A DNA stretch of 64,000 nucleotides, from positions 124,001-188,000 of the forward strand of contig NZ_JANIPD030000034.1 in the NCBI RefSeq assembly GCF_024609215.1, read 5' to 3'. Under the pieces are notes generated by a model. The model had not been told where the DNA came from and did not search any database. It was given only the letters and a program-made list of their open reading frames with translations. A program made the position numbers and the translations under genes. Within the stretch, counting starts at the first letter, position 1. Each line of letters begins with the position of its first letter. Source of the DNA: Curtanaerobium respiraculi (GTDB taxonomy: Bacteria; Actinomycetota; Coriobacteriia; Coriobacteriales; Eggerthellaceae). Of the stretch, positions 1 through 64,000 are shown piece after piece.

Positions 1-12
1 AGGAGCCATCCG

Positions 13-1716
13 ATGAAGCTGCCTCACATATCCATCGACGTGGAATACCGCGAAGAACCCTCTTCGAGCCTTGGAAGCATGTCCTGGCCTCTGATAGCGG
101 GATTTGCCTTGCATTGGGCATGGGTGTACCTCGTGCAGTTCAACGGTGCGTATCTCCTGTACCCCGAAGTCGCCGGCGAACGCGAGCTGTTTTTCAGCGC
201 TTCGCTCATCGTGTTCGCCATTATTCCGCTGTGCTACGGGCTTTTCCTCGAACCGGTGCGGACGCTCTTCGCCACGCCGTGGCAACGCGTGCGGAACCGC
301 ACCACAGCTGCTATTCTCACCTCGGTCGGCACCATTCTCATGGCGCTCGCAGGCTTCGCACCGGCGTATGTCGGCCCCATCGCCATCGTCGCGGGAGTGC
401 TCACCGGGGTAGGCTCCGCCGTACTGCTCATGAGCTACGGGGTTTCGTTTTCCGTATGCGACATCGCCACCGCCAGCACCTGCACGGCGCTGGGATTGTT
501 CGCCGCGACCCTGGCGTTCTCCTCCCTCATGCTCATCGGAACCGCGGCGCCGCCGGTCGCCGCCCTCATTGCAGTCCTCATCCCGTTCGGGGAACTTGCC
601 TGTCTGAACCGGTGCTCGCGCCAGCTGGTCGATAAGCTGGAGTTCATCACGCTCACCATTCCCGTGCGGACCGCGCCGCTGGCCATGCGCATCAGCCTGC
701 CCTGCCTGGTCTTCGGCCTCGTGCTGGGGATCGCGCGCGATCGTTCCATCGCGGACTGCCAAACCGCGGGAGGCATCGCGTTCATCGCCATATTCGCCGC
801 CAGCGCGGCCGTATGCCTGCTCATCTTGGGAGCCATGCTGTTCCAGCGCGGCACAAGCAACTTCATGTTCCGCACGCTCATGCCCGTCGCCGCCGCATGC
901 ATCGCCTTGATCGCCCTAGACGGGCAGATGGATGCGGGCGTGATCGTGGCCCTGCATTTCGGGGTTTACCTGATCTTCGAAGCCTGCATGTGGGTCATGG
1001 CGGCGGATCTGTCCCAGAGATTCCGCATCAGCGCGTTCACGGTTTTCGGATTCTCGCGCGGGACCCTGGCCCTCGGCGCCCTCTTCGGCCATATGGCCAT
1101 AGCGTCATCATCCTTCTCGGGCGCCGGCGCCGACGTGGGAACGCTCTCGGTGCTCATTTTCACGCTCATCGTGCTGGGCACGGCGCTACTGCCGAGCAAT
1201 GCCGAGCTTCGCCGCTGCCTGAAGCGCGGGCGTTGGTGTCCGGCGTTTATCGCACCCGACGAATACAGCGTGGTGAACCGGGAATCCTCGCCGCAGGACG
1301 CCGCAGGACGCACGTTCGATTCCGGGGAGTCTCCCTTGCGGCATGCTCCCTCCATGCCAGAACATCCGTCCGAACGCGGTGCCGTGGAACGGAGCCCATC
1401 GGCCGCATCCCCCTCCCCTCTCCCCACCGGACCGACTCCCCCGGCGGATGGGGAAAGCGAAAAGCGCAAGTAGGGCCGCTTCAAGCGCAAATGCGCCGCC
1501 GTTGCGGACAGGTACCTCCTATCGCGCAAGGAAACCGAAGTGCTGTTCCTGCTGGCGAAGGGGCACAACGCGGCCGCGATCCAAGAGACGCTGTTCATCA
1601 GCGCCGGCACTGCGAACACCCATATGCGCCATATCTACCGCAAGCTCGACGTGCACAGCCAGCAGGAGCTCATCCGCTTGGTGGAGGGCACCGACGTGCG
1701 TGACTGGGACGAGTAG
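13..1716 (+). pseudogene. membrane LuxR-type regulator split by an in-frame amber codon
   Basis: A membrane-anchored LuxR-type transcription regulator of the kind common in Eggerthellaceae. Codons 1-400 are hydrophobic and look like about twelve membrane helices. Codons 400-486 form a Pro/Ser/Glu-rich linker. Codon 487 (1471-1473) is TAG. The same frame then stays open for 80 more codons and encodes a complete LuxR helix-turn-helix (LSRKETEVLFLLAKG, then GTANTHMRHIYRKLDVH), ending with TAG at 1714-1716. The start has AGGAG at 1-5. As read, the product is a 486-residue membrane protein without its DNA-binding domain, unless the amber codon is read through or is a sequencing error. The sensed signal is unknown. 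It faces the redox genes that follow and may have controlled them, which is inference. Confidence 0.85.
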
Positions 1717-1745
1717 GTGCGCGCCGCGCGAGGGACGCGACCGTC

Positions 1746-2942
1746 CTAGCGCTCGTAGACCTGGTCGGTTTTCATCATGGTCTGCGCCACATGCCAAATC
1801 GTATGCGCATCCCCGCGCTTCACGCCGACCGGCTTCATCTTGTAGCGGTCGGTCACGCCCGCGAGCATGTCCACGGCGAAAACCTCTTCGGATATCGAAA
1901 GAGCCCCGGCCGGGCAGATGACTTCGCAGGTGCGGCATTTCACGCAGTCTCCGGGATAATGCTCGACCCCGAAGCTCCCGTTCTCATCCTGGAATTTCGA
2001 GAGCGCGCCGGTGGGGCAGAAGGTGGCGCACATGCGGCACGACGTGCAGATGTCGGTGTCGATGATCACGTGCCCCCATAGCCGCGTATCGATCATCACA
2101 TCCTCGGGGTCCCCGATGGCGGCGAGCGCGTCGAGCAGGCGCTCCCGACGATCGGGCAGAAAATGCGGAAGCGTGCCGTCATCCATCACCTTCACGTACC
2201 GGGGGGCGGCATCTCCCGTCCCGGGTTCTCGCCCGTCCTGCAGGGCATCGCGCACGGCTAGGTCGGCGATCGCCGCGCCCATGCGCATGCCCTCGGCGCC
2301 GCAAAGCTTCAATGAGGATCGCTTGGACATATCGTAGGCCCGGCCGCTCGATTGCACGACTGTGGGCAGCTTACGCGTCAGGCGCAGCTTCATTGGGCTA
2401 TGCCACGCGTCCAGCAGCGCCCGCTGGGTCGCGCAGACGCGCTTGCACACATCGTAACCGGTTGCATGGTTGCAGGTCTCGCATGACCCATGCGCCAGCA
2501 CGACCTCGCGAATCCCCTCTGCCGCCAAAGTGGAGAGAAGGCTCTCGTCAACGCGACCCAAGCACTCGACGCGCACCAGCTTATCTTCATCGAACAATCC
2601 CTGCGCCCTCTCCAGAAGCTCGGCGCAGGCAACGCACACCACGCCCTGCGACTCCTCCGCCGCCTGACGGCACCGCGCAAGTAACGCTGCGTCGTTGGGA
2701 TGATGGGCCTCGAGCGCGCATGTGGGGCAGACCGTCGCGCATGTCCCGCATCCGATGCAACGCTCGGGGGAAACCTCAAGTCGGGTTCCATCGTAGGAGA
2801 TGCATCCGCTCGTGCATGCCTGGGCGCACCGCAGGCAATCCGCATTGCGATTGCGCACCAGCACGCAGCGATCCTGATGAACGGTGACCATGGAGCTTCC
2901 CAGATCGCCGATGAGCTCCAACATGCTTCCAACGCTCGGCAT
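1746..2942 (-). CDS. multi-cluster 4Fe-4S ferredoxin-type protein
   Basis: A 398-residue cytoplasmic iron-sulfur protein. Cys-rich motifs near residues 26-43 (CLRCAQACTSGC) and 62-72 (RCIGCGTCATVCP), and two more near the C-terminus (CTSCRMCATFCP, CVKCRTCEVICP), would hold about four 4Fe-4S clusters. The middle (VVCVACAELL, VECLGRVDESLL, LAHGSCETC) resembles the MvhD/heterodisulfide-reductase-linked hydrogenase iron-sulfur fold, a family known for passing electrons between partners. No signal peptide is seen. AGGAGG precedes the ATG. It is transcribed away from the operon that starts at 3089 and shares a 146-bp divergent promoter region with it. The electron-transfer role is well supported, but donor and acceptor are unknown. 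Confidence 0.8.
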   Translation of the reverse strand: MPSVGSMLELIGDLGSSMVTVHQDRCVLVRNRNADCLRCAQACTSGCISYDGTRLEVSPERCIGCGTCATVCPTCALEAHHPNDAALLARCRQAAEESQGVVCVACAELLERAQGLFDEDKLVRVECLGRVDESLLSTLAAEGIREVVLAHGSCETCNHATGYDVCKRVCATQRALLDAWHSPMKLRLTRKLPTVVQSSGRAYDMSKRSSLKLCGAEGMRMGAAIADLAVRDALQDGREPGTGDAAPRYVKVMDDGTLPHFLPDRRERLLDALAAIGDPEDVMIDTRLWGHVIIDTDICTSCRMCATFCPTGALSKFQDENGSFGVEHYPGDCVKCRTCEVICPAGALSISEEVFAVDMLAGVTDRYKMKPVGVKRGDAHTIWHVAQTMMKTDQVYER

Positions 2943-3088
2943 GCGATCCTCCTGACATTGCTTTTCAGATTGTCGAGTCCACTATAGGCGGCAATTCATA
3001 GAGCAAATCATAGGGCGGGTATTATTCGCGCTATGAAACCCTCATCTATACTCGCTCCCGGACGGGGAAACGAACTAGAGGAGGAGAC

Positions 3089-3964
3089 ATGGTCATGCTT
3101 CGGCCTTCCTTGACGCTGGTGCTCGATCTCGACGAGCGAGCCGGGGGAGAGGAAACCATCCTCGAGATTAAGCGGAATTACACGTACATCACCCAGCCGG
3201 TGGTACGCACGCACGCGCCCTCGTGCAAGGATGAGCCGGTCAATAACTCGATGCGGATGATCGTGAACATGGGGGCGCGGCGTTACCTGTACTCCTCGGA
3301 GGAGGGCGCCGATGAGCTATGGGACGACGTCGTGGAGCATTGGATCGGGAACATGCTGCATAAGATCGGCAACAACATGCGGCAATTCAACGTCAGGCAG
3401 TGGAAAATCGGACTTCCGAAGGTTTTCTTCGACCGCGTCGACGTGGTGCTTCAAGGCGGCGCCTTCACCGTGGCGCTCCGCACCGATCCTATCGGCTTTG
3501 TCGATCCAAGCTTGAAAAACCTGGTAACGCAAGCCCGCACACTGCTGAACGACGGCACGATCGAAGGCGCCGTGCGGGTGGAGGCCCCGAGCGACGAGGC
3601 ATACGAAGCGCAGAGTTCGTCTGCGTACCGATCTTGGGCGGATGCACACCCCGACGCCATCGCCGCTGCGCGGGCCGAGGAGAAAGCCGAGGCGGAGAAG
3701 CGGGAGGAGGCCACGCCGCCCGCCGGGAAAGTGCGAACCCACGAAGAGTTGTTGGATGAGGACATCGTTGCGAAAAGCTACGAGAACACAGCGGTGCCGC
3801 TCACCGATTCCGAAACGCTGCCGCCGGTGAGGCGCCAAGCGGAGCCGGAAGAGCCTGAGCGCTTCGATTTCGCAGTGGATTACACGCCGTGGACCGTGGT
3901 GTACGCAAACGGCACACGACGCGCATTCGACTCCCGTACGCTGCGGTTCGCAGATCGGCCGTAA
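3089..3964 (+). CDS. unknown protein, first gene of the redox operon
   Basis: I do not recognise this 291-residue protein. It is soluble, with no signal peptide or membrane helix. The first 170 residues look folded (LRPSLTLVLDLDERAGG, VNMGARRYLYSSEEGADELW). Residues 190-250 are charged and low in complexity (Ala/Glu/Lys-rich, possibly coiled). The start has a strong GAGGAGGAG just upstream, and a TATACT -10-like hexamer lies at 3047-3052. It is followed after 4 bases by the next gene, so the two are surely co-transcribed. Its position ahead of a TorD chaperone and NapG/NapH-like ferredoxins suggests a role in expressing or maturing a respiratory oxidoreductase. That is context only. Confidence 0.75.
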   Translation: MVMLRPSLTLVLDLDERAGGEETILEIKRNYTYITQPVVRTHAPSCKDEPVNNSMRMIVNMGARRYLYSSEEGADELWDDVVEHWIGNMLHKIGNNMRQFNVRQWKIGLPKVFFDRVDVVLQGGAFTVALRTDPIGFVDPSLKNLVTQARTLLNDGTIEGAVRVEAPSDEAYEAQSSSAYRSWADAHPDAIAAARAEEKAEAEKREEATPPAGKVRTHEELLDEDIVAKSYENTAVPLTDSETLPPVRRQAEPEEPERFDFAVDYTPWTVVYANGTRRAFDSRTLRFADRP

Positions 3965-3968
3965 AGCG

Positions 3969-4538
3969 ATGATAGAGGAAGGCAACCATATACTGGTGAA
4001 GTGGAACGATCCCACGCAGGAGCTGATCGGCTGCGTGCGCTTGGCGGACAACCTGGTCGTGCGGCAGGTCGCCCTTCCAAAGCACATCGCCTTCGCAGTG
4101 CCCAATGCCACCTGGGCACGCGAGGTCAAGCGCGCGTGCAAGGCGCTTGGCGTGCGCGATATGCCCATCATGGACATTCACGATATCCGCGGGGATTTCG
4201 ACCAGGTGTTCATGGTCGCATGCGTAGACGGCCTGATTCCGGGTCCAGCGGCATTCGATGACTCGGATCCCCGATCACGCAGCGAGGCGATGGAGAGGGA
4301 TCGCGCCGCTTTCACCGCCTCCTGCGATGCGGCGCGGCGTCGCACATTCCTTTCATGCTTCACCCGTATGGATGAATCGATGGCGAAGTCGATTCACGCG
4401 AGATACACCCGGACCAAGATGGAAGGCGGCCGCAGGATGGCCATGGTGCGGCCCAGCCTGTTCATCGAAGAAGAGGGCATGGAGCGCCCCACCACATTGG
4501 GCGGCCAGGCGCTGCTGCGCCGCTACGGGTTGAATTGA
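3969..4538 (+). CDS. unknown protein, second gene of the redox operon
   Basis: A 189-residue soluble protein that I cannot assign. It starts 4 bases after the previous stop and is followed 19 bases later by the next gene. It has an N-terminal beta-rich half (ILVKWNDPTQELIGCVRL), a central acidic stretch (MDIHDIRGDFDQVFMVACVDG), and a basic, helix-prone C-terminal half with a cluster TRTKMEGGRRMAMVRPSLF. No Cys-rich cluster site, signal peptide or membrane segment is visible. The tight spacing suggests that its product works with those of its two unknown neighbours. Confidence 0.72.
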   Translation: MIEEGNHILVKWNDPTQELIGCVRLADNLVVRQVALPKHIAFAVPNATWAREVKRACKALGVRDMPIMDIHDIRGDFDQVFMVACVDGLIPGPAAFDDSDPRSRSEAMERDRAAFTASCDAARRRTFLSCFTRMDESMAKSIHARYTRTKMEGGRRMAMVRPSLFIEEEGMERPTTLGGQALLRRYGLN

Positions 4539-4557
4539 GACGAGAGAGAGGCAGACT

Positions 4558-5484
4558 ATGGCAACGAGGAACGATCGCGATTCCTTCGTATTCACCTTCG
4601 ACCCCGAGCTCGAGGGAATGATGGCGGAACCTGAATCAATGGATGACGTGGTCGGCGGCGATCCTGGCGTCTTCAAGCCAAACACCGAGGGACGCTCCGA
4701 ATTCCTGCCGCCCGACGTGGAGCATATGCCCGTTATCGAGCAAGCGGCCCATCGCGACGAGCCCTCCTATGCCGCACGCCCTGCCGCAGAGCGCACCGAG
4801 GAGCTGTTCAACCAGATGAGGCCCCATCGGCTTGTCATGTTGGACATCCTCGACGCTGCCCGCGAACCCATACCGGCAAGCGATATCGACGAGACCGTCC
4901 TTCCGAAACGCAAGCGCAAGTTCACCGTGTATTCCCCCAGCGATCTGTGCACGATGCTCGAGGTCGCCGGGGCGCTGGAACGCGTGACGGCGGACGGCAC
5001 CCCCTTCTCTTCGCACAGCCCCCAACCCAACATCGTGAAGATAGACGGAGAAGAGTATTGGGAGCCGGCGAAGCCACCTGCGGTGTACTGGCGAACCACG
5101 TCAGCGGGCATGATGGCGCTTGATGCGAACGCCCCCGAACAGCGCCTTCGCGATCAGTTCGACCGGGATTCCGATGTGCTGCCCCTGTACAAGCGCGTTC
5201 TGCGGATGGCAGCCGGAGAAGGAACCACCATGTCGGACCTCTCCGGGACGATCGATCGCAATCCCCTCATAGCGGAACCGCGCCGTTATTTCGTGCAGCA
5301 TTTCGTGGAGGCGCTCGAACGGTGCGAGGCGATTTACTGGGACGGAAGCGTTTGGCGGATAAGCGAGGTGGAGCGGAAGGCGTTGCGCGAGATGCTGGCG
5401 GATGTCCCCGATGACGAATTCGTCCCCGACGAGGACATGGCGGCGGTGCATTCCGCCGCAGAAACCGACGGCATCAATTGGTAG
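4558..5484 (+). CDS. unknown protein, third gene of the redox operon
   Basis: A 308-residue soluble acidic protein that I cannot assign. GAGAGAGG lies before the ATG. Residues 75-165 (EELFNQMRPHRLVMLDILDAA to about AGALERVTADG) have the rhythm of a winged-helix-like segment with a preceding linker. Residues 200-300 (LPLYKRVLRMAAGEGTTMSD, RRYFVQHFVEALERCEAIYW) look like a second helical domain of the same kind. That could make it a DNA- or protein-binding adaptor, but no diagnostic motif is present. The next gene's Shine-Dalgarno overlaps its stop codon. Confidence 0.72.
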   Translation: MATRNDRDSFVFTFDPELEGMMAEPESMDDVVGGDPGVFKPNTEGRSEFLPPDVEHMPVIEQAAHRDEPSYAARPAAERTEELFNQMRPHRLVMLDILDAAREPIPASDIDETVLPKRKRKFTVYSPSDLCTMLEVAGALERVTADGTPFSSHSPQPNIVKIDGEEYWEPAKPPAVYWRTTSAGMMALDANAPEQRLRDQFDRDSDVLPLYKRVLRMAAGEGTTMSDLSGTIDRNPLIAEPRRYFVQHFVEALERCEAIYWDGSVWRISEVERKALREMLADVPDDEFVPDEDMAAVHSAAETDGINW

Positions 5485-5498
5485 AGGAGGCCGGGAAG

Positions 5499-6206
5499 AT
5501 GAATGGGATGGCCACCGCGGAAATCGGCGAGCAGGGCATCGATGTCACCGACGAGGACATGGCGGTGCTATGCGACCAGCGCACCGCAGCCTACGGGTTC
5601 CTTTCGCGCATGTACCGCAAGGAGCTCACGCGCGATATGCTCGACGAGCTCCACAACCTGCGTTATCGCGTGCGCACGGGGAATGACGACGTGGACACGG
5701 GGCATCGTCTGCTCGCCACATACCTGAGCGGATTATGGGAGAACAGCATCACCGAACTTGCGGCGGACTACATGCGCGTGTTCTACGGCCACGGCTACAA
5801 CGGGCACGCCGCCGCCTATCCCTTCGAAAGCGTATACACAAGCGAGAAACGCCTGTTGATGCAGAGCGCGCGCGACGAAGTGCTGGCGTTGTACCGCGCC
5901 GAGGGCCTGGACAAGCAGAAGAGCTGGAAGGAAGGGGAAGACCACATCGCCTTGGAGCTGGAATTCATGGAGGTGCTGACCCAGCGCGAAGCGGATGCCT
6001 TGCGCGATTCCGACGCCGATGGCGCCCTCCACCTCGCGAGGACCCAGTTGAATTTCCTCGAGGATCACCTGCTGTCATGGACTCCCTTGATGACCGCGGA
6101 GATGAGGAAGTTCGCGAAAACGGGCTTTTACCAGGCCCTGGCCTTCCTGACGGATGGGTTCCTGCAGAACGACCGGGATCTGCTGGAGGATATGCTGTTC
6201 GATTGA
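5499..6206 (+). CDS. TorD/DmsD-family molybdoenzyme chaperone
   Basis: A cytoplasmic redox-enzyme maturation chaperone of 235 residues, the usual size and all-helical composition of the TorD family. Family hallmarks include the E/D-L-x-x-D-Y-x-R-x-F core (ELAADYMRVFYGHG) and PFESVYTSEKRLLMQSARDEV-type sequence near residue 105. These proteins bind the Tat signal and apo-form of a molybdopterin oxidoreductase before export. An upstream TTG at 5478 is in frame, but ATG 5499 has GAGGAGG nine bases ahead, so I place the start there. Its client enzyme is not in the window and may lie upstream of position 1 or elsewhere. Confidence 0.88.
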   Translation: MNGMATAEIGEQGIDVTDEDMAVLCDQRTAAYGFLSRMYRKELTRDMLDELHNLRYRVRTGNDDVDTGHRLLATYLSGLWENSITELAADYMRVFYGHGYNGHAAAYPFESVYTSEKRLLMQSARDEVLALYRAEGLDKQKSWKEGEDHIALELEFMEVLTQREADALRDSDADGALHLARTQLNFLEDHLLSWTPLMTAEMRKFAKTGFYQALAFLTDGFLQNDRDLLEDMLFD

Positions 6207-6273
6207 TCCGCGTTTCAGAAGCTTCCCCATCGCATCGAAGGAGATGCCGGTGGGAGGACGAGAGGAGCAGAGC

Positions 6274-6902
6274 ATGGATGACGAGAAGGCCCATGCCGGT
6301 ATGTCGCGCAGAACGCTATGCATCGGCGCCGGCGGAACCGTGGTGCTGTTCGCACTGGGGGGCTGAAGGCCCTCCCGGCGCAAGCATCGGTGCGTCCGCC
6401 CGGCGGGCAAGATGATGCCCACGTTATCGGCGCCTGCATTCGCTGCGAGCGATGTGTGGAAGCCTGTCCGAAGGGCGCGTTGCACCCTTCGCACGTGGAA
6501 GATGGAATCCTTGCCGTGCGCACGCCCGCCGCCAACTTCAACGAGGGGTGGTGCGATTTCTGCACCGAATCCCATGGGGGGAGGCCGCAATGCGTGGCGT
6601 ACTGCCCAACCGGCGCGCTGACGCTACCGGAAGGAGCTACAGCCCAGAGCGTGATATTGGGCAAAGCGTCCATCACCAAGGACTGGTGCCTTGCCTGGAA
6701 TCGCAACAACGGCTGCCGCTTCTGCTATGACGCCTGCCCGTACGAGGCCATCGTGCTGGACGACCATAAGCGCCCGGTCGTGGTGCCGGATGCATGCAAC
6801 GGCTGCGGCGCATGCCAGAATGCCTGCGTGTCCCTGCAAGAGGGCTCAATCGCCGAAGGCGCCACCGAGCGGGCGATCATCGTGCGTCCGATAGCGGAAT
6901 AG
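6274..6902 (+). pseudogene. NapG-like Tat-exported ferredoxin, frameshifted at a G run
   Basis: A periplasmic ferredoxin resembling NapG. ATG 6274 is preceded by GAGGAG and opens a Tat signal (MSRRTLCIGAGG, then a hydrophobic stretch). At 6357-6362 a run of six G puts the frame into a TGA at 6364. One more G would rejoin the frame that continues to 6902 and encodes four ferredoxin motifs (CIRCERCVEACP, CDFCTESHGGRPQCVAYCP, CRFCYDACP, CNGCGACQNACV). The gene is therefore either mutated, phase-variable or mis-sequenced. The intact protein would pass electrons from the NapH-like membrane protein encoded next to a periplasmic reductase. Only the part after the run retains an ATG-started frame (6318), which lacks a credible ribosome site. 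Confidence 0.85.
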
Positions 6903-6911
6903 GAGGACGTC

Positions 6912-7532
6912 ATGAAACGGAACGGTCTGCGAACCATCATCCCCTTGCTGTTCCTGCTGCTAGCGGGAATCACCTTCGTCGCCCACACCGGCTTGGGAAC
7001 GCTGTCTGCGGTGGGCTGGCAGGACATCTCGGTCCTGTGCCCCATCGGTGCGCTCGGAACCATGTTGGCGAGCAAGTCCCTCGTGCCGCGCGCTCTGATC
7101 TCCCTTGCGCTTTTCGCAGTGGGCGTGCTGCTGGTCGGCGGGGGCGATGTCACCTGGTCGGTGCTGCTGATTCCTGCGCTCCTGCTGGTCGAAGTCGTGT
7201 TCTTCCGCAAGTGGTGCAGCCATATCTGCCCGATATCAAGCCTGATGAGCCTCCTATCCAAGGGAAACAAGACCTTCCTCCCCGCTATCGACGATACCAA
7301 ATGCATCGAAACCTCGAAGGGCCGCGCATGCGGACGATGCGCCGAGGTATGCGAGGTTGGAATCGATCCGCGCCACCCCGACCTTGGATCCGGATGGAAC
7401 GAATGCACCAAGTGCCGCGCCTGCTTGGAAAACTGCCCCGGCAATGCAATCTCCATGCCTTTTCTCGCAAAATGCCGGAGCGGAAGCGAGAACCGCACCG
7501 CGTCGGCTCAGCATCCCGATGCCGCAGGTTAG
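6912..7532 (+). CDS. NapH-like membrane ferredoxin
   Basis: A 206-residue membrane protein with about four helices in the first 110 residues, CPIG and CPIS motifs (near residues 38 and 101) typical of the NapH/NosR quinol-oxidising family, and two C-terminal 4Fe-4S motifs (CGRCAEVCEVG, CTKCRACLENCP). NapH-type proteins take electrons from menaquinol and pass them to a NapG-type ferredoxin. The ATG is preceded by AGGAGG and lies 9 bases after the NapG-like gene. A strong terminator follows at 7695. The end terminal oxidoreductase is not in this operon. Confidence 0.85.
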   Translation: MKRNGLRTIIPLLFLLLAGITFVAHTGLGTLSAVGWQDISVLCPIGALGTMLASKSLVPRALISLALFAVGVLLVGGGDVTWSVLLIPALLLVEVVFFRKWCSHICPISSLMSLLSKGNKTFLPAIDDTKCIETSKGRACGRCAEVCEVGIDPRHPDLGSGWNECTKCRACLENCPGNAISMPFLAKCRSGSENRTASAQHPDAAG

Positions 7533-7593
7533 CCTCAGCCTTCTGGTTGTCCGTCTTCATCCGCCGCGCCCCACCCCTCGAGCGCGGCGGATG

Positions 7594-7650
7594 GGACATC
7601 CCTTCGCACGGATCCCGCAGCGATGGCGTGATCCGTGCGAAGGGATGTCC
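7594..7650. repeat. 21-bp perfect inverted repeat
   Basis: Two perfectly complementary 21-base arms (7594-7614 and 7630-7650, beginning GGACATCCCTTCGC) surround a 15-base spacer. It lies between the NapH-like stop and the terminator at 7695. With no T run it is an unlikely intrinsic terminator. It could act as an mRNA 3' stabiliser, a regulator site or a small mobile repeat. Confidence 0.7.
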
Positions 7651-7694
7651 GCTCAGCCCCGTTTCCCCATAATCCCTGGGCTTTCAGGCACCCG

Positions 7695-7731
7695 GTGCGG
7701 AAAGGAATGCGTGCCTTTCCGCACATTTTTT
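7695..7731 (+). terminator. intrinsic terminator of the redox operon
   Basis: Arms GTGCGGAAAGG (7695-7705) and CCTTTCCGCAC (7714-7724) enclose an 8-base loop and are followed by A and six T. It ends the rightward operon that began at 3089, just before the ribosome site of the next gene. Confidence 0.85.
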
Positions 7732-7780
7732 CAACATGAAGATGATGCAATCGGGCATCTCGGAACCGAAAGGAGCTCGT

Positions 7781-9586
7781 ATGGACAACAGCGTGCCCCC
7801 GACACCGCGCGCGCTCTGCATCACCGGAGGCCCCGCCAGCGGGAAGACGCGCAGGCTGGCGCAGCACGTTTACGACCTGCTCCGATGCGGAGCGGCCCCC
7901 GGCTCCGTCGCCGCTGTGACAGCATCTCCCTCCGGAATCCCCCGGCTGCGCGAAGCGCTGGAGTCGATCGGCATCCCCACCGTATGCACCCGCGTACCGC
8001 AGCCCCATCCCTGCACGGACGGGGCTGCGGTACGCGTCCGATCCGTTCGGGAACTTGCGCTTGAGGTGCTGGACGAACCCGGCGCCCGCGCCTTCACCAA
8101 CCGCCGGCCAAGGGTGCTGGAAGATTTCGAAGAGACGTTTCTGTTCGAAGACATGCGCGCAAGCCGGATCCGGCAGAAGCGCTTGCGAAACCTTCTGCGA
8201 TTCATGCAACGGGGCTTCTCGGAACTAGCAGACTTCAGCCCCAATTGGACAGTTACCGACGAGGAGGATCGCGTCCTCGCCCTGCTGCGCTCCAACTTGG
8301 ATTTCACCGACGGTATCCTCGCCTGCGAGATCGGCAACCTGGCGCTCCGCTACCTGCTGTCCGGGAAATCGATTCTGGCATCCCATCGAATCGACCATAT
8401 GGTCTTCGACGATTACTGCCTGGCCAACCGCGCGCTTCAAGTGCTGGCGAACACCCTCGCCAAAGAAAGTATCGTGGTTGCCGCAGATCCGGAATCCACG
8501 TTGGAGGTGCACGAACCCTTCCCGTACGAAGCGGGCATCGTTGAGTTCTTGAAGGCCAATCCTCATGCCGACCGCATCGAACTCGCGAGCTGCCATCGCA
8601 GCGCTCGCCTCGCAGCCGTTATCGAGAACCTGCACGCATGGGAGAACGCGACCCCCGGACGAGAATCGGGGACGACCGCCCGGAAGGGGCCTCGGGCGGA
8701 ATCGTTCATGGAGGAGACCGTCGAAGGGGAGTTGAATCTCATCGCCGGTCTTGCGGAGCGCGAGCTGGAAGAAGACCCCCGTGCGCGCATTTTCATAGCC
8801 GGGGTCAATCCCGTCTGGCGCCGCAATCTGCAGCGCTACCTCGAACGGATCGGCTTCGATGTGCAGGCGGCGCCCTCCCCCAACGGCCTGCGGATCAGGA
8901 ACGACTTCCGCAACGAGAAACGCATGGCGAAAGCACGGGAGCGCACTATCGATCGGCTGGCGCAAGACCCCGAAGATTCCGTTGCCTGGCGCGCCTGGTG
9001 CGGCTTCGGCGATTACCTGGCCCGCAGCGTGCAGATTGCCGCCCTGTGCCAGCTTGCCGGCGACCGCACGCTCGCGCACGCGCTATCCGACCTTTCCGCG
9101 GGCGTTCTTCCGGACGCATGTTCGGCCGATCCGCAGCTTGCAACGCTCGCAGAGCTGTACCGCACGGGGTCAGCCGCGGCGCGGGCCCGCAGGGTGCGGC
9201 AGGCTGCCGCATCCCCCGCCGGCGATGGGATCGAAGAAGGGTCCGACCGCCACCAAGGCGCCTCGATCGTGATAGGCCCGCCGGAAAGCGCCTGCAATGC
9301 GCAGGCGAGCTTGGTCATATTCGGCGGATTCGTGAACGGGTGGATCCCCTCGCGATCATACCTGGAGCAAGGCGGCCTTGTCGGGCAAGAGCGGGTCCGC
9401 GCGCGCCAACGCGATGCTCGCGCTTGCTCCCTCGTCGCCAGCAGAGCGACCAAGCGGTTGGTGTTCACCGGGTTCACCTCCTGCTCTCTGGAGATGGCGG
9501 AGACCTTGCAGCTGAAAATCGATCGCATCGTCCTGCGCAGGGGGCATCGCATCGCCTTGCTCTCGCCCAGCACGCTCCTTACCTGA
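7781..9586 (+). CDS. UvrD/Rep-like superfamily-1 helicase-like protein
   Basis: A 601-residue cytoplasmic protein resembling superfamily-1 helicases. A Walker A site (GGPASGKTRRL) lies near residue 18. A motif-II-like stretch (HMVFDDYCLANRALQVLA) and a motif-III-like stretch (VVAADPESTLEV) follow near residues 205-235, then a motif-IV-like arginine site (ELASCHRSARL). A weak motif VI (SLVASRATKRLVFTG) lies near the end. Acidic motif II reads FDDY rather than DEAQD, and no nuclease domain is seen, so ATPase and helicase activity are uncertain. AGGAG precedes ATG 7781; the longer upstream frame has no ribosome site. It could equally be a degenerate AddAB/UvrD relative. Confidence 0.7.
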   Translation: MDNSVPPTPRALCITGGPASGKTRRLAQHVYDLLRCGAAPGSVAAVTASPSGIPRLREALESIGIPTVCTRVPQPHPCTDGAAVRVRSVRELALEVLDEPGARAFTNRRPRVLEDFEETFLFEDMRASRIRQKRLRNLLRFMQRGFSELADFSPNWTVTDEEDRVLALLRSNLDFTDGILACEIGNLALRYLLSGKSILASHRIDHMVFDDYCLANRALQVLANTLAKESIVVAADPESTLEVHEPFPYEAGIVEFLKANPHADRIELASCHRSARLAAVIENLHAWENATPGRESGTTARKGPRAESFMEETVEGELNLIAGLAERELEEDPRARIFIAGVNPVWRRNLQRYLERIGFDVQAAPSPNGLRIRNDFRNEKRMAKARERTIDRLAQDPEDSVAWRAWCGFGDYLARSVQIAALCQLAGDRTLAHALSDLSAGVLPDACSADPQLATLAELYRTGSAAARARRVRQAAASPAGDGIEEGSDRHQGASIVIGPPESACNAQASLVIFGGFVNGWIPSRSYLEQGGLVGQERVRARQRDARACSLVASRATKRLVFTGFTSCSLEMAETLQLKIDRIVLRRGHRIALLSPSTLLT

Positions 9587-9730
9587 CATACCGTCGACCG
9601 AGAGGAAGAGCCATCCGAGAATGCAAGCATAGCCCCCGTTCATGGGGGAACCATGTTTATCACTCGAGATCCCGACCCCATTGCTAGAATAGGCATGTTA
9701 TGCCCACTTGACCGAGGAGGACCCTGGGCT

Positions 9731-10753
9731 TTGAACCCCACGCTCACCATAGCGATGCCGTGCTACAACACCGAAGCCTATCTCGAGAAGAGTTTCGACT
9801 CGCTCGTGGACCAGGTCGAGGGCATCGAGATCATCGCAGTCGATGACGGATCGAGCGACGACACCCTTTCGATCCTGAAGCGCTACGAGCAGGCCAATCC
9901 CGAAGTCGTCCGCGTCTTCCATCAAGAGAACTCCGGCTGGGGCGGCGCCATCATGCACGCGGTGGACGAGGCGCGCGGCACATTCACCATGGTGCTCGAC
10001 TCAGATGACAGCCTCGATGCCGACGTGCTCCGCCACTTGGTCGCGAAGATCGAGGAGCTCGAGGCCGCCGATGCGGAAGTCGACCTCTTCGTGACGAACT
10101 ACGTGTACGACCACGTGGCCGACCATACGCGCAAGCGGATCAGCTACCGCAAGATGATGCCCCGCGGCAAAGTGTTCACCTGGTCCGATACGAGCAAGCC
10201 GGGCATCAGCGAATACTTCATGATCCACGCCATGACCTACCGGACGGACACCCTGCGCGAAAGCGGGCTGGATCTCCCCCGCCACGCCGCCTACATGGAC
10301 AGCGTGTTCGCGCTCCATCCCCTGCCCTTCGTCCGGAATCTGTACTACCTCGACGAGGACCTGTACTTCTACCTGATCGGGCGCGAGGGGCAGTCCATCG
10401 AGATCGATGTGCTGAAGAAGCATATCGACGAGCAGCTGCTTGCCACGCGCACGGTGATCGATGACTTCGACTACCTGCGGCTGTGCCGTCAGAGCCAGGA
10501 GCTGGCCGACAGCATCGCGAGGTACCTCTCCACCATGATGACCGTGTCGACGGTGTACCTGTTCAAGATCAACACGCCCGAATCGATCGGGCAAGTAGAT
10601 GAGATTTGGAATTACCTCAAGACCCACGACCGACCGATGCACCATAAAGTAATATGGTCGCTGGCGGGCTGGGCCTATCGGCGCACTCGCGGCGGGCGTG
10701 CGGGTGTCAGGGGCACATACACGCTCATCAACAAGGTGTTCAAGTTCGCGTAA
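9731..10753 (+). CDS. family 2 glycosyltransferase
   Basis: A GT-A fold glycosyltransferase of 340 residues. It begins TLTIAMPCYNTEAYLEKS, with AVDDGSSDDTL for nucleotide binding and the metal-binding DSDDS near residue 95. These enzymes transfer a sugar from a nucleotide-sugar to a cell-envelope acceptor. The most likely start is TTG 9731, which has GAGGAGG ten bases upstream; an ATG at 9653 in the same frame has none. A TAGAAT hexamer at 9685-9690 could be the -10 element. Forty-seven bases downstream begins a flippase-like membrane protein, so the pair probably builds an envelope glycoconjugate. Confidence 0.85.
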   Translation: MNPTLTIAMPCYNTEAYLEKSFDSLVDQVEGIEIIAVDDGSSDDTLSILKRYEQANPEVVRVFHQENSGWGGAIMHAVDEARGTFTMVLDSDDSLDADVLRHLVAKIEELEAADAEVDLFVTNYVYDHVADHTRKRISYRKMMPRGKVFTWSDTSKPGISEYFMIHAMTYRTDTLRESGLDLPRHAAYMDSVFALHPLPFVRNLYYLDEDLYFYLIGREGQSIEIDVLKKHIDEQLLATRTVIDDFDYLRLCRQSQELADSIARYLSTMMTVSTVYLFKINTPESIGQVDEIWNYLKTHDRPMHHKVIWSLAGWAYRRTRGGRAGVRGTYTLINKVFKFA

Positions 10754-10800
10754 GCGCGGACGAGGCAACGGCCGAGCGCGCCAGTCTAGGGAAGGTGCCC

Positions 10801-11874
10801 ATGCGGGACACGCAAGACTCAATACAAGACGTAGAGGAAGCCGAAGAGCCTCACATCAAGGGCAAGGTCATCAACTACGTTTTGGTGCTGGTGGCCTTCG
10901 CCGTCCTGCTGATCTACCTGTTCATCGTCGGCGAGGCGGACGAGCTCTCCGAGGCCGTCCAGTCCATCCGATGGACATGGCTGACGCTCGCGCTGTTCAT
11001 GGTGGTCCTGTACTGGGTCCTCGAAAGCGCCTGCATGCAGATCTTCGCCAACAAGATGTTCCCCGGATTCAAGTTCTGGAAGACGAACGTCGTGTCGGTG
11101 ATAGGGCAATACTTCAATTGCATCACCCCCCTTTCCAGCGGCGGGCAACCTTTCCAGGCGTATTACTACAGTCGCTTCGGCATGCCGTATGCGAAGTCGA
11201 TTCCGATGCTGCTCTGCCGGTTCATCTCGTACCAGCTGTCGACCACCACGTTCTGCGCGCTCGTCCTGATCCTGCGTTTCAGCTATTTCACCGAGCAGAA
11301 CCCCGCGCTCATGACGCTCGTCATCATCGGCTTCATCGGAGGGTTGGGGCTGATGACGATGCTCTTGCTGCTCGCGTTCTGGCGAAGCGGCACCACGCAC
11401 GGGATCCATGCGGTGCTGCGGTTGGGGAGCAGGGTCCACCTGGTGAAGAACCTGGAAGAGAGCCTCGCCTTCGTCGACAAGCAGATCGAGGACGCCTACA
11501 GCGAGGTGCGGTTCCTGCTGAGCGAGCCGAAGATGCTGCTCAAATCATCCGGCGTGACGTTCATCCAGCTGCTCGAGTACTTCACGATCTCCTACGTCAT
11601 CTACCGGGGCTTCGGCTACAACTCCGTCGATCCGGTCAACCTGATCGCCTGCCAGGCATTCGTGTACATGATCTCGTCGTTCGTCCCCACGCCGGGCGCC
11701 ATGGGCGCGGCGGAGGGCAGCTACGCGCTCTTCTTCAGCACGATCTACCCGAACAGCACGGTCGTGGCACTGTCCACGTTCATCTGGCGCCTGCTGACGT
11801 TCTACTTCCCCATCGTCGTGGGCATGCTCGCCACCGTCGCGGTCAACCACAGCAAGCGCCTGACCCGCCGGTAG
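10801..11874 (+). CDS. UPF0104/LPG-synthase-like membrane protein
   Basis: A 357-residue membrane protein with about eight helices, belonging to the lysylphosphatidylglycerol synthase transmembrane / AglD-like family. It has the family glycine-rich ITPLSSGGQPFQAYY near residue 105 and the C-terminal FVPTPGAMGAAEGSYA. Members are proposed lipid-linked sugar flippases or accessory proteins to glycosyltransferases. The start ATG 10801 is behind GGGAAGG; the same frame extends upstream to 10654 but would overlap the glycosyltransferase. The coupling with the preceding gene supports an envelope role. The substrate is unknown. Confidence 0.82.
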   Translation: MRDTQDSIQDVEEAEEPHIKGKVINYVLVLVAFAVLLIYLFIVGEADELSEAVQSIRWTWLTLALFMVVLYWVLESACMQIFANKMFPGFKFWKTNVVSVIGQYFNCITPLSSGGQPFQAYYYSRFGMPYAKSIPMLLCRFISYQLSTTTFCALVLILRFSYFTEQNPALMTLVIIGFIGGLGLMTMLLLLAFWRSGTTHGIHAVLRLGSRVHLVKNLEESLAFVDKQIEDAYSEVRFLLSEPKMLLKSSGVTFIQLLEYFTISYVIYRGFGYNSVDPVNLIACQAFVYMISSFVPTPGAMGAAEGSYALFFSTIYPNSTVVALSTFIWRLLTFYFPIVVGMLATVAVNHSKRLTRR

Positions 11875-12256
11875 GCGCCCTCGCCGCGCGCTCGCCACGC
11901 AAGATCCGAGGGTCGATGCGATAGCGAGGATGCCGAGCAAGCGGTGCGGCGATTCGCGGAGGACGGGCCCATAGGGCGTTCGGGGGAAGGTGCGCCGCGG
12001 GCACGATGGAGCTCCTCGATAGGTACACGAGGAACACCGCCGTCGCGGCAAGCAAGGCGGAACGCAAGGATCGAGATCGCATGGTTCCAGGTCGTTCGCA
12101 AGGTATCCTCTCGGTAGAGAGGGGACCGCATCAAACGCCTTTTACGGAGAAGATGGAACCCCGATGGGGTTGCGCCCTCTTCCTTCGTCATACGCCGGCG
12201 CGCGGGCGCGTGGCGAAGGCGAGGGCCGGATCCCGCTGCCAGGACCCGGCCCTCTT
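11875..12256. other. intergenic stretch without a clear gene
   Basis: About 380 bases between two convergent units. On the minus strand, short hydrophobic peptides appear in two different frames near 11900-12080 (ALLAATAVFLVYLS in one, HRLLGILAIASTLGS in another). This would fit a decayed small membrane-protein gene, but nothing is convincing. A second inverted repeat (arms near 12222-12230 and 12245-12253) flanks the terminator of rplA. Confidence 0.4.
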
Positions 12257-12288
12257 CCAGAAGGGGCTTTCGATATAGCCCCTTCTGG
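12257..12288 (-). terminator. hairpin downstream of rplA
   Basis: Arms CCAGAAGGGGCT (12257-12268) and AGCCCCTTCTGG (12277-12288) with an 8-base loop lie 18 bases beyond the rplA stop. No clear U run follows on the minus strand, so termination strength is uncertain. Confidence 0.6.
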
Positions 12289-12305
12289 GCAGTCGATAGG
12301 AAGAA

Positions 12306-13019
12306 CTATTCGGGGGCGACCGTATAATTGCGGTTGACCGACGGATCGACCTTGATGGGAGCGCCCATCGTGCTCACCACGGTGACGCTCTTGACGTAGC
12401 GGCCTTTGGCGGCTGCGGGCTTCAGGCGGAGGATCTCGTCGAACAGCGCGCCGTAGTTTTCAGCCAGCTGCTCGGCGGTGAAGCTCGCCTTGCCCAGGAT
12501 GACGTGGCAGATGCCGTAGCGATCGGCGCGGTACTCGACGCGACCGCCCTTGAGCTCGCCGATGGCCTTGGCCACATCGGGGGTGACGGTACCCAGCTTG
12601 GGGTTGGGCATCAAACCGCGGGGGCCGAGAACCCGGCCGAGACGGCCGACCTTGCCCATCTGGTCCGGGGTGGCGACGGCTGCATCGAAGTCGATCTTGC
12701 CGGCCTGCACATCGGCGACCAGGTCGTCGGATCCGACGATGTCGGCACCGGCTTCGCGGGCGGCATCGGCCGCAGCGCCCTCGGCGAACACGGCGACGCG
12801 GACGGTCTTGCCGCTGCCGTTGGGCAGGCTGATGGTGCCGCGGAGCTGCTGGTCGGCCTTGCGCGTGTCGATGCCGAGGCGGATGTGGACCTCGACCGTC
12901 TCGTCGAATTTGGCGGTCGCAGTCTCCTTCACCAATTCGAACGCGCTGATGGGGGCGTACAGCTTGGAAGCGTCGATCTTCTCGGCTGCGGCTTTCTGTC
13001 GCTTGGTCGGTTTAGCCAT
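12306..13019 (-). CDS. rplA: 50S ribosomal protein L1
   Basis: Ribosomal protein L1, 237 residues, the normal family length. It binds 23S rRNA at the L1 stalk and helps release deacylated tRNA. The sequence shows the family core ([21 protein letters not shown], then [18 protein letters not shown] split by short runs). A basic N-terminus ([14 protein letters not shown]) is typical. It lies 58 bases downstream of rplK, the standard order, and is the last gene of the secE-nusG-rplK-rplA string. In many bacteria L1 represses its own operon by binding the mRNA leader. No such leader structure was identified here. Confidence 0.97.
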
Positions 13020-13077
13020 GTGAAATTCCTTTCGTGGTAGTAGCGGGCGATCGCCCTTCCACTGGTTTACCTATGCG

Positions 13078-13575
13078 CTACTCGGCGGGGGCGCCGTCGA
13101 GGATAGCCTGGAGCTTGCGGGAGATCTTGTACTCGGTCTTGGGAGCGCGGCCCTCGATCGAAACGCCCATGGAGCGGGCGGTGCCGGCGACGATCTCCAT
13201 CGCGGCCTCGATGTCGTTGGCGTTCAGATCGGGGAGCTTGATCTCGGCGATCTCGCGGAGTTGGTCGAGGCTTAGCTCGCCGACCTTGCGGATCTGGGGC
13301 ACGCCGCTGCCGCTTTTGATGCCGAGACGCTCCTTGATGAGCACGGCCGCCGGCGGGGTCTTGCACACGAAGGTGAAGGACTTGTCCTCGTATATCGTGA
13401 TCTCGACGGGGATGATGGTACCGGACTGATCCTGCGTCTGGGCGTTGAACGCCTGGCAGAACTGCATGATGTTGACGCCCTGGGCGCCCAGGGCCGGGCC
13501 GACCGGGGGAGCCGGGTTTGCCGCGCCAGCCGGGATCTGAAGCTTGACGAAGCCGGTTTTCTTCTTTTCAGCCAT
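13078..13575 (-). CDS. rplK: 50S ribosomal protein L11
   Basis: Ribosomal protein L11, part of the GTPase-associated centre. The N-terminal proline-rich signature ([20 protein letters not shown]) and the C-terminal rRNA-binding domain are intact. At 165 residues it is about 24 longer than the usual 141, because of a basic C-terminal tail ([19 protein letters not shown]) after the normal end. The tail might be a lineage trait. It is followed by rplA in the same transcript. Confidence 0.96.
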
Positions 13576-13686
13576 GATTTAGTTTCCTAACCTCATGTTT
13601 CGAATAGTTCAATCTATCAACAAGCGCCCTGCCTGCGCGAGAAGCCCCTGTCCACCTGGGCGCGCACGCGACGCGTTGTTTCCTGC

Positions 13687-14223
13687 TTAGATGCTCGCCA
13701 CCTGGTCGAAGCTCAGCTCGACCGGGGTCTCGCGGCCGAAGATGGAGACAAGGACTTTGACCTTGTTCGCCTCGGGCGCGACCTCCGATACGGTTCCGTC
13801 GAAATCGGCGAGCGGACCGGAGATGACCTTGACCGCCTGCCCGACCTCCAAGTTGGTTTCGGTCTTGCGGGGGGCCTCCACGCTCTTATCGGAGCGCTTC
13901 ATGATCTTGTTGAATTCTTCCCGCGTCAGCGGAGCCGGGGAAGCCTGGCTGCCGACGAACCCCGTCACGCCCGGAGTGTTGCGGACTGCAGCCCAGCTGC
14001 GATCGTCAAGCTCCATGCGGACGAGCACGTAGCCCGGGAAGACCTTCTTGTCGGATTCGACGCGCTTGCCGCCCTCTTTGATCTCGGTGACGGTCTCCAT
14101 CGGAATCTCGATGCCGAAGATGTTGTTTTCGAGCCCCATCGTTTCGATGCGGCTTTCAAGATTCTGCTTCACTTTGTTCTCGTACCCGGAATAGGTGTGA
14201 AGCACGTACCATTTCTTAGCCAT
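13687..14223 (-). CDS. nusG: transcription elongation factor NusG
   Basis: NusG, 178 residues, binds RNA polymerase and couples it to Rho and the ribosome. The N-terminal NGN domain begins [17 protein letters not shown]. The C-terminal KOW domain ([19 protein letters not shown]) occupies the last 55 residues. Length and layout are normal. It starts 6 bases after the secE stop, so the two are translated together, the classic arrangement. Confidence 0.97.
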
Positions 14224-14229
14224 GTACCC

Positions 14230-14655
14230 TTACGCCCCCAGAGAGGAAATCCCCAGCAGCAGCGGGGTGACAACAAGATTATCGAGAATGAACACGTAGA
14301 CGCCGAAGAAGACGAGGGCGGCGACCACCACTCCCGTCCAGCGGATCACATCCTGCCGCGAGGGCCACGTGACGCGGCCGATCTCCTTGCGAACGTTCAT
14401 GAAGAAGCCGTCCTTCTTGAAGAGGGAACGGGGCTTCTTGGGCTCCTTGGAGGGAGCCTTCGCAGGCGCGGCTTTCTTTTCGGGAGCCTTCTCCTCGGGC
14501 TTCGAGAAACGCTTGAGGAGGCTTTTCTTCTCCTCGGGTTTGCTTTCTTCCTCCGCCTCGAGAACCGCCTCGCTCTCCTGAACCGCCTCAGCGGCCTTGC
14601 GGGCCTGACGGCGAGCGGAGGCTTTGGCCCGTTGCGTCTTTGATTTTTTTGCCAT
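14230..14655 (-). CDS. secE: preprotein translocase subunit SecE
   Basis: SecE, the small clamp subunit of the SecYEG channel. The conserved part is at the C-terminus (FMNVRKEIGRVTWPSRQDVI, then one membrane helix), where the V-x-W-P motif is intact. The first 75 residues are an Ala/Lys/Glu-rich charged extension, common in actinobacteria. ATG 14655 has AAAGGT just upstream; an in-frame ATG 39 bases earlier has no ribosome site. The product is 141 residues. Confidence 0.93.
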   Translation of the reverse strand: MAKKSKTQRAKASARRQARKAAEAVQESEAVLEAEEESKPEEKKSLLKRFSKPEEKAPEKKAAPAKAPSKEPKKPRSLFKKDGFFMNVRKEIGRVTWPSRQDVIRWTGVVVAALVFFGVYVFILDNLVVTPLLLGISSLGA

Positions 14656-14748
14656 GGCTACCTTTCGGTGGTTCTTCCGAACCCGAAATTTCATTCACTC
14701 TTAACGCCAAACAAGCAGCTTATGCAAAGCTGCTCGTAAACAAGCTGG

Positions 14749-14821
14749 CAGGCCAGGAAGGACTCGAACCCTCAACTTGCGGTTTTGGAGACCGCTGCTC
14801 TACCAATTGAACTACTGGCCT
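14749..14821 (-). tRNA. tRNA-Trp (anticodon CCA)
   Basis: A 73-base cloverleaf on the minus strand with acceptor AGGCCAG/CTGGCCT, anticodon loop CTCCAAA and T loop TTCGAGT. The 3' CCA is encoded at 14746-14748. It lies between rpmG and secE, a common place for tRNA-Trp in bacteria. Confidence 0.97.
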
Positions 14822-14833
14822 GTATGCAATCCC

Positions 14834-14983
14834 CTAGCGAGTCTCGCGATGCACGGTATGGTGCCCGCACCACTTGCAGTACTTCTTCAGTTCCATGCGA
14901 TCGGGTGTGTTCTGCTTGTTCTTTTTGGTCGTGTAATTGCGGCGCTTGCACTCGGTGCAGGCCAAGGTGACCAACGTACGCAT
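14834..14983 (-). CDS. rpmG: 50S ribosomal protein L33
   Basis: A 49-residue L33 with the zinc-ribbon form: two Cys pairs (CTEC near residue 9, CKWC near residue 36), the motif [20 protein letters not shown] and a C-terminal [16 protein letters not shown] lies before the ATG at 14983. It is found between tuf and tRNA-Trp, its standard position ahead of secE. Confidence 0.95.
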
Positions 14984-15099
14984 TCAAAACTCCTTATGGT
15001 TACAATTGAAAGCATCTGGAAGATCGCATGGTCAAGTTAAGCGGGAAGCAAGGGGCTTGCGCGATGCAAGCCCCTTGCCGGAATTTCGCAGAATCGAGG

Positions 15100-16302
15100 T
15101 TATTTGATGATCTCGGTGACGCGACCGGAACCAACCGTGCGGCCGCCCTCGCGGATAGCGAACTTCAGACCCTGCTCCATCGCGACCGGGTGAATGAGCT
15201 CGCCCTTGATCTCAACGTTGTCGCCGGGCATGACCATCTCGGTGCCCTCGGGCAGATGCACAACGCCGGTGATGTCGGTGGTGCGGAAGTAGAACTGCGG
15301 ACGGTAGCCGTCGAAGAACGGGGTGTGGCGTCCGCCCTCCTCCTTGGTCAGAACGTAGATCTGGCCCTTGAACTCGGTGTGCGGGGTCACGCTGCCGGGC
15401 TTGCAGAGAACCTGGCCGCGGACGACGTCCTCGCGCTTGACGCCGCGGAGCAGAGCGCCGATGTTGTCGCCGGCTTCGGCGTAGTCGAGCAGCTTGCGGA
15501 ACATCTCGACGCCGGTGCAGGTGGTCTTGGCGGTGGGGCGGATGCCGACGATCTCAAGCTCGTCGCCGACCTTGACCTCGCCGCGCTCGACGCGGCCGGT
15601 GACGACGGTGCCGCGACCGGTGATGGTCATGACGTCCTCGATGGCCATCAGGAACGGCTTGTCGTTGTCGCGCTCCGGGGTGGGGATCCACTCGTCAACC
15701 GCGTCCATGAGCTGCCAGATGGCTTCCTGGGCATCCTTGTCGCCTTCGAGGGCCTTCAGGGCGGAGCCGCGGATGATCGGGGTGTCGTCTCCGGGGAAGT
15801 CGTAGCTGGTGAGCAGCTCGCGAACCTCCATCTCGACGAGCTCGAGGAGCTCCTCGTCGTCGACCATGTCGCACTTGTTCAGGAAGACGACGATGTAGGG
15901 CACGCCCACCTGGCGGGCGAGCAGGATGTGCTCGCGGGTCTGGGCCATGGGGCCGTCGGTGGCGGCGATGACCAGGATGGCGCCGTCCATCTGGGCAGCA
16001 CCGGTGATCATGTTCTTCACGTAGTCGGCGTGGCCCGGGCAGTCGACGTGAGCGTAATGGCGCTTGTCCGTCTCGTACTCGATGTGGGCGATGGAGATGG
16101 TGATGCCGCGCTCGCGCTCTTCGGGAGCCTTGTCGATCTTGTCGAATGCGGTGAAGTCGGCATGCGCGGTACCGTGGGACCCGTCGTTCTCGGACAGGGT
16201 CTTGGAAATGGCAGCGGTGAGCGTCGTCTTGCCGTGGTCAACGTGGCCGATGGTGCCGATGTTAACATGCGGCTTGGTACGCTCGAACTTTTCCTTAGCC
16301 AT
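15100..16302 (-). CDS. tuf: elongation factor Tu
   Basis: EF-Tu, 400 residues, delivers aminoacyl-tRNA to the ribosome. The G-domain motifs are intact: GHVDHGKT near residue 18, [11 protein letters not shown] near 80, NKCD near 135 and SALKALEG near 173. Domains 2 and 3 follow ([13 protein letters not shown]; the end is [11 protein letters not shown]). AAGGAGG precedes the ATG. It is preceded by three tRNA genes on the same strand and does not lie next to fusA, which sits about 28 kb away at 43864-45972. Confidence 0.98.
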
Positions 16303-16424
16303 TGAAATCCTCCTTCAAAGGAATGCGCCCCGGGCGGGACGCACATGATGATGAGACAGTTTGAAATGACACTGACCTATGCGCATGCGAGCATGGGCAT
16401 CGGGTCGTGGAATATTCGAAATGG

Positions 16425-16498
16425 TAGCGGTGACTGGATTCGAACCAGTGACGCCACGGGTATGAACCGTGTGCTCTAACCAACTGAGCTACACCGCC
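16425..16498 (-). tRNA. tRNA-Met (anticodon CAT)
   Basis: A 74-base tRNA on the minus strand with acceptor GGCGGTG/CACCGCT, anticodon CAT in a normal arm and encoded CCA at 16422-16424. The full acceptor pairing with a G-U first pair favours the elongator form over the initiator. Confidence 0.93.
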
Positions 16499-16510
16499 AT
16501 GGATGCATGG

Positions 16511-16583
16511 AGCCCGCGACCGGACTTGAACCGGTGACCTCTTCGTTACCAACGAAGTGCTCTACCGACTGAGCTACACGGGC
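16511..16583 (-). tRNA. tRNA-Thr (anticodon GGT)
   Basis: A 73-base tRNA on the minus strand with acceptor GCCCGTG/CGCGGGC, stem CTTCG/CGAAG around anticodon GGT and encoded CCA at 16508-16510. It lies 12 bases from tRNA-Met in a tRNA-tuf transcript. Confidence 0.95.
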
Positions 16584-16589
16584 AAATGG

Positions 16590-16670
16590 TGGGGATACCT
16601 GGACTCGAACCAGGGAACCCAGAGGGAGCGGATTTACAGTCCGCCGCAGTTGCCGCTGTGCCATATCCCC
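16590..16670 (-). tRNA. tRNA-Tyr (anticodon GTA)
   Basis: An 81-base tRNA on the minus strand with acceptor GGGGATA/TATCCCC, anticodon stem GCGGA/TCCGC around GTA, a long variable arm as expected for tRNA-Tyr, and encoded CCA at 16587-16589. First gene of the tRNA-tuf transcript. Confidence 0.94.
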
Positions 16671-16741
16671 ATTTGCTTAACTTGTGCGATTTTCAAGCTG
16701 CATGCCCGCATACGAGCGCTTTCTCCCAAGCGAGCATGAGA

Positions 16742-16770
16742 ATAATACGCGAGCTATTGGGGGCTGTCAA
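16742..16770 (-). promoter_or_regulatory. sigma-70 type promoter of the tRNA-tuf unit
   Basis: On the minus strand TTGACA (16770-16765) is separated by exactly 17 bases from TATTAT (16747-16742), near-perfect consensus. Transcription would begin near 16735, about 65 bases upstream of tRNA-Tyr. The stretch from here to 17000 has no gene. It contains a T-rich segment and the control region of the divergent symporter gene. Confidence 0.85.
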
Positions 16771-16999
16771 CAGCCGACACGCCCCCGGGCGTTTCTTCAT
16801 TAATCCTCCGCTTCGGCCCTCCGACGGCCTTTTTTCGGACTTTTTGACGGCCTTTCGACGGCTGGTCCGTGAAGCGCCTTTCATCCCCCCATTCCCGCTT
16901 TTCCGGCGGGTCTTCCCCCAAGATTACTCCACTCGGATAAAGCAAGCGCTATACTTCTGCAGTTACGTACGCAATGACCGCCTTTTCGGAAGAGGAACT

Positions 17000-18616
17000 A
17001 TGAAAACGGGCGACACCCTCGTCATCATCGCGATTCTCATCTACTTCATCGTGGTGCTCACCATCGGCTTCATATACGCGAAGCGCTCGAACTCGTCGGC
17101 ATCCGAATACTTCCTCGGGGGGCGCAAGGTGGGCCCGTGGTTCACGGCGCTTTCCGCGGAGGCGTCCGACATGTCCGGCTACCTTCTCATGGGGCTGCCC
17201 GGGCTCGCCTACTTCACCGGCGCCGCCGACGCGGGCTGGACGGCGGTGGGCCTCGCCATCGGCACGTATCTGAACTGGCTGCTCGTCGCGAAGAGGCTGC
17301 GGCGCTATTCCGTCGTCGCGAACGACTCCATCACGCTGCCCGGATTCTACAGCAACCGCTTCCATGACGAGAAGAACACCGTGGGCACCATCGCGGCGGC
17401 CATCATCCTCGTGTTCTTCTGCGTGTATACGGGCAGCTGCTTCGTCACCGTGGGCAAGCTGTTCAACACGCTGTTCGGCTGGGATTATTCGCTGATGATG
17501 GCGTTCGGCGCCATCATCGTGTTCCTCTACACCATGGTCGGCGGTTACCTCTCCGTGGTGGCAACGGACTTCGTGCAAGGATGCCTGATGTTCTTCGCTC
17601 TCGCCGTCGTGGTGATCGGATCCATCGCCATGGCGGGAGGCATCGGCAACACGGTCGCGTTTCTCACCGACATCCCCGGCTACCTTTCCATGACGCAGAT
17701 GGCGACCCCCGCCCTCGATGCCGCCAAGGCGCAGCTCGTCGAGGACGGCCGGCCGCTCTTCGGCGACGCCTCCGAATACGGCATCCTCACCATCGTCTCC
17801 ACCCTGAGCTGGGGCCTGGGCTATTTCGGCATGCCGCAGGTGCTCGTCCGCTTCATGGGCATACGCGGCGAGAGGGAAGTGAAGACGAGTCGCCGCATCG
17901 CCATCGTCTGGGTGGTCATCAGCATGTTCAGCGCCGTCATGATAGGCATCATCGGGCGATCCGTCCTCCCCACCCAGCTGCTCTCCCACTCGGCCGCGGA
18001 AAGCATCTTCATCGTGCTTGCCCAGATCATGCTCCCCTCGTTCATGTGCGGCATCGTCGTGTCGGGCATCCTGGCCGCCAGCATGTCATCCGCATCCTCC
18101 TACCTGCTCATCACGGGTTCCAGCGTGGCTGAGAACATCTACCGAAGCATCTTCAAGAAGGACGCGACCGACGAGCAGGTGCTCATCGTCTCCCGCATCA
18201 CGCTCGCCGCCGTGCTGCTGCTGGGCATATTCATCGCCTGGGACGAGAATTTCGTCATCTTCACCGTCGTCTCGTATGCGTGGGCGGGCCTGGGCGCCAG
18301 CTTCGGCCCTCTGACGCTCTTCGCGCTGTTCTGGAAGCGCACGACCAAACAGGGCGCTATCGCGGGCATGCTCACCGGCGCGCTCACGGTGCTCATCTGG
18401 CACAACTTCATCAAGCCCTTGGGCGGCATCTTCGGCATCTACGAGCTTCTGCCCGCGTTCCTGCTGGGGTGCCTTGCGATCTTCGTCGTGTCGAAGCTCT
18501 CCCCCGGTCCGAGCCAGGAGATCCTCGATGACTTCGCCGCCTATGAAAGCCATGACATCGTGGCGGAGCGGAACATGGAGGTCGTGCTGGAGGACGGCAT
18601 GACGCTGAACGATTAA
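17000..18616 (+). CDS. putP: PutP-type sodium:solute symporter
   Basis: A 538-residue inner-membrane carrier of the SSS family with about 13 helices. It matches the sodium/proline branch: EYFLGGRKVGPWFTALSAEA near residue 38, the sodium-site region SDMSGYLLMGLPG, GYFGMPQVLVRFM near 275, and SGILAASMSSASSYLLITGS near 358. The family moves proline (or related solutes) inward with sodium ions. AGAGGAA precedes ATG 17000. The same frame runs up through the tRNA region but has no start there. A TATACT hexamer at 16950-16955 could be its -10 element. Proline is the best guess from similarity alone. Confidence 0.88.
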   Translation: MKTGDTLVIIAILIYFIVVLTIGFIYAKRSNSSASEYFLGGRKVGPWFTALSAEASDMSGYLLMGLPGLAYFTGAADAGWTAVGLAIGTYLNWLLVAKRLRRYSVVANDSITLPGFYSNRFHDEKNTVGTIAAAIILVFFCVYTGSCFVTVGKLFNTLFGWDYSLMMAFGAIIVFLYTMVGGYLSVVATDFVQGCLMFFALAVVVIGSIAMAGGIGNTVAFLTDIPGYLSMTQMATPALDAAKAQLVEDGRPLFGDASEYGILTIVSTLSWGLGYFGMPQVLVRFMGIRGEREVKTSRRIAIVWVVISMFSAVMIGIIGRSVLPTQLLSHSAAESIFIVLAQIMLPSFMCGIVVSGILAASMSSASSYLLITGSSVAENIYRSIFKKDATDEQVLIVSRITLAAVLLLGIFIAWDENFVIFTVVSYAWAGLGASFGPLTLFALFWKRTTKQGAIAGMLTGALTVLIWHNFIKPLGGIFGIYELLPAFLLGCLAIFVVSKLSPGPSQEILDDFAAYESHDIVAERNMEVVLEDGMTLND

Positions 18617-18709
18617 TTCTCCGCCTCGGGTGTAGACCGCCCCGCGGCTTCGTGCCAAACTAGAAACCCCGCGCGATGGGTAGCGGGGCGGTTTTCGGAA
18701 GGGAGAACG

Positions 18710-19942
18710 ATGGGGACGCTGCACGCCGCATACGAAGATTGGAAAGCCCGGGGATTGGCGCTGAACATGGCGCGCGGCAAGCCCTCGTCGGCGCAGCTCG
18801 ACCTGAGCCGCCCGATGCTCGATGTCCTTGCGGGCGATTCCGACCTCTCCGCGGTCGACGGGACCGACTGCCGCAACTACGGCGTGGGCACGGGCCTGCC
18901 CGAGGCGCGGGAGCTGATGGCCTGCATGCTCGATGACGACCCCGAGCACGTGATCGTGGGCGGTGAGTCCAGCTTGAACATGATGTACGATGCGATCGCG
19001 CGCCTGTGGTGCTTCGGCACGCATGGATCGACCCCGTGGGGCAAGCTGGATACCGTGAGGTGGATCTGCCCGATCCCCGGATACGATCGGCACTTCGGCA
19101 TCACCGAGCTCTTCGGCATCCAGATGGCCAACGTCCCCTTGAACGAGGACGGCCCCGACATGGACGCCGTTGAGGCCCTGGCAGCGGATCCCGCCGTGAA
19201 GGGGATATGGTGCGTCCCTACGTACAGCAACCCCACCGGATGCACCTATTCCGACGAGGTGGTCGACAGGTTGGCGTCCATGCGGGCCGCGGATGACTTC
19301 CGCATCTTCTGGGACAACGCATATTGCGTGCACCACCTCTACCCCGCCCCTCGGCAGGACCATGTGAAGGATATCGCGCGCGCCTGCGTGGCCGCCGGCA
19401 ACCCCGACCGCGCCTTCAAGTTCGCCAGCACAAGCAAGATCACGTTCCCCGGCGCCGGCATCTCGGCCCTCGCCTCGAGCGAGACGAACATCGCCGAAGC
19501 GGCGCGAATGATGAACGTGCAGATCATCGGCCACGACAAGCTCAACCAGCTCCGGCACGTGCGATTCCTGAAAGACGCCGAGGGCATCGCCGCGCACATG
19601 GCGAAGCACGCCGAGCTCATCCGCCCGAAGTTCGAGTTGGTCGAGAGGACGTTCGGCGAGCAGCTTCAGGGTCTCGGATGCAGGTGGACGACGCCCCGCG
19701 GTGGGTATTTCATCACCTTCACGGGACCTGAGGGCACGGCGAAGCGCATCGTGGAGCTCGCCAAGGAGGCGGGCGTGACGCTGACCGCAGCCGGCGCTCC
19801 GTTCCCCTACCATAGCGACCCCGACGACTCCGTCATCCGCATCGCCCCGACCCTCCCCTCCCTCGAGGATTTGGGCCAGGCGCTTCAGATCTTCTGCCTC
19901 TGCGTTAAGCTCGCCTGCGGGGAGGCATCCAACGCAAGATAG
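18710..19942 (+). CDS. class I aminotransferase, aspartate/alanine type
   Basis: A PLP-dependent aminotransferase of 410 residues from the actinobacterial aspartate aminotransferase group. Evidence: GKPSSAQLDLSRPM near the N-terminus, NYGVGTGLPEARELM for the substrate loop, YSNPTG (the N-P-x-G motif near residue 164), the aspartate of WDNAYCVHHL near 203, and the Schiff-base lysine in STSKITFPGAGIS near 244. It would interconvert an amino acid and a 2-oxo acid, probably aspartate and oxaloacetate. GAAGGGAG lies ahead of ATG 18710. It stands alone after the symporter. Confidence 0.85.
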   Translation: MGTLHAAYEDWKARGLALNMARGKPSSAQLDLSRPMLDVLAGDSDLSAVDGTDCRNYGVGTGLPEARELMACMLDDDPEHVIVGGESSLNMMYDAIARLWCFGTHGSTPWGKLDTVRWICPIPGYDRHFGITELFGIQMANVPLNEDGPDMDAVEALAADPAVKGIWCVPTYSNPTGCTYSDEVVDRLASMRAADDFRIFWDNAYCVHHLYPAPRQDHVKDIARACVAAGNPDRAFKFASTSKITFPGAGISALASSETNIAEAARMMNVQIIGHDKLNQLRHVRFLKDAEGIAAHMAKHAELIRPKFELVERTFGEQLQGLGCRWTTPRGGYFITFTGPEGTAKRIVELAKEAGVTLTAAGAPFPYHSDPDDSVIRIAPTLPSLEDLGQALQIFCLCVKLACGEASNAR

Positions 19943-20177
19943 GCATCCTCGATCCATCCCAATCCGCGAATTAGTCGACTTTTGCCCCGCATCCATGGGG
20001 CAGCGGGACAACCGCCACCATCCGCGCTGTGAATCAGCTGGCATTTGATCCGATACTCACGATGCCCCTAGCGGTTTCGGCATCAACATGTGAGCTGACC
20101 GATCATCGGCCGGCTCGCATGGTTTTTGAGCGCCCCCAATAGCAGTTTGGGTTACACGATGCCGATAAATTATTATT

Positions 20178-20394
20178 CGCGGAGAAGATAACCGATTTTC
20201 TGCGTGGAATTTGGACTTAGGAGCCTTTTTTTTGTGAAAGCGCGCGGTATTTCGGGCATTTTCACCCGTCAATAGACTCCCAAAAAAATCCCGGATACAA
20301 ACCCCCAGGTCGCAGAATTCGCGTCGGCAATGCACGAGAGTGCATGTGCTCCTAAGTCCAAAATCCATGCACAAATCGACTCATTTTCTCCGCG
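20178..20394. repeat. 217-bp element with 44-47 bp imperfect inverted ends
   Basis: Bases 20181-20224 and the reverse complement of 20348-20391 align without gaps over 44 positions with ten mismatches. The innermost 15 bases (TTTGGACTTAGGAGC) are identical. CGCGGAGAA can be added at both outer ends. The 120-base middle is A/T-rich and codes for nothing convincing. It lies in an 830-base gap between the aminotransferase and nifJ and looks like a non-autonomous (MITE-like) element or a paired structural RNA. The rest of that gap (19943-20177 and 20395-20600) shows no gene. Confidence 0.65.
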
Positions 20395-20600
20395 CGCTCC
20401 GATTGCCTCGGGTTTTTCGGACATCGGATTGTGGCACGCGCGCATGATTCCGCGATGGACGATCGCGTACCGAATCAGGGGCTATAGGCCGTTGATGCAA
20501 ACGAAGCGTCCGTCGCTTGGAATCATAGGTGTCACGCTCCGGCTCGAAGAAAGGGACAACGACCGCCAATGGACGCTTGAAGAGACGGCAGGTTAGACTA

Positions 20601-20639
20601 AAGGGACTGACTCCGGAGGAGTTCCGGAACCAGTCCCTT
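20601..20639. terminator. nested hairpin between aminotransferase and nifJ
   Basis: AAGGGACTG (20601-20609) pairs with CAGTCCCTT (20631-20639), and CTCCGGA with TTCCGGA inside. It lies in the gap where the rightward and leftward units meet, so it could terminate either. The U run is weak on both strands. Confidence 0.5.
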
Positions 20640-20771
20640 GCGGCTTAGCCTTTTATTTATCGCGTCCAAGTTTTTGGGGCGCAGTTCATTTCGCGGGCGG
20701 GGCGTCGTTGCGAGCGTCGATCGACAGGGCGCCTCGTTCCCCCGGCGGGAACGCTAGGGGAACGCGTTTGG

Positions 20772-23700
20772 CTATGCGTCCGCGTACATGTCCTTCAGCT
20801 TCAGCAGGTGCTTGTAGCGGTTCAGCGCGAAGTCCTCGTTCTCCTCGAACAGGGTCTCGGCGCGATCCGGGAACTCGCGGGTCAGGCGGCTGTAACGCGC
20901 CTCGTTCATGAGGAACTCGCGGTACCCGCCCTTCGGCTCCTTGCAGTCGAGCGTGAACTTCTTGCCGGCCGGCGCGTCGGGGTTGAACCGGAAGAGGTTC
21001 CAGTACCCGCAATCCACGGCCTTCTTCATCTCGATCTGGCAATTCTTCATGCCGCCCTTGATGGAGTGCATCTCGCAGGGGCTGTATGCGATGATCAGCG
21101 ACGGGCCGTCGTAGGCCTCCGCCTCGGTGAGGGCCTTGACCGTCTGGGCCTGGGTCGCGCCCATGGCGATCTGCGCCACGTACACGTAGCCGTAGCTCAT
21201 CGCCAGCTCGGCGAGGCTCTTCTTCTGCACTTCCTTGCCGGCGGCGGCGAACTGCGCCACCTGGCCGATGTTGGAAGCCTTGGATGCCTGCCCGCCCGTG
21301 TTGGAGTAGACCTCGGTGTCGAACACCAGGACGTTGACGTTCTCGCGGCTCGCCAGCACGTGGTCCAAGCCGCCGTAGCCGATGTCGTACGCCCAGCCGT
21401 CGCCGCCGAAGATCCAATAGCTCTTCTTGGAGAGGAACTTCTTGCGGGCGATGATGTCCCGGGCCGCCTCGCCCACCTGGGCGTCGCCGACGATGCCCTC
21501 GAGCGCGGAGGCGAACGCCTTGGAGGCCCCGTCGCTCGCGGCGCTATCCTCGCGGGTGTCGAGCCATTCCTGGGCCGCGGCCCTCACGTCGGCGGGAACG
21601 TCGGCATCCAAGATCCGCCGTGCCTCGAGGGCGAGCTCGTGGCGCACCGCCTCGTGGCCGACGCGCATGCCCAGGCCGAATTCGGCGTTGTCCTCGAACA
21701 GGCTGTTGCACCAGGCAGGGCCGCGACCCTCAGCCGTGGTGGTGTACGGGGACGTCGCCGCGGGGTTGCCCCAGATGCTCGAGCAGCCGGTTGCGTTGGC
21801 GATGTACATGCGGTCGCCGAACAGCTGAGTGACCAGGCGGGCGTAGCTGGTCTCGGCGCAGCCCGCGCACGACCCGCTGAATTCGAGCAGCGGTTTCTTG
21901 AACTGGCTGTCCTTGACCGTGGTGCCCGTGGTCTCCGGCTTCTCCACGACGTCCGCCACGCAGTAATCGAAGATCTTCTGCTTCGGCAGCTCGCCGCCGG
22001 TGGGCTTCATGACGAGCGAATCCGTGGGGCAGGTGCTCACGCAGACGCCGCAGCCCATGCAGTCCAGCGGGCTCACGGCCAGGGTGTACTGGTAGCCCTT
22101 GCCCTTGACTTTCGGGCCCTTCGCGTCGAGCAGCGGCGTCCCGGCAGGAGCGGCGGCCGCCTCCTCTGCGGAAAGGATGAAGGGGCGGATGGTCGCATGC
22201 GGGCACACGAACGAGCATTGGTTGCACTGGATGCACGTATCGGGGTTCCACGATGCGACGTTGACGGCGAGTCCGCGCTTCTCGTATGCGCTCGCGCCCA
22301 AGGGCCACTGGCCGTCGGCATGGTTCGCGAAGGCGGACACCGGCAGGCGGTCGCCGTCCATCTTGCCGACTGGCTGCATGATCTCGGTGACCATCTTCAC
22401 CAGCGCGGGATCTCCCGCCAAAGGCTCGGCGTCGGCATCGTCGACGGCGTTCGCCCACTCGGCGGGCACGTCGACCTTCACGAATGCGGTGGCGCCGGCG
22501 TCGATGGCCTTGTGGTTCATGTCGACGATGTCCTGCCCCTTCTTCAGGTAGGACTTCGTGGCGGCGTCCTTCATGTACTGCAGGGCCTCTTCCTGCGGAA
22601 GCACGCCGGCGAGCGCGAAGAACGCGCTTTGCAGCGTGGTGTTGGTGCGCTTGCCCATGCCCACCTTCGCCGCGAGGTCGATGGCGTCGATGATGTAGAG
22701 CTGCACGTCGTTCTGCGCGATGTAACGCTTGGTTTCGGCGTTCAGGTGCTGCGAAAGCTCGTCGGCGCTCCACTGGCAGTTGATGAGCAGCGTGCCGCCC
22801 GGCTTCACGTCCTGGGCGATGCGGAAGCCCTTGACCAGGTAGGCGGGCACATGGCACGCCACGAAATCGGCTTTGGTCACGTAGTAGGGGCTTCGGATGG
22901 GGTTGTCCCCGAAGCGCAGGTGGCTGATGGTCACGCCGCCCGTCTTCTTGGAATCGTACTGGAAGTACGCCTGCACGTACTTGTCGGTATGGTCGCCGAT
23001 GATCTTGACGCTGTTTTTGTTCGCGCCCACGGTGCCGTCGCCGCCGAGGCCCCAGAACTTGCACTCGATGGTGCCGGGGGCGGAAGTGTTGGGGCAGTTC
23101 GGGTCTTCAAGCAGGCTGAGGTTGGTCACGTCGTCGACGATGCCCACGGTGAACTCGCGTGCGGGCCGATCCTTCTCAAGCTCGTCGAAAATGGCGAAGG
23201 CGCTGGAGGGAGGTGTGTCCTTGCTGCCGAGGCCGTAGCGGCCGCCCACCACGGTGATGCCGGTTTTGCCGGACTCGTACAGGGCGTTGATGACATCCTG
23301 GTACAAGGGCTCGCCGATGCTGCCGGGTTCCTTGGTGCGGTCCATGACCGCGATCTTCTCCACGGTTTCGGGGAGCACGCCCACGAAATGCCCGATGCTG
23401 AACGGGCGGTACAGGCGCACCTTCACCAGGCCCACCTTCTCGCCGTGGGCGTTCAGGTAGTCGATGACCTCTTCCAGCACGTCGCAGAAGCTGCCCATGC
23501 ACACGACCACGCGGTCGGCGTCGGGCGCTCCGTAGTAATTGAACAGGCCGTAATCGGTGCCGAGCTTCTCGTTCACCTTGCCCATGCATTCTTCCACCAC
23601 GGCGGGCAGGGCATCGTAGACGCCGTTGCAGGCCTCGCGGTTCTGGAAGAAGATGTCGCCGTTCTCATGCGTGCCGCGCATGGCGGGATGCTCCGGGTTC

Positions 23701-24323
23701 AGCGCGTGATCGCGGAACGCCTTCACGGCATCGAAGTCGCACATGTCGGCAAGGTCGTCGTAATCCCACACGGCGATCTTCTGATACTCGTGCGAGGTGC
23801 GGAAGCCATCGAAGAAGTTGAGGAACGGCACGCGACCCTTGATGGCGGCAAGATGCGCGACGGCCGACAGGTCCATCACCTCCTGGACGTTGCCTTCGGC
23901 CAGGAGCGCGAAGCCGGTCTGGCGGCAGGTCATCACGTCGGAGTGGTCGCCGAAGATGTTCAGGCTCTGCGTGGCGACGGTGCGCGCCGACACGTGGAAC
24001 ACGGCGGGAAGCTGCTCCGCGGCGATCTTGTACATGTTGGGGATCATGAGGAGCAAGCCTTGGGAGGCGGTGTAGGTGGACGTGAGGGCGCCCGCGGTCA
24101 GAGAGCCGTGCACGGTGCCCGACGCGCCGCCTTCGCTCTGCATCTCGACGACGTTGACGGTGGAGCCGAAGATGTTCTTCCGGCCGTTCGCCGCCCACTG
24201 GTCGACGAAGTCGGCCATGGGGCTGCTGGGGGTAATGGGGTAGATGCCCGCCACCTCGGTGAACGCATAGGAAACATGCGCGGCGGCGGTGTTGCCATCC
24301 ATTGACTTGAATTCTCTCGCCAT
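20772..24323 (-). CDS. nifJ: pyruvate:ferredoxin (flavodoxin) oxidoreductase
   Basis: A single-chain pyruvate:ferredoxin oxidoreductase of 1183 residues, the full family length. It converts pyruvate and CoA to acetyl-CoA and CO2 while reducing ferredoxin. Features in order: the N-terminal TPP-pyrimidine domain (AGIYPITPSSPMADFVDQW), the gamma domain, a two-cluster ferredoxin insert (CIQCNQCSFVCPHA near residue 690, CMGCGVCVSTCP near 745), then the TPP-binding domain with GDGWAYDIGYGGLDH near 965. A third cluster site uses CAGCAE. The start ATG 24323 has AAGGAGAGG; a longer in-frame start lacks one. Hairpin-forming sequence lies at 20735-20753 just past the stop. It stands alone and is central to anaerobic metabolism. 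Confidence 0.96.
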   Translation of the reverse strand: MAREFKSMDGNTAAAHVSYAFTEVAGIYPITPSSPMADFVDQWAANGRKNIFGSTVNVVEMQSEGGASGTVHGSLTAGALTSTYTASQGLLLMIPNMYKIAAEQLPAVFHVSARTVATQSLNIFGDHSDVMTCRQTGFALLAEGNVQEVMDLSAVAHLAAIKGRVPFLNFFDGFRTSHEYQKIAVWDYDDLADMCDFDAVKAFRDHALNPEHPAMRGTHENGDIFFQNREACNGVYDALPAVVEECMGKVNEKLGTDYGLFNYYGAPDADRVVVCMGSFCDVLEEVIDYLNAHGEKVGLVKVRLYRPFSIGHFVGVLPETVEKIAVMDRTKEPGSIGEPLYQDVINALYESGKTGITVVGGRYGLGSKDTPPSSAFAIFDELEKDRPAREFTVGIVDDVTNLSLLEDPNCPNTSAPGTIECKFWGLGGDGTVGANKNSVKIIGDHTDKYVQAYFQYDSKKTGGVTISHLRFGDNPIRSPYYVTKADFVACHVPAYLVKGFRIAQDVKPGGTLLINCQWSADELSQHLNAETKRYIAQNDVQLYIIDAIDLAAKVGMGKRTNTTLQSAFFALAGVLPQEEALQYMKDAATKSYLKKGQDIVDMNHKAIDAGATAFVKVDVPAEWANAVDDADAEPLAGDPALVKMVTEIMQPVGKMDGDRLPVSAFANHADGQWPLGASAYEKRGLAVNVASWNPDTCIQCNQCSFVCPHATIRPFILSAEEAAAAPAGTPLLDAKGPKVKGKGYQYTLAVSPLDCMGCGVCVSTCPTDSLVMKPTGGELPKQKIFDYCVADVVEKPETTGTTVKDSQFKKPLLEFSGSCAGCAETSYARLVTQLFGDRMYIANATGCSSIWGNPAATSPYTTTAEGRGPAWCNSLFEDNAEFGLGMRVGHEAVRHELALEARRILDADVPADVRAAAQEWLDTREDSAASDGASKAFASALEGIVGDAQVGEAARDIIARKKFLSKKSYWIFGGDGWAYDIGYGGLDHVLASRENVNVLVFDTEVYSNTGGQASKASNIGQVAQFAAAGKEVQKKSLAELAMSYGYVYVAQIAMGATQAQTVKALTEAEAYDGPSLIIAYSPCEMHSIKGGMKNCQIEMKKAVDCGYWNLFRFNPDAPAGKKFTLDCKEPKGGYREFLMNEARYSRLTREFPDRAETLFEENEDFALNRYKHLLKLKDMYADA

Positions 24324-24462
24324 ACAACCTCTCCTTAGACGAAATGACCCTCGCATCCTATCAAGACGGAGTCCAAGACGATTTTACCGCATCGTCAGGA
24401 GCATCAGTTTTCGGCAAGCGGATTAATGTGTGGATGCACGGTGAAGAAGGACATCCCGGCGG

Positions 24463-24942
24463 CTATTGTTGTCGCAGCTCCTTGCCGAGTTCGCGCGCGA
24501 GCAGCGGGAACAGGGCGGCGCAGGTCTCGTCCAGCTTGGCCTTCTTCAGCTGGCATTCCCACACCACGTGCACCCTCCACCCCGCCTGCTGCAAGGCGAG
24601 TATGTTGGCAACGTCGCGCTCCTGGTTGCGGTTGAATTTCAGCGTCCAGTACTCGATGTTCGATCGGGGGGCGCGCGGACGGCAGTATGGGCACCGATGC
24701 CAGAAGCAGCCGTTCACGAACAGGGCCACCTTCTTGCCCGGCCAGGCGATATCGGGATGCCCCGGCGCCTTCCATTGCAGGCGGTAGCCGCCCAGGCCCA
24801 CCTCCCGCAGGCGCGCGCGCATCAACAGCTCGGGCTTGGTGTCGGCGCGCTTGTTGCCCTGCATCGACCTATGCACGGCGGGGCTCACCGGAGAGCGCTC
24901 CCCGCTTTCCCGATCCGGCCGTCCGGCAGCTTCCCCGACCAT
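24463..24942 (-). CDS. Vsr-type very short patch repair endonuclease
   Basis: A 159-residue endonuclease related to E. coli Vsr, which nicks DNA beside T:G mismatches made by deamination of 5-methylcytosine. Conserved sites are present: DTKPE near the N-terminus, GHPDIAWPGKKVALFVNGCFWH (in shorter parts: PDI, FVNGCFWH) holding the Asp/His zinc and metal residues, CPYC for zinc, and the tail GWRVHVVWECQL. The ATG lies four bases after the stop of the large membrane protein gene, so it is translated from that mRNA. No cytosine methylase gene, the usual partner, is visible in the window. Confidence 0.85.
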   Translation of the reverse strand: MVGEAAGRPDRESGERSPVSPAVHRSMQGNKRADTKPELLMRARLREVGLGGYRLQWKAPGHPDIAWPGKKVALFVNGCFWHRCPYCRPRAPRSNIEYWTLKFNRNQERDVANILALQQAGWRVHVVWECQLKKAKLDETCAALFPLLARELGKELRQQ

Positions 24943-24946
24943 GCCG

Positions 24947-27124
24947 TTACGCCCAGAACATGAACGGACGAATGAGGGCCGTGTATGCCCAGGGGTACGC
25001 ATCTGAATACCAACCGGTTTCCGCGACGAAGAACAGCAGGAAGCTGTACGCAATGCTCAAGGCGACCAGCACAGGGAGCACCTTCATGCCCGTCTGGTAC
25101 CCCGAGCTCCCATGGTCCATGTTCTCGTTGAGGATGAACAGGGTCAAGACGTTCACCATCAGGAACATCACGCTGAAGTCGGCGTAGTAGCGCTGCAGGA
25201 TACCCGCCATCTCCGCATCCATGAGGGCGATGGCGATGCCGCCGAACAGCAGCACCATCATGACCCCGGCCGTGGTATGGGTGGCGCGCGTGTGAACGCG
25301 CATGGCCATGGCGCGCCCGACGAACGGCAGCACCCACAGGATCGGCAGGCAGGCGAAGATGCCGCCGAAGGTGACTTCCTTAATGGTCTGGCCCATGTAC
25401 AGGGTGTCGAAGATGGCAGGCTGCAGGTACGGGAACACGCCGGTGGTGGTGGGCGTCTGAAGGAAGAACGCGAACAGCGCCGGCGCCAGGCGGCCCAGGT
25501 CCCATCCGCGTTTCGTCATATCGTTGGTGGTGAGGTTGTAGTTGCTGCCGAAATCGGTGAAGCTGCCGAACCGCGCGTGGTTGTACATCATGATGCCAGC
25601 ACCCACGATGGCGTAGGGCGCGATCAGGCAGGCGAATTCGATGGCGCCGCGCTTGGTCAGCATGCGCCGCTCCGTGACGTAGCGCCGCCAGAACAGGGGG
25701 AACGCGATCAGCGAGAGCAGGACGAGCTGCGGACGGCACCCCACGACGAGCGCCATGCACAGCGAACCGCCCAGGTACCAGCCCCAGGGGCGCTCCGAGC
25801 TCCTGCCGCGCATCCACAGGTACAGGCCCCACATGGAGAACGCGAGCGCCATCATGATCGGCAGGCTGTAGAATGTCGGGAATTTGACCAGATACACAAT
25901 GCCGCAGCAGAATACGAGCGGGATCTGCAACAGCAGGTACAGCCCCAGGTTCACTCGCTTGAAATGGTAGCGGGCGAAACGGTCGAGCAGGGCCGTGCAC
26001 CCGAGGATGAAGGCGACCGCCGCAAGCCACACGCCCACCGCCGTCGGGAAACTTCCGCCCGTGGCGAGGTAGTACGGCAGGTAGAACACCACTTCGGGCA
26101 CCACGCCGAAATAGACGTAGTAGTGCCCCTTGTAGTAGGCGGTATCCCACAGGCAGTCCTCGCCGGTCTCCTTCTGAAGCTCGTCGCGCGCGCCCTTGTC
26201 GTAGGGGTTGTCCATCTGCTTCAACCAATCGGGCGGTTCGACCTCCAGGTACAGGTGCCCGTTCGCCATGGCCTCCGCGAGCATGGCGTATTGCTGGGAA
26301 TTCAGCCCGCCGACCTCGTAGGTGGTCACCACGCTCGTCTTGTTCCAGGATCCGTAGTTGTAGTTGTGCGTCGCGACGCCCACCATGTTGCTGCCCGTGA
26401 ACAGCATCGCGCTGATGAGCCATATCTCGAAGAGGTTCGCGATGATGGTGCAGGTCTTCGCCACGTGCGGATGGTGCACCATGTGGATGTGGTAGATGGT
26501 CGAACCGGGCCGGAACATGTAGATGAGGGCGATCACCGCGAGCGCCAAGGCGAAGCGCCCGAGGTCGAAGCGGAACGGGAAGGTGTTGTTCAGGTACACC
26601 GTCTTGATCTTGATAGGGTAGCTGACCTCGTCCCCCACCACCTCGATGCGGAGGTTCTGGGTCATGCCGGTCGTGGCGAGCTTGATGTACTCGGTGCCGT
26701 CGTCGTTGGTGGTGAGCGTGCGCTCGGGCACGCCGGCGGAATATTCGGTCGAATCGAAGTACGTCTCGTGGCCGCTGTCGGTGAACTGTATCTTCACCTG
26801 CACGTTCTGCGCCGCCTGGGAGCCGTCGAAATCGATGCGGACGTTCTTGACCTCCTTGTTCAGGCGCGAGAACTCGATCACGTGGTTCGCCTCGGTCAGC
26901 TTGTACGTCTCGTCGGCGTTCTGGTCGAGGGCGAGCTGCGATTCCATGTTGATGCAGTCCAGGCCGCGCGTGGCCCAGTGGTTCATGTTGAAGGCGAAGA
27001 TCTCGAGCAGGGCGGCCGTGAGGAGCAACGCGAGCGCGACGCGCACGTAGTGCACGGTGAGCATGCCATGATGGTGCATGAACGCACGCATGGCCTGGCG
27101 GAATCTTTCCCACGTCGTTTGCAT
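24947..27124 (-). CDS. large polytopic membrane protein, possibly GT-C type
   Basis: A 725-residue membrane protein with about 13 helices. After the first helix comes a soluble beta-rich stretch of about 150 residues (residues 45-190, e.g. VRIDFDGSQAAQNVQVKIQF) that looks like a sugar- or lipid-recognition domain. The rest alternates helices and short loops (YYKGHYYVYFGVVPEVVFYLP, PQLVLLSLIAF). The layout resembles family GT-C glycosyltransferases that use polyprenyl-phosphate sugars. I see no diagnostic D-D/DxE catalytic motif, so the class is a guess. The ATG is only eight bases after a TATAAT hexamer at 27133-27138, with no Shine-Dalgarno. It is followed directly by the Vsr gene. Confidence 0.7.
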   Translation of the reverse strand: MQTTWERFRQAMRAFMHHHGMLTVHYVRVALALLLTAALLEIFAFNMNHWATRGLDCINMESQLALDQNADETYKLTEANHVIEFSRLNKEVKNVRIDFDGSQAAQNVQVKIQFTDSGHETYFDSTEYSAGVPERTLTTNDDGTEYIKLATTGMTQNLRIEVVGDEVSYPIKIKTVYLNNTFPFRFDLGRFALALAVIALIYMFRPGSTIYHIHMVHHPHVAKTCTIIANLFEIWLISAMLFTGSNMVGVATHNYNYGSWNKTSVVTTYEVGGLNSQQYAMLAEAMANGHLYLEVEPPDWLKQMDNPYDKGARDELQKETGEDCLWDTAYYKGHYYVYFGVVPEVVFYLPYYLATGGSFPTAVGVWLAAVAFILGCTALLDRFARYHFKRVNLGLYLLLQIPLVFCCGIVYLVKFPTFYSLPIMMALAFSMWGLYLWMRGRSSERPWGWYLGGSLCMALVVGCRPQLVLLSLIAFPLFWRRYVTERRMLTKRGAIEFACLIAPYAIVGAGIMMYNHARFGSFTDFGSNYNLTTNDMTKRGWDLGRLAPALFAFFLQTPTTTGVFPYLQPAIFDTLYMGQTIKEVTFGGIFACLPILWVLPFVGRAMAMRVHTRATHTTAGVMMVLLFGGIAIALMDAEMAGILQRYYADFSVMFLMVNVLTLFILNENMDHGSSGYQTGMKVLPVLVALSIAYSFLLFFVAETGWYSDAYPWAYTALIRPFMFWA

Positions 27125-27132
27125 ATCGGTTC

Positions 27133-27138
27133 ATTATA
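27133..27138 (-). promoter_or_regulatory. TATAAT element suggesting a leaderless mRNA
   Basis: TATAAT on the minus strand ends eight bases before the start codon of the membrane-protein gene. A transcript starting at the usual distance would begin at or next to the ATG. No good -35 hexamer is seen at 17 bases. Confidence 0.5.
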
Positions 27139-27198
27139 GGGGAAAACGCCGTGCCGGCGCATGCGGGCAGGAGGCTGGCAGCCGCTCGCCCACCCCCT

Positions 27199-27984
27199 TC
27201 ACGAACGACAAAGCGGGCCGGGGACGCACACCTTGCGCAACCCGATGCGCTCGACATGGACCTCGATATCGTAAAGCCGCCCCATCGATTCGTCTGTGAT
27301 GATGTTCTGCGCCGAATCGACCGCACGGATCTTCCCATCCGCCAAAATGGCGCACGTGCCGTGCAGCAAGAGCGCATGATCGGGGAAATGCGTGGTCATG
27401 AGCACCCCCATGCCACGGGCGCGCAACTTCTCCACCAACTCGATGAACTTATACTGGTTCCCGAAGTCGAGATGCGCGGTGGGCTCGTCCAGGATGAGCA
27501 GCTCGGGATCTTGCGCCAACGCCGAGGCGATCATGACCAACTGGCGCTCGCTGCCCGAGATATCGGTATAGGGCTTGCCGGCGATATGCGCAATGCCCAG
27601 GTACTCGAGCTGCTCCATCGCGCACGTGCGCTCATCTGCCCCCGGGTTGGCAAGCCGCCCCATGCGCGACGTGCACCCCATGGTAACCACGTCGAGCACC
27701 GGATAGCCGAAGCTGGAAGCATGGCTTTGGGGGATGTAGGCGATCTTGCGGGCAAGGTCGCGGGCCTTCCAGCTCTGCACGGGAACGCCATCGACCAGCA
27801 CTTCCCCGCCGGAGGTGCGATAGGCGCCTATGATGCATTGCAGCAGCGTTGATTTGCCTTGCCCATTGCCGCCCAAAATGCAGAGGACATCAGGGGATTC
27901 GTATGAGAAGGTGATGCCGTCCAATACCTTCCGCGCGTCCGGGGCATATGAGAAGTTGACATCATCGACTTCGAGCCGCATCAC
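27199..27984 (-). CDS. ABC importer ATPase (FecE/BtuD type)
   Basis: A 261-residue ATPase of the iron-siderophore/heme/cobalamin importer family. Walker A is GGNGQGKSTLL near residue 38. The Q-loop is IAYIPQSH. The signature is ISGSERQLVMIASALAQDP, with Ser in place of the second Gly. Walker B is LLILDEPTAHLD, and the H-loop is TTHFPDHA. It overlaps the stop of the permease gene by four bases (ATGA), so the two are translationally coupled. It energises the permease encoded just upstream. Confidence 0.93.
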   Translation of the reverse strand: MMRLEVDDVNFSYAPDARKVLDGITFSYESPDVLCILGGNGQGKSTLLQCIIGAYRTSGGEVLVDGVPVQSWKARDLARKIAYIPQSHASSFGYPVLDVVTMGCTSRMGRLANPGADERTCAMEQLEYLGIAHIAGKPYTDISGSERQLVMIASALAQDPELLILDEPTAHLDFGNQYKFIELVEKLRARGMGVLMTTHFPDHALLLHGTCAILADGKIRAVDSAQNIITDESMGRLYDIEVHVERIGLRKVCVPGPLCRS

Positions 27985-29003
27985 CAGTTCACCTTCTTTT
28001 TATAGATGAAGTAGAGGAACATGGGGACGCCGATGATGCCGGTGATCACGCCGATGGGTATCTCGGTCGCGGTCAGCGTGCGGCATATGTCGTCGATGAC
28101 CAGCAGATAGCATATGCCAAGCGATGCCGATGCGGGGACGAGCCGCCGGAAATCAGGGCCGACGAGCATGCGTGAAAGATGGGGGATCACGATGCCCACC
28201 CATCCGATGATGCCCGAGATCGACACCACGAGCGCCGTGAGCATCGAGCTCGCGCCGATAACGACCGTGCGGTCGACCCGCACGTTCACGCCGAGGGAAC
28301 GCGCTTCCTGGTCTCTCATGGAGAGCACGTTGATGCGCCAGCGAAACAGGATGATCACTACCATGCACAGGGTGTAAAGCGGCAAGATGCGCGCGATCTC
28401 ATCGATGCCGACTCCGGAAAGGGTCCCCATGATCCAGTACACTATCTGCGGCAGCTTCTCGGTGGGATCGGCCACGAACTTGAGCAGCGAGACGAGCGAC
28501 GCGAAAAGCGAACCGATGAGCATGCCGGCAAGCACCAGGGTTACGGTGTCCTTGCGCCCGCGGGCCGCGATCAGAAACGTGAGCCCCACGGCCAAAAGCC
28601 CGAAGCACACGGCGAAAAGCTGTATGCTCGCCGCGCCAAGCGACATGATGATGGCAAGCCCCGCCCCGAAGCCCGCCCCGTTGGAGACGCCCAAGGTATA
28701 GGGGGAGGCGAGCGGGTTCTTGAAGATGCCCTGGAACACGGCGCCGGCGACGGCGAGCCCCGCACCGACGAGCGACGCAGCCACCACACGGGGCAGCCGC
28801 GTCTGCATGACCACGCTGGTGGTAAGGTCGCCCATGTCGCCTGAAGTGCCTGCCATGGCACCGAGGACGATCGACCACACATCCCCAAGGGGCACTTGGT
28901 AGGCCCCTATCGAGAGAGAGAAAAAGAAGATGGCGATGGGGAGGATGACGAGCACGGCGCCTGCGGCCGTCCTCCACAACCTGGTTTTAACGGCGGTCTC
29001 CAT
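27981..29003 (-). CDS. ABC importer permease (FecCD/BtuC type)
   Basis: A 340-residue inner-membrane permease with about nine to ten helices from the FecCD family. It has the family GAVFQGIFKNPLASPYTLGV near residue 88 and GIIGWVGIVIPHLSRMLVG near 267. The permease forms the channel for the siderophore, heme or cobalamin carried by the binding protein encoded before it. No Shine-Dalgarno is seen at ATG 29003. Twenty-three bases separate it from the upstream binding-protein stop. Confidence 0.94.
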   Translation of the reverse strand: METAVKTRLWRTAAGAVLVILPIAIFFFSLSIGAYQVPLGDVWSIVLGAMAGTSGDMGDLTTSVVMQTRLPRVVAASLVGAGLAVAGAVFQGIFKNPLASPYTLGVSNGAGFGAGLAIIMSLGAASIQLFAVCFGLLAVGLTFLIAARGRKDTVTLVLAGMLIGSLFASLVSLLKFVADPTEKLPQIVYWIMGTLSGVGIDEIARILPLYTLCMVVIILFRWRINVLSMRDQEARSLGVNVRVDRTVVIGASSMLTALVVSISGIIGWVGIVIPHLSRMLVGPDFRRLVPASASLGICYLLVIDDICRTLTATEIPIGVITGIIGVPMFLYFIYKKKVNW

Positions 29004-29026
29004 AACGGGAATGGCCTATGTGCTCC

Positions 29027-30166
29027 TTATTCCACGGTACCCGTGAAGTCGATGCCATAGAAGGTCTTGTAGAACTCGTCCGCATGGCTCTTGACCTGCG
29101 CGGCGGAAATGAGATTGGGATACAGGACATGAGCCATCCACATCTCGCCCAGGGCAATGGAATCGGCATCGGGGTTGCCCCAGGGTTTCGTCCAATATGG
29201 CGCGTTCACGACCTTGCCGTTCTTCACGGCATCGAGCGCGGCATATTGGGCATCGGTGGTGATGGTGGTGTAGTCGTCGTAGCGATCTTGCGTGATGATG
29301 ATATCGGGCGACCACGATGCCACCAACTCGGCGTTGTAGTCGGTGTTCCCCTGAACGCCGGCTGCCGCCACCGCATTCGTGGCGCCCGCGCGAAGCAGCA
29401 TGCAACCGACATACTTGTCGTTGCCGTATGCTATGCCGCCGGCCAACACCGCAGCAGCGGGACGCTCGTTATCACCGAGCCCGCCGACGGCCTTCTCGAC
29501 GATATCGCGGCTTTCCTTGCAGAATTCCCACAAACGGCTTGCCTTGTCAGACGCGCCAGCCAGCTTGCCGAGCGTCTCGATGGCCCATTTGCAGCCCTCG
29601 GTATAAGCGGCGTCTGCGTTGGCCAGGCGCGGATTCTGAGCCTCCGCCTGCTTGCCCTCGCCGCGCAGGGAGACGACCACGACGGGGATGCCCAAGTCGC
29701 GAACTTGCTTGATGGCATCTTCGGGCGCCTGCGATGCCGCGATGACCACATCCGGCTTGAGCGAAGCGATATTCTCGACGTTCCATTCCTTCAAGCCACC
29801 GGGCGTGGGCATGCTCTCAATACCGGGGAACACGTCGGTCATGTAGTTGCCTAGATTCTTCCTCCACCCATCGACCACACCCACGATGCGTTCCTGCGCG
29901 CCCAATTGGCACAGGATATCCAGCGAATGATGCTGCAGGACGACCATGCGATCGCAGGGAGCGTTTACCTTCACATCGTTGCCGTTTTGATCGGTAAACG
30001 ACCACTCCTCTTTTGAAGACGAGCTTGTCGCCTTGGCGGGCTCGGCATCAGAGGCACCCGAAGAACAGCCAAACAAGGAGAAAACCGCAAGCGAGCCCAC
30101 CCCGACTGCTGACAGCTTCAGAAAACCCCTTCGATCGAAATTAGTCGGTCCGCTCGGCTTGCTCAT
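29027..30166 (-). CDS. substrate-binding lipoprotein (FecB/BtuF type), Tat signal
   Basis: A 379-residue periplasmic-binding lipoprotein for an iron-siderophore, heme or cobalamin importer. The Tat signal (DRRGFLKLSAVGVG) is followed by a lipobox (SLFGC), so it is exported folded and lipid-anchored. The body has two lobes typical of FecB/BtuF: DRMVVLQHHSLDILCQLGA, IASLKPDVVIAASQAP and VASWSPDIIITQDR. ATG 30166 has GGGAG six bases upstream; in-frame ATGs 12 and 39 bases earlier have weaker sites. The Tat route suggests a ligand or metal loaded in the cytoplasm. It is the first gene of the ABC operon. Confidence 0.9.
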   Translation of the reverse strand: MSKPSGPTNFDRRGFLKLSAVGVGSLAVFSLFGCSSGASDAEPAKATSSSSKEEWSFTDQNGNDVKVNAPCDRMVVLQHHSLDILCQLGAQERIVGVVDGWRKNLGNYMTDVFPGIESMPTPGGLKEWNVENIASLKPDVVIAASQAPEDAIKQVRDLGIPVVVVSLRGEGKQAEAQNPRLANADAAYTEGCKWAIETLGKLAGASDKASRLWEFCKESRDIVEKAVGGLGDNERPAAAVLAGGIAYGNDKYVGCMLLRAGATNAVAAAGVQGNTDYNAELVASWSPDIIITQDRYDDYTTITTDAQYAALDAVKNGKVVNAPYWTKPWGNPDADSIALGEMWMAHVLYPNLISAAQVKSHADEFYKTFYGIDFTGTVE

Positions 30167-30230
30167 ATTCGCTCCCATCTTTCTGCGTTGCAATGCGCCT
30201 CTCACCTTGCCCGGTTAGAGACGATACGTA

Positions 30231-30250
30231 ATTATAGTTCGTGGACTATA
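30231..30250 (-). promoter_or_regulatory. promoter with an 18-bp palindrome for the ABC importer
   Basis: On the minus strand TATAAT (30236-30231) overlaps TATAGT-CCACGA-ACTATA, an 18-bp palindrome at 30250-30233. A dimeric repressor sitting there would block the importer, as DtxR- or Fur-type regulators do. The -35 hexamer is not clear, and the exact regulator cannot be named from the sequence. Confidence 0.6.
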
Positions 30251-30753
30251 TATTTATCGAGAATTATATTTACTTAAGGATATCGAACGAAAGCCGGACG
30301 CGACCCTGCCAGCACCGGATTGAAATCGCAGTTGGGGGTACGCTAATTTGCAACAAGCGTGGAAGATGGGTTGACGTTGACCCGCAATACTGCGATTTGG
30401 GATTGCCCCCTCGTGTGCGGGGAACATACCCCGATTGCCATCTTGCGGCACGGCACGTCGCCATACCCGTCACCATGGACAGCGTATCCACCCAGCCCGC
30501 GATCAGACGAAGGGGCCTCTAGGCCCGAGGGTCTGAACTAGCAGTTGGGATAGTGTGGGGCATATCGTCTACAACCATTTCTGTATTCGGCCCCGTAATA
30601 TTTGGCAGACAAATAGCCCACCCAGCTAATTTTTCTCTTCGCATTCGTATGCAAAAGAATAATGCAAGCACCCGAAAAAAAACCCTAAGCAGTGGAGCTA
30701 CCTGGGTATTTATAAAATACAACCAATATCGCGTTCATAGTCGCAAATCTGCG
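30251..30753. other. A/T-rich gap, possible CRISPR leader
   Basis: About 500 bases without a gene between the ABC operon and the first CRISPR repeat. The last 120 bases are A/T-rich (A runs near 30673-30680, then TTTATAAAATAC). They flank the perfectly conserved end of the array, so I take them as the probable leader. A 28-base stretch at 30403-30430 resembles a type I-E repeat, but it is single. Confidence 0.5.
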
Positions 30754-31899
30754 TAAGTATAACGCAATGAATGGAGACTGATTCTCAACCAGACCTACGC
30801 GTTCGCGAACCCGCACGATAAGTATAACGCAATGAATGGAGACTGATTCTCAACATTGCGTCGCAGGCGTGGTCGTCCTCCTTTAAGTATAACGCAATGA
30901 ATGGAGACTGATTCTCAACTCTTTCGGCACGTGAAGCTCGTTCTGCAATAAGTATAACGCAATGAATGGAGACTGATTCTCAACTTCTCGAACGTGAGCC
31001 TGATTCGCTCTCTAAGTATAACGCAATGAATGGAGACTGATTCTCAACCTCGAACTGAGCGTTGGTGAACTGCCTTTAAGTATAACGCAATGAATGGAGA
31101 CTGATTCTCAACTCTTGGCTTCCGTCCCAGTACCACACCTTAAGTATAACGCAATGAATGGAGACTGATTCTCAACCAGATGAGCAACATCGTCAACGGG
31201 AAACTAAGTATAACGCAATGAATGGAGACTGATTCTCAACTGCCCACCGACAGGCTCGTTAACGTCAATAAGTATAACGCAATGAATGGAGACTGATTCT
31301 CAACGTGTCCTCATCGACCTTGCGTAGGTTCCTAAGTATAACGCAATGAATGGAGACTGATTCTCAACTCGCGGCCCGTGTATTCTTCCTTATCATTAAG
31401 TATAACGCAATGAATGGAGACTGATTCTCAACAAGTCAATCATCGTCTACGCCATGCGAATAAGTATAACGCAATGAATGGAGACTGATTCTCAACCTCG
31501 AACTGAGCGTTGGTGAACTGCCTTTAAGTATAACGCAATGAATGGAGACTGATTCTCAACTGAAGGAGATGGCTGCGCACCTCCGCAGTAAGTATAACGC
31601 AATGAATGGAGACTGATTCTCAACTACTTCGCCCCGTTCCGTCCGCGCCCTCTAAGTATAACGCAATGAATGGAGACTGATTCTCAACATGCGCCATATC
31701 GTTTACGACGGAATCGTAAGTATAACGCAATGAATGGAGACTGATTCTCAACTCTTGTGTCTCATCGATAGCGATTCCTGTAAGTATAACGCAATGAATG
31801 GAGACTGATTCTCAACACTACAACGCGGGCGATTTGACCGTGGCTAAGTATAACGCAATGAATGGAGACTGATTCTCAACAGGTATTTCCCGAGCCGCC

Positions 31900-33420
31900 G
31901 ATCGCGTGCCGAATGTTGGTGTAACGGCTGTTCAGCGGATGCATTGATTGCATGAAGCGGAACGGCCATCGTCTAGAATCGTCAATTGCTGAAGTTGATA
32001 GATTCATGAGAAAGGCGATGACCGCAATGGCCAGTTTACTTCACGACGGCACCATCGTGCCCGAGATTCCCGGATTCGACGACGGCATGGTGGACATGGG
32101 GGAGCTGATCCGCACGATGGCGGAGTCCCTCGTCAACGAGATCATGGACGCTCAGGCCGACGACGCCTGCGCCGAGGGCAACATGCGCAACGGCTACCGC
32201 GAGCGCAGGCTCGTCACCAGCGTGGGCGCGATCACGCTGCGCATCCCCAAGCTGCGCATGGGCACCTACTTCCCGGAGGACCTGCTGGTGCGCTACTCGC
32301 GCGTGGACCGCGCCGTGGTGGCCGCCGTGAGCGAGATGGTGACCAGCGGCGTCAGCACCCGCAAGGTCGAGCGCGTCGCGCAGACCATGGGCATATCGCA
32401 GATGAGCGCCAGCCAGGTTTCCAGGATCTGCGAGTCACTCGACGACACGGTGGCCGACCTGCAGGGGCGCGACCTGTCCGGCCTGCGATGGCCCTACCTG
32501 TGGCTGGACGCCACCTACATCAAGTGCAGGGACGCCGGCCACGTCTCGTCCACCGCGGTGGTCACCGCAATCGCGTGCGGCGAGGACGGCTACCGCAGGC
32601 TCGTTGGCCTGGACGCCATCGACACCGAGTCGTACCCGGGGTGGCTCTCCTTCCTCGAGTCGCTCAAAGCCCGCGGCATCGAGGGCGTGGTCTGCGTGAC
32701 CAGCGACGCCCACGAGGGGCTGAAGGCCGCCATCGCGGACGTGTGGCCCAAGGCGGCGTGGCAGAGGTGCATCGTGCATCTGGAGAGAAACGCCGCAAAG
32801 CACGCAGGCAACCAGGCCCAGAGGGCCGCCATCTTCCGCATCCTGCATACCGTGTTCGCGGAGTCCGACCCCGCGCTCGTGCGCGAGCTCTACCACCTGG
32901 CGTGCGACGAGATCCGCTCGTTCTGCGCGCAGGCGGCCGACATCCTGGAGGACGCCGAGCCGGACGCGCTGGCGTACCTCGACTTCCCCTACGAGCACCA
33001 CAGGCGTCTGCGCACAAACAACGTGCAGGAGCGCACCAACCGCGAGATCAAGCGCCGCTCCCGGGTCGTGCAGGTGTTCCCGTCCAGGAAGGCGCTCATC
33101 AGGATGGCCGGCGCCGTGCTGGCGGAGAAGGACGAGGAGTGGGCGGGAAGGCGCTGGTTCACGGAGGCGTCCACCATGCAGGCTTACGAGGACCCGGAGC
33201 GCCGAAAGCCGACCCCGGAGCCCACGTACGAGGGCACGGCCGCGGAGCAGGCTGCCAGGATCATAGACCTGGTCTTGAAGACGGACGTTGACTTGGGGAG
33301 GAGAGCCGCATAAGATGGCGAGGTCTTAGAGACAAGCCGGTTCCAGATGATTCTCGGTTTGCTCGGACGGCCTTCGGCCGCCCTCCCAAACCGAGGGTTA
33401 CACCAACGTTCGCGACACTA
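31900..33420 (+). mobile_element. IS256-family element inserted into a CRISPR spacer
   Basis: Both flanks carry CCGAGCCGCC (31890-31899 and 33421-33430), a 10-bp target duplication. Removing the element and one copy yields a spacer of 28 bases, the array standard, so these are the real insertion limits within a base or two. The ends share CGAA(T/C)GTTGGTGTAAC (left 31910-31925; right 33397-33412 in reverse). The element is 1521 bp with one transposase gene. Its G+C is visibly higher than that of the array. Confidence 0.9.
31952..33313 (+). CDS. IS256-family transposase
   Basis: A 453-residue DDE transposase of the IS256 (mutator-like) family. The acidic triad is visible: WLDATYIK (Asp near residue 187), TSDAHEGLKAAIADVWP (Asp near 251) and NVQERTNREIKRRSR (Glu near 359). 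Other family sequence includes RNGYRERRLVTSVGAI and WQRCIVHLERN. It appears complete, so the element may be mobile. The ATG at 31952 has no clear ribosome site. An internal ATG at 32021 (MTAMASLL) follows GAGAAAGGCG and may be the true start. Confidence 0.93.
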   Translation: MKRNGHRLESSIAEVDRFMRKAMTAMASLLHDGTIVPEIPGFDDGMVDMGELIRTMAESLVNEIMDAQADDACAEGNMRNGYRERRLVTSVGAITLRIPKLRMGTYFPEDLLVRYSRVDRAVVAAVSEMVTSGVSTRKVERVAQTMGISQMSASQVSRICESLDDTVADLQGRDLSGLRWPYLWLDATYIKCRDAGHVSSTAVVTAIACGEDGYRRLVGLDAIDTESYPGWLSFLESLKARGIEGVVCVTSDAHEGLKAAIADVWPKAAWQRCIVHLERNAAKHAGNQAQRAAIFRILHTVFAESDPALVRELYHLACDEIRSFCAQAADILEDAEPDALAYLDFPYEHHRRLRTNNVQERTNREIKRRSRVVQVFPSRKALIRMAGAVLAEKDEEWAGRRWFTEASTMQAYEDPERRKPTPEPTYEGTAAEQAARIIDLVLKTDVDLGRRAA

Positions 33421-33594
33421 CCGAGCCGCCATCGATCAATAAGTATAACGCAATGAATGGAGACTGATTCTCAACTCGATCGTCGCCTGCCGCTTGATGC
33501 GGTTAAGTATAACGCAATGAATAGAGGGCCGACCTTGCGCCTAACGTGCCATTCAACGACCGTCGCGAGATATCACACGCATTGAATTCAACAC

Positions 33595-33927
33595 CTAGAA
33601 CAACTGTAGCTGATCAGGTCTAGACTCAGGTTGCGTGGGCTTCTTTGATACGAAGCGAGTGGCGTTCGCCCATTGGCAATCGGTTAAATGGAAAATCCGG
33701 ACCTCGCCATTTGCGGGAAGTGAGGCCCTGATAATTCTCTCAATGGAATTGTTGGTATGGATCGAGGGCGAATATTTCCCGTACACGCTATATTGAAGCA
33801 TTGCGAACCCTGAGTCCACCAGAAGCTTTCTAAACTTTGTAGCATCGTGCCGCTGAGCTTTCGTTTCGGTTGGAAGGTCAAACATCACAACGCACCACAC
33901 GGCATCATACTTCCTATCTGCAGACAT
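33595..33927 (-). CDS. cas2: CRISPR-associated Cas2
   Basis: Cas2, 110 residues, dimerises and bridges Cas1 dimers during spacer integration. It has the ferredoxin-like start VWCVVMFDLPTETKAQR with the conserved Asp and the matching LQYSVYGKYS strand. It overlaps the cas1 stop by 14 bases, so translation is coupled, and it is the last gene of the cas operon. The array begins about 55 bases beyond its stop. The presence of cas2 with cas1 and the absence of csn2 or cas4 set the subtype to II-C. Confidence 0.96.
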   Translation of the reverse strand: MSADRKYDAVWCVVMFDLPTETKAQRHDATKFRKLLVDSGFAMLQYSVYGKYSPSIHTNNSIERIIRASLPANGEVRIFHLTDCQWANATRFVSKKPTQPESRPDQLQLF

Positions 33928-34840
33928 CTAGCACCTCTTGAGGCTTCCAAATCGGGACCTCCAGAAAAGCCTCTTCCCCTTCTACATATCGACCGTACGC
34001 CTGTGCAAATTCGGTCATAACAGTCGGGATAGTCTTCCCGTCAGAATCGAATTTCCGCACGGTCGCATCGTGAAGGTGGTGCTTAATATCAGAATCGAGT
34101 GCCGTGCATCCTTCTAAATCAGCGACAGCAAGATCAACCGCAGGCCTGAAAGGCTCAATAAGATCATCAGCTAAGGCGAATGCGTTTTGTCTGCTTCTAT
34201 GGTACAACCCTAACGCAGGCGCAAGCCCTGCAGCGAGGACAGCCCGAACGCTGTGGCCTCTGAGAATCGTGTACGCGTAATCGAGCATCGAGTTTAGCGG
34301 ATCGGACCTAGCGCCCGGCGCTCTCGAAAAGTTTTCGAACAAGAACAGGGAACTCCAGTACGCACGAGCTGCGCGACCTTCAACATTAGAGACATCGCCG
34401 GACTTTACGGATCGCGCCATAACCGCGACGCCATCCGCATGCACCCTTTGCAGGAGTGCTAGGTTATTCGATTGACCAACAACCTTGGCTTTGACAATGC
34501 GCATCCATGCATTCTTTGAGCGAGGAAGGCTTAACCCGGCTTGAGCCCTCTGCCTTGCTGCAACTCGACCATGGGCATCTATCCACGGATACATGCCTGA
34601 TACCGGCATACCTTTCCAATCGCAATGCAAAACAACGATGTCGTTCTGTGCAAAGTGGAACATCACTCCGGCACCGATTCGAACCCCGATGCCGATAAAG
34701 GCTATTGCTACGTCACTAAGAGATACGGGGGTGCATCCTGGAGGATCGGAAGAGCAGACAAGCAGTTTGCGGCTGCTTTTATCGAATCTCAGCTCGCCCT
34801 TGAAGGCGGTGAAATCAAGAACTCGCCAATTCCCAGGCAT
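33914..34840 (-). CDS. cas1: CRISPR-associated Cas1 integrase
   Basis: Cas1, 308 residues, integrates new spacers with Cas2. The metal site residues are visible: Glu in NVEGRAARAYW near residue 153, and His with Asp/Glu in ALGLYHRSRQNAFALADDLIEPFRP-type sequence (LGLYHRSRQNAFALADDL) near residues 210-230. The C-terminal half is all-helical as usual. It starts 11 bases after the cas9 stop. Base composition here is lower in G+C than in the surrounding ribosomal or redox genes, which fits horizontal transfer. Confidence 0.96.
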   Translation of the reverse strand: MPGNWRVLDFTAFKGELRFDKSSRKLLVCSSDPPGCTPVSLSDVAIAFIGIGVRIGAGVMFHFAQNDIVVLHCDWKGMPVSGMYPWIDAHGRVAARQRAQAGLSLPRSKNAWMRIVKAKVVGQSNNLALLQRVHADGVAVMARSVKSGDVSNVEGRAARAYWSSLFLFENFSRAPGARSDPLNSMLDYAYTILRGHSVRAVLAAGLAPALGLYHRSRQNAFALADDLIEPFRPAVDLAVADLEGCTALDSDIKHHLHDATVRKFDSDGKTIPTVMTEFAQAYGRYVEGEEAFLEVPIWKPQEVLDVCR

Positions 34841-34851
34841 TCCGCATCACC

Positions 34852-37800
34852 TTATTTCGCTCGTTGAGAAGGCTTCCAGCTAACGGGCATATGATTGTCG
34901 GACGACCACCGCGCATAGCCCAAAGTCGATCGTCTCACTATTGTCGGGTCCGTAGAGAAGAGACTCTGCACTGTTAGCGTAACGGACTTCTCTATCGCAG
35001 CATTGATCTCCTTTACATCCTCCAAAGTCCAATTCTCGCCAGAGTACACCTGGGGTCGGATCAGCTCTTCTCGCCGCCTAAGCGTCTCAATTTTCGCTCT
35101 GGCAAGCGCTATCGCCTCTTCCGCTGTCGGGGCACCATCATGTCGGGGATTGAGCTTATCAGGATCGGCCTCCAGAATCTTCACCCGCTTCTCAATTCGG
35201 TCGATCTCATCGAGGATATGCGCGGGCTCCAGACCTTCGGCAGAAAGCTCTCTTGGGACAATAGCAAGCCTGGATGTACCCTTCTGGGCATTTATCCCAG
35301 TCACTTTGAATTTTTTCAATCCCGGGAACGCTTTGAGCAGTTTGTTAAGTTTGCCCTTTCTCTCAGGGGAGAAGTCAGCGCTTTTCAAATCCAGGACAAT
35401 CTCATCCCCCACTACGACCCAACCTAGGTACTCGGCAGAGCCGTCGAAAAGGGCATCGCGGAGGTTGCCGTTTACTGATCGTACGCTGATCGATGAGGGC
35501 TTTAGGTGGGCAGCGAATAAGTCTCCTTCCTGTTGGGATGCAAGATCACACTGGAAAACGCGCATGCCCTCGAAAGTCCAACCCGTCTGCTTGCCTTTCG
35601 AGTTGAATTTTGGAACTCGGTATATCCGGAGATGATGCAGTGCGTTACCGATTTTCGCGTAACCTTTGTTTACCGGCATGTAGATCGCGCTCGTAACCGT
35701 ATTCGACTCATCTTCGCCAGCGCACATGAGGGGAACCAAGAAATCCGGTCCGACAATCCTGTCATGCAAGCGCATGGTCCTCTGCTGATTCGCTGGCAAC
35801 CCCTTCTGCTGGTCGAAATCGGGAAGGGACGTTAGAGCAGTCCAAAGCGCAGGCGTCGAAGCCTTGTCTATTGCTATTCGGGAGAACTCCGAGGAGAGGG
35901 GCTTCTTGTATAGCGGCATGACCGTATCTTCATGTGCGGCCCCAAAGCCGTAGCGAAGACGTAGCGGCGAGGTGACCAATACTCGCCCCCTAGACATGGA
36001 TTCGCTCAATAGCCTACGAAGGACAAGCATTTGCTCATCGCGCCATTTGACATAAGCGCGTTTGGCAGTTGCATCCCCCTCGTACTCTTTCCAGGAGCCC
36101 CAGGATTCGGGGTCTTTGGAATATCGCTCCGAAATCCTCATCTCATCGCGAATAGCAAGGACCCGCGCCACGCTTGGACGCATGAAAGCAATAACGGCTG
36201 CGTCAACGGCATGATGCCGCCGGTCGAGACGAGTCTTGCTCCTTCCCCCGCCATACCAGGGAAGGCCGTTCTCTAGCCCGGAGGCTCGACGCGCCGATGA
36301 GGTGATCTGCCCGCGGAAGACGAATACGCGCTGATTCTCGCAGTCGGATTCCTGCACGGAAGACAGATAACCTTCTACCTGGTCGGCGAGAACACGCGCC
36401 ATCCAGGCGACGGACTCAATCGAGCGATTATCTATCGGCTCGTCAGCCTCCTTTTGGAGGAGCCTAGATCTAACATCTTTTTTGTAAGACCTGAACTGCT
36501 TCTCAGTGAAGTACCGCGGGTCGCGAATCCAACCGTTCAACCTTTCTAGCGCAGCTTTCTTCTGCTCGGGGGTGGCCCAGGAGCTGAAAAGCCGGTTGCT
36601 TTTTCTCTTGTTGCAATCCCGGCAAACAGCCACCAGATTCGCGCGGTCGTTAGAGCTTCCCTGCCCCTTTCGAGGAACGATGTGGTCCATTTCCGCGGTG
36701 TATGCGTTGATCTCCCTCCCGCAGTAGAGACATTGGCAGTTCTGTCGTTGTATTGCCTGGTTCCGTCGCACGTCGGACCGGCTTACGGCAATGGGAGGCA
36801 CTTCGATGCCTTGAGCATCTGACAGCTCCTTCGCGCATTCGTAGCGAGCGAGCAAGTTAGCTTCGTATTTGGAATTCATTTCGCGTTGAAGAGTTTGAAC
36901 CGCATGCGGGCTTTTGAATCCGTCGCGTACATGCTCGATATTCACTGTTTGGGGAACTCCCCATTTCGTTACGCACGCAGCGATCCAGCGGCTCACGATC
37001 ATTATGGTGCGGTCGATTGAGGGGCTGCCGGTTGGAGCCCCCAACGGTTCGGGCGCAGGACGCCAGTCGTCCCCCACGCCGAACTCGGTTTTTCGAGCTT
37101 CATGCAGATTCTCCCCCGCTAGCATCCTTTCGCACAGCCGTGAGAGCGTATCAATGCTGTATGCGGCTCTGCCAGCCACCAGCTTGATAGATTCGAGTTT
37201 TTCCAACGCTGTGCCTTCCAGCGAGCTGATCATATTTGCAGAGGACTCATAAGCCGCTCGCTCGACATCCGTCAAAGCGTCAAGATTCACACCCGCATTG
37301 CCCAAGAGACTTATTAGGAACTCTCTCTCCAAAGGGCGAGCGATATCCCACCAGTCTTTCAGGGGTTTCAGTTCTTTTTTTATTCCGTCGGCTTTCTCGA
37401 TTGAGGCAAGGGTATCGAGAATCGGAGGCTTCTTCGCGGAAATGGGGTCACCGTCCATAGTCGTACCGCCAACTCCACGTAACTCGTTGCGTTCTACGCC
37501 CAGAACTTCCGCAACGTCCGTCCATGACAAATCAGAGTCTAATGCTGCCGAGGTGGTGCAAAGGAAGTCGTAGAGAGTATTCAGCTCCGTCGGATCAAGT
37601 TTGCGCTCAGAGCCATGTAGCTTGATTCTCAAATTAGAGATCGTTGCAAGGATCCGGTACCGTTGGAAGGCAAGGGATGCCCGTGAAGCTCGCTGCCGCG
37701 ATGGTTGCAATGGGTCTTTGCCAGTTGCTTCCGAAGCCGCACCGACATCACGCGGGTTTACCTGCGCGAAAACAGCCTTGAGCAGCTCCTGCTTTTCATC

Positions 37801-38640
37801 TTCGTTAACCTTCTGTTTCTCAAGAATCAGCTTGGCTTCGTAGTAGCTATCGCTTTGATGAAGCTTGCCAATTTGGGCAGTTTGAACAGAAGCGTCCGGA
37901 GTCGTTTTCCTCAATCGGTTCTTCTCTTGAGGATGATCGGACATCAGGACTTCGGCCAATTCGGCCACCGTCGGCCTTTCAACGGTCGCTGCGGACGAAT
38001 CCCATCGTGAAAGTTCCACTCTCGTTTTTCCCTTTGAGTCGACAGTGATCTTAACCCTTGGATCAACCTCAATGCCATTTTCCCGTTTCCACAGTTGCAC
38101 ATTACAGAAAAAATCATCGTAGAAGGGAGAGGGAGTCTGAGATGCGGAATCCAGGGTCTCGAATCGGGAATACGGATTCCTCCATCCACAATGGCGGGCG
38201 ATGTGACGAAGGGCCACCGCCACCGCTAATTTACGCTCGGTTTCATTCTCGATATAGCCGGATGAAGCCTCCACACGCGCATGCCAGGGCAAGTAGACAT
38301 CGCGTTCGTCCGCCCATTGTTTGATTTCCCTAGCTCTTTCTACCGGGTACCCATATTCGCCAAGTACACGATCCAGTGCCGCTAGCCGCTCGCGCCTGCG
38401 TTTGCCCATCCGACGAATCCGCCGCGCCGCCCCCGAAATCTTTTTTCTTGAATCAGCAGCCTTGTTGTTCGACTTCGGATCGACCCCACCGTCATGGATG
38501 ACGCTCATCGAGTTGAGAATTTTAATGGGGTAAGCCTCGAGTGGATTCGGATTCGAATCGTCGATTTCTATTGCGGCAAGTCCTACCGAGTTCAAGCCGA
38601 CATCGATTCCGATACGATAATTAAGGTGCTTGCTTCCCAT
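34852..38640 (-). CDS. cas9: type II-C Cas9 effector nuclease
   Basis: Cas9 of 1262 residues, the RNA-guided double-strand nuclease. RuvC-I (GIDVGLNSVGLAAIE) is at residues 11-25. An arginine-rich bridge helix follows at about 70-95 (ARRIRRMGKRRRERLAAL). RuvC-II is NIEHVRDGF near 567. The HNH domain is near 635-690 with zinc-type CLYCGRE and MDHIVPRKG, NLVAVCRDCNKRKSNR. RuvC-III is HHAVDAAVIAFM near 808. Catalytic Asp, Glu, His and Asp are all present, so it looks active. At 1262 residues it is longer than the typical 1000-1100 of II-C Cas9. The extra length lies in the recognition and PAM-reading C-terminal parts. AGAGGA lies ahead of ATG 38640. Confidence 0.96.
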   Translation of the reverse strand: MGSKHLNYRIGIDVGLNSVGLAAIEIDDSNPNPLEAYPIKILNSMSVIHDGGVDPKSNNKAADSRKKISGAARRIRRMGKRRRERLAALDRVLGEYGYPVERAREIKQWADERDVYLPWHARVEASSGYIENETERKLAVAVALRHIARHCGWRNPYSRFETLDSASQTPSPFYDDFFCNVQLWKRENGIEVDPRVKITVDSKGKTRVELSRWDSSAATVERPTVAELAEVLMSDHPQEKNRLRKTTPDASVQTAQIGKLHQSDSYYEAKLILEKQKVNEDEKQELLKAVFAQVNPRDVGAASEATGKDPLQPSRQRASRASLAFQRYRILATISNLRIKLHGSERKLDPTELNTLYDFLCTTSAALDSDLSWTDVAEVLGVERNELRGVGGTTMDGDPISAKKPPILDTLASIEKADGIKKELKPLKDWWDIARPLEREFLISLLGNAGVNLDALTDVERAAYESSANMISSLEGTALEKLESIKLVAGRAAYSIDTLSRLCERMLAGENLHEARKTEFGVGDDWRPAPEPLGAPTGSPSIDRTIMIVSRWIAACVTKWGVPQTVNIEHVRDGFKSPHAVQTLQREMNSKYEANLLARYECAKELSDAQGIEVPPIAVSRSDVRRNQAIQRQNCQCLYCGREINAYTAEMDHIVPRKGQGSSNDRANLVAVCRDCNKRKSNRLFSSWATPEQKKAALERLNGWIRDPRYFTEKQFRSYKKDVRSRLLQKEADEPIDNRSIESVAWMARVLADQVEGYLSSVQESDCENQRVFVFRGQITSSARRASGLENGLPWYGGGRSKTRLDRRHHAVDAAVIAFMRPSVARVLAIRDEMRISERYSKDPESWGSWKEYEGDATAKRAYVKWRDEQMLVLRRLLSESMSRGRVLVTSPLRLRYGFGAAHEDTVMPLYKKPLSSEFSRIAIDKASTPALWTALTSLPDFDQQKGLPANQQRTMRLHDRIVGPDFLVPLMCAGEDESNTVTSAIYMPVNKGYAKIGNALHHLRIYRVPKFNSKGKQTGWTFEGMRVFQCDLASQQEGDLFAAHLKPSSISVRSVNGNLRDALFDGSAEYLGWVVVGDEIVLDLKSADFSPERKGKLNKLLKAFPGLKKFKVTGINAQKGTSRLAIVPRELSAEGLEPAHILDEIDRIEKRVKILEADPDKLNPRHDGAPTAEEAIALARAKIETLRRREELIRPQVYSGENWTLEDVKEINAAIEKSVTLTVQSLFSTDPTIVRRSTLGYARWSSDNHMPVSWKPSQRAK

Positions 38641-38675
38641 GCGAATCCTATTCCTCTATCGAATGCAATGAATCA

Positions 38676-38681
38676 ATTATA
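38676..38681 (-). promoter_or_regulatory. cas9: -10 element of cas9
   Basis: TATAAT on the minus strand lies about 35 bases ahead of the cas9 start and about 20 bases after the tracrRNA terminator. No clear -35 hexamer is seen. Confidence 0.45.
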
Positions 38682-38700
38682 TATTGCAAGAGGATAAACC

Positions 38701-38800
38701 TAAAGAAAAGCCCCCTTGCGGGGGCCGGCCCTGATTCAAGAGCTGAGAAGTCACATCGCCAAACTAGGACGATGCTTATTGAGAATCAGTGGGTTTAGTT
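38701..38800 (-). ncRNA. tracrRNA upstream of cas9
   Basis: On the minus strand, 38790 to 38778 reads ACTGATTCTCAAT and pairs with all 13 first bases of the crRNA repeat (one G-U pair). It is followed by a stem CATCG/CGATG near 38753-38775, a linker with GAATCAG, and a Rho-independent terminator at 38710-38725 (GCCCCC/GGGGGC, loop GCAA) with a U-rich tail. That order (anti-repeat, nexus stem, terminator) is the standard tracrRNA plan. The 5' end is not defined and may lie further upstream. It lies between cas9 and the IS110-family element. Confidence 0.9.
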
Positions 38801-38924
38801 TAACACAGATGAATAAGGTTGTTGGGCGTTTAGCACCTGAGGAAGACCAGCTATGAGGAGTCAAGGACCATAAGACAAGTTTTTGAGATTTATCGGATTA
38901 TCGGAACTTTGCACTTTGACAGCT

Positions 38925-40145
38925 TCATATCGAATCGTTCAGAGCATGCTGCTGAAGCTTTCTGCTCTCGAATCCGGGGTCGTAGGGTTCCCGCTTGGAC
39001 AGCACTGCGTAGATGATGTGGACGAGCTTCCTGGCGACGGCTATGAGCGCCTCCCTGTGCGCCTTGCCGTCCTTGCGCTTCTTGAGGTAGTAGTCGTAGA
39101 GCGGCCCCCGGTTCTTCAGCTGGGCCATTGCCGCGAGGTACAGGGCGCGACGGAGGTACGGCGACCCCTGCTTTGCGATGCGGTTCGCTCCGCCCTCGAA
39201 GGTGCCCGAGTCGTTTCTGGACGGATTGATGCCGGCGTACTTCACGATTGCGGCGGCGTTCTTGAACCTCTTGACGTCTCCGATCTCGGAGACGATCTGG
39301 GCGCCGGTCTTGTACGAGATGCCCGGGATGGTGAGGATGAGCGGCTCCATCTCGTCGAGCATGGGCCTGATCTCGGCCTCGAGTTCGGCGATCTGGCCCT
39401 CGATGAACCCCATCTGCTCGATGAGCAGCCTGACCTGCAGAGAGAATGCGTCGGAGCATAGGCGGATGCCGCAGGATCCCTTCGCGGCGCTCTTGAGCTC
39501 TTTGGCCCTGCCGCGGCCCAGCTTGCCGTGGCTGGCCTTCTCGAGCAGCCTGGTGAGAGTGCGGATGTCTATCGACTCGCACCCCCCGGCCGTCGGGCAG
39601 CGCTCCAGGAAGGCCTTCGAGGTCTCCCCGAACATGTCGCAGAAGATTCCCTCGTACTCGGGGAATACCTGGTCGAGAGCGACCACGACCTGCCTCTTCA
39701 GGTCGGAGACCTCGCCGGTCAGCGACTGGTGCAGGCGGGTGAGCTGGCGCAGGGACATCATCTTCTCGTCGGCCAGCCTGCTGGGCTCGAAGTCGTCGCA
39801 GCGCAACGTGTCGGCGATGACGCCGCAGTCGACGCGGTCGGTCTTCACCTTGCCGAGGTTCTTGAACTTGCGCATCGCGTCAGTCTGTATGGGGTTTATG
39901 ACCACGACGTCGTAGCCGGCGGCCGTGAGCGCGCAGAAGCACGCCAGCCAGTAATGGCCGGTCGCCTCCATGCCCACGAGCACGTCGGATTTGTCGTCGG
40001 CAAGCCCCTCGAGGTAGGACACGCACCCCTCGAAGCCGGCGGAGGAGTTCTTGAACCCCATCGGCTTCGAGGCTGTTCTGCCTTTCTCGTCCACCGAGCC
40101 GACCCAGTGGTCGTATTTGGCTATGTCGATGCCAGCGTAGAGCAT
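38925..40145 (-). CDS. IS110-family DEDD recombinase
   Basis: A 406-residue transposase of the IS110 family. The N-terminal RuvC-like DEDD sites are YAGIDIAKYDHW, GMEATGHYWL and KTDRVDCGVIADTLRC. The C-terminal Tnp20 domain has IPGISYKTGAQIVSEIGD, then AGINPSRNDSGTFEGG. ATG 40145 has GGAGG seven bases upstream. The frame stays open for 225 more codons before this ATG, but that part does not belong to the transposase. The gene appears intact. Confidence 0.92.
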   Translation of the reverse strand: MLYAGIDIAKYDHWVGSVDEKGRTASKPMGFKNSSAGFEGCVSYLEGLADDKSDVLVGMEATGHYWLACFCALTAAGYDVVVINPIQTDAMRKFKNLGKVKTDRVDCGVIADTLRCDDFEPSRLADEKMMSLRQLTRLHQSLTGEVSDLKRQVVVALDQVFPEYEGIFCDMFGETSKAFLERCPTAGGCESIDIRTLTRLLEKASHGKLGRGRAKELKSAAKGSCGIRLCSDAFSLQVRLLIEQMGFIEGQIAELEAEIRPMLDEMEPLILTIPGISYKTGAQIVSEIGDVKRFKNAAAIVKYAGINPSRNDSGTFEGGANRIAKQGSPYLRRALYLAAMAQLKNRGPLYDYYLKKRKDGKAHREALIAVARKLVHIIYAVLSKREPYDPGFESRKLQQHALNDSI

Positions 40146-40393
40146 CCCGGATGCCTCCGTTCCAATCGCGGCAGGCACCCTGCTCGACCGCCCGGGCCCA
40201 CAACCTCCTGCAAGAGATGCGAGGTAGCCGAGAATCTTCAAGGCTCCGTCATCCAGCTTATCCGTGGACCGCCCCGGGCGGGGCAGGCCGTCATTCTTTC
40301 TCGCGAGGTCGAAAGCCTCAGGAAACAGACGGACGTGCCTGCCTAGCCGGTCATGCAGCACATTCTGAACGGTTCGATTGAAGCGGTCAAAAT
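40146..40393 (-). ncRNA. possible bridge RNA region of the IS110-family element
   Basis: This is the non-coding 5' part of the element. IS110-group recombinases are known to be guided by a structured bridge RNA encoded in such a region. Several G/C-rich complementary segments are present (e.g. GGACCGCCCCGG around 40265-40275 and GGGGCAGGCC). I did not resolve the two binding loops, so the call rests on position alone. Confidence 0.35.
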
Positions 40394-40950
40394 GCGATGA
40401 ACTAACTATAGGAGGAAACTTTGGAAGCCAAGGGCCAATCAACAAGGCTAATCGCGTTTTCCCCTCCCAGTTACTTCCCTCAGCGCCAAATAGATCGGAT
40501 AATCGCAAACGCCGTCTCTGGGAAACCGCAATCGAATCATCCAATTGGCTTCTAACCAGCGAAAATGGCATGGACATCAGCAGATCGATTTGGTTCAGCA
40601 TTCGCGAAATGCGATTTGCCTCTATAAATGGCGCAGATGTGCGGGATGCTCTCGGGAAAATGCGATTATCCCCTATATCTGGCGCACACGACTTGGATTG
40701 CATGGTGACCTTCTCCCTTGGTACTGACTCTATCGCGTACCAGGTAAATCCAGCCTGAACATCTGCATTGAACAGATGCCTCTGCTTGAATTCGCCTTTC
40801 GCCCGAAGAGGTCTCAGCACCCGAAGAGGCCTCAGCGCCCGAAGAGGCCTCAGCGCCCGAAGAGGCCTCAGCGCCCGAAGAGGCCTCAGCGTCCTCCGGC
40901 GGCGACCGACTGGCTAGAGGCTAATCGGCCCGTAAGTCAAGGGGGAGGTC
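40394..40950. other. IS-flanking non-coding region with gene remnants
   Basis: No convincing intact gene. The minus frame at 40400-40820 is open and repeats a 17-residue unit (APDIGDNRI, then APFIEANRI), mirrored by a 31-base DNA repeat at 40607-40637 and 40658-40688. On the plus strand, 40799 onward reads a stop-flanked tail of PEEASA repeats and looks like the end of a truncated protein. Both fit debris from insertion or deletion. Confidence 0.45.
40800..40889. repeat. five tandem 18-bp repeats
   Basis: Five copies of CGCCCGAAGAGGCCTCAG at 18-base spacing, the first two with single changes. In one plus-strand frame they read P-E-E-A-S-A over and over and then a stop 12 codons later. No start is visible in that frame because a stop lies at 40787-40789. 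Confidence 0.9.
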
Positions 40951-41013
40951 CGATCCGCATGGCCCTCCCTCACCAAAAGGGGCTTCGATCCGCATGACCC
41001 TCCCTCACCAAAA
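40951..41013. repeat. 28-bp direct repeat beside the adk terminator
   Basis: Copies at 40951-40978 and 40986-41013 (CGATCCGCATG, then CCTCCCTCACCAAAA) differ at one base. The second runs into the A tract of the adk terminator, so the first may be a duplicated end of that terminator. Confidence 0.8.
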
Positions 41014-41041
41014 AGCCCTCCGGCGCGGACGGCGGAGGGCT
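41010..41041 (-). terminator. adk: intrinsic terminator of adk
   Basis: On the minus strand GCCCTCCGCC pairs with GGCGGAGGGC around a short loop (41015-41040), followed by five U. It is placed 30 bases beyond the adk stop. Confidence 0.9.
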
Positions 41042-41070
41042 TGGGGGCCATGTTGGCGTAACGCGAAAAA

Positions 41071-41700
41071 TTAGAACCCGAGGGTCTTCTCCACGTCGGC
41101 GAAGACGACCTCGACGTCGCGATCGCCGTCGATGGCAACGAGCTTGTCGCTGCCCTTGTAGTAATCGACCAGCGGTGCCGTGGACTTCTGGTACACGTCC
41201 AGACGGTTGCGCACCGTCGCCTCGTCGTCGTCGCCGCGCTGGTACATCTCGCCACCGCATTTGGGGCAGGTGGGGCCGTCGGCGACGGATCCGATATACC
41301 CGCAGACGCGGCATGTGCGGCGGCTGGTCAGGCGCCCCACGATGACTTCCGGCGCCACGTCGATGAGCAGCGCCGCATCCAGCGGGCGATCCAGGCTGGA
41401 AAGCATGGTGTCAAGCGCAACCGCCTGGGTGGTGGTGCGGGGGAATCCGTCGAAGATGACGCCTGCCTGGGTATCGGGCTGCTGGATCCGCTCCTTCATC
41501 AGGTCGATGATCAACTCGTCGGGAACAAGCTCGCCGGCATCCATGTAGCGCTTGGCCTTCTGGCCGAGCTCGGTCTGGTTAGCGACGGCGGCGCGCAGAA
41601 TATCACCCGTGCTGATATGGCACAGGCCGTTTTTTTCAACCAGCTTCGCTGCTTGCGTGCCCTTCCCTGCACCCGGTGCGCCAAGCAAAACGATATTCAT
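41071..41700 (-). CDS. adk: adenylate kinase
   Basis: Adenylate kinase, 209 residues, which equilibrates ATP, AMP and ADP. P-loop GAPGAGKGTQ is at residue 8. AMP binding is through STGDILRAAV and DGFPRTTTQA. The lid holds a zinc site with four Cys (CRVCGY near 127 and CPKCGG near 145), typical of Gram-positive enzymes. ATG 41700 has GGAAGGA six bases upstream; an ATG two codons earlier touches that site. It follows rplW after 243 bases, with neither secY nor map beside it, which is unusual. Confidence 0.96.
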   Translation of the reverse strand: MNIVLLGAPGAGKGTQAAKLVEKNGLCHISTGDILRAAVANQTELGQKAKRYMDAGELVPDELIIDLMKERIQQPDTQAGVIFDGFPRTTTQAVALDTMLSSLDRPLDAALLIDVAPEVIVGRLTSRRTCRVCGYIGSVADGPTCPKCGGEMYQRGDDDEATVRNRLDVYQKSTAPLVDYYKGSDKLVAIDGDRDVEVVFADVEKTLGF

Positions 41701-41829
41701 ATCCATTCCTTCCGCGAGATGTCGAAAAAACTCCTTTTAACATCTTACCCGAGCCAAGCAGGACAATGCGGAAATGTAAGCCAGTGGACGGAAAAAATTA
41801 AGTGCGGCTACCATCCCGAAAATACGGAA

Positions 41830-41918
41830 AGGACCCCGGGGAGATGCGTCTGAACCGCGCCTCCGAATCTTGGTTTCGTTTGTCCAAGAACTGGGGTGCA
41901 GTTCAGTCCCGGGGTCCT
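41830..41918 (-). terminator. rplW: rplW terminator split by a mini element
   Basis: Arms AGGACCCCGGG (41830-41840) and CCCGGGGTCCT (41908-41918) are exact complements but 67 bases apart, because the 55-bp element lies in the loop. Without it the loop shrinks to a normal size. It is placed at the end of the ribosomal operon. Confidence 0.55.
41851..41905. mobile_element. 55-bp mini element with IS3-like ends
   Basis: Both ends read TGAAC(C/T)GC(G/A)CC inward: plus strand from 41851, minus strand from 41905. They stay similar for about 22 bases (both reach CTTGG). GTC flanks it on each side (41848-41850, 41906-41908), a 3-base duplication as IS3 makes. It has no coding capacity, so it is an internally deleted IS or a MITE. 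Confidence 0.65.
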
Positions 41919-41943
41919 CCCTCAAGCGGGGAAACGGATGCGT

Positions 41944-42228
41944 CTACGCGCTGAACAGCTCGATGGAATCGCCTTCCTGGAGCGTGACCATGGCCTTCTT
42001 CCAGGTGCGGGTGTAACCCGGCTGAACGCGGACGCGCTTCGGCTTGGGCTTCACGTTCAGGGTGTTCACCTTGACGACCTTCACGTTGAATATCGCCTCG
42101 ACCGCCTGGGCGATCTCGATCTTATTGGCGGTCTTCGCCACCTCGAACGTGTACACGTTGCTCTCCATCATGTCGTAGCTATGCTCCGTGATGACGGGGC
42201 GGATGATGACTTCGCGGGGATCCTTCAT
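41944..42228 (-). CDS. rplW: 50S ribosomal protein L23
   Basis: L23, 94 residues, lines the peptide exit tunnel and docks trigger factor and SRP. The family start ([20 protein letters not shown]) and the rRNA-binding [19 protein letters not shown] are present. Its ATG overlaps the rplD stop. It is the last gene here of the S10 operon. rplB, the usual next gene, is absent. Confidence 0.96.
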
Positions 42229-42851
42229 TATGCGAGCACCTCCTCGATGCGCTTCAGGGCCTCGACGGTGATGACGAGGTTCTTGTTGTCCAGGAAATCG
42301 TAGGTGTTCATCATGCTCGCGGGAATGACCGTGACCTTGGGCAGGTTGCGGAAGGACAGGTACGCGTTCACATCCTCATCGCCGATGATGAGCGTGGTGC
42401 GGCCCTCGATGCCGAGCGCCTTGAAGGCGGCCACGGCGGCCTTGGTCTTGGGTTCTTCGAAGCCGAACCCGTCGACCACCACCAGCTCGCCATCGGCGAG
42501 CTTGGCGGAAAGCGCACTGCGCATGGAGAGCTTGATCTCCTTGTTGTTCACGCGAAACGCGTAGCTGCGGGGATGCGGGCCGAACACGACGCCGCCGCCG
42601 GCCCACTGGGGGGCGCGAATCGTGCCCTGGCGGGCATGGCCCGTGCCCTTCTGGCGCCACGGTTTCCTGCCGCCGCCGCGGACCTGGCCGCGCGTCTTGG
42701 TGTCGTGCGTGCCCTGACGCCAGCCGGCGCGCTGGGCGCGGACGACCTGGTGCATGACGGGAATGTTCGGCTCGATGCCGAACACCGCGGCGTTCAAGTC
42801 GATGCTCTCGACCGCCTCGCCGCTCGCGTTCTTCATTTCAATGGTTGCCAT
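42228..42851 (-). CDS. rplD: 50S ribosomal protein L4
   Basis: L4, 207 residues, forms part of the exit tunnel and in some bacteria represses the S10 operon. Family sequence includes [20 protein letters not shown]-like basic loop ([19 protein letters not shown]) and [15 protein letters not shown]. It lies 24 bases after rplC and overlaps rplW. Confidence 0.96.
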
Positions 42852-42875
42852 AGTTTCAAAACTCCTTGGGCGCTA

Positions 42876-43496
42876 CTAGACCAGGCGGACGCGGACCGTG
42901 GCGTTCTTGCCACCGGGCAGCGCACCCTTGATCAGGATCAGGTTCTGTTCTTCGTCGACGCGCACGACCTCAAGGTTCTTCACCGTGACGGTGTCGCAGC
43001 CCATGCGACCGGGAAGGCGGAGGCCCTTCAGCACGCGGGACGGGGTGGCGCACATGCCGACCGAACCGGGAGCGCGGTGGAAGTGCGCGCCATGGCCGCC
43101 CGGCCCGCCGGCGAAGCCGTAGCGCTTCATGACGCCGGCGAAGCCCTTGCCCTTGCTGGTGCCGGTGACGTCGACCAGCTTCGTATCGGCGAAGTTGGCG
43201 ACGGTCACGGTGTCGCCGGCCTTGTACTCGGACGCGTCGTCCACGCGGACCTCGCGCAGATGGCGCACGGGCTCGACGCCCAGCTTGCCGAAGTGGCCGG
43301 CCATGGGCCGGTTCACCTTCTTGGCCTTGATGGCGCCGAACCCGAGCTGCACGGCATCGTATCCGTCGGTCTCGGCGGTCTTCACCTGGCAGACGGTGTT
43401 CGGAGCGGCCTGCACGACCGTTACGGGAACGACCTTGTCGTCCTCGGTGAATACCTGGGTCATGCCCAGCTTGGTTCCGTAGATTGCATCAATCAT
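42876..43496 (-). CDS. rplC: 50S ribosomal protein L3
   Basis: L3, 206 residues, sits near the peptidyl-transferase centre. Signature [20 protein letters not shown] and [18 protein letters not shown] are present near residues 120-155. It is 15 bases after rpsJ in the standard order. Confidence 0.97.
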
Positions 43497-43511
43497 GCTT
43501 TTCGTACCCTC

Positions 43512-43820
43512 CTAGAGCTTGATCTCGATATCGACGCCGGCGGGGAGATCAAGACGCATCAGGGAGTCGACCGTGTTGGGGGTCGGCTCGAGGATGTCGA
43601 TCAGGCGCTTGTGCGTGCGCATTTCGAACTGTTCACGGGAGTCCTTGTCAACGTGCGGGCCCTTCACGACGCAGTACATGTTGCGCTCGGTGGGCAGCGG
43701 GATGGGGCCGGACACCTTGGCACCGGTCTTCTGGGCGGTGTCGACGATGAGCTTCGTGGACTGATCCACGATCTCGTGATCGTAGCCCTTCAGGCGGATG
43801 CGAATCTTTTGATTAGCCAC
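43512..43820 (-). CDS. rpsJ: 30S ribosomal protein S10
   Basis: S10 (NusE), 102 residues, a 30S head protein that also joins antitermination complexes through NusB. Family sequence [20 protein letters not shown] opens the protein, then [20 protein letters not shown]. It follows fusA with 43 bases between them; tuf, usually between, is elsewhere in this window. Confidence 0.97.
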
Positions 43821-43863
43821 TGTAAGTTACCTCCAATTAGAAGCGGTTGCACGGCGAAGGGGC

Positions 43864-45972
<2,109 letters not shown>

Positions 45973-45984
45973 TCCGAACCTGCC

Positions 45985-46455
45985 TTAGAAGCGATAGTGC
46001 GAGAACGCACGGTTCGACTCGGCCATCTTGTACAGATCCTCGCGGCGCTTCACGGAAGCGCCCTGGTTCTCGGCGGCGTCCATGATCTCGGCGGCGAGGC
46101 GCTGCTTCATGGTGTGCTCCTTGCGCTTGCGGCTGAAATCGACCAGCCAGCGGATGGCGAGCGTCTGGGCGCGGCGGGAGTTGACCTCCATGGGCACCTG
46201 GTAGGTGGCGCCGCCGACGCGCTTGGGCTTCACCTCCAGCGTGGGGCGCACGTTGTCCATTGCCTTCTTGAAGACGGCCAGGGGATCGTCGCCGGTCTTC
46301 TGGGCGACGATGTCGAACGCACCGTAGACGATGCCTTCGGCGGTGGATTTCTTGCCATTCAGCAGGATTTTGTTGATGAGCTGGGTGACCAGCCGATTGT
46401 TGTAAACGGCATCCGCCTGCACTTCACGGCGGGTAGCTGCTGCACGACGCGGCAT
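45985..46455 (-). CDS. rpsG: 30S ribosomal protein S7
   Basis: S7, 156 residues, organises the 30S head and the E site. Signature [20 protein letters not shown] near residue 25 and the C-terminal [20 protein letters not shown] are present. It lies 40 bases after rpsL and 12 before fusA. Confidence 0.97.
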
Positions 46456-46495
46456 AAAGCTTCCTTCCTTACTTCTCTTCGATCGGGTCTACTGC

Positions 46496-46870
46496 TTAGT
46501 TCTTGGGCTTCTTCGCGCCATAGCGGCTACGCGCCTGGCGGCGGTCGTTGACGGCAGCGCAGTCAAGGGCGCCGCGGATGACCTTGTAGCGCACGCCGGG
46601 GAGGTCCTTCACGCGGCCGCCGCGGATGAGCACCATGCTGTGCTCCTGCAGGTTGTGCCCCTCGCCCGGGATGTAGGCGGTGACTTCCATGCCGTTGACC
46701 AGACGCACGCGCGCGACCTTGCGCAGCGCGGAGTTCGGCTTCTTGGGGGTGGTGGTGTACACGCGCGTGCACACGCCGCGCTTCTGGGAATTGCCCTTCA
46801 GCGCCGGGGTCTTCTTGTTCTCGACATGGGAATGGCGGCCCTTGCGGACCAGCTGGTTAATAGTAGGCAA
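46496..46870 (-). CDS. rpsL: 30S ribosomal protein S12
   Basis: S12, 124 residues, the decoding-centre protein. The streptomycin-relevant loop [18 protein letters not shown] and the [20 protein letters not shown] segment are intact, with Lys at both positions where resistance changes usually arise. AAGGAG-type sequence precedes the ATG. First gene of this leftward operon. Confidence 0.98.
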
Positions 46871-47002
46871 GATTCACTCCTTCTTGTTTCAACGGCAGGC
46901 GGTCGGGCCCGCCGCGGTTCCAGCCTTTAACCTTGGCACTTACGAGTGCGTTCAGCTGCTGCGCACGCGAAAGCAAGCGCCCCTCTCGGGACGCGAAGTG
47001 GT

Positions 47003-47031
47003 ACTTTAGCACCGCGATATGGGAGCGTCAA
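47003..47031 (-). promoter_or_regulatory. sigma-70 type promoter of the rpsL operon
   Basis: On the minus strand TTGACG (47031-47026), a 17-base spacer, then TAAAGT (47008-47003). Transcription would start near 46996, about 125 bases before rpsL. The 46871-47266 gap otherwise holds only this and the control region of the universal stress gene (a TACAAT hexamer at 47226-47231). Confidence 0.75.
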
Positions 47032-47266
47032 ACGCCACGCATCCGGGCGTATCTATTCCCTTTCAATCACGAGATCCCAGGTCAGAGCATTGGATGGACA
47101 AGCATACACGCTTCTGCGACATGTCCTCCCCGAAATCTTCAAACAACGGGGAGGCACATCCTCGACCGTCGGCGAAAAGCAATGCCCGTCAAGCCGCATT
47201 CCACGCCACTTCCCCGCGAAATTGCTACAATACGCATATCACCACATCGAAGAAGGGATGCACGCC

Positions 47267-47704
47267 ATGTCCTCTGAATACAAGCGGATCTTCGCAGCAC
47301 TTGACGGCTCGGCCGCACAGGTAGACATCGCCCGCAAGGCAATCGCCCTCGCCGCAGACAACCATGCGGCGCTGCGCTTCGGACATGTGGTCGATGCCGT
47401 TCCCAGCGAGGCGAGCGCCGTGAACTTCTACGATCTGTGCGAGCACGCCAAGGAGCGCATCACGCGGGAGCTCGGCGATATGCTCGAGGAGGCGAAGAGC
47501 AACGACGGCATCCCCAGCGTCGAGGTCGCCGTCGAGGCGGGCAGCATCATCGACACATTGGACAACCTGCTCATCGCTCCCTTCTCCCCCGATTTGGTGG
47601 TTTGCGGCGCACGCGGGCTTTCGAGCATCCGCTACGCGTTCGTCGGCAGCGTGAGCACCCACCTCATCCGCACCCAGCAGTGCGACGTGCTGGTCGTGAA
47701 GTAA
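47267..47704 (+). CDS. universal stress protein (UspA family)
   Basis: A 145-residue UspA-type protein with a Rossmann-like fold. It begins YKRIFAALDGSAAQVDIARK and ends with the nucleotide-binding motif G-x2-G-x9-G-(S/T) (GARGLSSIRYAFVGSVSTHL, then VLVVK). Some members bind ATP and support survival in starvation or stress. ATG 47267 has AAGGG upstream; an ATG three codons earlier sits directly on that site. It stands alone and converges on the dehydrogenase gene. Confidence 0.9.
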   Translation: MSSEYKRIFAALDGSAAQVDIARKAIALAADNHAALRFGHVVDAVPSEASAVNFYDLCEHAKERITRELGDMLEEAKSNDGIPSVEVAVEAGSIIDTLDNLLIAPFSPDLVVCGARGLSSIRYAFVGSVSTHLIRTQQCDVLVVK

Positions 47705-47745
47705 CGTAGGCGAACGCGCGGGCGTCTGCCAGCCGCGCGCCGGCG

Positions 47746-48699
47746 CTAATCGATGACTGCGACGAGGCGGCCTTTGACCTCGCCCGCCCTCAGCCTCTTC
47801 AGGCCCTCGCCCACCTCTTCCAAGCCCACCTCCGTGAGCTGCGGCCGCAGCCGTCCCGTGCCGAAGAGCTTGTACACGCCCTCGAGGTCGACGTTATCGC
47901 CGCTCATCGAGCCGAGCAGGCGTATCTGCTTGGTGATGAGCAAATACGTGTTGATCGTGCTCTCGAGGACGCCCATCCCGACGACGACCACGGTGCCCAT
48001 GTCGGCTACCGCCTCGATCGCGCCCGCCGTGGTGCTCCCGAAGCCCGCGTAGTCGATGATCAGCTCGGGAGCGTCGCCGGCCATATCGCGCACGTCTGAG
48101 CACACCTTCGCGCACTCGATCCTACGCGCAAGGTCGCGCGCCTCCCCACTCACATCGGCCGCGTAGACCTCGCATCCGCGGATGACCGCCATCTGGGCGG
48201 CGAATTGCCCGAGGCCGCCGATGCCGATGATGCCGACCTTCATGCCTGGCTTTGCCTCGCCGACGGTGAAGAGCGCATGGTAGCTCGTGCAGCCGGCGTC
48301 GGCGCCCGCGGCGCCTTGCACGAAACTCACCGAATCGGGCAGGGCGACCAGCTGCTCCTGCGGCACCAGGCATTTCGTGGCGTATCCGCCGTCGCGATGG
48401 TATCCTATGGCCTCCCCCGTGGCTGCGTTGGTGGGATTGACGCCCACGCGATCCCCGACATTCCACCGGGTGACGCCCTCCCCCACCTCGGCGATGACGC
48501 CGGCGCATTCGCGTCCGAAGATGCACGGCGCCGCTTGGATGCTGCTCATCCAGCCTGCATCCTCGAGCGCCGCGGCGTCGGAATGGCACAGCCCTGCCGC
48601 CTTCACGTCGATGACGACCTCGCCCGGCACGGCGTGGGGGTCCTCCTTCTCGATGAGCCTCGGCTCCACTCCGGCCTCGGTGAACAGCCACCCTTTCAT
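47746..48699 (-). CDS. zinc-type alcohol dehydrogenase without a structural zinc site
   Basis: A medium-chain dehydrogenase of 317 residues. The catalytic-zinc ligands are seen in GLCHSDAAA (Cys) and FGRECAGVIAEVG-type HE region (Glu). The nucleotide-binding fold is GIIGIGGLGQFAAQMA near 160. The C-x2-C-x2-C-x7-C cluster that binds structural zinc in most ADHs is missing (the loop reads VGVNPTNAATGEAIG). Such members include some quinone or short substrate reductases, so the substrate is open. It is shorter than classical ADHs (about 340-350). Confidence 0.8.
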   Translation of the reverse strand: MKGWLFTEAGVEPRLIEKEDPHAVPGEVVIDVKAAGLCHSDAAALEDAGWMSSIQAAPCIFGRECAGVIAEVGEGVTRWNVGDRVGVNPTNAATGEAIGYHRDGGYATKCLVPQEQLVALPDSVSFVQGAAGADAGCTSYHALFTVGEAKPGMKVGIIGIGGLGQFAAQMAVIRGCEVYAADVSGEARDLARRIECAKVCSDVRDMAGDAPELIIDYAGFGSTTAGAIEAVADMGTVVVVGMGVLESTINTYLLITKQIRLLGSMSGDNVDLEGVYKLFGTGRLRPQLTEVGLEEVGEGLKRLRAGEVKGRLVAVID

Positions 48700-48805
48700 A
48701 GTTGCATCCTTTCATCGGGGATTCGCCGCCCGGCCGCAAGCGCCCGCGGGGATGGCAGGCCCCATGGCACCTTCCGGACGGCGCCTCCTCGCGCTCGTCC
48801 CCAGG

Positions 48806-49762
48806 CTATCTGAACAGTTTGTTGCGACGGAAGAAGATGATGGCGACCACCATCAGCACGAGCGACAGGATCAGGGGGAACAGCCAAGTATAGGCTATCG
48901 GCAGCCCTTCGACGTTCATGCCGTAGAAGCTGAACAATATCGTGGGAATGGCGAGCACGATGGTGACCACCGTGAGGGTCCGCATGACGGTGTTCAGATT
49001 ATTGTTGATGACGCTGCTGAACGCGTCCATGGTGCCGTTCAGGATCGACGAGTAGATGGTGCTCATCTCGATTGCCTGCTTCAGCTCGATCGATACGTCT
49101 TCCAGCAGGTCCTTATCGTCCTGGTACAGGCGCACCACCCGGCCGTTGGCGATCTTCTGCAACGTCGCCTCGTCGGCGCGCAAGCTGGTGCTGAAGTACA
49201 CGAGCGACTTCTCCAAGCCCAGCATGCGAACGAGCTCGCCGTTCTGCATGGTCTTGTGGAGTGTCTTCTCGATCTTGATGAACTGCCGGTTGACGGTGCG
49301 CAGGTATCGCACGTAAGCCTGCGAGATCATCAGGAATATGCGCAGCAGGAAGCGCGTGCGCTGGTGGGTGTTGAACTCGCGCTCCTTGCCGCACGCGAAA
49401 TGGTTCAAAACCGCGTTCTCGCGCAGGCTGATGGTGACGATCATGTCCTGGCTGCGCAGGAAGAGCACGGACAGGGGGTGGGTGTCGTACTGCATCATGT
49501 CGGGGTCCTCGGCCTCATCCTCGTCCTCCACGAACGGGCAGTCCAATATGACCAGCGTTTGGCCGGACTCGTCATCGTAGTCGACGTGGGAGCTTTCCTC
49601 GTCGTCCAGGGCGGCGCGCATGAACGCCTCGTCGACGCCGAGGTCCTCGGTCAAAAACCTGCGGTCGTCCGCCGTCGGGGCGACGACGTTGACCCAGCAT
49701 CCTTCCGTCGGAGTATCGACGGAATGGAAGCCGATCTCATCGGTTAGAAAGCTCTCGATCAC
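48806..49762 (-). CDS. CorA-type divalent-cation transporter
   Basis: A 318-residue membrane protein of the CorA family, which passes Mg2+, Co2+ or Ni2+ through a pentamer. Two C-terminal membrane helices flank the signature YGMN (FSFYGMNVEGLP) near residue 280. The N-terminal 250 residues form the cytoplasmic funnel. I place the start at GTG 49762 because AGGGG lies seven bases upstream; the frame runs on for 100 codons to 50062 through a Pro/Arg-rich stretch overlapping the next gene, which is not coding-like. Confidence 0.87.
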   Translation of the reverse strand: MIESFLTDEIGFHSVDTPTEGCWVNVVAPTADDRRFLTEDLGVDEAFMRAALDDEESSHVDYDDESGQTLVILDCPFVEDEDEAEDPDMMQYDTHPLSVLFLRSQDMIVTISLRENAVLNHFACGKEREFNTHQRTRFLLRIFLMISQAYVRYLRTVNRQFIKIEKTLHKTMQNGELVRMLGLEKSLVYFSTSLRADEATLQKIANGRVVRLYQDDKDLLEDVSIELKQAIEMSTIYSSILNGTMDAFSSVINNNLNTVMRTLTVVTIVLAIPTILFSFYGMNVEGLPIAYTWLFPLILSLVLMVVAIIFFRRNKLFR

Positions 49763-50007
49763 CCGGAACCCCTTGCCTCGAACGTAAGCAGCGGGAAAAG
49801 TATACACCGAAACGCCGGGGCGTCGGGCACCTGCGCGAACGGAGGGAAACCGCTGCTCATGCGCCACCGCGACAGCCGAGCGGGAACGCGAGGACGGGGA
49901 GCGGGCGAGGTCGGAAAGAGGCGCGGCCTCACGCGGGCCGAATGGGATCGGCGCGGCAAAAAGGGCCGGACCGCAACGGCCCGGCCCCCCGCATGGCTTG
50001 CCGTGCC

Positions 50008-51411
50008 TTAGTCGACCGGCTCGAAGTTGTCCTTCGTCACGCCGCACACCGGGCATTCCCAATCTTCGGGGATATCCTCGAAGGGGGTGCCGGGCGCGAT
50101 GCCGCTATCCGGATCGCCCTGCTCAGGGTCGTACACGTAACCGCACACGCTGCACTCGTATTTCTGCATCCGGGGTGCTCCTTCCTGTTCTTCCTCCTCG
50201 TATGCCTCGCCTGCGACCGCAGCTGCGAACTGCGCGCCGTATGCTCGAACCTTCTCGATTTCCGCTTGGTCGGGAACCCATTGGCTCTGGATGCCGTCGT
50301 CGACGATCTCGAAACCGGCCTCCTCCAGCTGCGCGGCGATCTTCTTCTTCACGTTGCCGCTCCAGCCGTAGCTGCCGAACGCCGCGGCCTTCTTGCCCGC
50401 AAGGTGCGCGCCGTGGATCAGCTCCAGGATGCCGCCCATCGCATAGGTGTAGCCGTAGTTCACCGTGGGGGAGCCGACCAGGATGGCCTTGCTGTGGAAG
50501 ATCTCGGTGAGGATGTCGTTCTTGTCCTTCTCCGCCACGTTGAATATCTTCACCACGACATTCTTGTCGGCGCTGAGGATGCCCGCGGCCAGCGCCTCGG
50601 CCATGGTGCGCGTGGAGTTCCACATGGTGTCGTAGATGATGGTGATCTGGTTCTCCTGGTAAGCGTCGCACCATTGCGCGTACTTGTCCAGGATAAGCGG
50701 GATGTTCTTCTTCCATATGACGCCATGGCTCGGGGCGATCAGGTCGATGGCCAGGTCCATGCCCGCGATCTCGGCGAGCTTCGCCTTGACCTGCCGGTTG
50801 TAAATGGCCAGGATATTGGCGTAATACTTCTCCGCCTCCCACAGGATGTCCTCGAGGCAGTTCTCGTCGTCGTACAGCGATTCCGTCGCGAAATGCTGGC
50901 CGAAGCCGTCATTGCTGAAAAGGATGTTCTCGCCGCTCAGATAGGTGAACATGGTGTCGGGCCAATGCAGCATGGATGCTTCGATGAAGGTGCACTCGAC
51001 ATCGCCCAAGGAAAGCGTGTCGCCCGTCCCCACATTGATGAAGTTCCAGTTTGCGGCCGCCTCGTTGTAATGCCCGCGGATGATGCCCTCGCCCTTCTTC
51101 GTGCAGTAGATGGGAGTGTCGGGAATCGCGCGCATGAGCTCGGGCAGCGAGCCGGAGTGGTCGATCTCGTTATGGTTCATGATGATGGCGTCGATATCGG
51201 CGAGGTCGATCTCCTCGCGCAGGCGCGCGACGAATTCCTTGTCGAAGGGCTGCCAGACCGTATCGATGAGCACGGTTTTCTGGCTGCCGCGCACCAGGTA
51301 GCTGTTGTAGCTGCTTCCGTGGCCGGTAGAGAGCTCGTTTCCGTGGAAGGATGTGAGCCGCCAGTCCACCTTGCCCACCCATGTGACGCGTTCGGTGATT
51401 TGCTTACCCAT
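50008..51411 (-). CDS. flavodiiron protein fused to rubredoxin
   Basis: A 467-residue cytoplasmic enzyme that reduces oxygen or nitric oxide to protect an anaerobe. Residues 1-245 form the metallo-beta-lactamase-like diiron core with H-x-E-x-D-H ([14 protein letters not shown] near residue 80), LHWPDTMF and the histidine of APSHGVIW. Residues 250-400 are flavodoxin-like ([29 protein letters not shown]). The last 55 residues are a rubredoxin with two Cys pairs ([11 protein letters not shown] and CPVCG). In most species the rubredoxin is a separate protein. The start has AAAGGCAGG upstream. Confidence 0.94.
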
Positions 51412-51559
51412 GTGATTGCCTGCCTTTCAGTCTGCAAGGCCCCGAAAATGCCGATGCTCTCCATTGTACCCGCTTAACATGGTGAAACTGCGAGGGGGCG
51501 ATATATTGCACAAACGGTTGGAGGGGGACGGCCGGAACCGCCCCCCTTACCCGCTCATG

Positions 51560-52945
51560 CTAGTGCAAAAGCATGCGGATTATCTTGATGTTGAGGGGTC
51601 TGTACGGCTGGTTGCGCATGGGCATGTCGATCCAGGTGTACTTCTTCATGATGCTCTTCTCGTGGCTGAACGTCTCGAAGCTCTTCTTGCCATGGTAGCT
51701 GCCCATGCCGCTTGCGCCCACGCCGCCGAAACCCATCTCCGGCGTGGCAAGATGCACGATGGTGTCGTTGATGCAGCCGCCTCCGAACGAGGTGTAGGCC
51801 AGCCAGCGCTCCTGCAGGGCGCGGTCCTCGGTGAACAGATAGCCGGCAAGGGGCTTCGGGCGCTCGCGCACGAACGCCTCGGCCTCGTCGAAGCCGTCGT
51901 AGGCGAGGATCGGGAGCACGGGGCCGAAGATCTCCTCGCCCATGATCGGGTCGTCGGGCGTCACGCCGTCCATGACCGTGGGCTCGATCTGCAGCGTATC
52001 GGGATTGCCCGTGCCGCCGCGCACCACCTTGTCCCGCGAGGCGTCGATGAGCCCCATGATGCGGTCGTAGTGCTTGCGGTTCACGATCCTTCCGTAGTCG
52101 GGGTTGGCGAAGGCGTTTGCCCCGTACATGGCCGTGATCTCCGAATTCAGGGCCTCGACGAACCGGTCGTGGATGCGCTGGTCGACGAGGGCGTAATCGG
52201 GGGCGACGCAGGTCTGCCCCAGGTTCAGGTATTTCCCGAACGCGATGCGCGAGGCGGACACCCGCAAGTTGCATTTCGCGTCCACCACCGCGGGGCTCTT
52301 GCCGCCCAGCTCGAGCGACACCGGGGTGAGGTGCGCGGCGGCCTTCTCCATCACCAGCTTGCCCACCCCCACGCTGCCGGTGAAGAAGATGCGGTCGAAT
52401 TCCGTTTCGAGCAGCGCGGTGTTCTCGGCGCGGCCGCCCTCCACGATCGCCACGTAGTTGGGGTCGAAGCACTCCTCGACGATGTCGCGCAGCACGGCGC
52501 TGCTCGCCGGGGCATACGCCGAGGGCTTCAGCACGACGCAGTTGCCCGCGGCAAGCGCGCCCGCCAAGGGCTCGAGCGTGAGCAGGAACGGGTAGTTCCA
52601 CGGCGCCATGATCAGCACGATCCCGTAGGGCTCCTGCACGGTGAAGCTCTTCGCCGCGAAATTCGCCAGGTGCGTGGGCACCGTGCGGGGCTTGCTCCAT
52701 CCGCGCACGTGCGCGATCTGATGGCGGATCTCGTCCCGCGAGAGCCCCAGCTCGCCGATGTAGCTTTCCGACGCGGATTTGCCCAAGTCCTTCTTGAGCG
52801 CGTCGCAGATGTCCCCCTCGTGCTCTATGACGGATCGGCGCAGGCGTTCGAGCGCCTGCACGCGATAGGTGACGTCGAAGGTCAGACGGCTCTCGAAGAA
52901 CGCCCGCTGGCGTTTGACGAGTTCGGCGATGTGCTTTGCATCCAT
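51560..52945 (-). CDS. aldehyde dehydrogenase (class 3 type)
   Basis: An NAD(P)-dependent aldehyde dehydrogenase of 461 residues, close in length to the class 3/YdcW group. Nucleotide binding is through FFTGSVGVGKLVM near 195. The catalytic Glu is in LELGGKSPAVVD near 213 and the catalytic Cys in NLGQTCVAPDY near 249. There is a C-terminal E-I-F-G-P-V-L motif. ATG 52945 has GGTGGGAG upstream. It lies 29 bases after the iron-type dehydrogenase, so the two may act in sequence on an alcohol-aldehyde-acid path. The substrate is open. Confidence 0.92.
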   Translation of the reverse strand: MDAKHIAELVKRQRAFFESRLTFDVTYRVQALERLRRSVIEHEGDICDALKKDLGKSASESYIGELGLSRDEIRHQIAHVRGWSKPRTVPTHLANFAAKSFTVQEPYGIVLIMAPWNYPFLLTLEPLAGALAAGNCVVLKPSAYAPASSAVLRDIVEECFDPNYVAIVEGGRAENTALLETEFDRIFFTGSVGVGKLVMEKAAAHLTPVSLELGGKSPAVVDAKCNLRVSASRIAFGKYLNLGQTCVAPDYALVDQRIHDRFVEALNSEITAMYGANAFANPDYGRIVNRKHYDRIMGLIDASRDKVVRGGTGNPDTLQIEPTVMDGVTPDDPIMGEEIFGPVLPILAYDGFDEAEAFVRERPKPLAGYLFTEDRALQERWLAYTSFGGGCINDTIVHLATPEMGFGGVGASGMGSYHGKKSFETFSHEKSIMKKYTWIDMPMRNQPYRPLNIKIIRMLLH

Positions 52946-52974
52946 GGGTTCTCCCACCTTTCCCGGAACGCCTG

Positions 52975-54192
52975 CTAGGCTCCGAATCCCATTCGCTTGC
53001 CCGCAACCACGTAATACATCCCCGCCAGCTCCCGTGCGTCCATCTCGACGGGTACGGGGTACAGCGGATTGCTTTCCGCATCGGCATGGGCGGCCATCAG
53101 GGGGATATCCGCCTCCTTGATGCCCTCGACGTAGCGCGGGATGTCCATGCGGCGGTTCATGTCGTCGATCCAATCGATGAAATTGGCGGCGGCGATCGTG
53201 TCGGTCGCCTGGGGGCCGATGCCGCAGATCCGCGCGAGCCTCGCCAGCTGCGGGGCGCATGCCTTGCCGTACGCGCGCAGGAAATGCGGCAGGATGATCG
53301 CGTTCGCCAGCCCGTGCGGGATGCCGTACTGGCCGCCCAGGCTGTGCGCCACGCCGTGCACGTAGCCGACGTAGCTTTGCGTGAAGGCGATGCCGGCGCA
53401 ATACGACGCGTACAGCATCTTCGCGCGAGCCTCCTCGTCGTGCCCGTCCTCGTATGCGCGGAGCAGGTGGTCGTGGATCAGCTTGACCGCCGTCTCGCTC
53501 TTCTCGCGCGTGTAGGCGCTGGTGCTATGGCCGATGTACGCCTCGACCGCATGCGTGAGCGCATCCATGCCCGTGGTGCTGGTGATGTGCTTCGGCAGGC
53601 TGAAGGTGACGCGCGCATCGTGCACCGCGTATTTCGGAATCAGGCAGAAATCGTTGATGGGGTATTTGTAGTGGGTCTCGGAATCGGTGATGACCGCGGC
53701 GACGGTCACCTCGGATCCGGTGCCCGCCGTGGTCGGGACGGCGAAAAGCGGCGGGATGGGGACGAGGATCTTCAGCAGTCCGCGCATCTGGGGGATCTTC
53801 TGCCGGGGCTTCGCGATGCGCGCGCCGACCGCCTTCGCGCAGTCCATGGCGCTTCCGCCGCCGAAGCCGACGATGGCCTGGCATCGGTTGTCCAGATACA
53901 GCTCGCGGGCGGCTTCCACGTTGGCGATCGTGGGGTTTGCCACGGTGTCGGCGTAGACGACCGCCTCGATGCCCGCATCCTCGAACGAGCGGAGCATCGG
54001 TTCCATCAGCCCGAGTTCGGCAATGCCCGGGTCGGTCACCACCAGCACGCCGCGGTACCCCTTCTCGGAGCACACGTCGGAGATGCGCTCCATGTCGGTG
54101 AGGATCTCGGGTTCTCGGTACGGAAGCGCCGGCAACGCCGCGCGAAACGCCTTCTGAAACGTTCGACAGTAGGCTGCCCGTGCAGGATTCAT
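52975..54192 (-). CDS. iron-containing (type III) alcohol dehydrogenase
   Basis: A 405-residue iron-type alcohol dehydrogenase. NAD binding is through VGFGGGSAMDCAKAVG near 95 (GGGS motif). The metal site is spread over ALTHAVEAYIG near 205 and GVAHSLGGQYGIPHGLANAI near 275. Relatives reduce lactaldehyde, butanal or similar. ATG 54192 follows GGAAGGGG; a longer start at 54261 lacks a site. It may share a path with the aldehyde dehydrogenase downstream and with the sugar operon at 57-63 kb. Confidence 0.92.
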   Translation of the reverse strand: MNPARAAYCRTFQKAFRAALPALPYREPEILTDMERISDVCSEKGYRGVLVVTDPGIAELGLMEPMLRSFEDAGIEAVVYADTVANPTIANVEAARELYLDNRCQAIVGFGGGSAMDCAKAVGARIAKPRQKIPQMRGLLKILVPIPPLFAVPTTAGTGSEVTVAAVITDSETHYKYPINDFCLIPKYAVHDARVTFSLPKHITSTTGMDALTHAVEAYIGHSTSAYTREKSETAVKLIHDHLLRAYEDGHDEEARAKMLYASYCAGIAFTQSYVGYVHGVAHSLGGQYGIPHGLANAIILPHFLRAYGKACAPQLARLARICGIGPQATDTIAAANFIDWIDDMNRRMDIPRYVEGIKEADIPLMAAHADAESNPLYPVPVEMDARELAGMYYVVAGKRMGFGA

Positions 54193-54274
54193 ACATGCCC
54201 CTTCCATCGGATGGCTCTTCCCGTCCAGTATACCCGTATTCATGGGAAAGGACCCCTTCACGGGGCCCTCGGAA

Positions 54275-55948
54275 TCAATCGACGATGCCGTCGTTGGTGC
54301 GGATGAGCTTCCGCTTGATCTTGCCGCCCACCGTCTTGGGCAGCTCGTCGACGTATTCCACGATGCGCGGGTATTTGTAGGGCGCCGTCGTGCGCTTCAC
54401 ATGGTTCTGCAGTTCCTTGGTCAGCTCGGGCGTCCCCTCGTAGCCCTGGGCGAGCACGATGGTGGCCTTCACGACCTTCCCGCGGATGGGGTCGGGTGCT
54501 GCCGTGACCGCGCATTCGATGACCGCGGGATGCGCCACCAGGGCGCTTTCGACCTCGAAGGGCCCGATGCGGTACCCCGAGCATTTTATGACGTCGTCGT
54601 TGCGGCCCACGAAGCTGTAGTAGCCGTCCGGGTCGCGCCAGGCCATGTCGTGCAGGTTGTAGTAGTCGCCGCCGACGGCCTCCTGCGTGCGGGCGGGGTC
54701 GCCGCAGTACCCCACGAACAGCCCGGGGGGATAGGCATCCTTCAAGCGGGTCACGCAGATCGCGCCCTCCTCGCCGTCGGGCACCTCCCCGCCCCGGTCG
54801 TCGAGCAGATCGATGTTCAGCAGAGGGCTGGGCTTGCCCATGCTGCCCGGATGCGGCTCGATCCACGGGAAGTTGGCGATCAGCACGGGGCCCTCGCTCT
54901 GGCCGAAGCCCTCGCGGATCTTCTTGCCCGTCAGCCGCTCCCACTGGACGGTGACCTCGGCGTTCAGCGGTTCGCCCGCCGTCGCGAAATTCTGGATGCT
55001 CGACAGGTCGAAGCTCGCGACGTCCTCCTGCAGCATGAAGCGGTACATGGTCGGCGGGGCGCAGAACGTGGCAAGCTGGTAATCCTGCATAACCTGCAAC
55101 AGCTTCGCCGGAACGAACTTCTCCATGTCGTAGCAGAACACGGTTGCACCCGCCAGCCATTGGCCGTAGATCTTGCCCCAGCCGAACTTCGCCCAACCGC
55201 TTTCCGTCACGCTCATGTGGAGCTTGTCTTCCTGCACCTGCTGCCAGTACTTCGCCGTGATGATATGGCCCAGAGGGTGCTTGAAGCTATGCTCGACCGC
55301 CTTCGCGTTGCCCGTGGTGCCGCTGGTGAAATACATCAGCATGATGTCGTCGATCCGGGTGGCCGCGTCGCCTTCGGGACGTTTCCATTCACTGCTCTCG
55401 CCGGCTATGAGGTCGTCGAAGAACCTCCACCCCTCGCGCCGCCCCGCGACTGTGATGCGCTGGCGCACGCTGGGCGCGTCGGCGAGCGCCGCGTCCACCT
55501 GGTCGCAGACGTAGTCGTCGTCCACGCACACCAACGCCTCGACCTTGGCCAGGTTGCACCGGTAGGCGATGTCTTTCTTGGTCAGCTGCACGGTGGCGGG
55601 AACGATCGTGGCGCCGATCTTGCACAGCGCCATGGCGCACACCCAGTACTCCCAGCGGCGTCGGAGGATCATCAGCACGACATCGCCCTTGCGGATGCCC
55701 AGCCTCCAAAACGCGTTCGCCGCTTTGTTGGACAGGCGCGATATATCGGCGAACGTGAACTCCTCGTGACCGTCGTCGTCATCGATCCAGACCAGCGCCT
55801 TCTTATCGGGCTCGACGCGCGCCCACTCGTCCACGACGTCGTAGGCGAAGTTGAAGTTCTCCGGCACGTCGATCTTGAAGTTCTCGAAGAAATCCTCGTA
55901 GGAGTCGAACTCGATGCGGGGGCAGTACTTTTTCAGAAGGTAATCCAC
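54275..55948 (-). CDS. AMP-forming acyl-CoA synthetase
   Basis: A 557-residue AMP-dependent synthetase of the medium-chain/acetyl-CoA synthetase type. The P-loop-like motif is MYFTSGTTGNAKAVEHS near 212. The A8-type motif YRIGPFEVESALVAHP is near 450 and the catalytic lysine is in KTVGGKIKRKLIR at the end. It activates a carboxylic acid with ATP and joins it to CoA. It lies 20 bases downstream of the cupin regulator and is likely controlled by it. The acid is unknown. Confidence 0.92.
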   Translation of the reverse strand: MDYLLKKYCPRIEFDSYEDFFENFKIDVPENFNFAYDVVDEWARVEPDKKALVWIDDDDGHEEFTFADISRLSNKAANAFWRLGIRKGDVVLMILRRRWEYWVCAMALCKIGATIVPATVQLTKKDIAYRCNLAKVEALVCVDDDYVCDQVDAALADAPSVRQRITVAGRREGWRFFDDLIAGESSEWKRPEGDAATRIDDIMLMYFTSGTTGNAKAVEHSFKHPLGHIITAKYWQQVQEDKLHMSVTESGWAKFGWGKIYGQWLAGATVFCYDMEKFVPAKLLQVMQDYQLATFCAPPTMYRFMLQEDVASFDLSSIQNFATAGEPLNAEVTVQWERLTGKKIREGFGQSEGPVLIANFPWIEPHPGSMGKPSPLLNIDLLDDRGGEVPDGEEGAICVTRLKDAYPPGLFVGYCGDPARTQEAVGGDYYNLHDMAWRDPDGYYSFVGRNDDVIKCSGYRIGPFEVESALVAHPAVIECAVTAAPDPIRGKVVKATIVLAQGYEGTPELTKELQNHVKRTTAPYKYPRIVEYVDELPKTVGGKIKRKLIRTNDGIVD

Positions 55949-55968
55949 GGTTGTTCCTTTGGGGCGGT

Positions 55969-56547
55969 CTACTCGGTGATGAAGGTGAGGAATTTCGTGG
56001 GCACGTCGCCATGGCAGCGCTGCCCATGCAGGTGGGTGGGATCGAAATAGGCGGAATCGCCCGTGTCGAGGATGTACTCGCGCCCGTCGTATGTGAGCAC
56101 GAGGGAGCCTTCCACCACGTAGTTGAACTCCTGACCCTCATGCGTCACCAACGCCGCCGGCTCGTCGGAAGGATCCAGCGTGACCAGGAGCGGCTGCATG
56201 ATCTTCCGCGAGAAACGCCAGGCCAGGTCCTCGAAGTGATAGCCGGGGAGGCGGTTCACCTCGCGGCCGGTGCCGCTTTTGACCACCTGGATGGTGTCGA
56301 GGCGCGTCTCGCCCCCCGTGAGGATCTCGGTGAATTCGACTCCGAATTTCTGGGCCATGTGGTAGATGGCGGAGATGGGCACGTCGGCGCCGGTCTCCTC
56401 CCAGGTGGTGTACGTTTCGACATCGACGCCGAGCTCCTGCGCCATCGAATGGCGCGACACCTCGCATGCCTCGCGCAGGCCGCGGATGCGATCGCCGAGC
56501 TCTTTGAAATCCGGTTCCACGAAATCCCCCTTCTTGCCGGGATGCAT
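55969..56547 (-). CDS. XRE-cupin transcription regulator
   Basis: A 192-residue regulator with an N-terminal XRE helix-turn-helix (LGDRIRGLREACEVSRHSMA, AQELGVDVETYTTWEETG) and a C-terminal cupin (HEGQEFNYVVEGSLVLTYDG, LDTGDSAYFDPTHLHGQRC). Such proteins sense small acids or amines and control the gene next to them. It is first in an operon with the acyl-CoA synthetase, which is thus its probable target. A GTGTACAC palindrome lies at 56559-56566, about 15 bases ahead of its start, and could be its own operator. Confidence 0.9.
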   Translation of the reverse strand: MHPGKKGDFVEPDFKELGDRIRGLREACEVSRHSMAQELGVDVETYTTWEETGADVPISAIYHMAQKFGVEFTEILTGGETRLDTIQVVKSGTGREVNRLPGYHFEDLAWRFSRKIMQPLLVTLDPSDEPAALVTHEGQEFNYVVEGSLVLTYDGREYILDTGDSAYFDPTHLHGQRCHGDVPTKFLTFITE

Positions 56548-56613
56548 GATTCCGTGCAGTGTACACCACTTTAGTATGCGCTAGCGCTCCTTAACGCAAT
56601 CGCCACGTTGCGC

Positions 56614-57471
56614 CTACTCCTTGAGGGCGTGCCGGACCGAGCGGCTGTACTGCCGCAGCGACTCGGGGGCCGAATCATTGGAATGCAGGAGGAGCTGCGT
56701 GATGATCTCCCCCACGAAGTTGAGGGAGTTATGGGAGAGCACCACCCCGTCGGCGAAGATCTGGTCGCGGACCGATACGGTGATTACATGCCCCGCACGC
56801 CGCGCCGCGGGCGAGAGGCCGTCGCCGGTGAGCAGCGCCGTGCGGATCGCCTCGTCGTCGGCGATGTCGAATATAGCCTCCAGCCGCTTCGATCTGCCTG
56901 AGTTCGATACCAGCAGGATGCAGTCCCTGCCGGTGAGGGTCGGCGTGAGGGCTATGGCGGAGTCCGAGGAGGCGGGCGCGATGGCGCGCACCCCCGCATG
57001 GGAGAGCTTTATGGCGAGCATCTGGGCGAACGCCAGCGACGTGCCCACGCCTGCCACGAGGACGGAATCGGCGCTCCGGATCATGTCCACGATAGCGGAG
57101 AGCTCGTCGAGGTCCAGTTGGGCGACGGTGTCTTCGAGCTCCGCCTCCTTCTGGTCGAGGATGAAGCGGACCGATGCCTCCATGTCGTCGACGGAGATGC
57201 CCTGCGGGGAGCCCTCCTCCCCCGAGACGGCCTTCGCCGCCTCCTCGCGGGCGAGGGCTATCCGCATCTCGGCGTAGGAATCGTACCCGAGCGCGCGCAC
57301 GAAGCGGGACACCGTGGTGTTCGACGTCTTCGAGCGTTCAGCCACCTCGCCCGCCATCAGCGTCGAAATCTCGGCGGTTCCGGCGAGGATGAAATCGGCG
57401 ACGCGCCGCTCCGATTCGGAAAGGCGGTCGTACGCCGCGAGAATCGCCCCCGTAACCGTCGTCTCTACCAT
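56614..57471 (-). CDS. RpiR-family sugar-responsive regulator
   Basis: A 285-residue regulator with an N-terminal RpiR HTH (ESERRVADFILAGTAEISTL, SNTTVSRFVRALGYDSYAEM) and a C-terminal SIS domain (DSVLVAGVGTSLAFAQMLAI, CILLVSNSGRSKRLEAIFD). SIS domains bind phosphosugars. It is last in the sugar operon that begins at 62807 and is likely its regulator. Confidence 0.92.
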   Translation of the reverse strand: MVETTVTGAILAAYDRLSESERRVADFILAGTAEISTLMAGEVAERSKTSNTTVSRFVRALGYDSYAEMRIALAREEAAKAVSGEEGSPQGISVDDMEASVRFILDQKEAELEDTVAQLDLDELSAIVDMIRSADSVLVAGVGTSLAFAQMLAIKLSHAGVRAIAPASSDSAIALTPTLTGRDCILLVSNSGRSKRLEAIFDIADDEAIRTALLTGDGLSPAARRAGHVITVSVRDQIFADGVVLSHNSLNFVGEIITQLLLHSNDSAPESLRQYSRSVRHALKE

Positions 57472-57586
57472 CTCAACCTCGTTTCAATCCATGTTCGGAC
57501 CCTGAGAATATACCGCGATGCCCGCGGGGGCAACGCCCCGCGGGCATCTGCGCCCCTTCGTCAAAAGGACGCGATCGATATGCGGC

Positions 57587-58870
57587 CTATTCCGCCCGGT
57601 TCGCTTCCTCCGCGGCGAAGGTATTGTACCGCTTGCCATGGAACGCCCAGATCGCGGCGGCGAACCCGATGACGCAGAGCAGCGCGAGCAGCGTGAACGC
57701 CAACTTGGCGTCGAACGCGACGATCGATGCGGTGAACAGTCCGAAGACGCTGCAGCAGAAGCGCGACACGAACACGATGGTCCCGTTCGCGGTGGTGCGC
57801 AGCAGCGTGGGGAAGCATTCCTGCATCCACACCTTCAGGATGCTCTCGAAGGCGAAGGCGGCGCCGCAGCAGTACAGCAGCTGCGTGAGGACGAACGTCG
57901 CCGCGCTGAAGCCGAACAGCGGGAACATGGCGTATCCGAGGAGGTAGAGCGCCGCCCCCATGTAGAACAGCGGCATGCGCTTGTCGGTGTCGACGAACTT
58001 CATGAACACGAAGTCGAGCAGCGCGCGGGCGGGATACACCAGCATGCAGATGAGCGACGCGGTGGAGACGCTGAGGCCGATCTCGGGGATGTTGGTGGCG
58101 ACCCATGTGCTGAACTGGCCGAGCGTGTTGGCCGGGACGTTGGTGCCGATGTAGAAGACGATCAACGCGAAGAAGGGGATGGCGTAGCTCCTGTTGCTGA
58201 CCAGGTCGCCGATACGCCCGCGCTCCTCCTTCGTCGCCTTGCCCGCGAGGCGGTCGCGGTACGCCTGCAGCCACATCTCGGATTCGGGGATGGTCAGGCG
58301 CAGCACCAGCACGATCGCCGCCACCACGGAGAGCACGCCGTACATGATGCGCCCGCCGATGAGGCCCCAATCGCCCACGAGGAACCCGGTGGCGTAGGCG
58401 ACCAGGATGCCGACCACCCACAGGACGTCGGAGAAGCCGAGCATCTTGCCGCGCTTCTCATCGGGCGCCGCCTCCGAGATGGTCGCCAGGGAAACCGGAA
58501 GGTCCGCGCCCACGCCGCATCCGATGAGGATCTGCCCTGCGAGCAGCACGGGGAAACTCGACCCGAACGCCACGAGGAGGCAGCCCGTGATGATGAACAC
58601 CATGGTCGCGGCGAACACCTTGCGGCGGCCGATAAGGTCGCCGATGCGCCCTCCGACGATGGACGCGATGGCGATGCACAGGGTCAGCGCGGATTGAAGG
58701 GCGCCGAATTGGATGTTGCTGATCGCGTTGGCGGAATTGGCGAGCGCCGCCTGGTAGATGGTGAGCGCCGTGCCCGATGTGATGATGCAGCTCGAGTCGA
58801 TGTAGGAAGCCATGCCCGAAACAACCGCGACGTACCACGGGTTCGGCTGCTTTTTCACTAATGATGCCAT
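57587..58870 (-). CDS. MFS transporter, sugar-operon carrier
   Basis: A 427-residue major-facilitator protein with twelve predicted helices. Motif A is intact between helices 2 and 3 (GGRIGDLIGRRKVF). The helix-5 region has SEAAPDEKRGKMLGFSDVLW. It lies 31 bases after the aldolase gene, so it most likely imports the operon's sugar (rhamnose or a relative) with protons. Alternative: a metabolite:H+ symporter for an organic acid. Confidence 0.88.
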   Translation of the reverse strand: MASLVKKQPNPWYVAVVSGMASYIDSSCIITSGTALTIYQAALANSANAISNIQFGALQSALTLCIAIASIVGGRIGDLIGRRKVFAATMVFIITGCLLVAFGSSFPVLLAGQILIGCGVGADLPVSLATISEAAPDEKRGKMLGFSDVLWVVGILVAYATGFLVGDWGLIGGRIMYGVLSVVAAIVLVLRLTIPESEMWLQAYRDRLAGKATKEERGRIGDLVSNRSYAIPFFALIVFYIGTNVPANTLGQFSTWVATNIPEIGLSVSTASLICMLVYPARALLDFVFMKFVDTDKRMPLFYMGAALYLLGYAMFPLFGFSAATFVLTQLLYCCGAAFAFESILKVWMQECFPTLLRTTANGTIVFVSRFCCSVFGLFTASIVAFDAKLAFTLLALLCVIGFAAAIWAFHGKRYNTFAAEEANRAE

Positions 58871-58901
58871 GAGATGTGCTCCTCTTTCCTTTCCGAGGCT
58901 T

Positions 58902-59732
58902 TTAGCCGATCAACGATTCGTTGATGGATACCCTGAAGTCGCGGCACGTGTCCCTGAGGTCCTGATCGGAGATCTCGTTCAGAAACCGGTCGGATCCGCC
59001 GTTCGCGGCGCGTGCCTGCAGGTACAGGGCAGCCGCTTTCTCAACGGTGTGCATGAGGCCGAAGGTGGTGTCGAAGTCGGGGCCGGCGGCGAACAGCCCG
59101 TGATGCGCCCATACGATGGCGTCGTATGTTTCCATGAGGAGGCAGCTGGCCTGGGCGATATCCGCCCCGCCCGGAACCATCCACGGCACCACGCCCACGC
59201 CCTGCGGGAATACGACCACGCATTCGGTCATCATCTTCCACAGGCGCTGCGTGAACGCCTTATCGTCAAGGGGGACCACGAAGCTCATGGCGATGACCCC
59301 CGGCGTGTGCGCATGGTAGATCACGCGGTTGGCGCCGCCCGTGCGCTTCGCCGCGACGCTGTGGTTCATGAAGTGGCTGGGGAACTCGCTGGTCGGCTTC
59401 GCACCGCCCAGAAGACCCCATACGATACGGTACGCATCCCCCGCAGGGTTGATCTCCACGATGCCGATATTGCGCGCCGGGTCGCCGGCGACGTTGCGCA
59501 TGTACTTTCCCGAACCGGTGGTCAGGAAGTACGCGCCCTTGAGGTTGTCGGCCCGGACGCCCATCCCGACCCACGGGCCCGCCTCGGCAAAGAACGGGCG
59601 CGATGCCGCGATGTCGCCTTCGGCCATGCGGTAGGTCAGGTTTCCGCCGTTGCGTTCGTGCCAGCCCTGCTTGAAGCCGTCGTCGCACATGCGGCAGAAG
59701 CCCTTGACGAAATCCAATTCCTCGACTGCCAT
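58902..59732 (-). CDS. rhaD: class II rhamnulose-1-phosphate aldolase type
   Basis: A class II sugar-phosphate aldolase of 276 residues, the length of E. coli RhaD (274). It would cleave rhamnulose-1-phosphate to dihydroxyacetone phosphate and lactaldehyde using zinc. Histidine ligands are seen in YHAHTPGVIAM near residue 145 and WAHHGLFAAGPDF near 215, with a Glu just before in the usual spacing. ATG 59732 follows AGAGGA. It is in an operon with an AraA/FucI-like isomerase and rhamnulokinase, which supports the name. Confidence 0.88.
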   Translation of the reverse strand: MAVEELDFVKGFCRMCDDGFKQGWHERNGGNLTYRMAEGDIAASRPFFAEAGPWVGMGVRADNLKGAYFLTTGSGKYMRNVAGDPARNIGIVEINPAGDAYRIVWGLLGGAKPTSEFPSHFMNHSVAAKRTGGANRVIYHAHTPGVIAMSFVVPLDDKAFTQRLWKMMTECVVVFPQGVGVVPWMVPGGADIAQASCLLMETYDAIVWAHHGLFAAGPDFDTTFGLMHTVEKAAALYLQARAANGGSDRFLNEISDQDLRDTCRDFRVSINESLIG

Positions 59733-59791
59733 TGCTGTTGCATTCCTCTCTATCGCACGCGGGATGCCCCGCGAGTCACCTTGCCGTTCCG

Positions 59792-61213
59792 TCATCGGCA
59801 GACGACGTCCACCGGGATATCGAATATCTTGGCCACTTTCAGGACGGTGTCGATATGGCGTCCCGCTCCTGCGGCGAAATGGTGCGTCGGGCCGCATTCG
59901 CACCACCGGTTGTTCCACTCCCGTGCGCCGATGCTGAAGCGGGTGCGCATGTTGGTATCACCGATCTTCAGTATGAGGCCCGGCTCGTTGACGCCCTCCG
60001 ACACGACGAACCTGAAATGCCCGTCGGCATCCTGCGTGATGCCCAGGAACGTGACCGGGCCCGCCGGCGGATAGAATTGGGTGAGATACCCGCCGCCCGC
60101 CTTGCCGTGGAACACCGGCACGATCTTCATGGTCGGCTTCCGCGCTCGGCTTATATCGGCATCGCCCGAGCCGCTGTGGCCGATGACCACGATATCGTCG
60201 TCGAAGTCGATGGTGTAGAACTCGGACAGCTGGCCGGTGCCGCAAATGGTCTTCATGATGCTCATCGCTATGGCGACCTTGATATCGCCCTCCACCGCAC
60301 ATGCCGTGCCCTGCTTGATCAGCATGCTGAAAGCCGGGATGAGCATGCTGTCCAACTTGCCGGCAGCGCCCTGCGCGAACCCGTCGTAGTGGCTTGCCAC
60401 CATGCCAAGCTGCTCGGTTTCGACCCACCTCTCGAACGCGATGACATAGCGCGCCATCTCGCGAATATCGCTCTCCTCGTATTCGCCCAGCACGTCGAAC
60501 GTCGCGTGGATGTCGTCGACCTTCGCATCTATCGCGGCGTCATCGTCGATGCCGTCGGCGATCGCCCACATCTTCTCCCAATCGAACTGCTTGGTGTAGA
60601 CGAACATTCGGTTGTACAGGTTGGCCTCGTCGATGTAGAGGTCCATCATCCCGGGATACGGCCGGCCGATCTGGGCGAGGTTCGTGTCGCGGAATCGGCG
60701 GCGCACCTGGGCGGCGCGGCACCAATCCTCGATCTCCGCTTGAACCTGCGGGTCTCCCCCTTCGACGACGCCCGTGATGACGGCGTGGCGCTTTCCGGCG
60801 CGGTTCAGGTCGGCGACCATCTCGCCCACGGCGCCGCCCGCGTACCCGACCCCCAGCCAATCGGGGATCTCGGCGGTCTTGAAGTCGAGGCGTCGCACCT
60901 TCTGCACGTTCACCAAGACGACGGGCACGTTGAGATCGCGCACCGCGGGAAGCATGTTGTACGACGTGGCGTATGTCAGAAGCTGCATGAACACGACATC
61001 GACATCCGCCGCGCGAAACGCATCGCCCGCCGCCTGGGACGCCTCCTTGGTCGTGACCAGCCCGCCGTCGACGACCTCCACCGTATCGGGCAATGTCCTC
61101 TTGAATGCCTCGTACTGGCCCTCGAATTCCGGCACCAGCTGTGGGAACTGGGGCAAATACGCCCCCAGGGCGATCGAGAAGACGCCCACCCTTGCCTTGG
61201 TCTCTACTAGCAT
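59792..61213 (-). CDS. L-fucose/L-arabinose isomerase-like protein
   Basis: A 473-residue protein of the sugar isomerase fold (AraA/FucI type). Evidence: VGVFSIALGAYLPQFPQLV at the start, metal-site Glu near the middle (EGDIKVAIAMSIMKTICG), VIGHSGSGDADISRARKP and the C-terminal HHFAAGAGRHIDTVLKVA. It would convert an aldose (rhamnose, fucose or arabinose) to a ketose. A true RhaA is not seen, so this gene probably fills that role between the kinase and aldolase genes. ATG 61213 follows GGTGAG; an in-frame ATG 33 bases earlier does not. Confidence 0.87.
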   Translation of the reverse strand: MLVETKARVGVFSIALGAYLPQFPQLVPEFEGQYEAFKRTLPDTVEVVDGGLVTTKEASQAAGDAFRAADVDVVFMQLLTYATSYNMLPAVRDLNVPVVLVNVQKVRRLDFKTAEIPDWLGVGYAGGAVGEMVADLNRAGKRHAVITGVVEGGDPQVQAEIEDWCRAAQVRRRFRDTNLAQIGRPYPGMMDLYIDEANLYNRMFVYTKQFDWEKMWAIADGIDDDAAIDAKVDDIHATFDVLGEYEESDIREMARYVIAFERWVETEQLGMVASHYDGFAQGAAGKLDSMLIPAFSMLIKQGTACAVEGDIKVAIAMSIMKTICGTGQLSEFYTIDFDDDIVVIGHSGSGDADISRARKPTMKIVPVFHGKAGGGYLTQFYPPAGPVTFLGITQDADGHFRFVVSEGVNEPGLILKIGDTNMRTRFSIGAREWNNRWCECGPTHHFAAGAGRHIDTVLKVAKIFDIPVDVVCR

Positions 61214-61322
61214 GTCGGTCTCACCTTTCTCTTGCTTGCTTTCCATCCGGCTATGGTTTTGTCCGCGAGGGGCGACGATCCGTCGCCATGCGGCTCGGAG
61301 CGGGTTTCCCCGCGGGAAGCGC

Positions 61323-62807
61323 CTATTTGGAGGGGGCTTCCGGTTCGTACACCTTCACCTGGAACGAGCGGGCAACGAGGTCGCGCGCCTGCTGGACGGT
61401 GTCCAGCGTTCCGTCCGCGATGAGCTGCACCTCGAAATTCCCGAAGCAGGTCCCCTCGGTAGGCCCCACGTACACGGGAAGGCCGGTTGCTTGCGCCGTC
61501 AGCTCGTCAAGGTACTCATCCTGGCCTCCCCCGCCGACGAGGCAGATGGACGTGTAGGTGCGCCCGGTGATCCCCTCGAGCTCGCGCACCGCCTCAGCAT
61601 AGGAGCGGGAAAGGCTGCAGTAGATGGTGCGCATGATCTCGCCGAGCGTCTGGGGAACGGGCTGGCCCGCTTCCGTGCATGCGGCGCGCAGCTCCTTGAT
61701 CATGGATATGGGCGCGAGGAAGCGCTCGTCATCGACGTCGACGTAGGCGGTGAACCCGTGAGCGTCGCGGGCAGCTTGGACCATCTCCCCGAAATCGATT
61801 CGATGGTCGGCGAGCGCCGTGTTGTCGGTCTTGCCTTCGACGTAATCCACGCCGTTGTATTCGCGCCGCACCGACTGGTTTATCCAGAGCCCCATGATGT
61901 TTTTCAGGAACCGATAGCGCTTTCGGAAGCCGCCTTCGTTGGTGAAATTGCACGAGAGGCCGACCGGCGTGGTGATGGGCTCCGCAAGCTCGACCCCGAT
62001 GAGGCTCCACGTGCCGCTTGAGATGCACACGGAGTCCTCGTCTTTCGCGGGCGCTGCCAGGAACGCGCTGCCCGTGTCATGGCTCGCGACCAATACGACG
62101 GCGCTTTGATACCCCACGCGCGCGGCGATCGCGGGCGTGAAGGCGCCCAGCACGGTGCCCGGCATCGTCGGCGTCTCGAAAAGCCGCGCGGGAATCCCGA
62201 ACGCTTCCAGTATCGTCGGATCCCAATCGCAGGCGCGGGCATCGAGCATGCCCGTCGTGCTGGCGTTGGTGTATTCGTTGACGGCGATCCCCGTGAGGAC
62301 GAAGTTCAGATAATCGGGCACCATCAGAAACCGCTGCGCCGCCTCCAGCTGATCGGGATGCTCGAGACGCTGCGCGAGGAGCTGATAGATGGTGTTGATG
62401 GGATTGCGCTGGATACCGGTGCGCATATAGAGCTCTTCGGCGGGCATGATCTTATCGGCCGCCTCCAGCATGCCCGCGGTGCGGGCATCGCGGTAGGCAA
62501 CGGTATCCCCCACGATGTCCCCTTCGGCATCAAGCAGCACGTAATCGACGCCCCAGGTATCGATCCCCACGCTTGCCGGCTCCGCCTCGAACGATTCCTT
62601 GCACGAAGCCAGTCCGGCGATGACCTCGTCGGCGAGCAATCCGACATCCCAGCAGTCGTGCCCGTTAACGCGGCGCTGGGAGTTCTCGAAACGGTGGACG
62701 CACTCGGCGCGGAGCCTGCCATCCTCCACCCATCCGAGGTAGACCCGTCCGCTCGACGCCCCGATATCCACCGCCGCGTAGCATTTCTTTCCCCGCAGAT
62801 CCACCAT
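61323..62807 (-). CDS. rhaB: rhamnulokinase type FGGY sugar kinase
   Basis: A 494-residue kinase of the FGGY family closest to RhaB. Phosphate-1 motif is AAVDIGASSGRVYLG near residue 10. Substrate sites are GIDTWGVDYVLLD near 82 and SHDTGSAFLAAP near 243. The ATP site is SICLVGGGGQDEYLDELTA near 413. It would phosphorylate rhamnulose (or a related ketose) at C1. AAAGGGG lies ahead of the ATG. First gene of the operon; the upstream 245-bp region has no gene. Confidence 0.9.
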   Translation of the reverse strand: MVDLRGKKCYAAVDIGASSGRVYLGWVEDGRLRAECVHRFENSQRRVNGHDCWDVGLLADEVIAGLASCKESFEAEPASVGIDTWGVDYVLLDAEGDIVGDTVAYRDARTAGMLEAADKIMPAEELYMRTGIQRNPINTIYQLLAQRLEHPDQLEAAQRFLMVPDYLNFVLTGIAVNEYTNASTTGMLDARACDWDPTILEAFGIPARLFETPTMPGTVLGAFTPAIAARVGYQSAVVLVASHDTGSAFLAAPAKDEDSVCISSGTWSLIGVELAEPITTPVGLSCNFTNEGGFRKRYRFLKNIMGLWINQSVRREYNGVDYVEGKTDNTALADHRIDFGEMVQAARDAHGFTAYVDVDDERFLAPISMIKELRAACTEAGQPVPQTLGEIMRTIYCSLSRSYAEAVRELEGITGRTYTSICLVGGGGQDEYLDELTAQATGLPVYVGPTEGTCFGNFEVQLIADGTLDTVQQARDLVARSFQVKVYEPEAPSK

Positions 62808-62908
62808 GTCGTCCCCTTTAAACCTGCTTGAAAATTGATATCGAAGATTTTAACATCCATGAAAATGATTTTCTTGCCAGATTCGAGAACAACGTTATTG
62901 GTTTTTAG

Positions 62909-62931
62909 CGTTTCCCGATTTCAGGGAAACG
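62909..62931. promoter_or_regulatory. 23-base palindrome upstream of the sugar operon
   Basis: CGTTTCCC (62909-62916), a 7-base centre and GGGAAACG (62924-62931) lie about 100 bases ahead of the kinase start on the minus strand, in the 62820-63064 gap that otherwise holds no gene. It could be the operator of the RpiR regulator. Catabolite-type repression is less likely. Confidence 0.5.
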
Positions 62932-63064
62932 ATTTTCAATCTTTGGAACTTCCTCCGGAACATCCGAGCGGCGGGTAATCGCCGGCGAACGGCTTCGCCG
63001 AGAAGGAGCAGCCCATCGAAGGCGGATTGCCGAGGCGCGGATGCGGTAGGGCAGCGGAGGCGCG

Positions 63065-64000
63065 CTAGGCGCGGCCATCTCCCCTGCCCTGCCCCAGCCC
63101 GTTGCCGCCCTTGCTGCTTTGGCCGGTTCCATCGCAGGTGCCCGCGCCCGTCGCGTCGCCGTTTCCGCCGAACGCGGAGCCAGGGCCCCCGTCGCCCGCG
63201 GAGGGGGTCGGCTGCGCATCCCCGTTTCGGGCACGATCGCCTTGGCCGCCTCCCGAACTCTGACCGGCCCTCTGGGCTCCTCTGCCTCCCTGGCCTTGGC
63301 CGAGCCCTTGGCCCTGGCCGGCATCCCGGCCGTAGCGCTTGCCATTGCAGCTGCCCGAGCATCCCGCCTCGGACAGGCAGGCCCGCGTGGCCTCCACCAG
63401 GTTGCCTTGCTGGGTCTGGTCGTCGGAATCCACCTGGGCGTTGACGTCCCCTTCGCCTAGATACCCGCTCCCCACAAGTTCGGCGACGGCCTCGTCGTAC
63501 GTCATGCCCTCCAGATGCAGCGATTCGATGTCGACTCCCGATTCGTTGCGGGTCGCGTCGACGCTCACGACGCGGTCGAAGCGGTTGATGCCCAGGGTGA
63601 TCGACGATTGCGCGGTGATGCTCGCGAACGCGGTCTCGGTGGCGTACAGCGACGTGCCGCCCGCCCCCGCCAGCGCCACGCAAAGCATCGCCGCAACTGC
63701 TTTAGCGGCGACGCCCCGATACCAGGGGCGCTTCTTCGAAGGGGCGCGCTTCGCGGCGGGCACCGCAGCATCGGGCAGCGCTGCTTCGGCACGCGGTCCG
63801 CGTCTCCTCCGATCGGCATCCTTCGCAACGGACGCCAGGGGACGGGTTTCCCGCGCGTCGACACCCGATGAGGCAAGCATCTCGGGGCGGACGTTGTCGA
63901 AACCGCGACCGTCATCAGCGCGCGACGCAACGGGCGCGGCAACGCAAGGATCCTCCGCCCGAGCCTCTTCCGTTTCTCCAAAGGCGCCCTTGGGCGTTTC
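63065..64000 (-). CDS. RsgI-like anti-sigma membrane protein, 5' end beyond the window
   Basis: The visible part has 311 residues. The frame is open right to the window edge, so the N-terminus is missing. The order is a charged cytoplasmic segment, one membrane helix (VAAKAVAAMLCVALAGAGGT), and an outside domain that starts SITLGINRFDRVVSVDATRN. This matches the middle domain of RsgI-type anti-sigma factors that tie sigma factors to the cell wall. The last 110 residues are Gly/Gln/Asn-rich low complexity (GQGQGLGQGQGG), probably extracellular. An internal ATG at 63880 could be an alternative start. The sigma factor gene should lie just beyond 64000, which is inference. Confidence 0.7.
   Translation of the reverse strand, partial: ETPKGAFGETEEARAEDPCVAAPVASRADDGRGFDNVRPEMLASSGVDARETRPLASVAKDADRRRRGPRAEAALPDAAVPAAKRAPSKKRPWYRGVAAKAVAAMLCVALAGAGGTSLYATETAFASITAQSSITLGINRFDRVVSVDATRNESGVDIESLHLEGMTYDEAVAELVGSGYLGEGDVNAQVDSDDQTQQGNLVEATRACLSEAGCSGSCNGKRYGRDAGQGQGLGQGQGGRGAQRAGQSSGGGQGDRARNGDAQPTPSAGDGGPGSAFGGNGDATGAGTCDGTGQSSKGGNGLGQGRGDGRA

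Follow-up and report, generated by a model that had tools for sequence, protein, structure and literature searches.

A type II-C CRISPR array from the Eggerthellaceae in which each repeat probably carries its own -10 promoter element

The CRISPR array of Curtanaerobium respiraculi analysed here belongs to type II-C, and we estimate a probability of about three in four that each of its repeats combines a tracrRNA-pairing site in the 5' part with a minimal -10 promoter in the 3' part. A separate guide RNA is very probably started from this element in each repeat. The array lies in a window of 64,000 nucleotides (contig NZ_JANIPD030000034.1, positions 124,001 to 188,000 of the forward strand), to which all coordinates refer unless another locus is named. 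A reading of this sequence alone had proposed repeat-borne promoters before; it was mostly right, and it described something already known for type II-C systems.

Locus organisation and crRNA strand

On the minus strand, the locus runs in the order IS110-family gene, predicted tracrRNA, cas9, cas1, cas2 and array. As in type II-C systems, cas9 (34852..38640, 1262 aa, TIGR01865), cas1 (33914..34840, TIGR03639) and cas2 (33595..33927, TIGR01573) are adjacent, the Cas1 is of type II, and a tracrRNA with an anti-repeat is predicted (38700..38790). A check for csn2 or cas4, which covered the locus only and set aside frames overlapping cas9, found no same-strand open reading frame of at least 80 aa from the IS110-family gene to the array besides cas9, cas1 and cas2. 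The IS110-family transposase gene itself (38925-40820) lies just upstream of the tracrRNA.

The anti-repeat (38790-38778, minus strand) pairs with repeat nucleotides 1-13, and downstream of it come a terminator-like hairpin (38726-38709) and a T-rich tail. The crRNA strand is therefore the minus strand, independently of any -10 element, and this agrees with the orientation that the sequence-only reading had taken from the repeat end. An Rfam search of 28-42 kb returned three matches, none near its family's gathering score, and no tracrRNA. A putative extended -10 element of the tracrRNA, TGTTAAACT, lies at 38797..38805 (minus strand); a start from it would fall on the anti-repeat.

The array itself (30754..33539, minus strand) comprises 19 identical 36-nt repeats and one degenerate repeat. 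Its left block (30754..31880) holds 18 perfect repeats, which read GTTGAGAATCAGTCTCCATTCATTGCGTTATACTTA on the crRNA strand, and 17 spacers, of which 14 measure 28 nt and three 29 nt. All three 29-nt spacers (30790-30818, 30855-30883 and 30920-30948) are found at the cas-distal end, and one identical 28-nt spacer is present twice (31049-31076 and 31497-31524), the copies being offset by seven units. The 19th perfect repeat (33440..33475) sits on the cas2 side of an insertion, followed towards cas2 by the first spacer (33476..33503, 28 nt) and by the degenerate first repeat (33504..33539), whose putative -10 element adjoins that spacer. One unit (65 nt) beyond this half-repeat, a possible older relic (33569..33604, minus strand; 17/36 matches, a weak resemblance) overlaps the cas2 stop. 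Exact scans of viral contigs for one whole spacer, and for four others by their 3' parts of 20-21 nt, gave 0 matches, so no PAM was read from these five spacers.

The insertion is an IS256-family element (31890..33430) inside one spacer. It is flanked by the 10-bp direct repeats CCGAGCCGCC at 31890-31899 and 33421-33430 and encodes its transposase on the plus strand (31952-33313).

A -10-like element at the end of every repeat

Read on the minus strand, all 20 repeats, the 19 perfect ones as well as the decayed first, end in TATACTTA, although these copies count as one observation and not as 20. The end contains the hexamer TATACT, a 5/6 match to TATAAT, which stops 2 nt before the repeat end and occupies the same register (repeat start +2 to +7) throughout; in the last repeat it lies at 30756..30761 (minus strand). 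Given this position, transcription is predicted to start at about spacer nucleotide 5. The proposal that each repeat carries a -10 element stands once it is reworded to TATACT with a 2-nt inset, and so do the placing of the predicted start within the next spacer and the link to known II-C systems.

We scored the element with a simple -10 score that uses E. coli frequencies. The repeat reached 8.3. Within 2 nt of the 3' end, 12 of 40,712 window 36-mers score at least this high, as do 0.48% of the sequences obtained by shuffling the repeat. A looser test, which took the best score anywhere in the shuffled repeat, gave 0.036. The opposite strand offers TATAAC without the last T, scoring 2.1.

The extended -10 form is absent, with CGT in place of TGn; TGn is common and not required. 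It is the form found in Neisseria and Campylobacter. No -35 hexamer lies 16-18 nt from TATACT in the window's repeat, which has TTGAGA at 21 nt instead, and a two-hexamer promoter scan returned no site in the window's repeats. Lacking both TG and a -35 at 16-18 nt, the predicted element is of modest strength.

Repeat ends and spacer lengths in other arrays

For comparison, 98 loci were scanned for arrays; those with type II repeats were used, and II-C and II-A were told apart by repeat form. Since the crRNA strand of L146 and L148 is unsettled, neither entered the repeat scan, the tree or the decay counts. The best -10 match ended 0-2 nt from the repeat end in 28 of the 30 distinct II-C repeats, whose strands had been set by eye before the scan but after the repeat ends were seen. 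Both misses (L168 and L169) are from Bacteroidota. Among the II-A-like rows, 32 in number with one repeat (L107) entered in both directions, the best match lay near the end in seven, with scores of at most 1.7. The II-A-like repeat of L105 exactly matches the repeat of Coriobacterium glomerans, which PMC4607530 lists under II-A. That the 3' placement is common to 28/30 II-C repeats versus 7/32 II-A-like rows supports the promoter reading as the best explanation.

Strands were then checked in 32 rows by anti-repeat and terminator. This oriented 22 rows, 19 in agreement with the strand used and three contrary to it (L067, L168 and L169, each at about the lowest allowed score); ten rows gave nothing. 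Among the 19, two (L163) are self-matches and L140 stands at the lowest score. Without L163, 17 arrays are left, the only ones free of the choice by eye. As to the contrary rows, the 47-nt repeat of L169 (Prevotella nigrescens, 11512-17245 of its locus) contains TATCTTTG well inside, a fit to the promoter TAnnTTTG of Bacteroidota.

The window belongs to a clade with 28-nt spacers in which TAnACT occurs in 10 of 10 repeats, 2 nt inside the end in nine and 1 nt in L052. The terminal two bases after the hexamer vary (TA, AC, AG, TC, TG), and eight of the ten members have the TG of an extended -10 that the window lacks. In L052, the end of repeat #15 resembles the decayed start of #1 (GACACCGCC), as if by internal recombination.

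The inset follows spacer length. Where spacers measure 28 nt, the hexamer lies 2 nt inside the repeat end (once 1 nt), and where they measure 30 nt it is flush with the end (twice 1 nt short). Modal spacer length plus offset came to 30 in 25 of 28 repeats, to 29 in one (L052) and to 31 in two (L059 and L066); among the 17 strand-checked arrays the sum was 30 in 16 and 29 in one. Such a rule would hold the distance from start to repeat, and so the guide, constant. In a Cas1 tree of 33 rows, all ten 28-nt arrays group together (support 100/100), and they therefore represent one evolutionary change and are no statistical proof of the rule. An Acidothermus array, which would have served as a test, was found in 0 of 396 genomes. 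No tie between -10 inset and spacer length appeared in the literature surveyed, mostly at listing level. The rule would predict II-C guide length from DNA alone, resting so far on that single change.

Decayed repeats

The first repeat (33504-33539) has 12 mismatches, at nucleotides 1-4, 7-13 and 17, while nucleotides 18-36 are intact. Its best duplex with the tracrRNA region has an energy of -9.1 kcal/mol versus -18.3 kcal/mol for the consensus. Decay was counted across II-C arrays, leaving out L168, L169, L146, L148 and repeats with N. In eight decayed first repeats, none of 55 mismatches fell in the hexamer and 53 fell in nucleotides 1-18. The hexamer was whole in 10 of 12 decayed repeats that precede a spacer (damaged in two) and in 0 of 5 decayed last repeats. 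These counts are confounded, since terminal repeats may decay from the outer side. In a first repeat the outer side is the 5' half and in a last repeat the 3' half, so outside-in decay alone gives the same hexamer pattern.

The decayed end differs among arrays. In the window it is the crRNA 5' end, beside cas2, unlike in three of its relatives, L055 (array at 7736-8148 of its locus), L057 (12076-12561) and L058 (11568-14036), where decay affects the crRNA 3' end, remote from cas2, and a perfect repeat adjoins cas2. The crRNA 5' end is the decayed one in L052, L067, L142 and L154; for L067 and L142 the strand lacks confirmation by the tracrRNA. The decay in L055, L057 and L058 suggests that spacers are taken up at the crRNA 5' end, contrary to the II-C rule. 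The cas9 of L055 has one stop codon, and that system may be decaying.

Array direction

Less usual is that the array of the window and those of its closest relatives point the same way as the cas genes. In all five members of this closest clade (the window and L055-L058, one Cas1 group with support 100/100) cas2 is directly followed by the array, which shares the strand of the cas genes; array strands come from the tracrRNA, which in L058 was read by eye. A Cas9 search for further members gave matches in 6 of 395 genomes of the order, one of which (L149) has no array on its contig. An 'opposite' array orientation is given as a II-C rule in PMC6737040. The window does not have this canonical antisense arrangement, which is not a defining II-C feature.

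Across 33 loci, 20 arrays were opposite to the cas genes and 13 on the same strand. For the 20, the strand comes from the tracrRNA in 12 and from a second-ranked match in L163, five have no such basis and two (L168 and L169) have weak contrary matches. The eight same-strand loci outside the clade comprise six with the array elsewhere, their strands mostly unchecked, and the two unsettled ones, L146 and L148. Same-strand arrays are hence not confined to the window's clade; no other array directly downstream of cas2 is settled.

The flanks differ as well. A motif like CGTCnGAAAA occurs 48-51 nt past the last repeat in 18 of the 23 other II-C arrays that formed its training set and is possibly a II-C leader element. 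In several arrays it lies close to the cas2 stop. The motif had no site on either side of the window array, and at about 50 nt it was missing from 4 of 4 testable flanks of the clade and from L145.

These findings could be joined in a tentative proposal, which we consider rather doubtful as a whole. A II-C subclade of one order would have its array turned round relative to the cas genes and the canonical leader, and at least some of its members would, like II-A systems, add spacers at the crRNA 5' end. Promoters in each repeat would make this tolerable, and a trade-off of 28+2 versus 30+0 would keep one guide length. If true, such promoters make expression indifferent to array direction and to breaks. 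The window's clade is a concrete candidate open to test. The new contributions, both provisional, are the same-strand direction in this clade and the length rule.

Expression of the array

If the promoter reading holds, RNA polymerase would start at about spacer nucleotide 5, and the guide would measure about 24 nt. The guide of Neisseria meningitidis has 24 nt. The transcript would enter the next repeat and pair with the tracrRNA, and RNase III or another nuclease would cut it at that point. The first repeat would act as a promoter-only half-repeat that drives the first spacer and should pair poorly with the tracrRNA, and because of this poor pairing read-through RNA from cas2 would yield no useless guide. 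With an element for each spacer, the 17 intact spacers on the far side of the IS256 insertion would need no outside start. The spacer split by the insertion should be lost in any case. The suggestion that both halves of the broken array stay active has a precedent in Flavobacterium psychrophilum, where both parts of a II-C array broken by IS256 are transcribed (PMC10309648), and would hold for all but the spacer that contains the element.

The strongest alternative is that read-through from the cas operon, which runs in the same direction, yields most of the array RNA as a single precursor, that tracrRNA and RNase III then cut this precursor in the manner of II-A systems, and that TATACT is an inherited relic of little activity. 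A long read-through precursor is possible because the array begins 55 nt past cas2 on the same strand and no terminator-like site was found in the gap. In L056 the array even begins 2 nt past the cas2 stop codon, and the window's repeat lacks the TG that eight of the ten members of the 28-nt-spacer clade have. Against this, all ten of these members keep TAnACT despite a diverged repeat middle, and the IS256 insertion, if it stops transcription, would cut off 17 spacers. We regard a mainly single precursor as unlikely, though read-through from the cas operon may add to starts in each repeat.

Alternatively, the conserved 3' end could serve Cas1-Cas2 as an integration signal, or form a terminal inverted repeat, rather than act as a promoter. 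In several repeats of arrays with 30-nt spacers, the end TACAAT or TATAAT does mirror the start (GTTGTA...TACAAT), and there both causes overlap. In the window's clade no mirror partner of the hexamer is evident, its inset is 2 nt and the two bases after it vary; in L052 a single base follows it, and it is absent from the II-A-like repeats found in the same class of bacteria, all of which makes this explanation improbable. That TATACTTA is a chance AT-rich end of one repeat is least credible of all, for although one observation was copied 20 times and the loosest shuffle test gave 0.036, its score recurs at that place in only 12 of 40,712 window 36-mers, and a position common to 28/30 II-C repeats already disfavours chance.

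Comparison with known systems

Promoters in II-C repeats are already published (PMC3656092, PMC4607530, PMC12080349), and the mechanism is not new. Among the closest systems is that of Campylobacter jejuni, which bears out the link to known repeat-promoter systems. There every repeat has a promoter of its own, transcripts begin at position five of the spacer, and measured starts as well as Northern data are available (PMC3656092). The two systems share cas9-cas1-cas2, a tracrRNA, a 36-nt repeat, a -10 at its 3' end and a start within the spacer, measured in C. jejuni and predicted in the window; unlike in the window, the C. jejuni -10, TGGTAAAAT, is flush with the repeat end (PMC3656092, PMC4607530). 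In C. jejuni the crRNA 3' end still depends on RNase III, whose absence leads to an accumulation of longer transcripts (PMC3656092); the earlier idea that crRNAs arise one by one without processing was therefore too strong. In PMC3656092 and PMC4607530, II-C arrays are depicted as antisense to the cas genes and convergent on them, unlike the window's.

In Neisseria meningitidis a promoter is likewise embedded in each repeat, and RNase III is reported to be dispensable (PMC5006608); an organisation similar to that of C. jejuni is mentioned for this species as a personal communication in PMC3656092. The N. lactamica repeat differs from the window's in having TGCTACAAT flush with its end (PMC4607530). 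For Riemerella, PMC5006608 reports that no repeat promoter was found. The -10 lies a few nucleotides inward, as in the window, in the II-C repeats of Acidothermus cellulolyticus and Sphaerochaeta globus, and the excerpt of PMC4607530 draws no tie to spacer length.

In a survey of 364 arrays, first-repeat mutations fall mostly in the first 15 nt, as they do in the window, and a promoter role of the first repeat is named as a possible constraint by its authors (PMC12080349). There, spacers are reported to be acquired at the last repeat, whereas decay in three of the window's relatives points to the other end. To these systems the window adds an actinobacterial case of well-determined orientation, in which the -10 is inset and a decayed first repeat retains its promoter half intact. 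Its broken array resembles that of F. psychrophilum CN46, where IS256 also interrupts the array and RNA-seq found both parts transcribed; that strain differs in belonging to the Bacteroidota and in its repeat promoter motif, a TTG 35 bp upstream of each spacer (PMC10309648).
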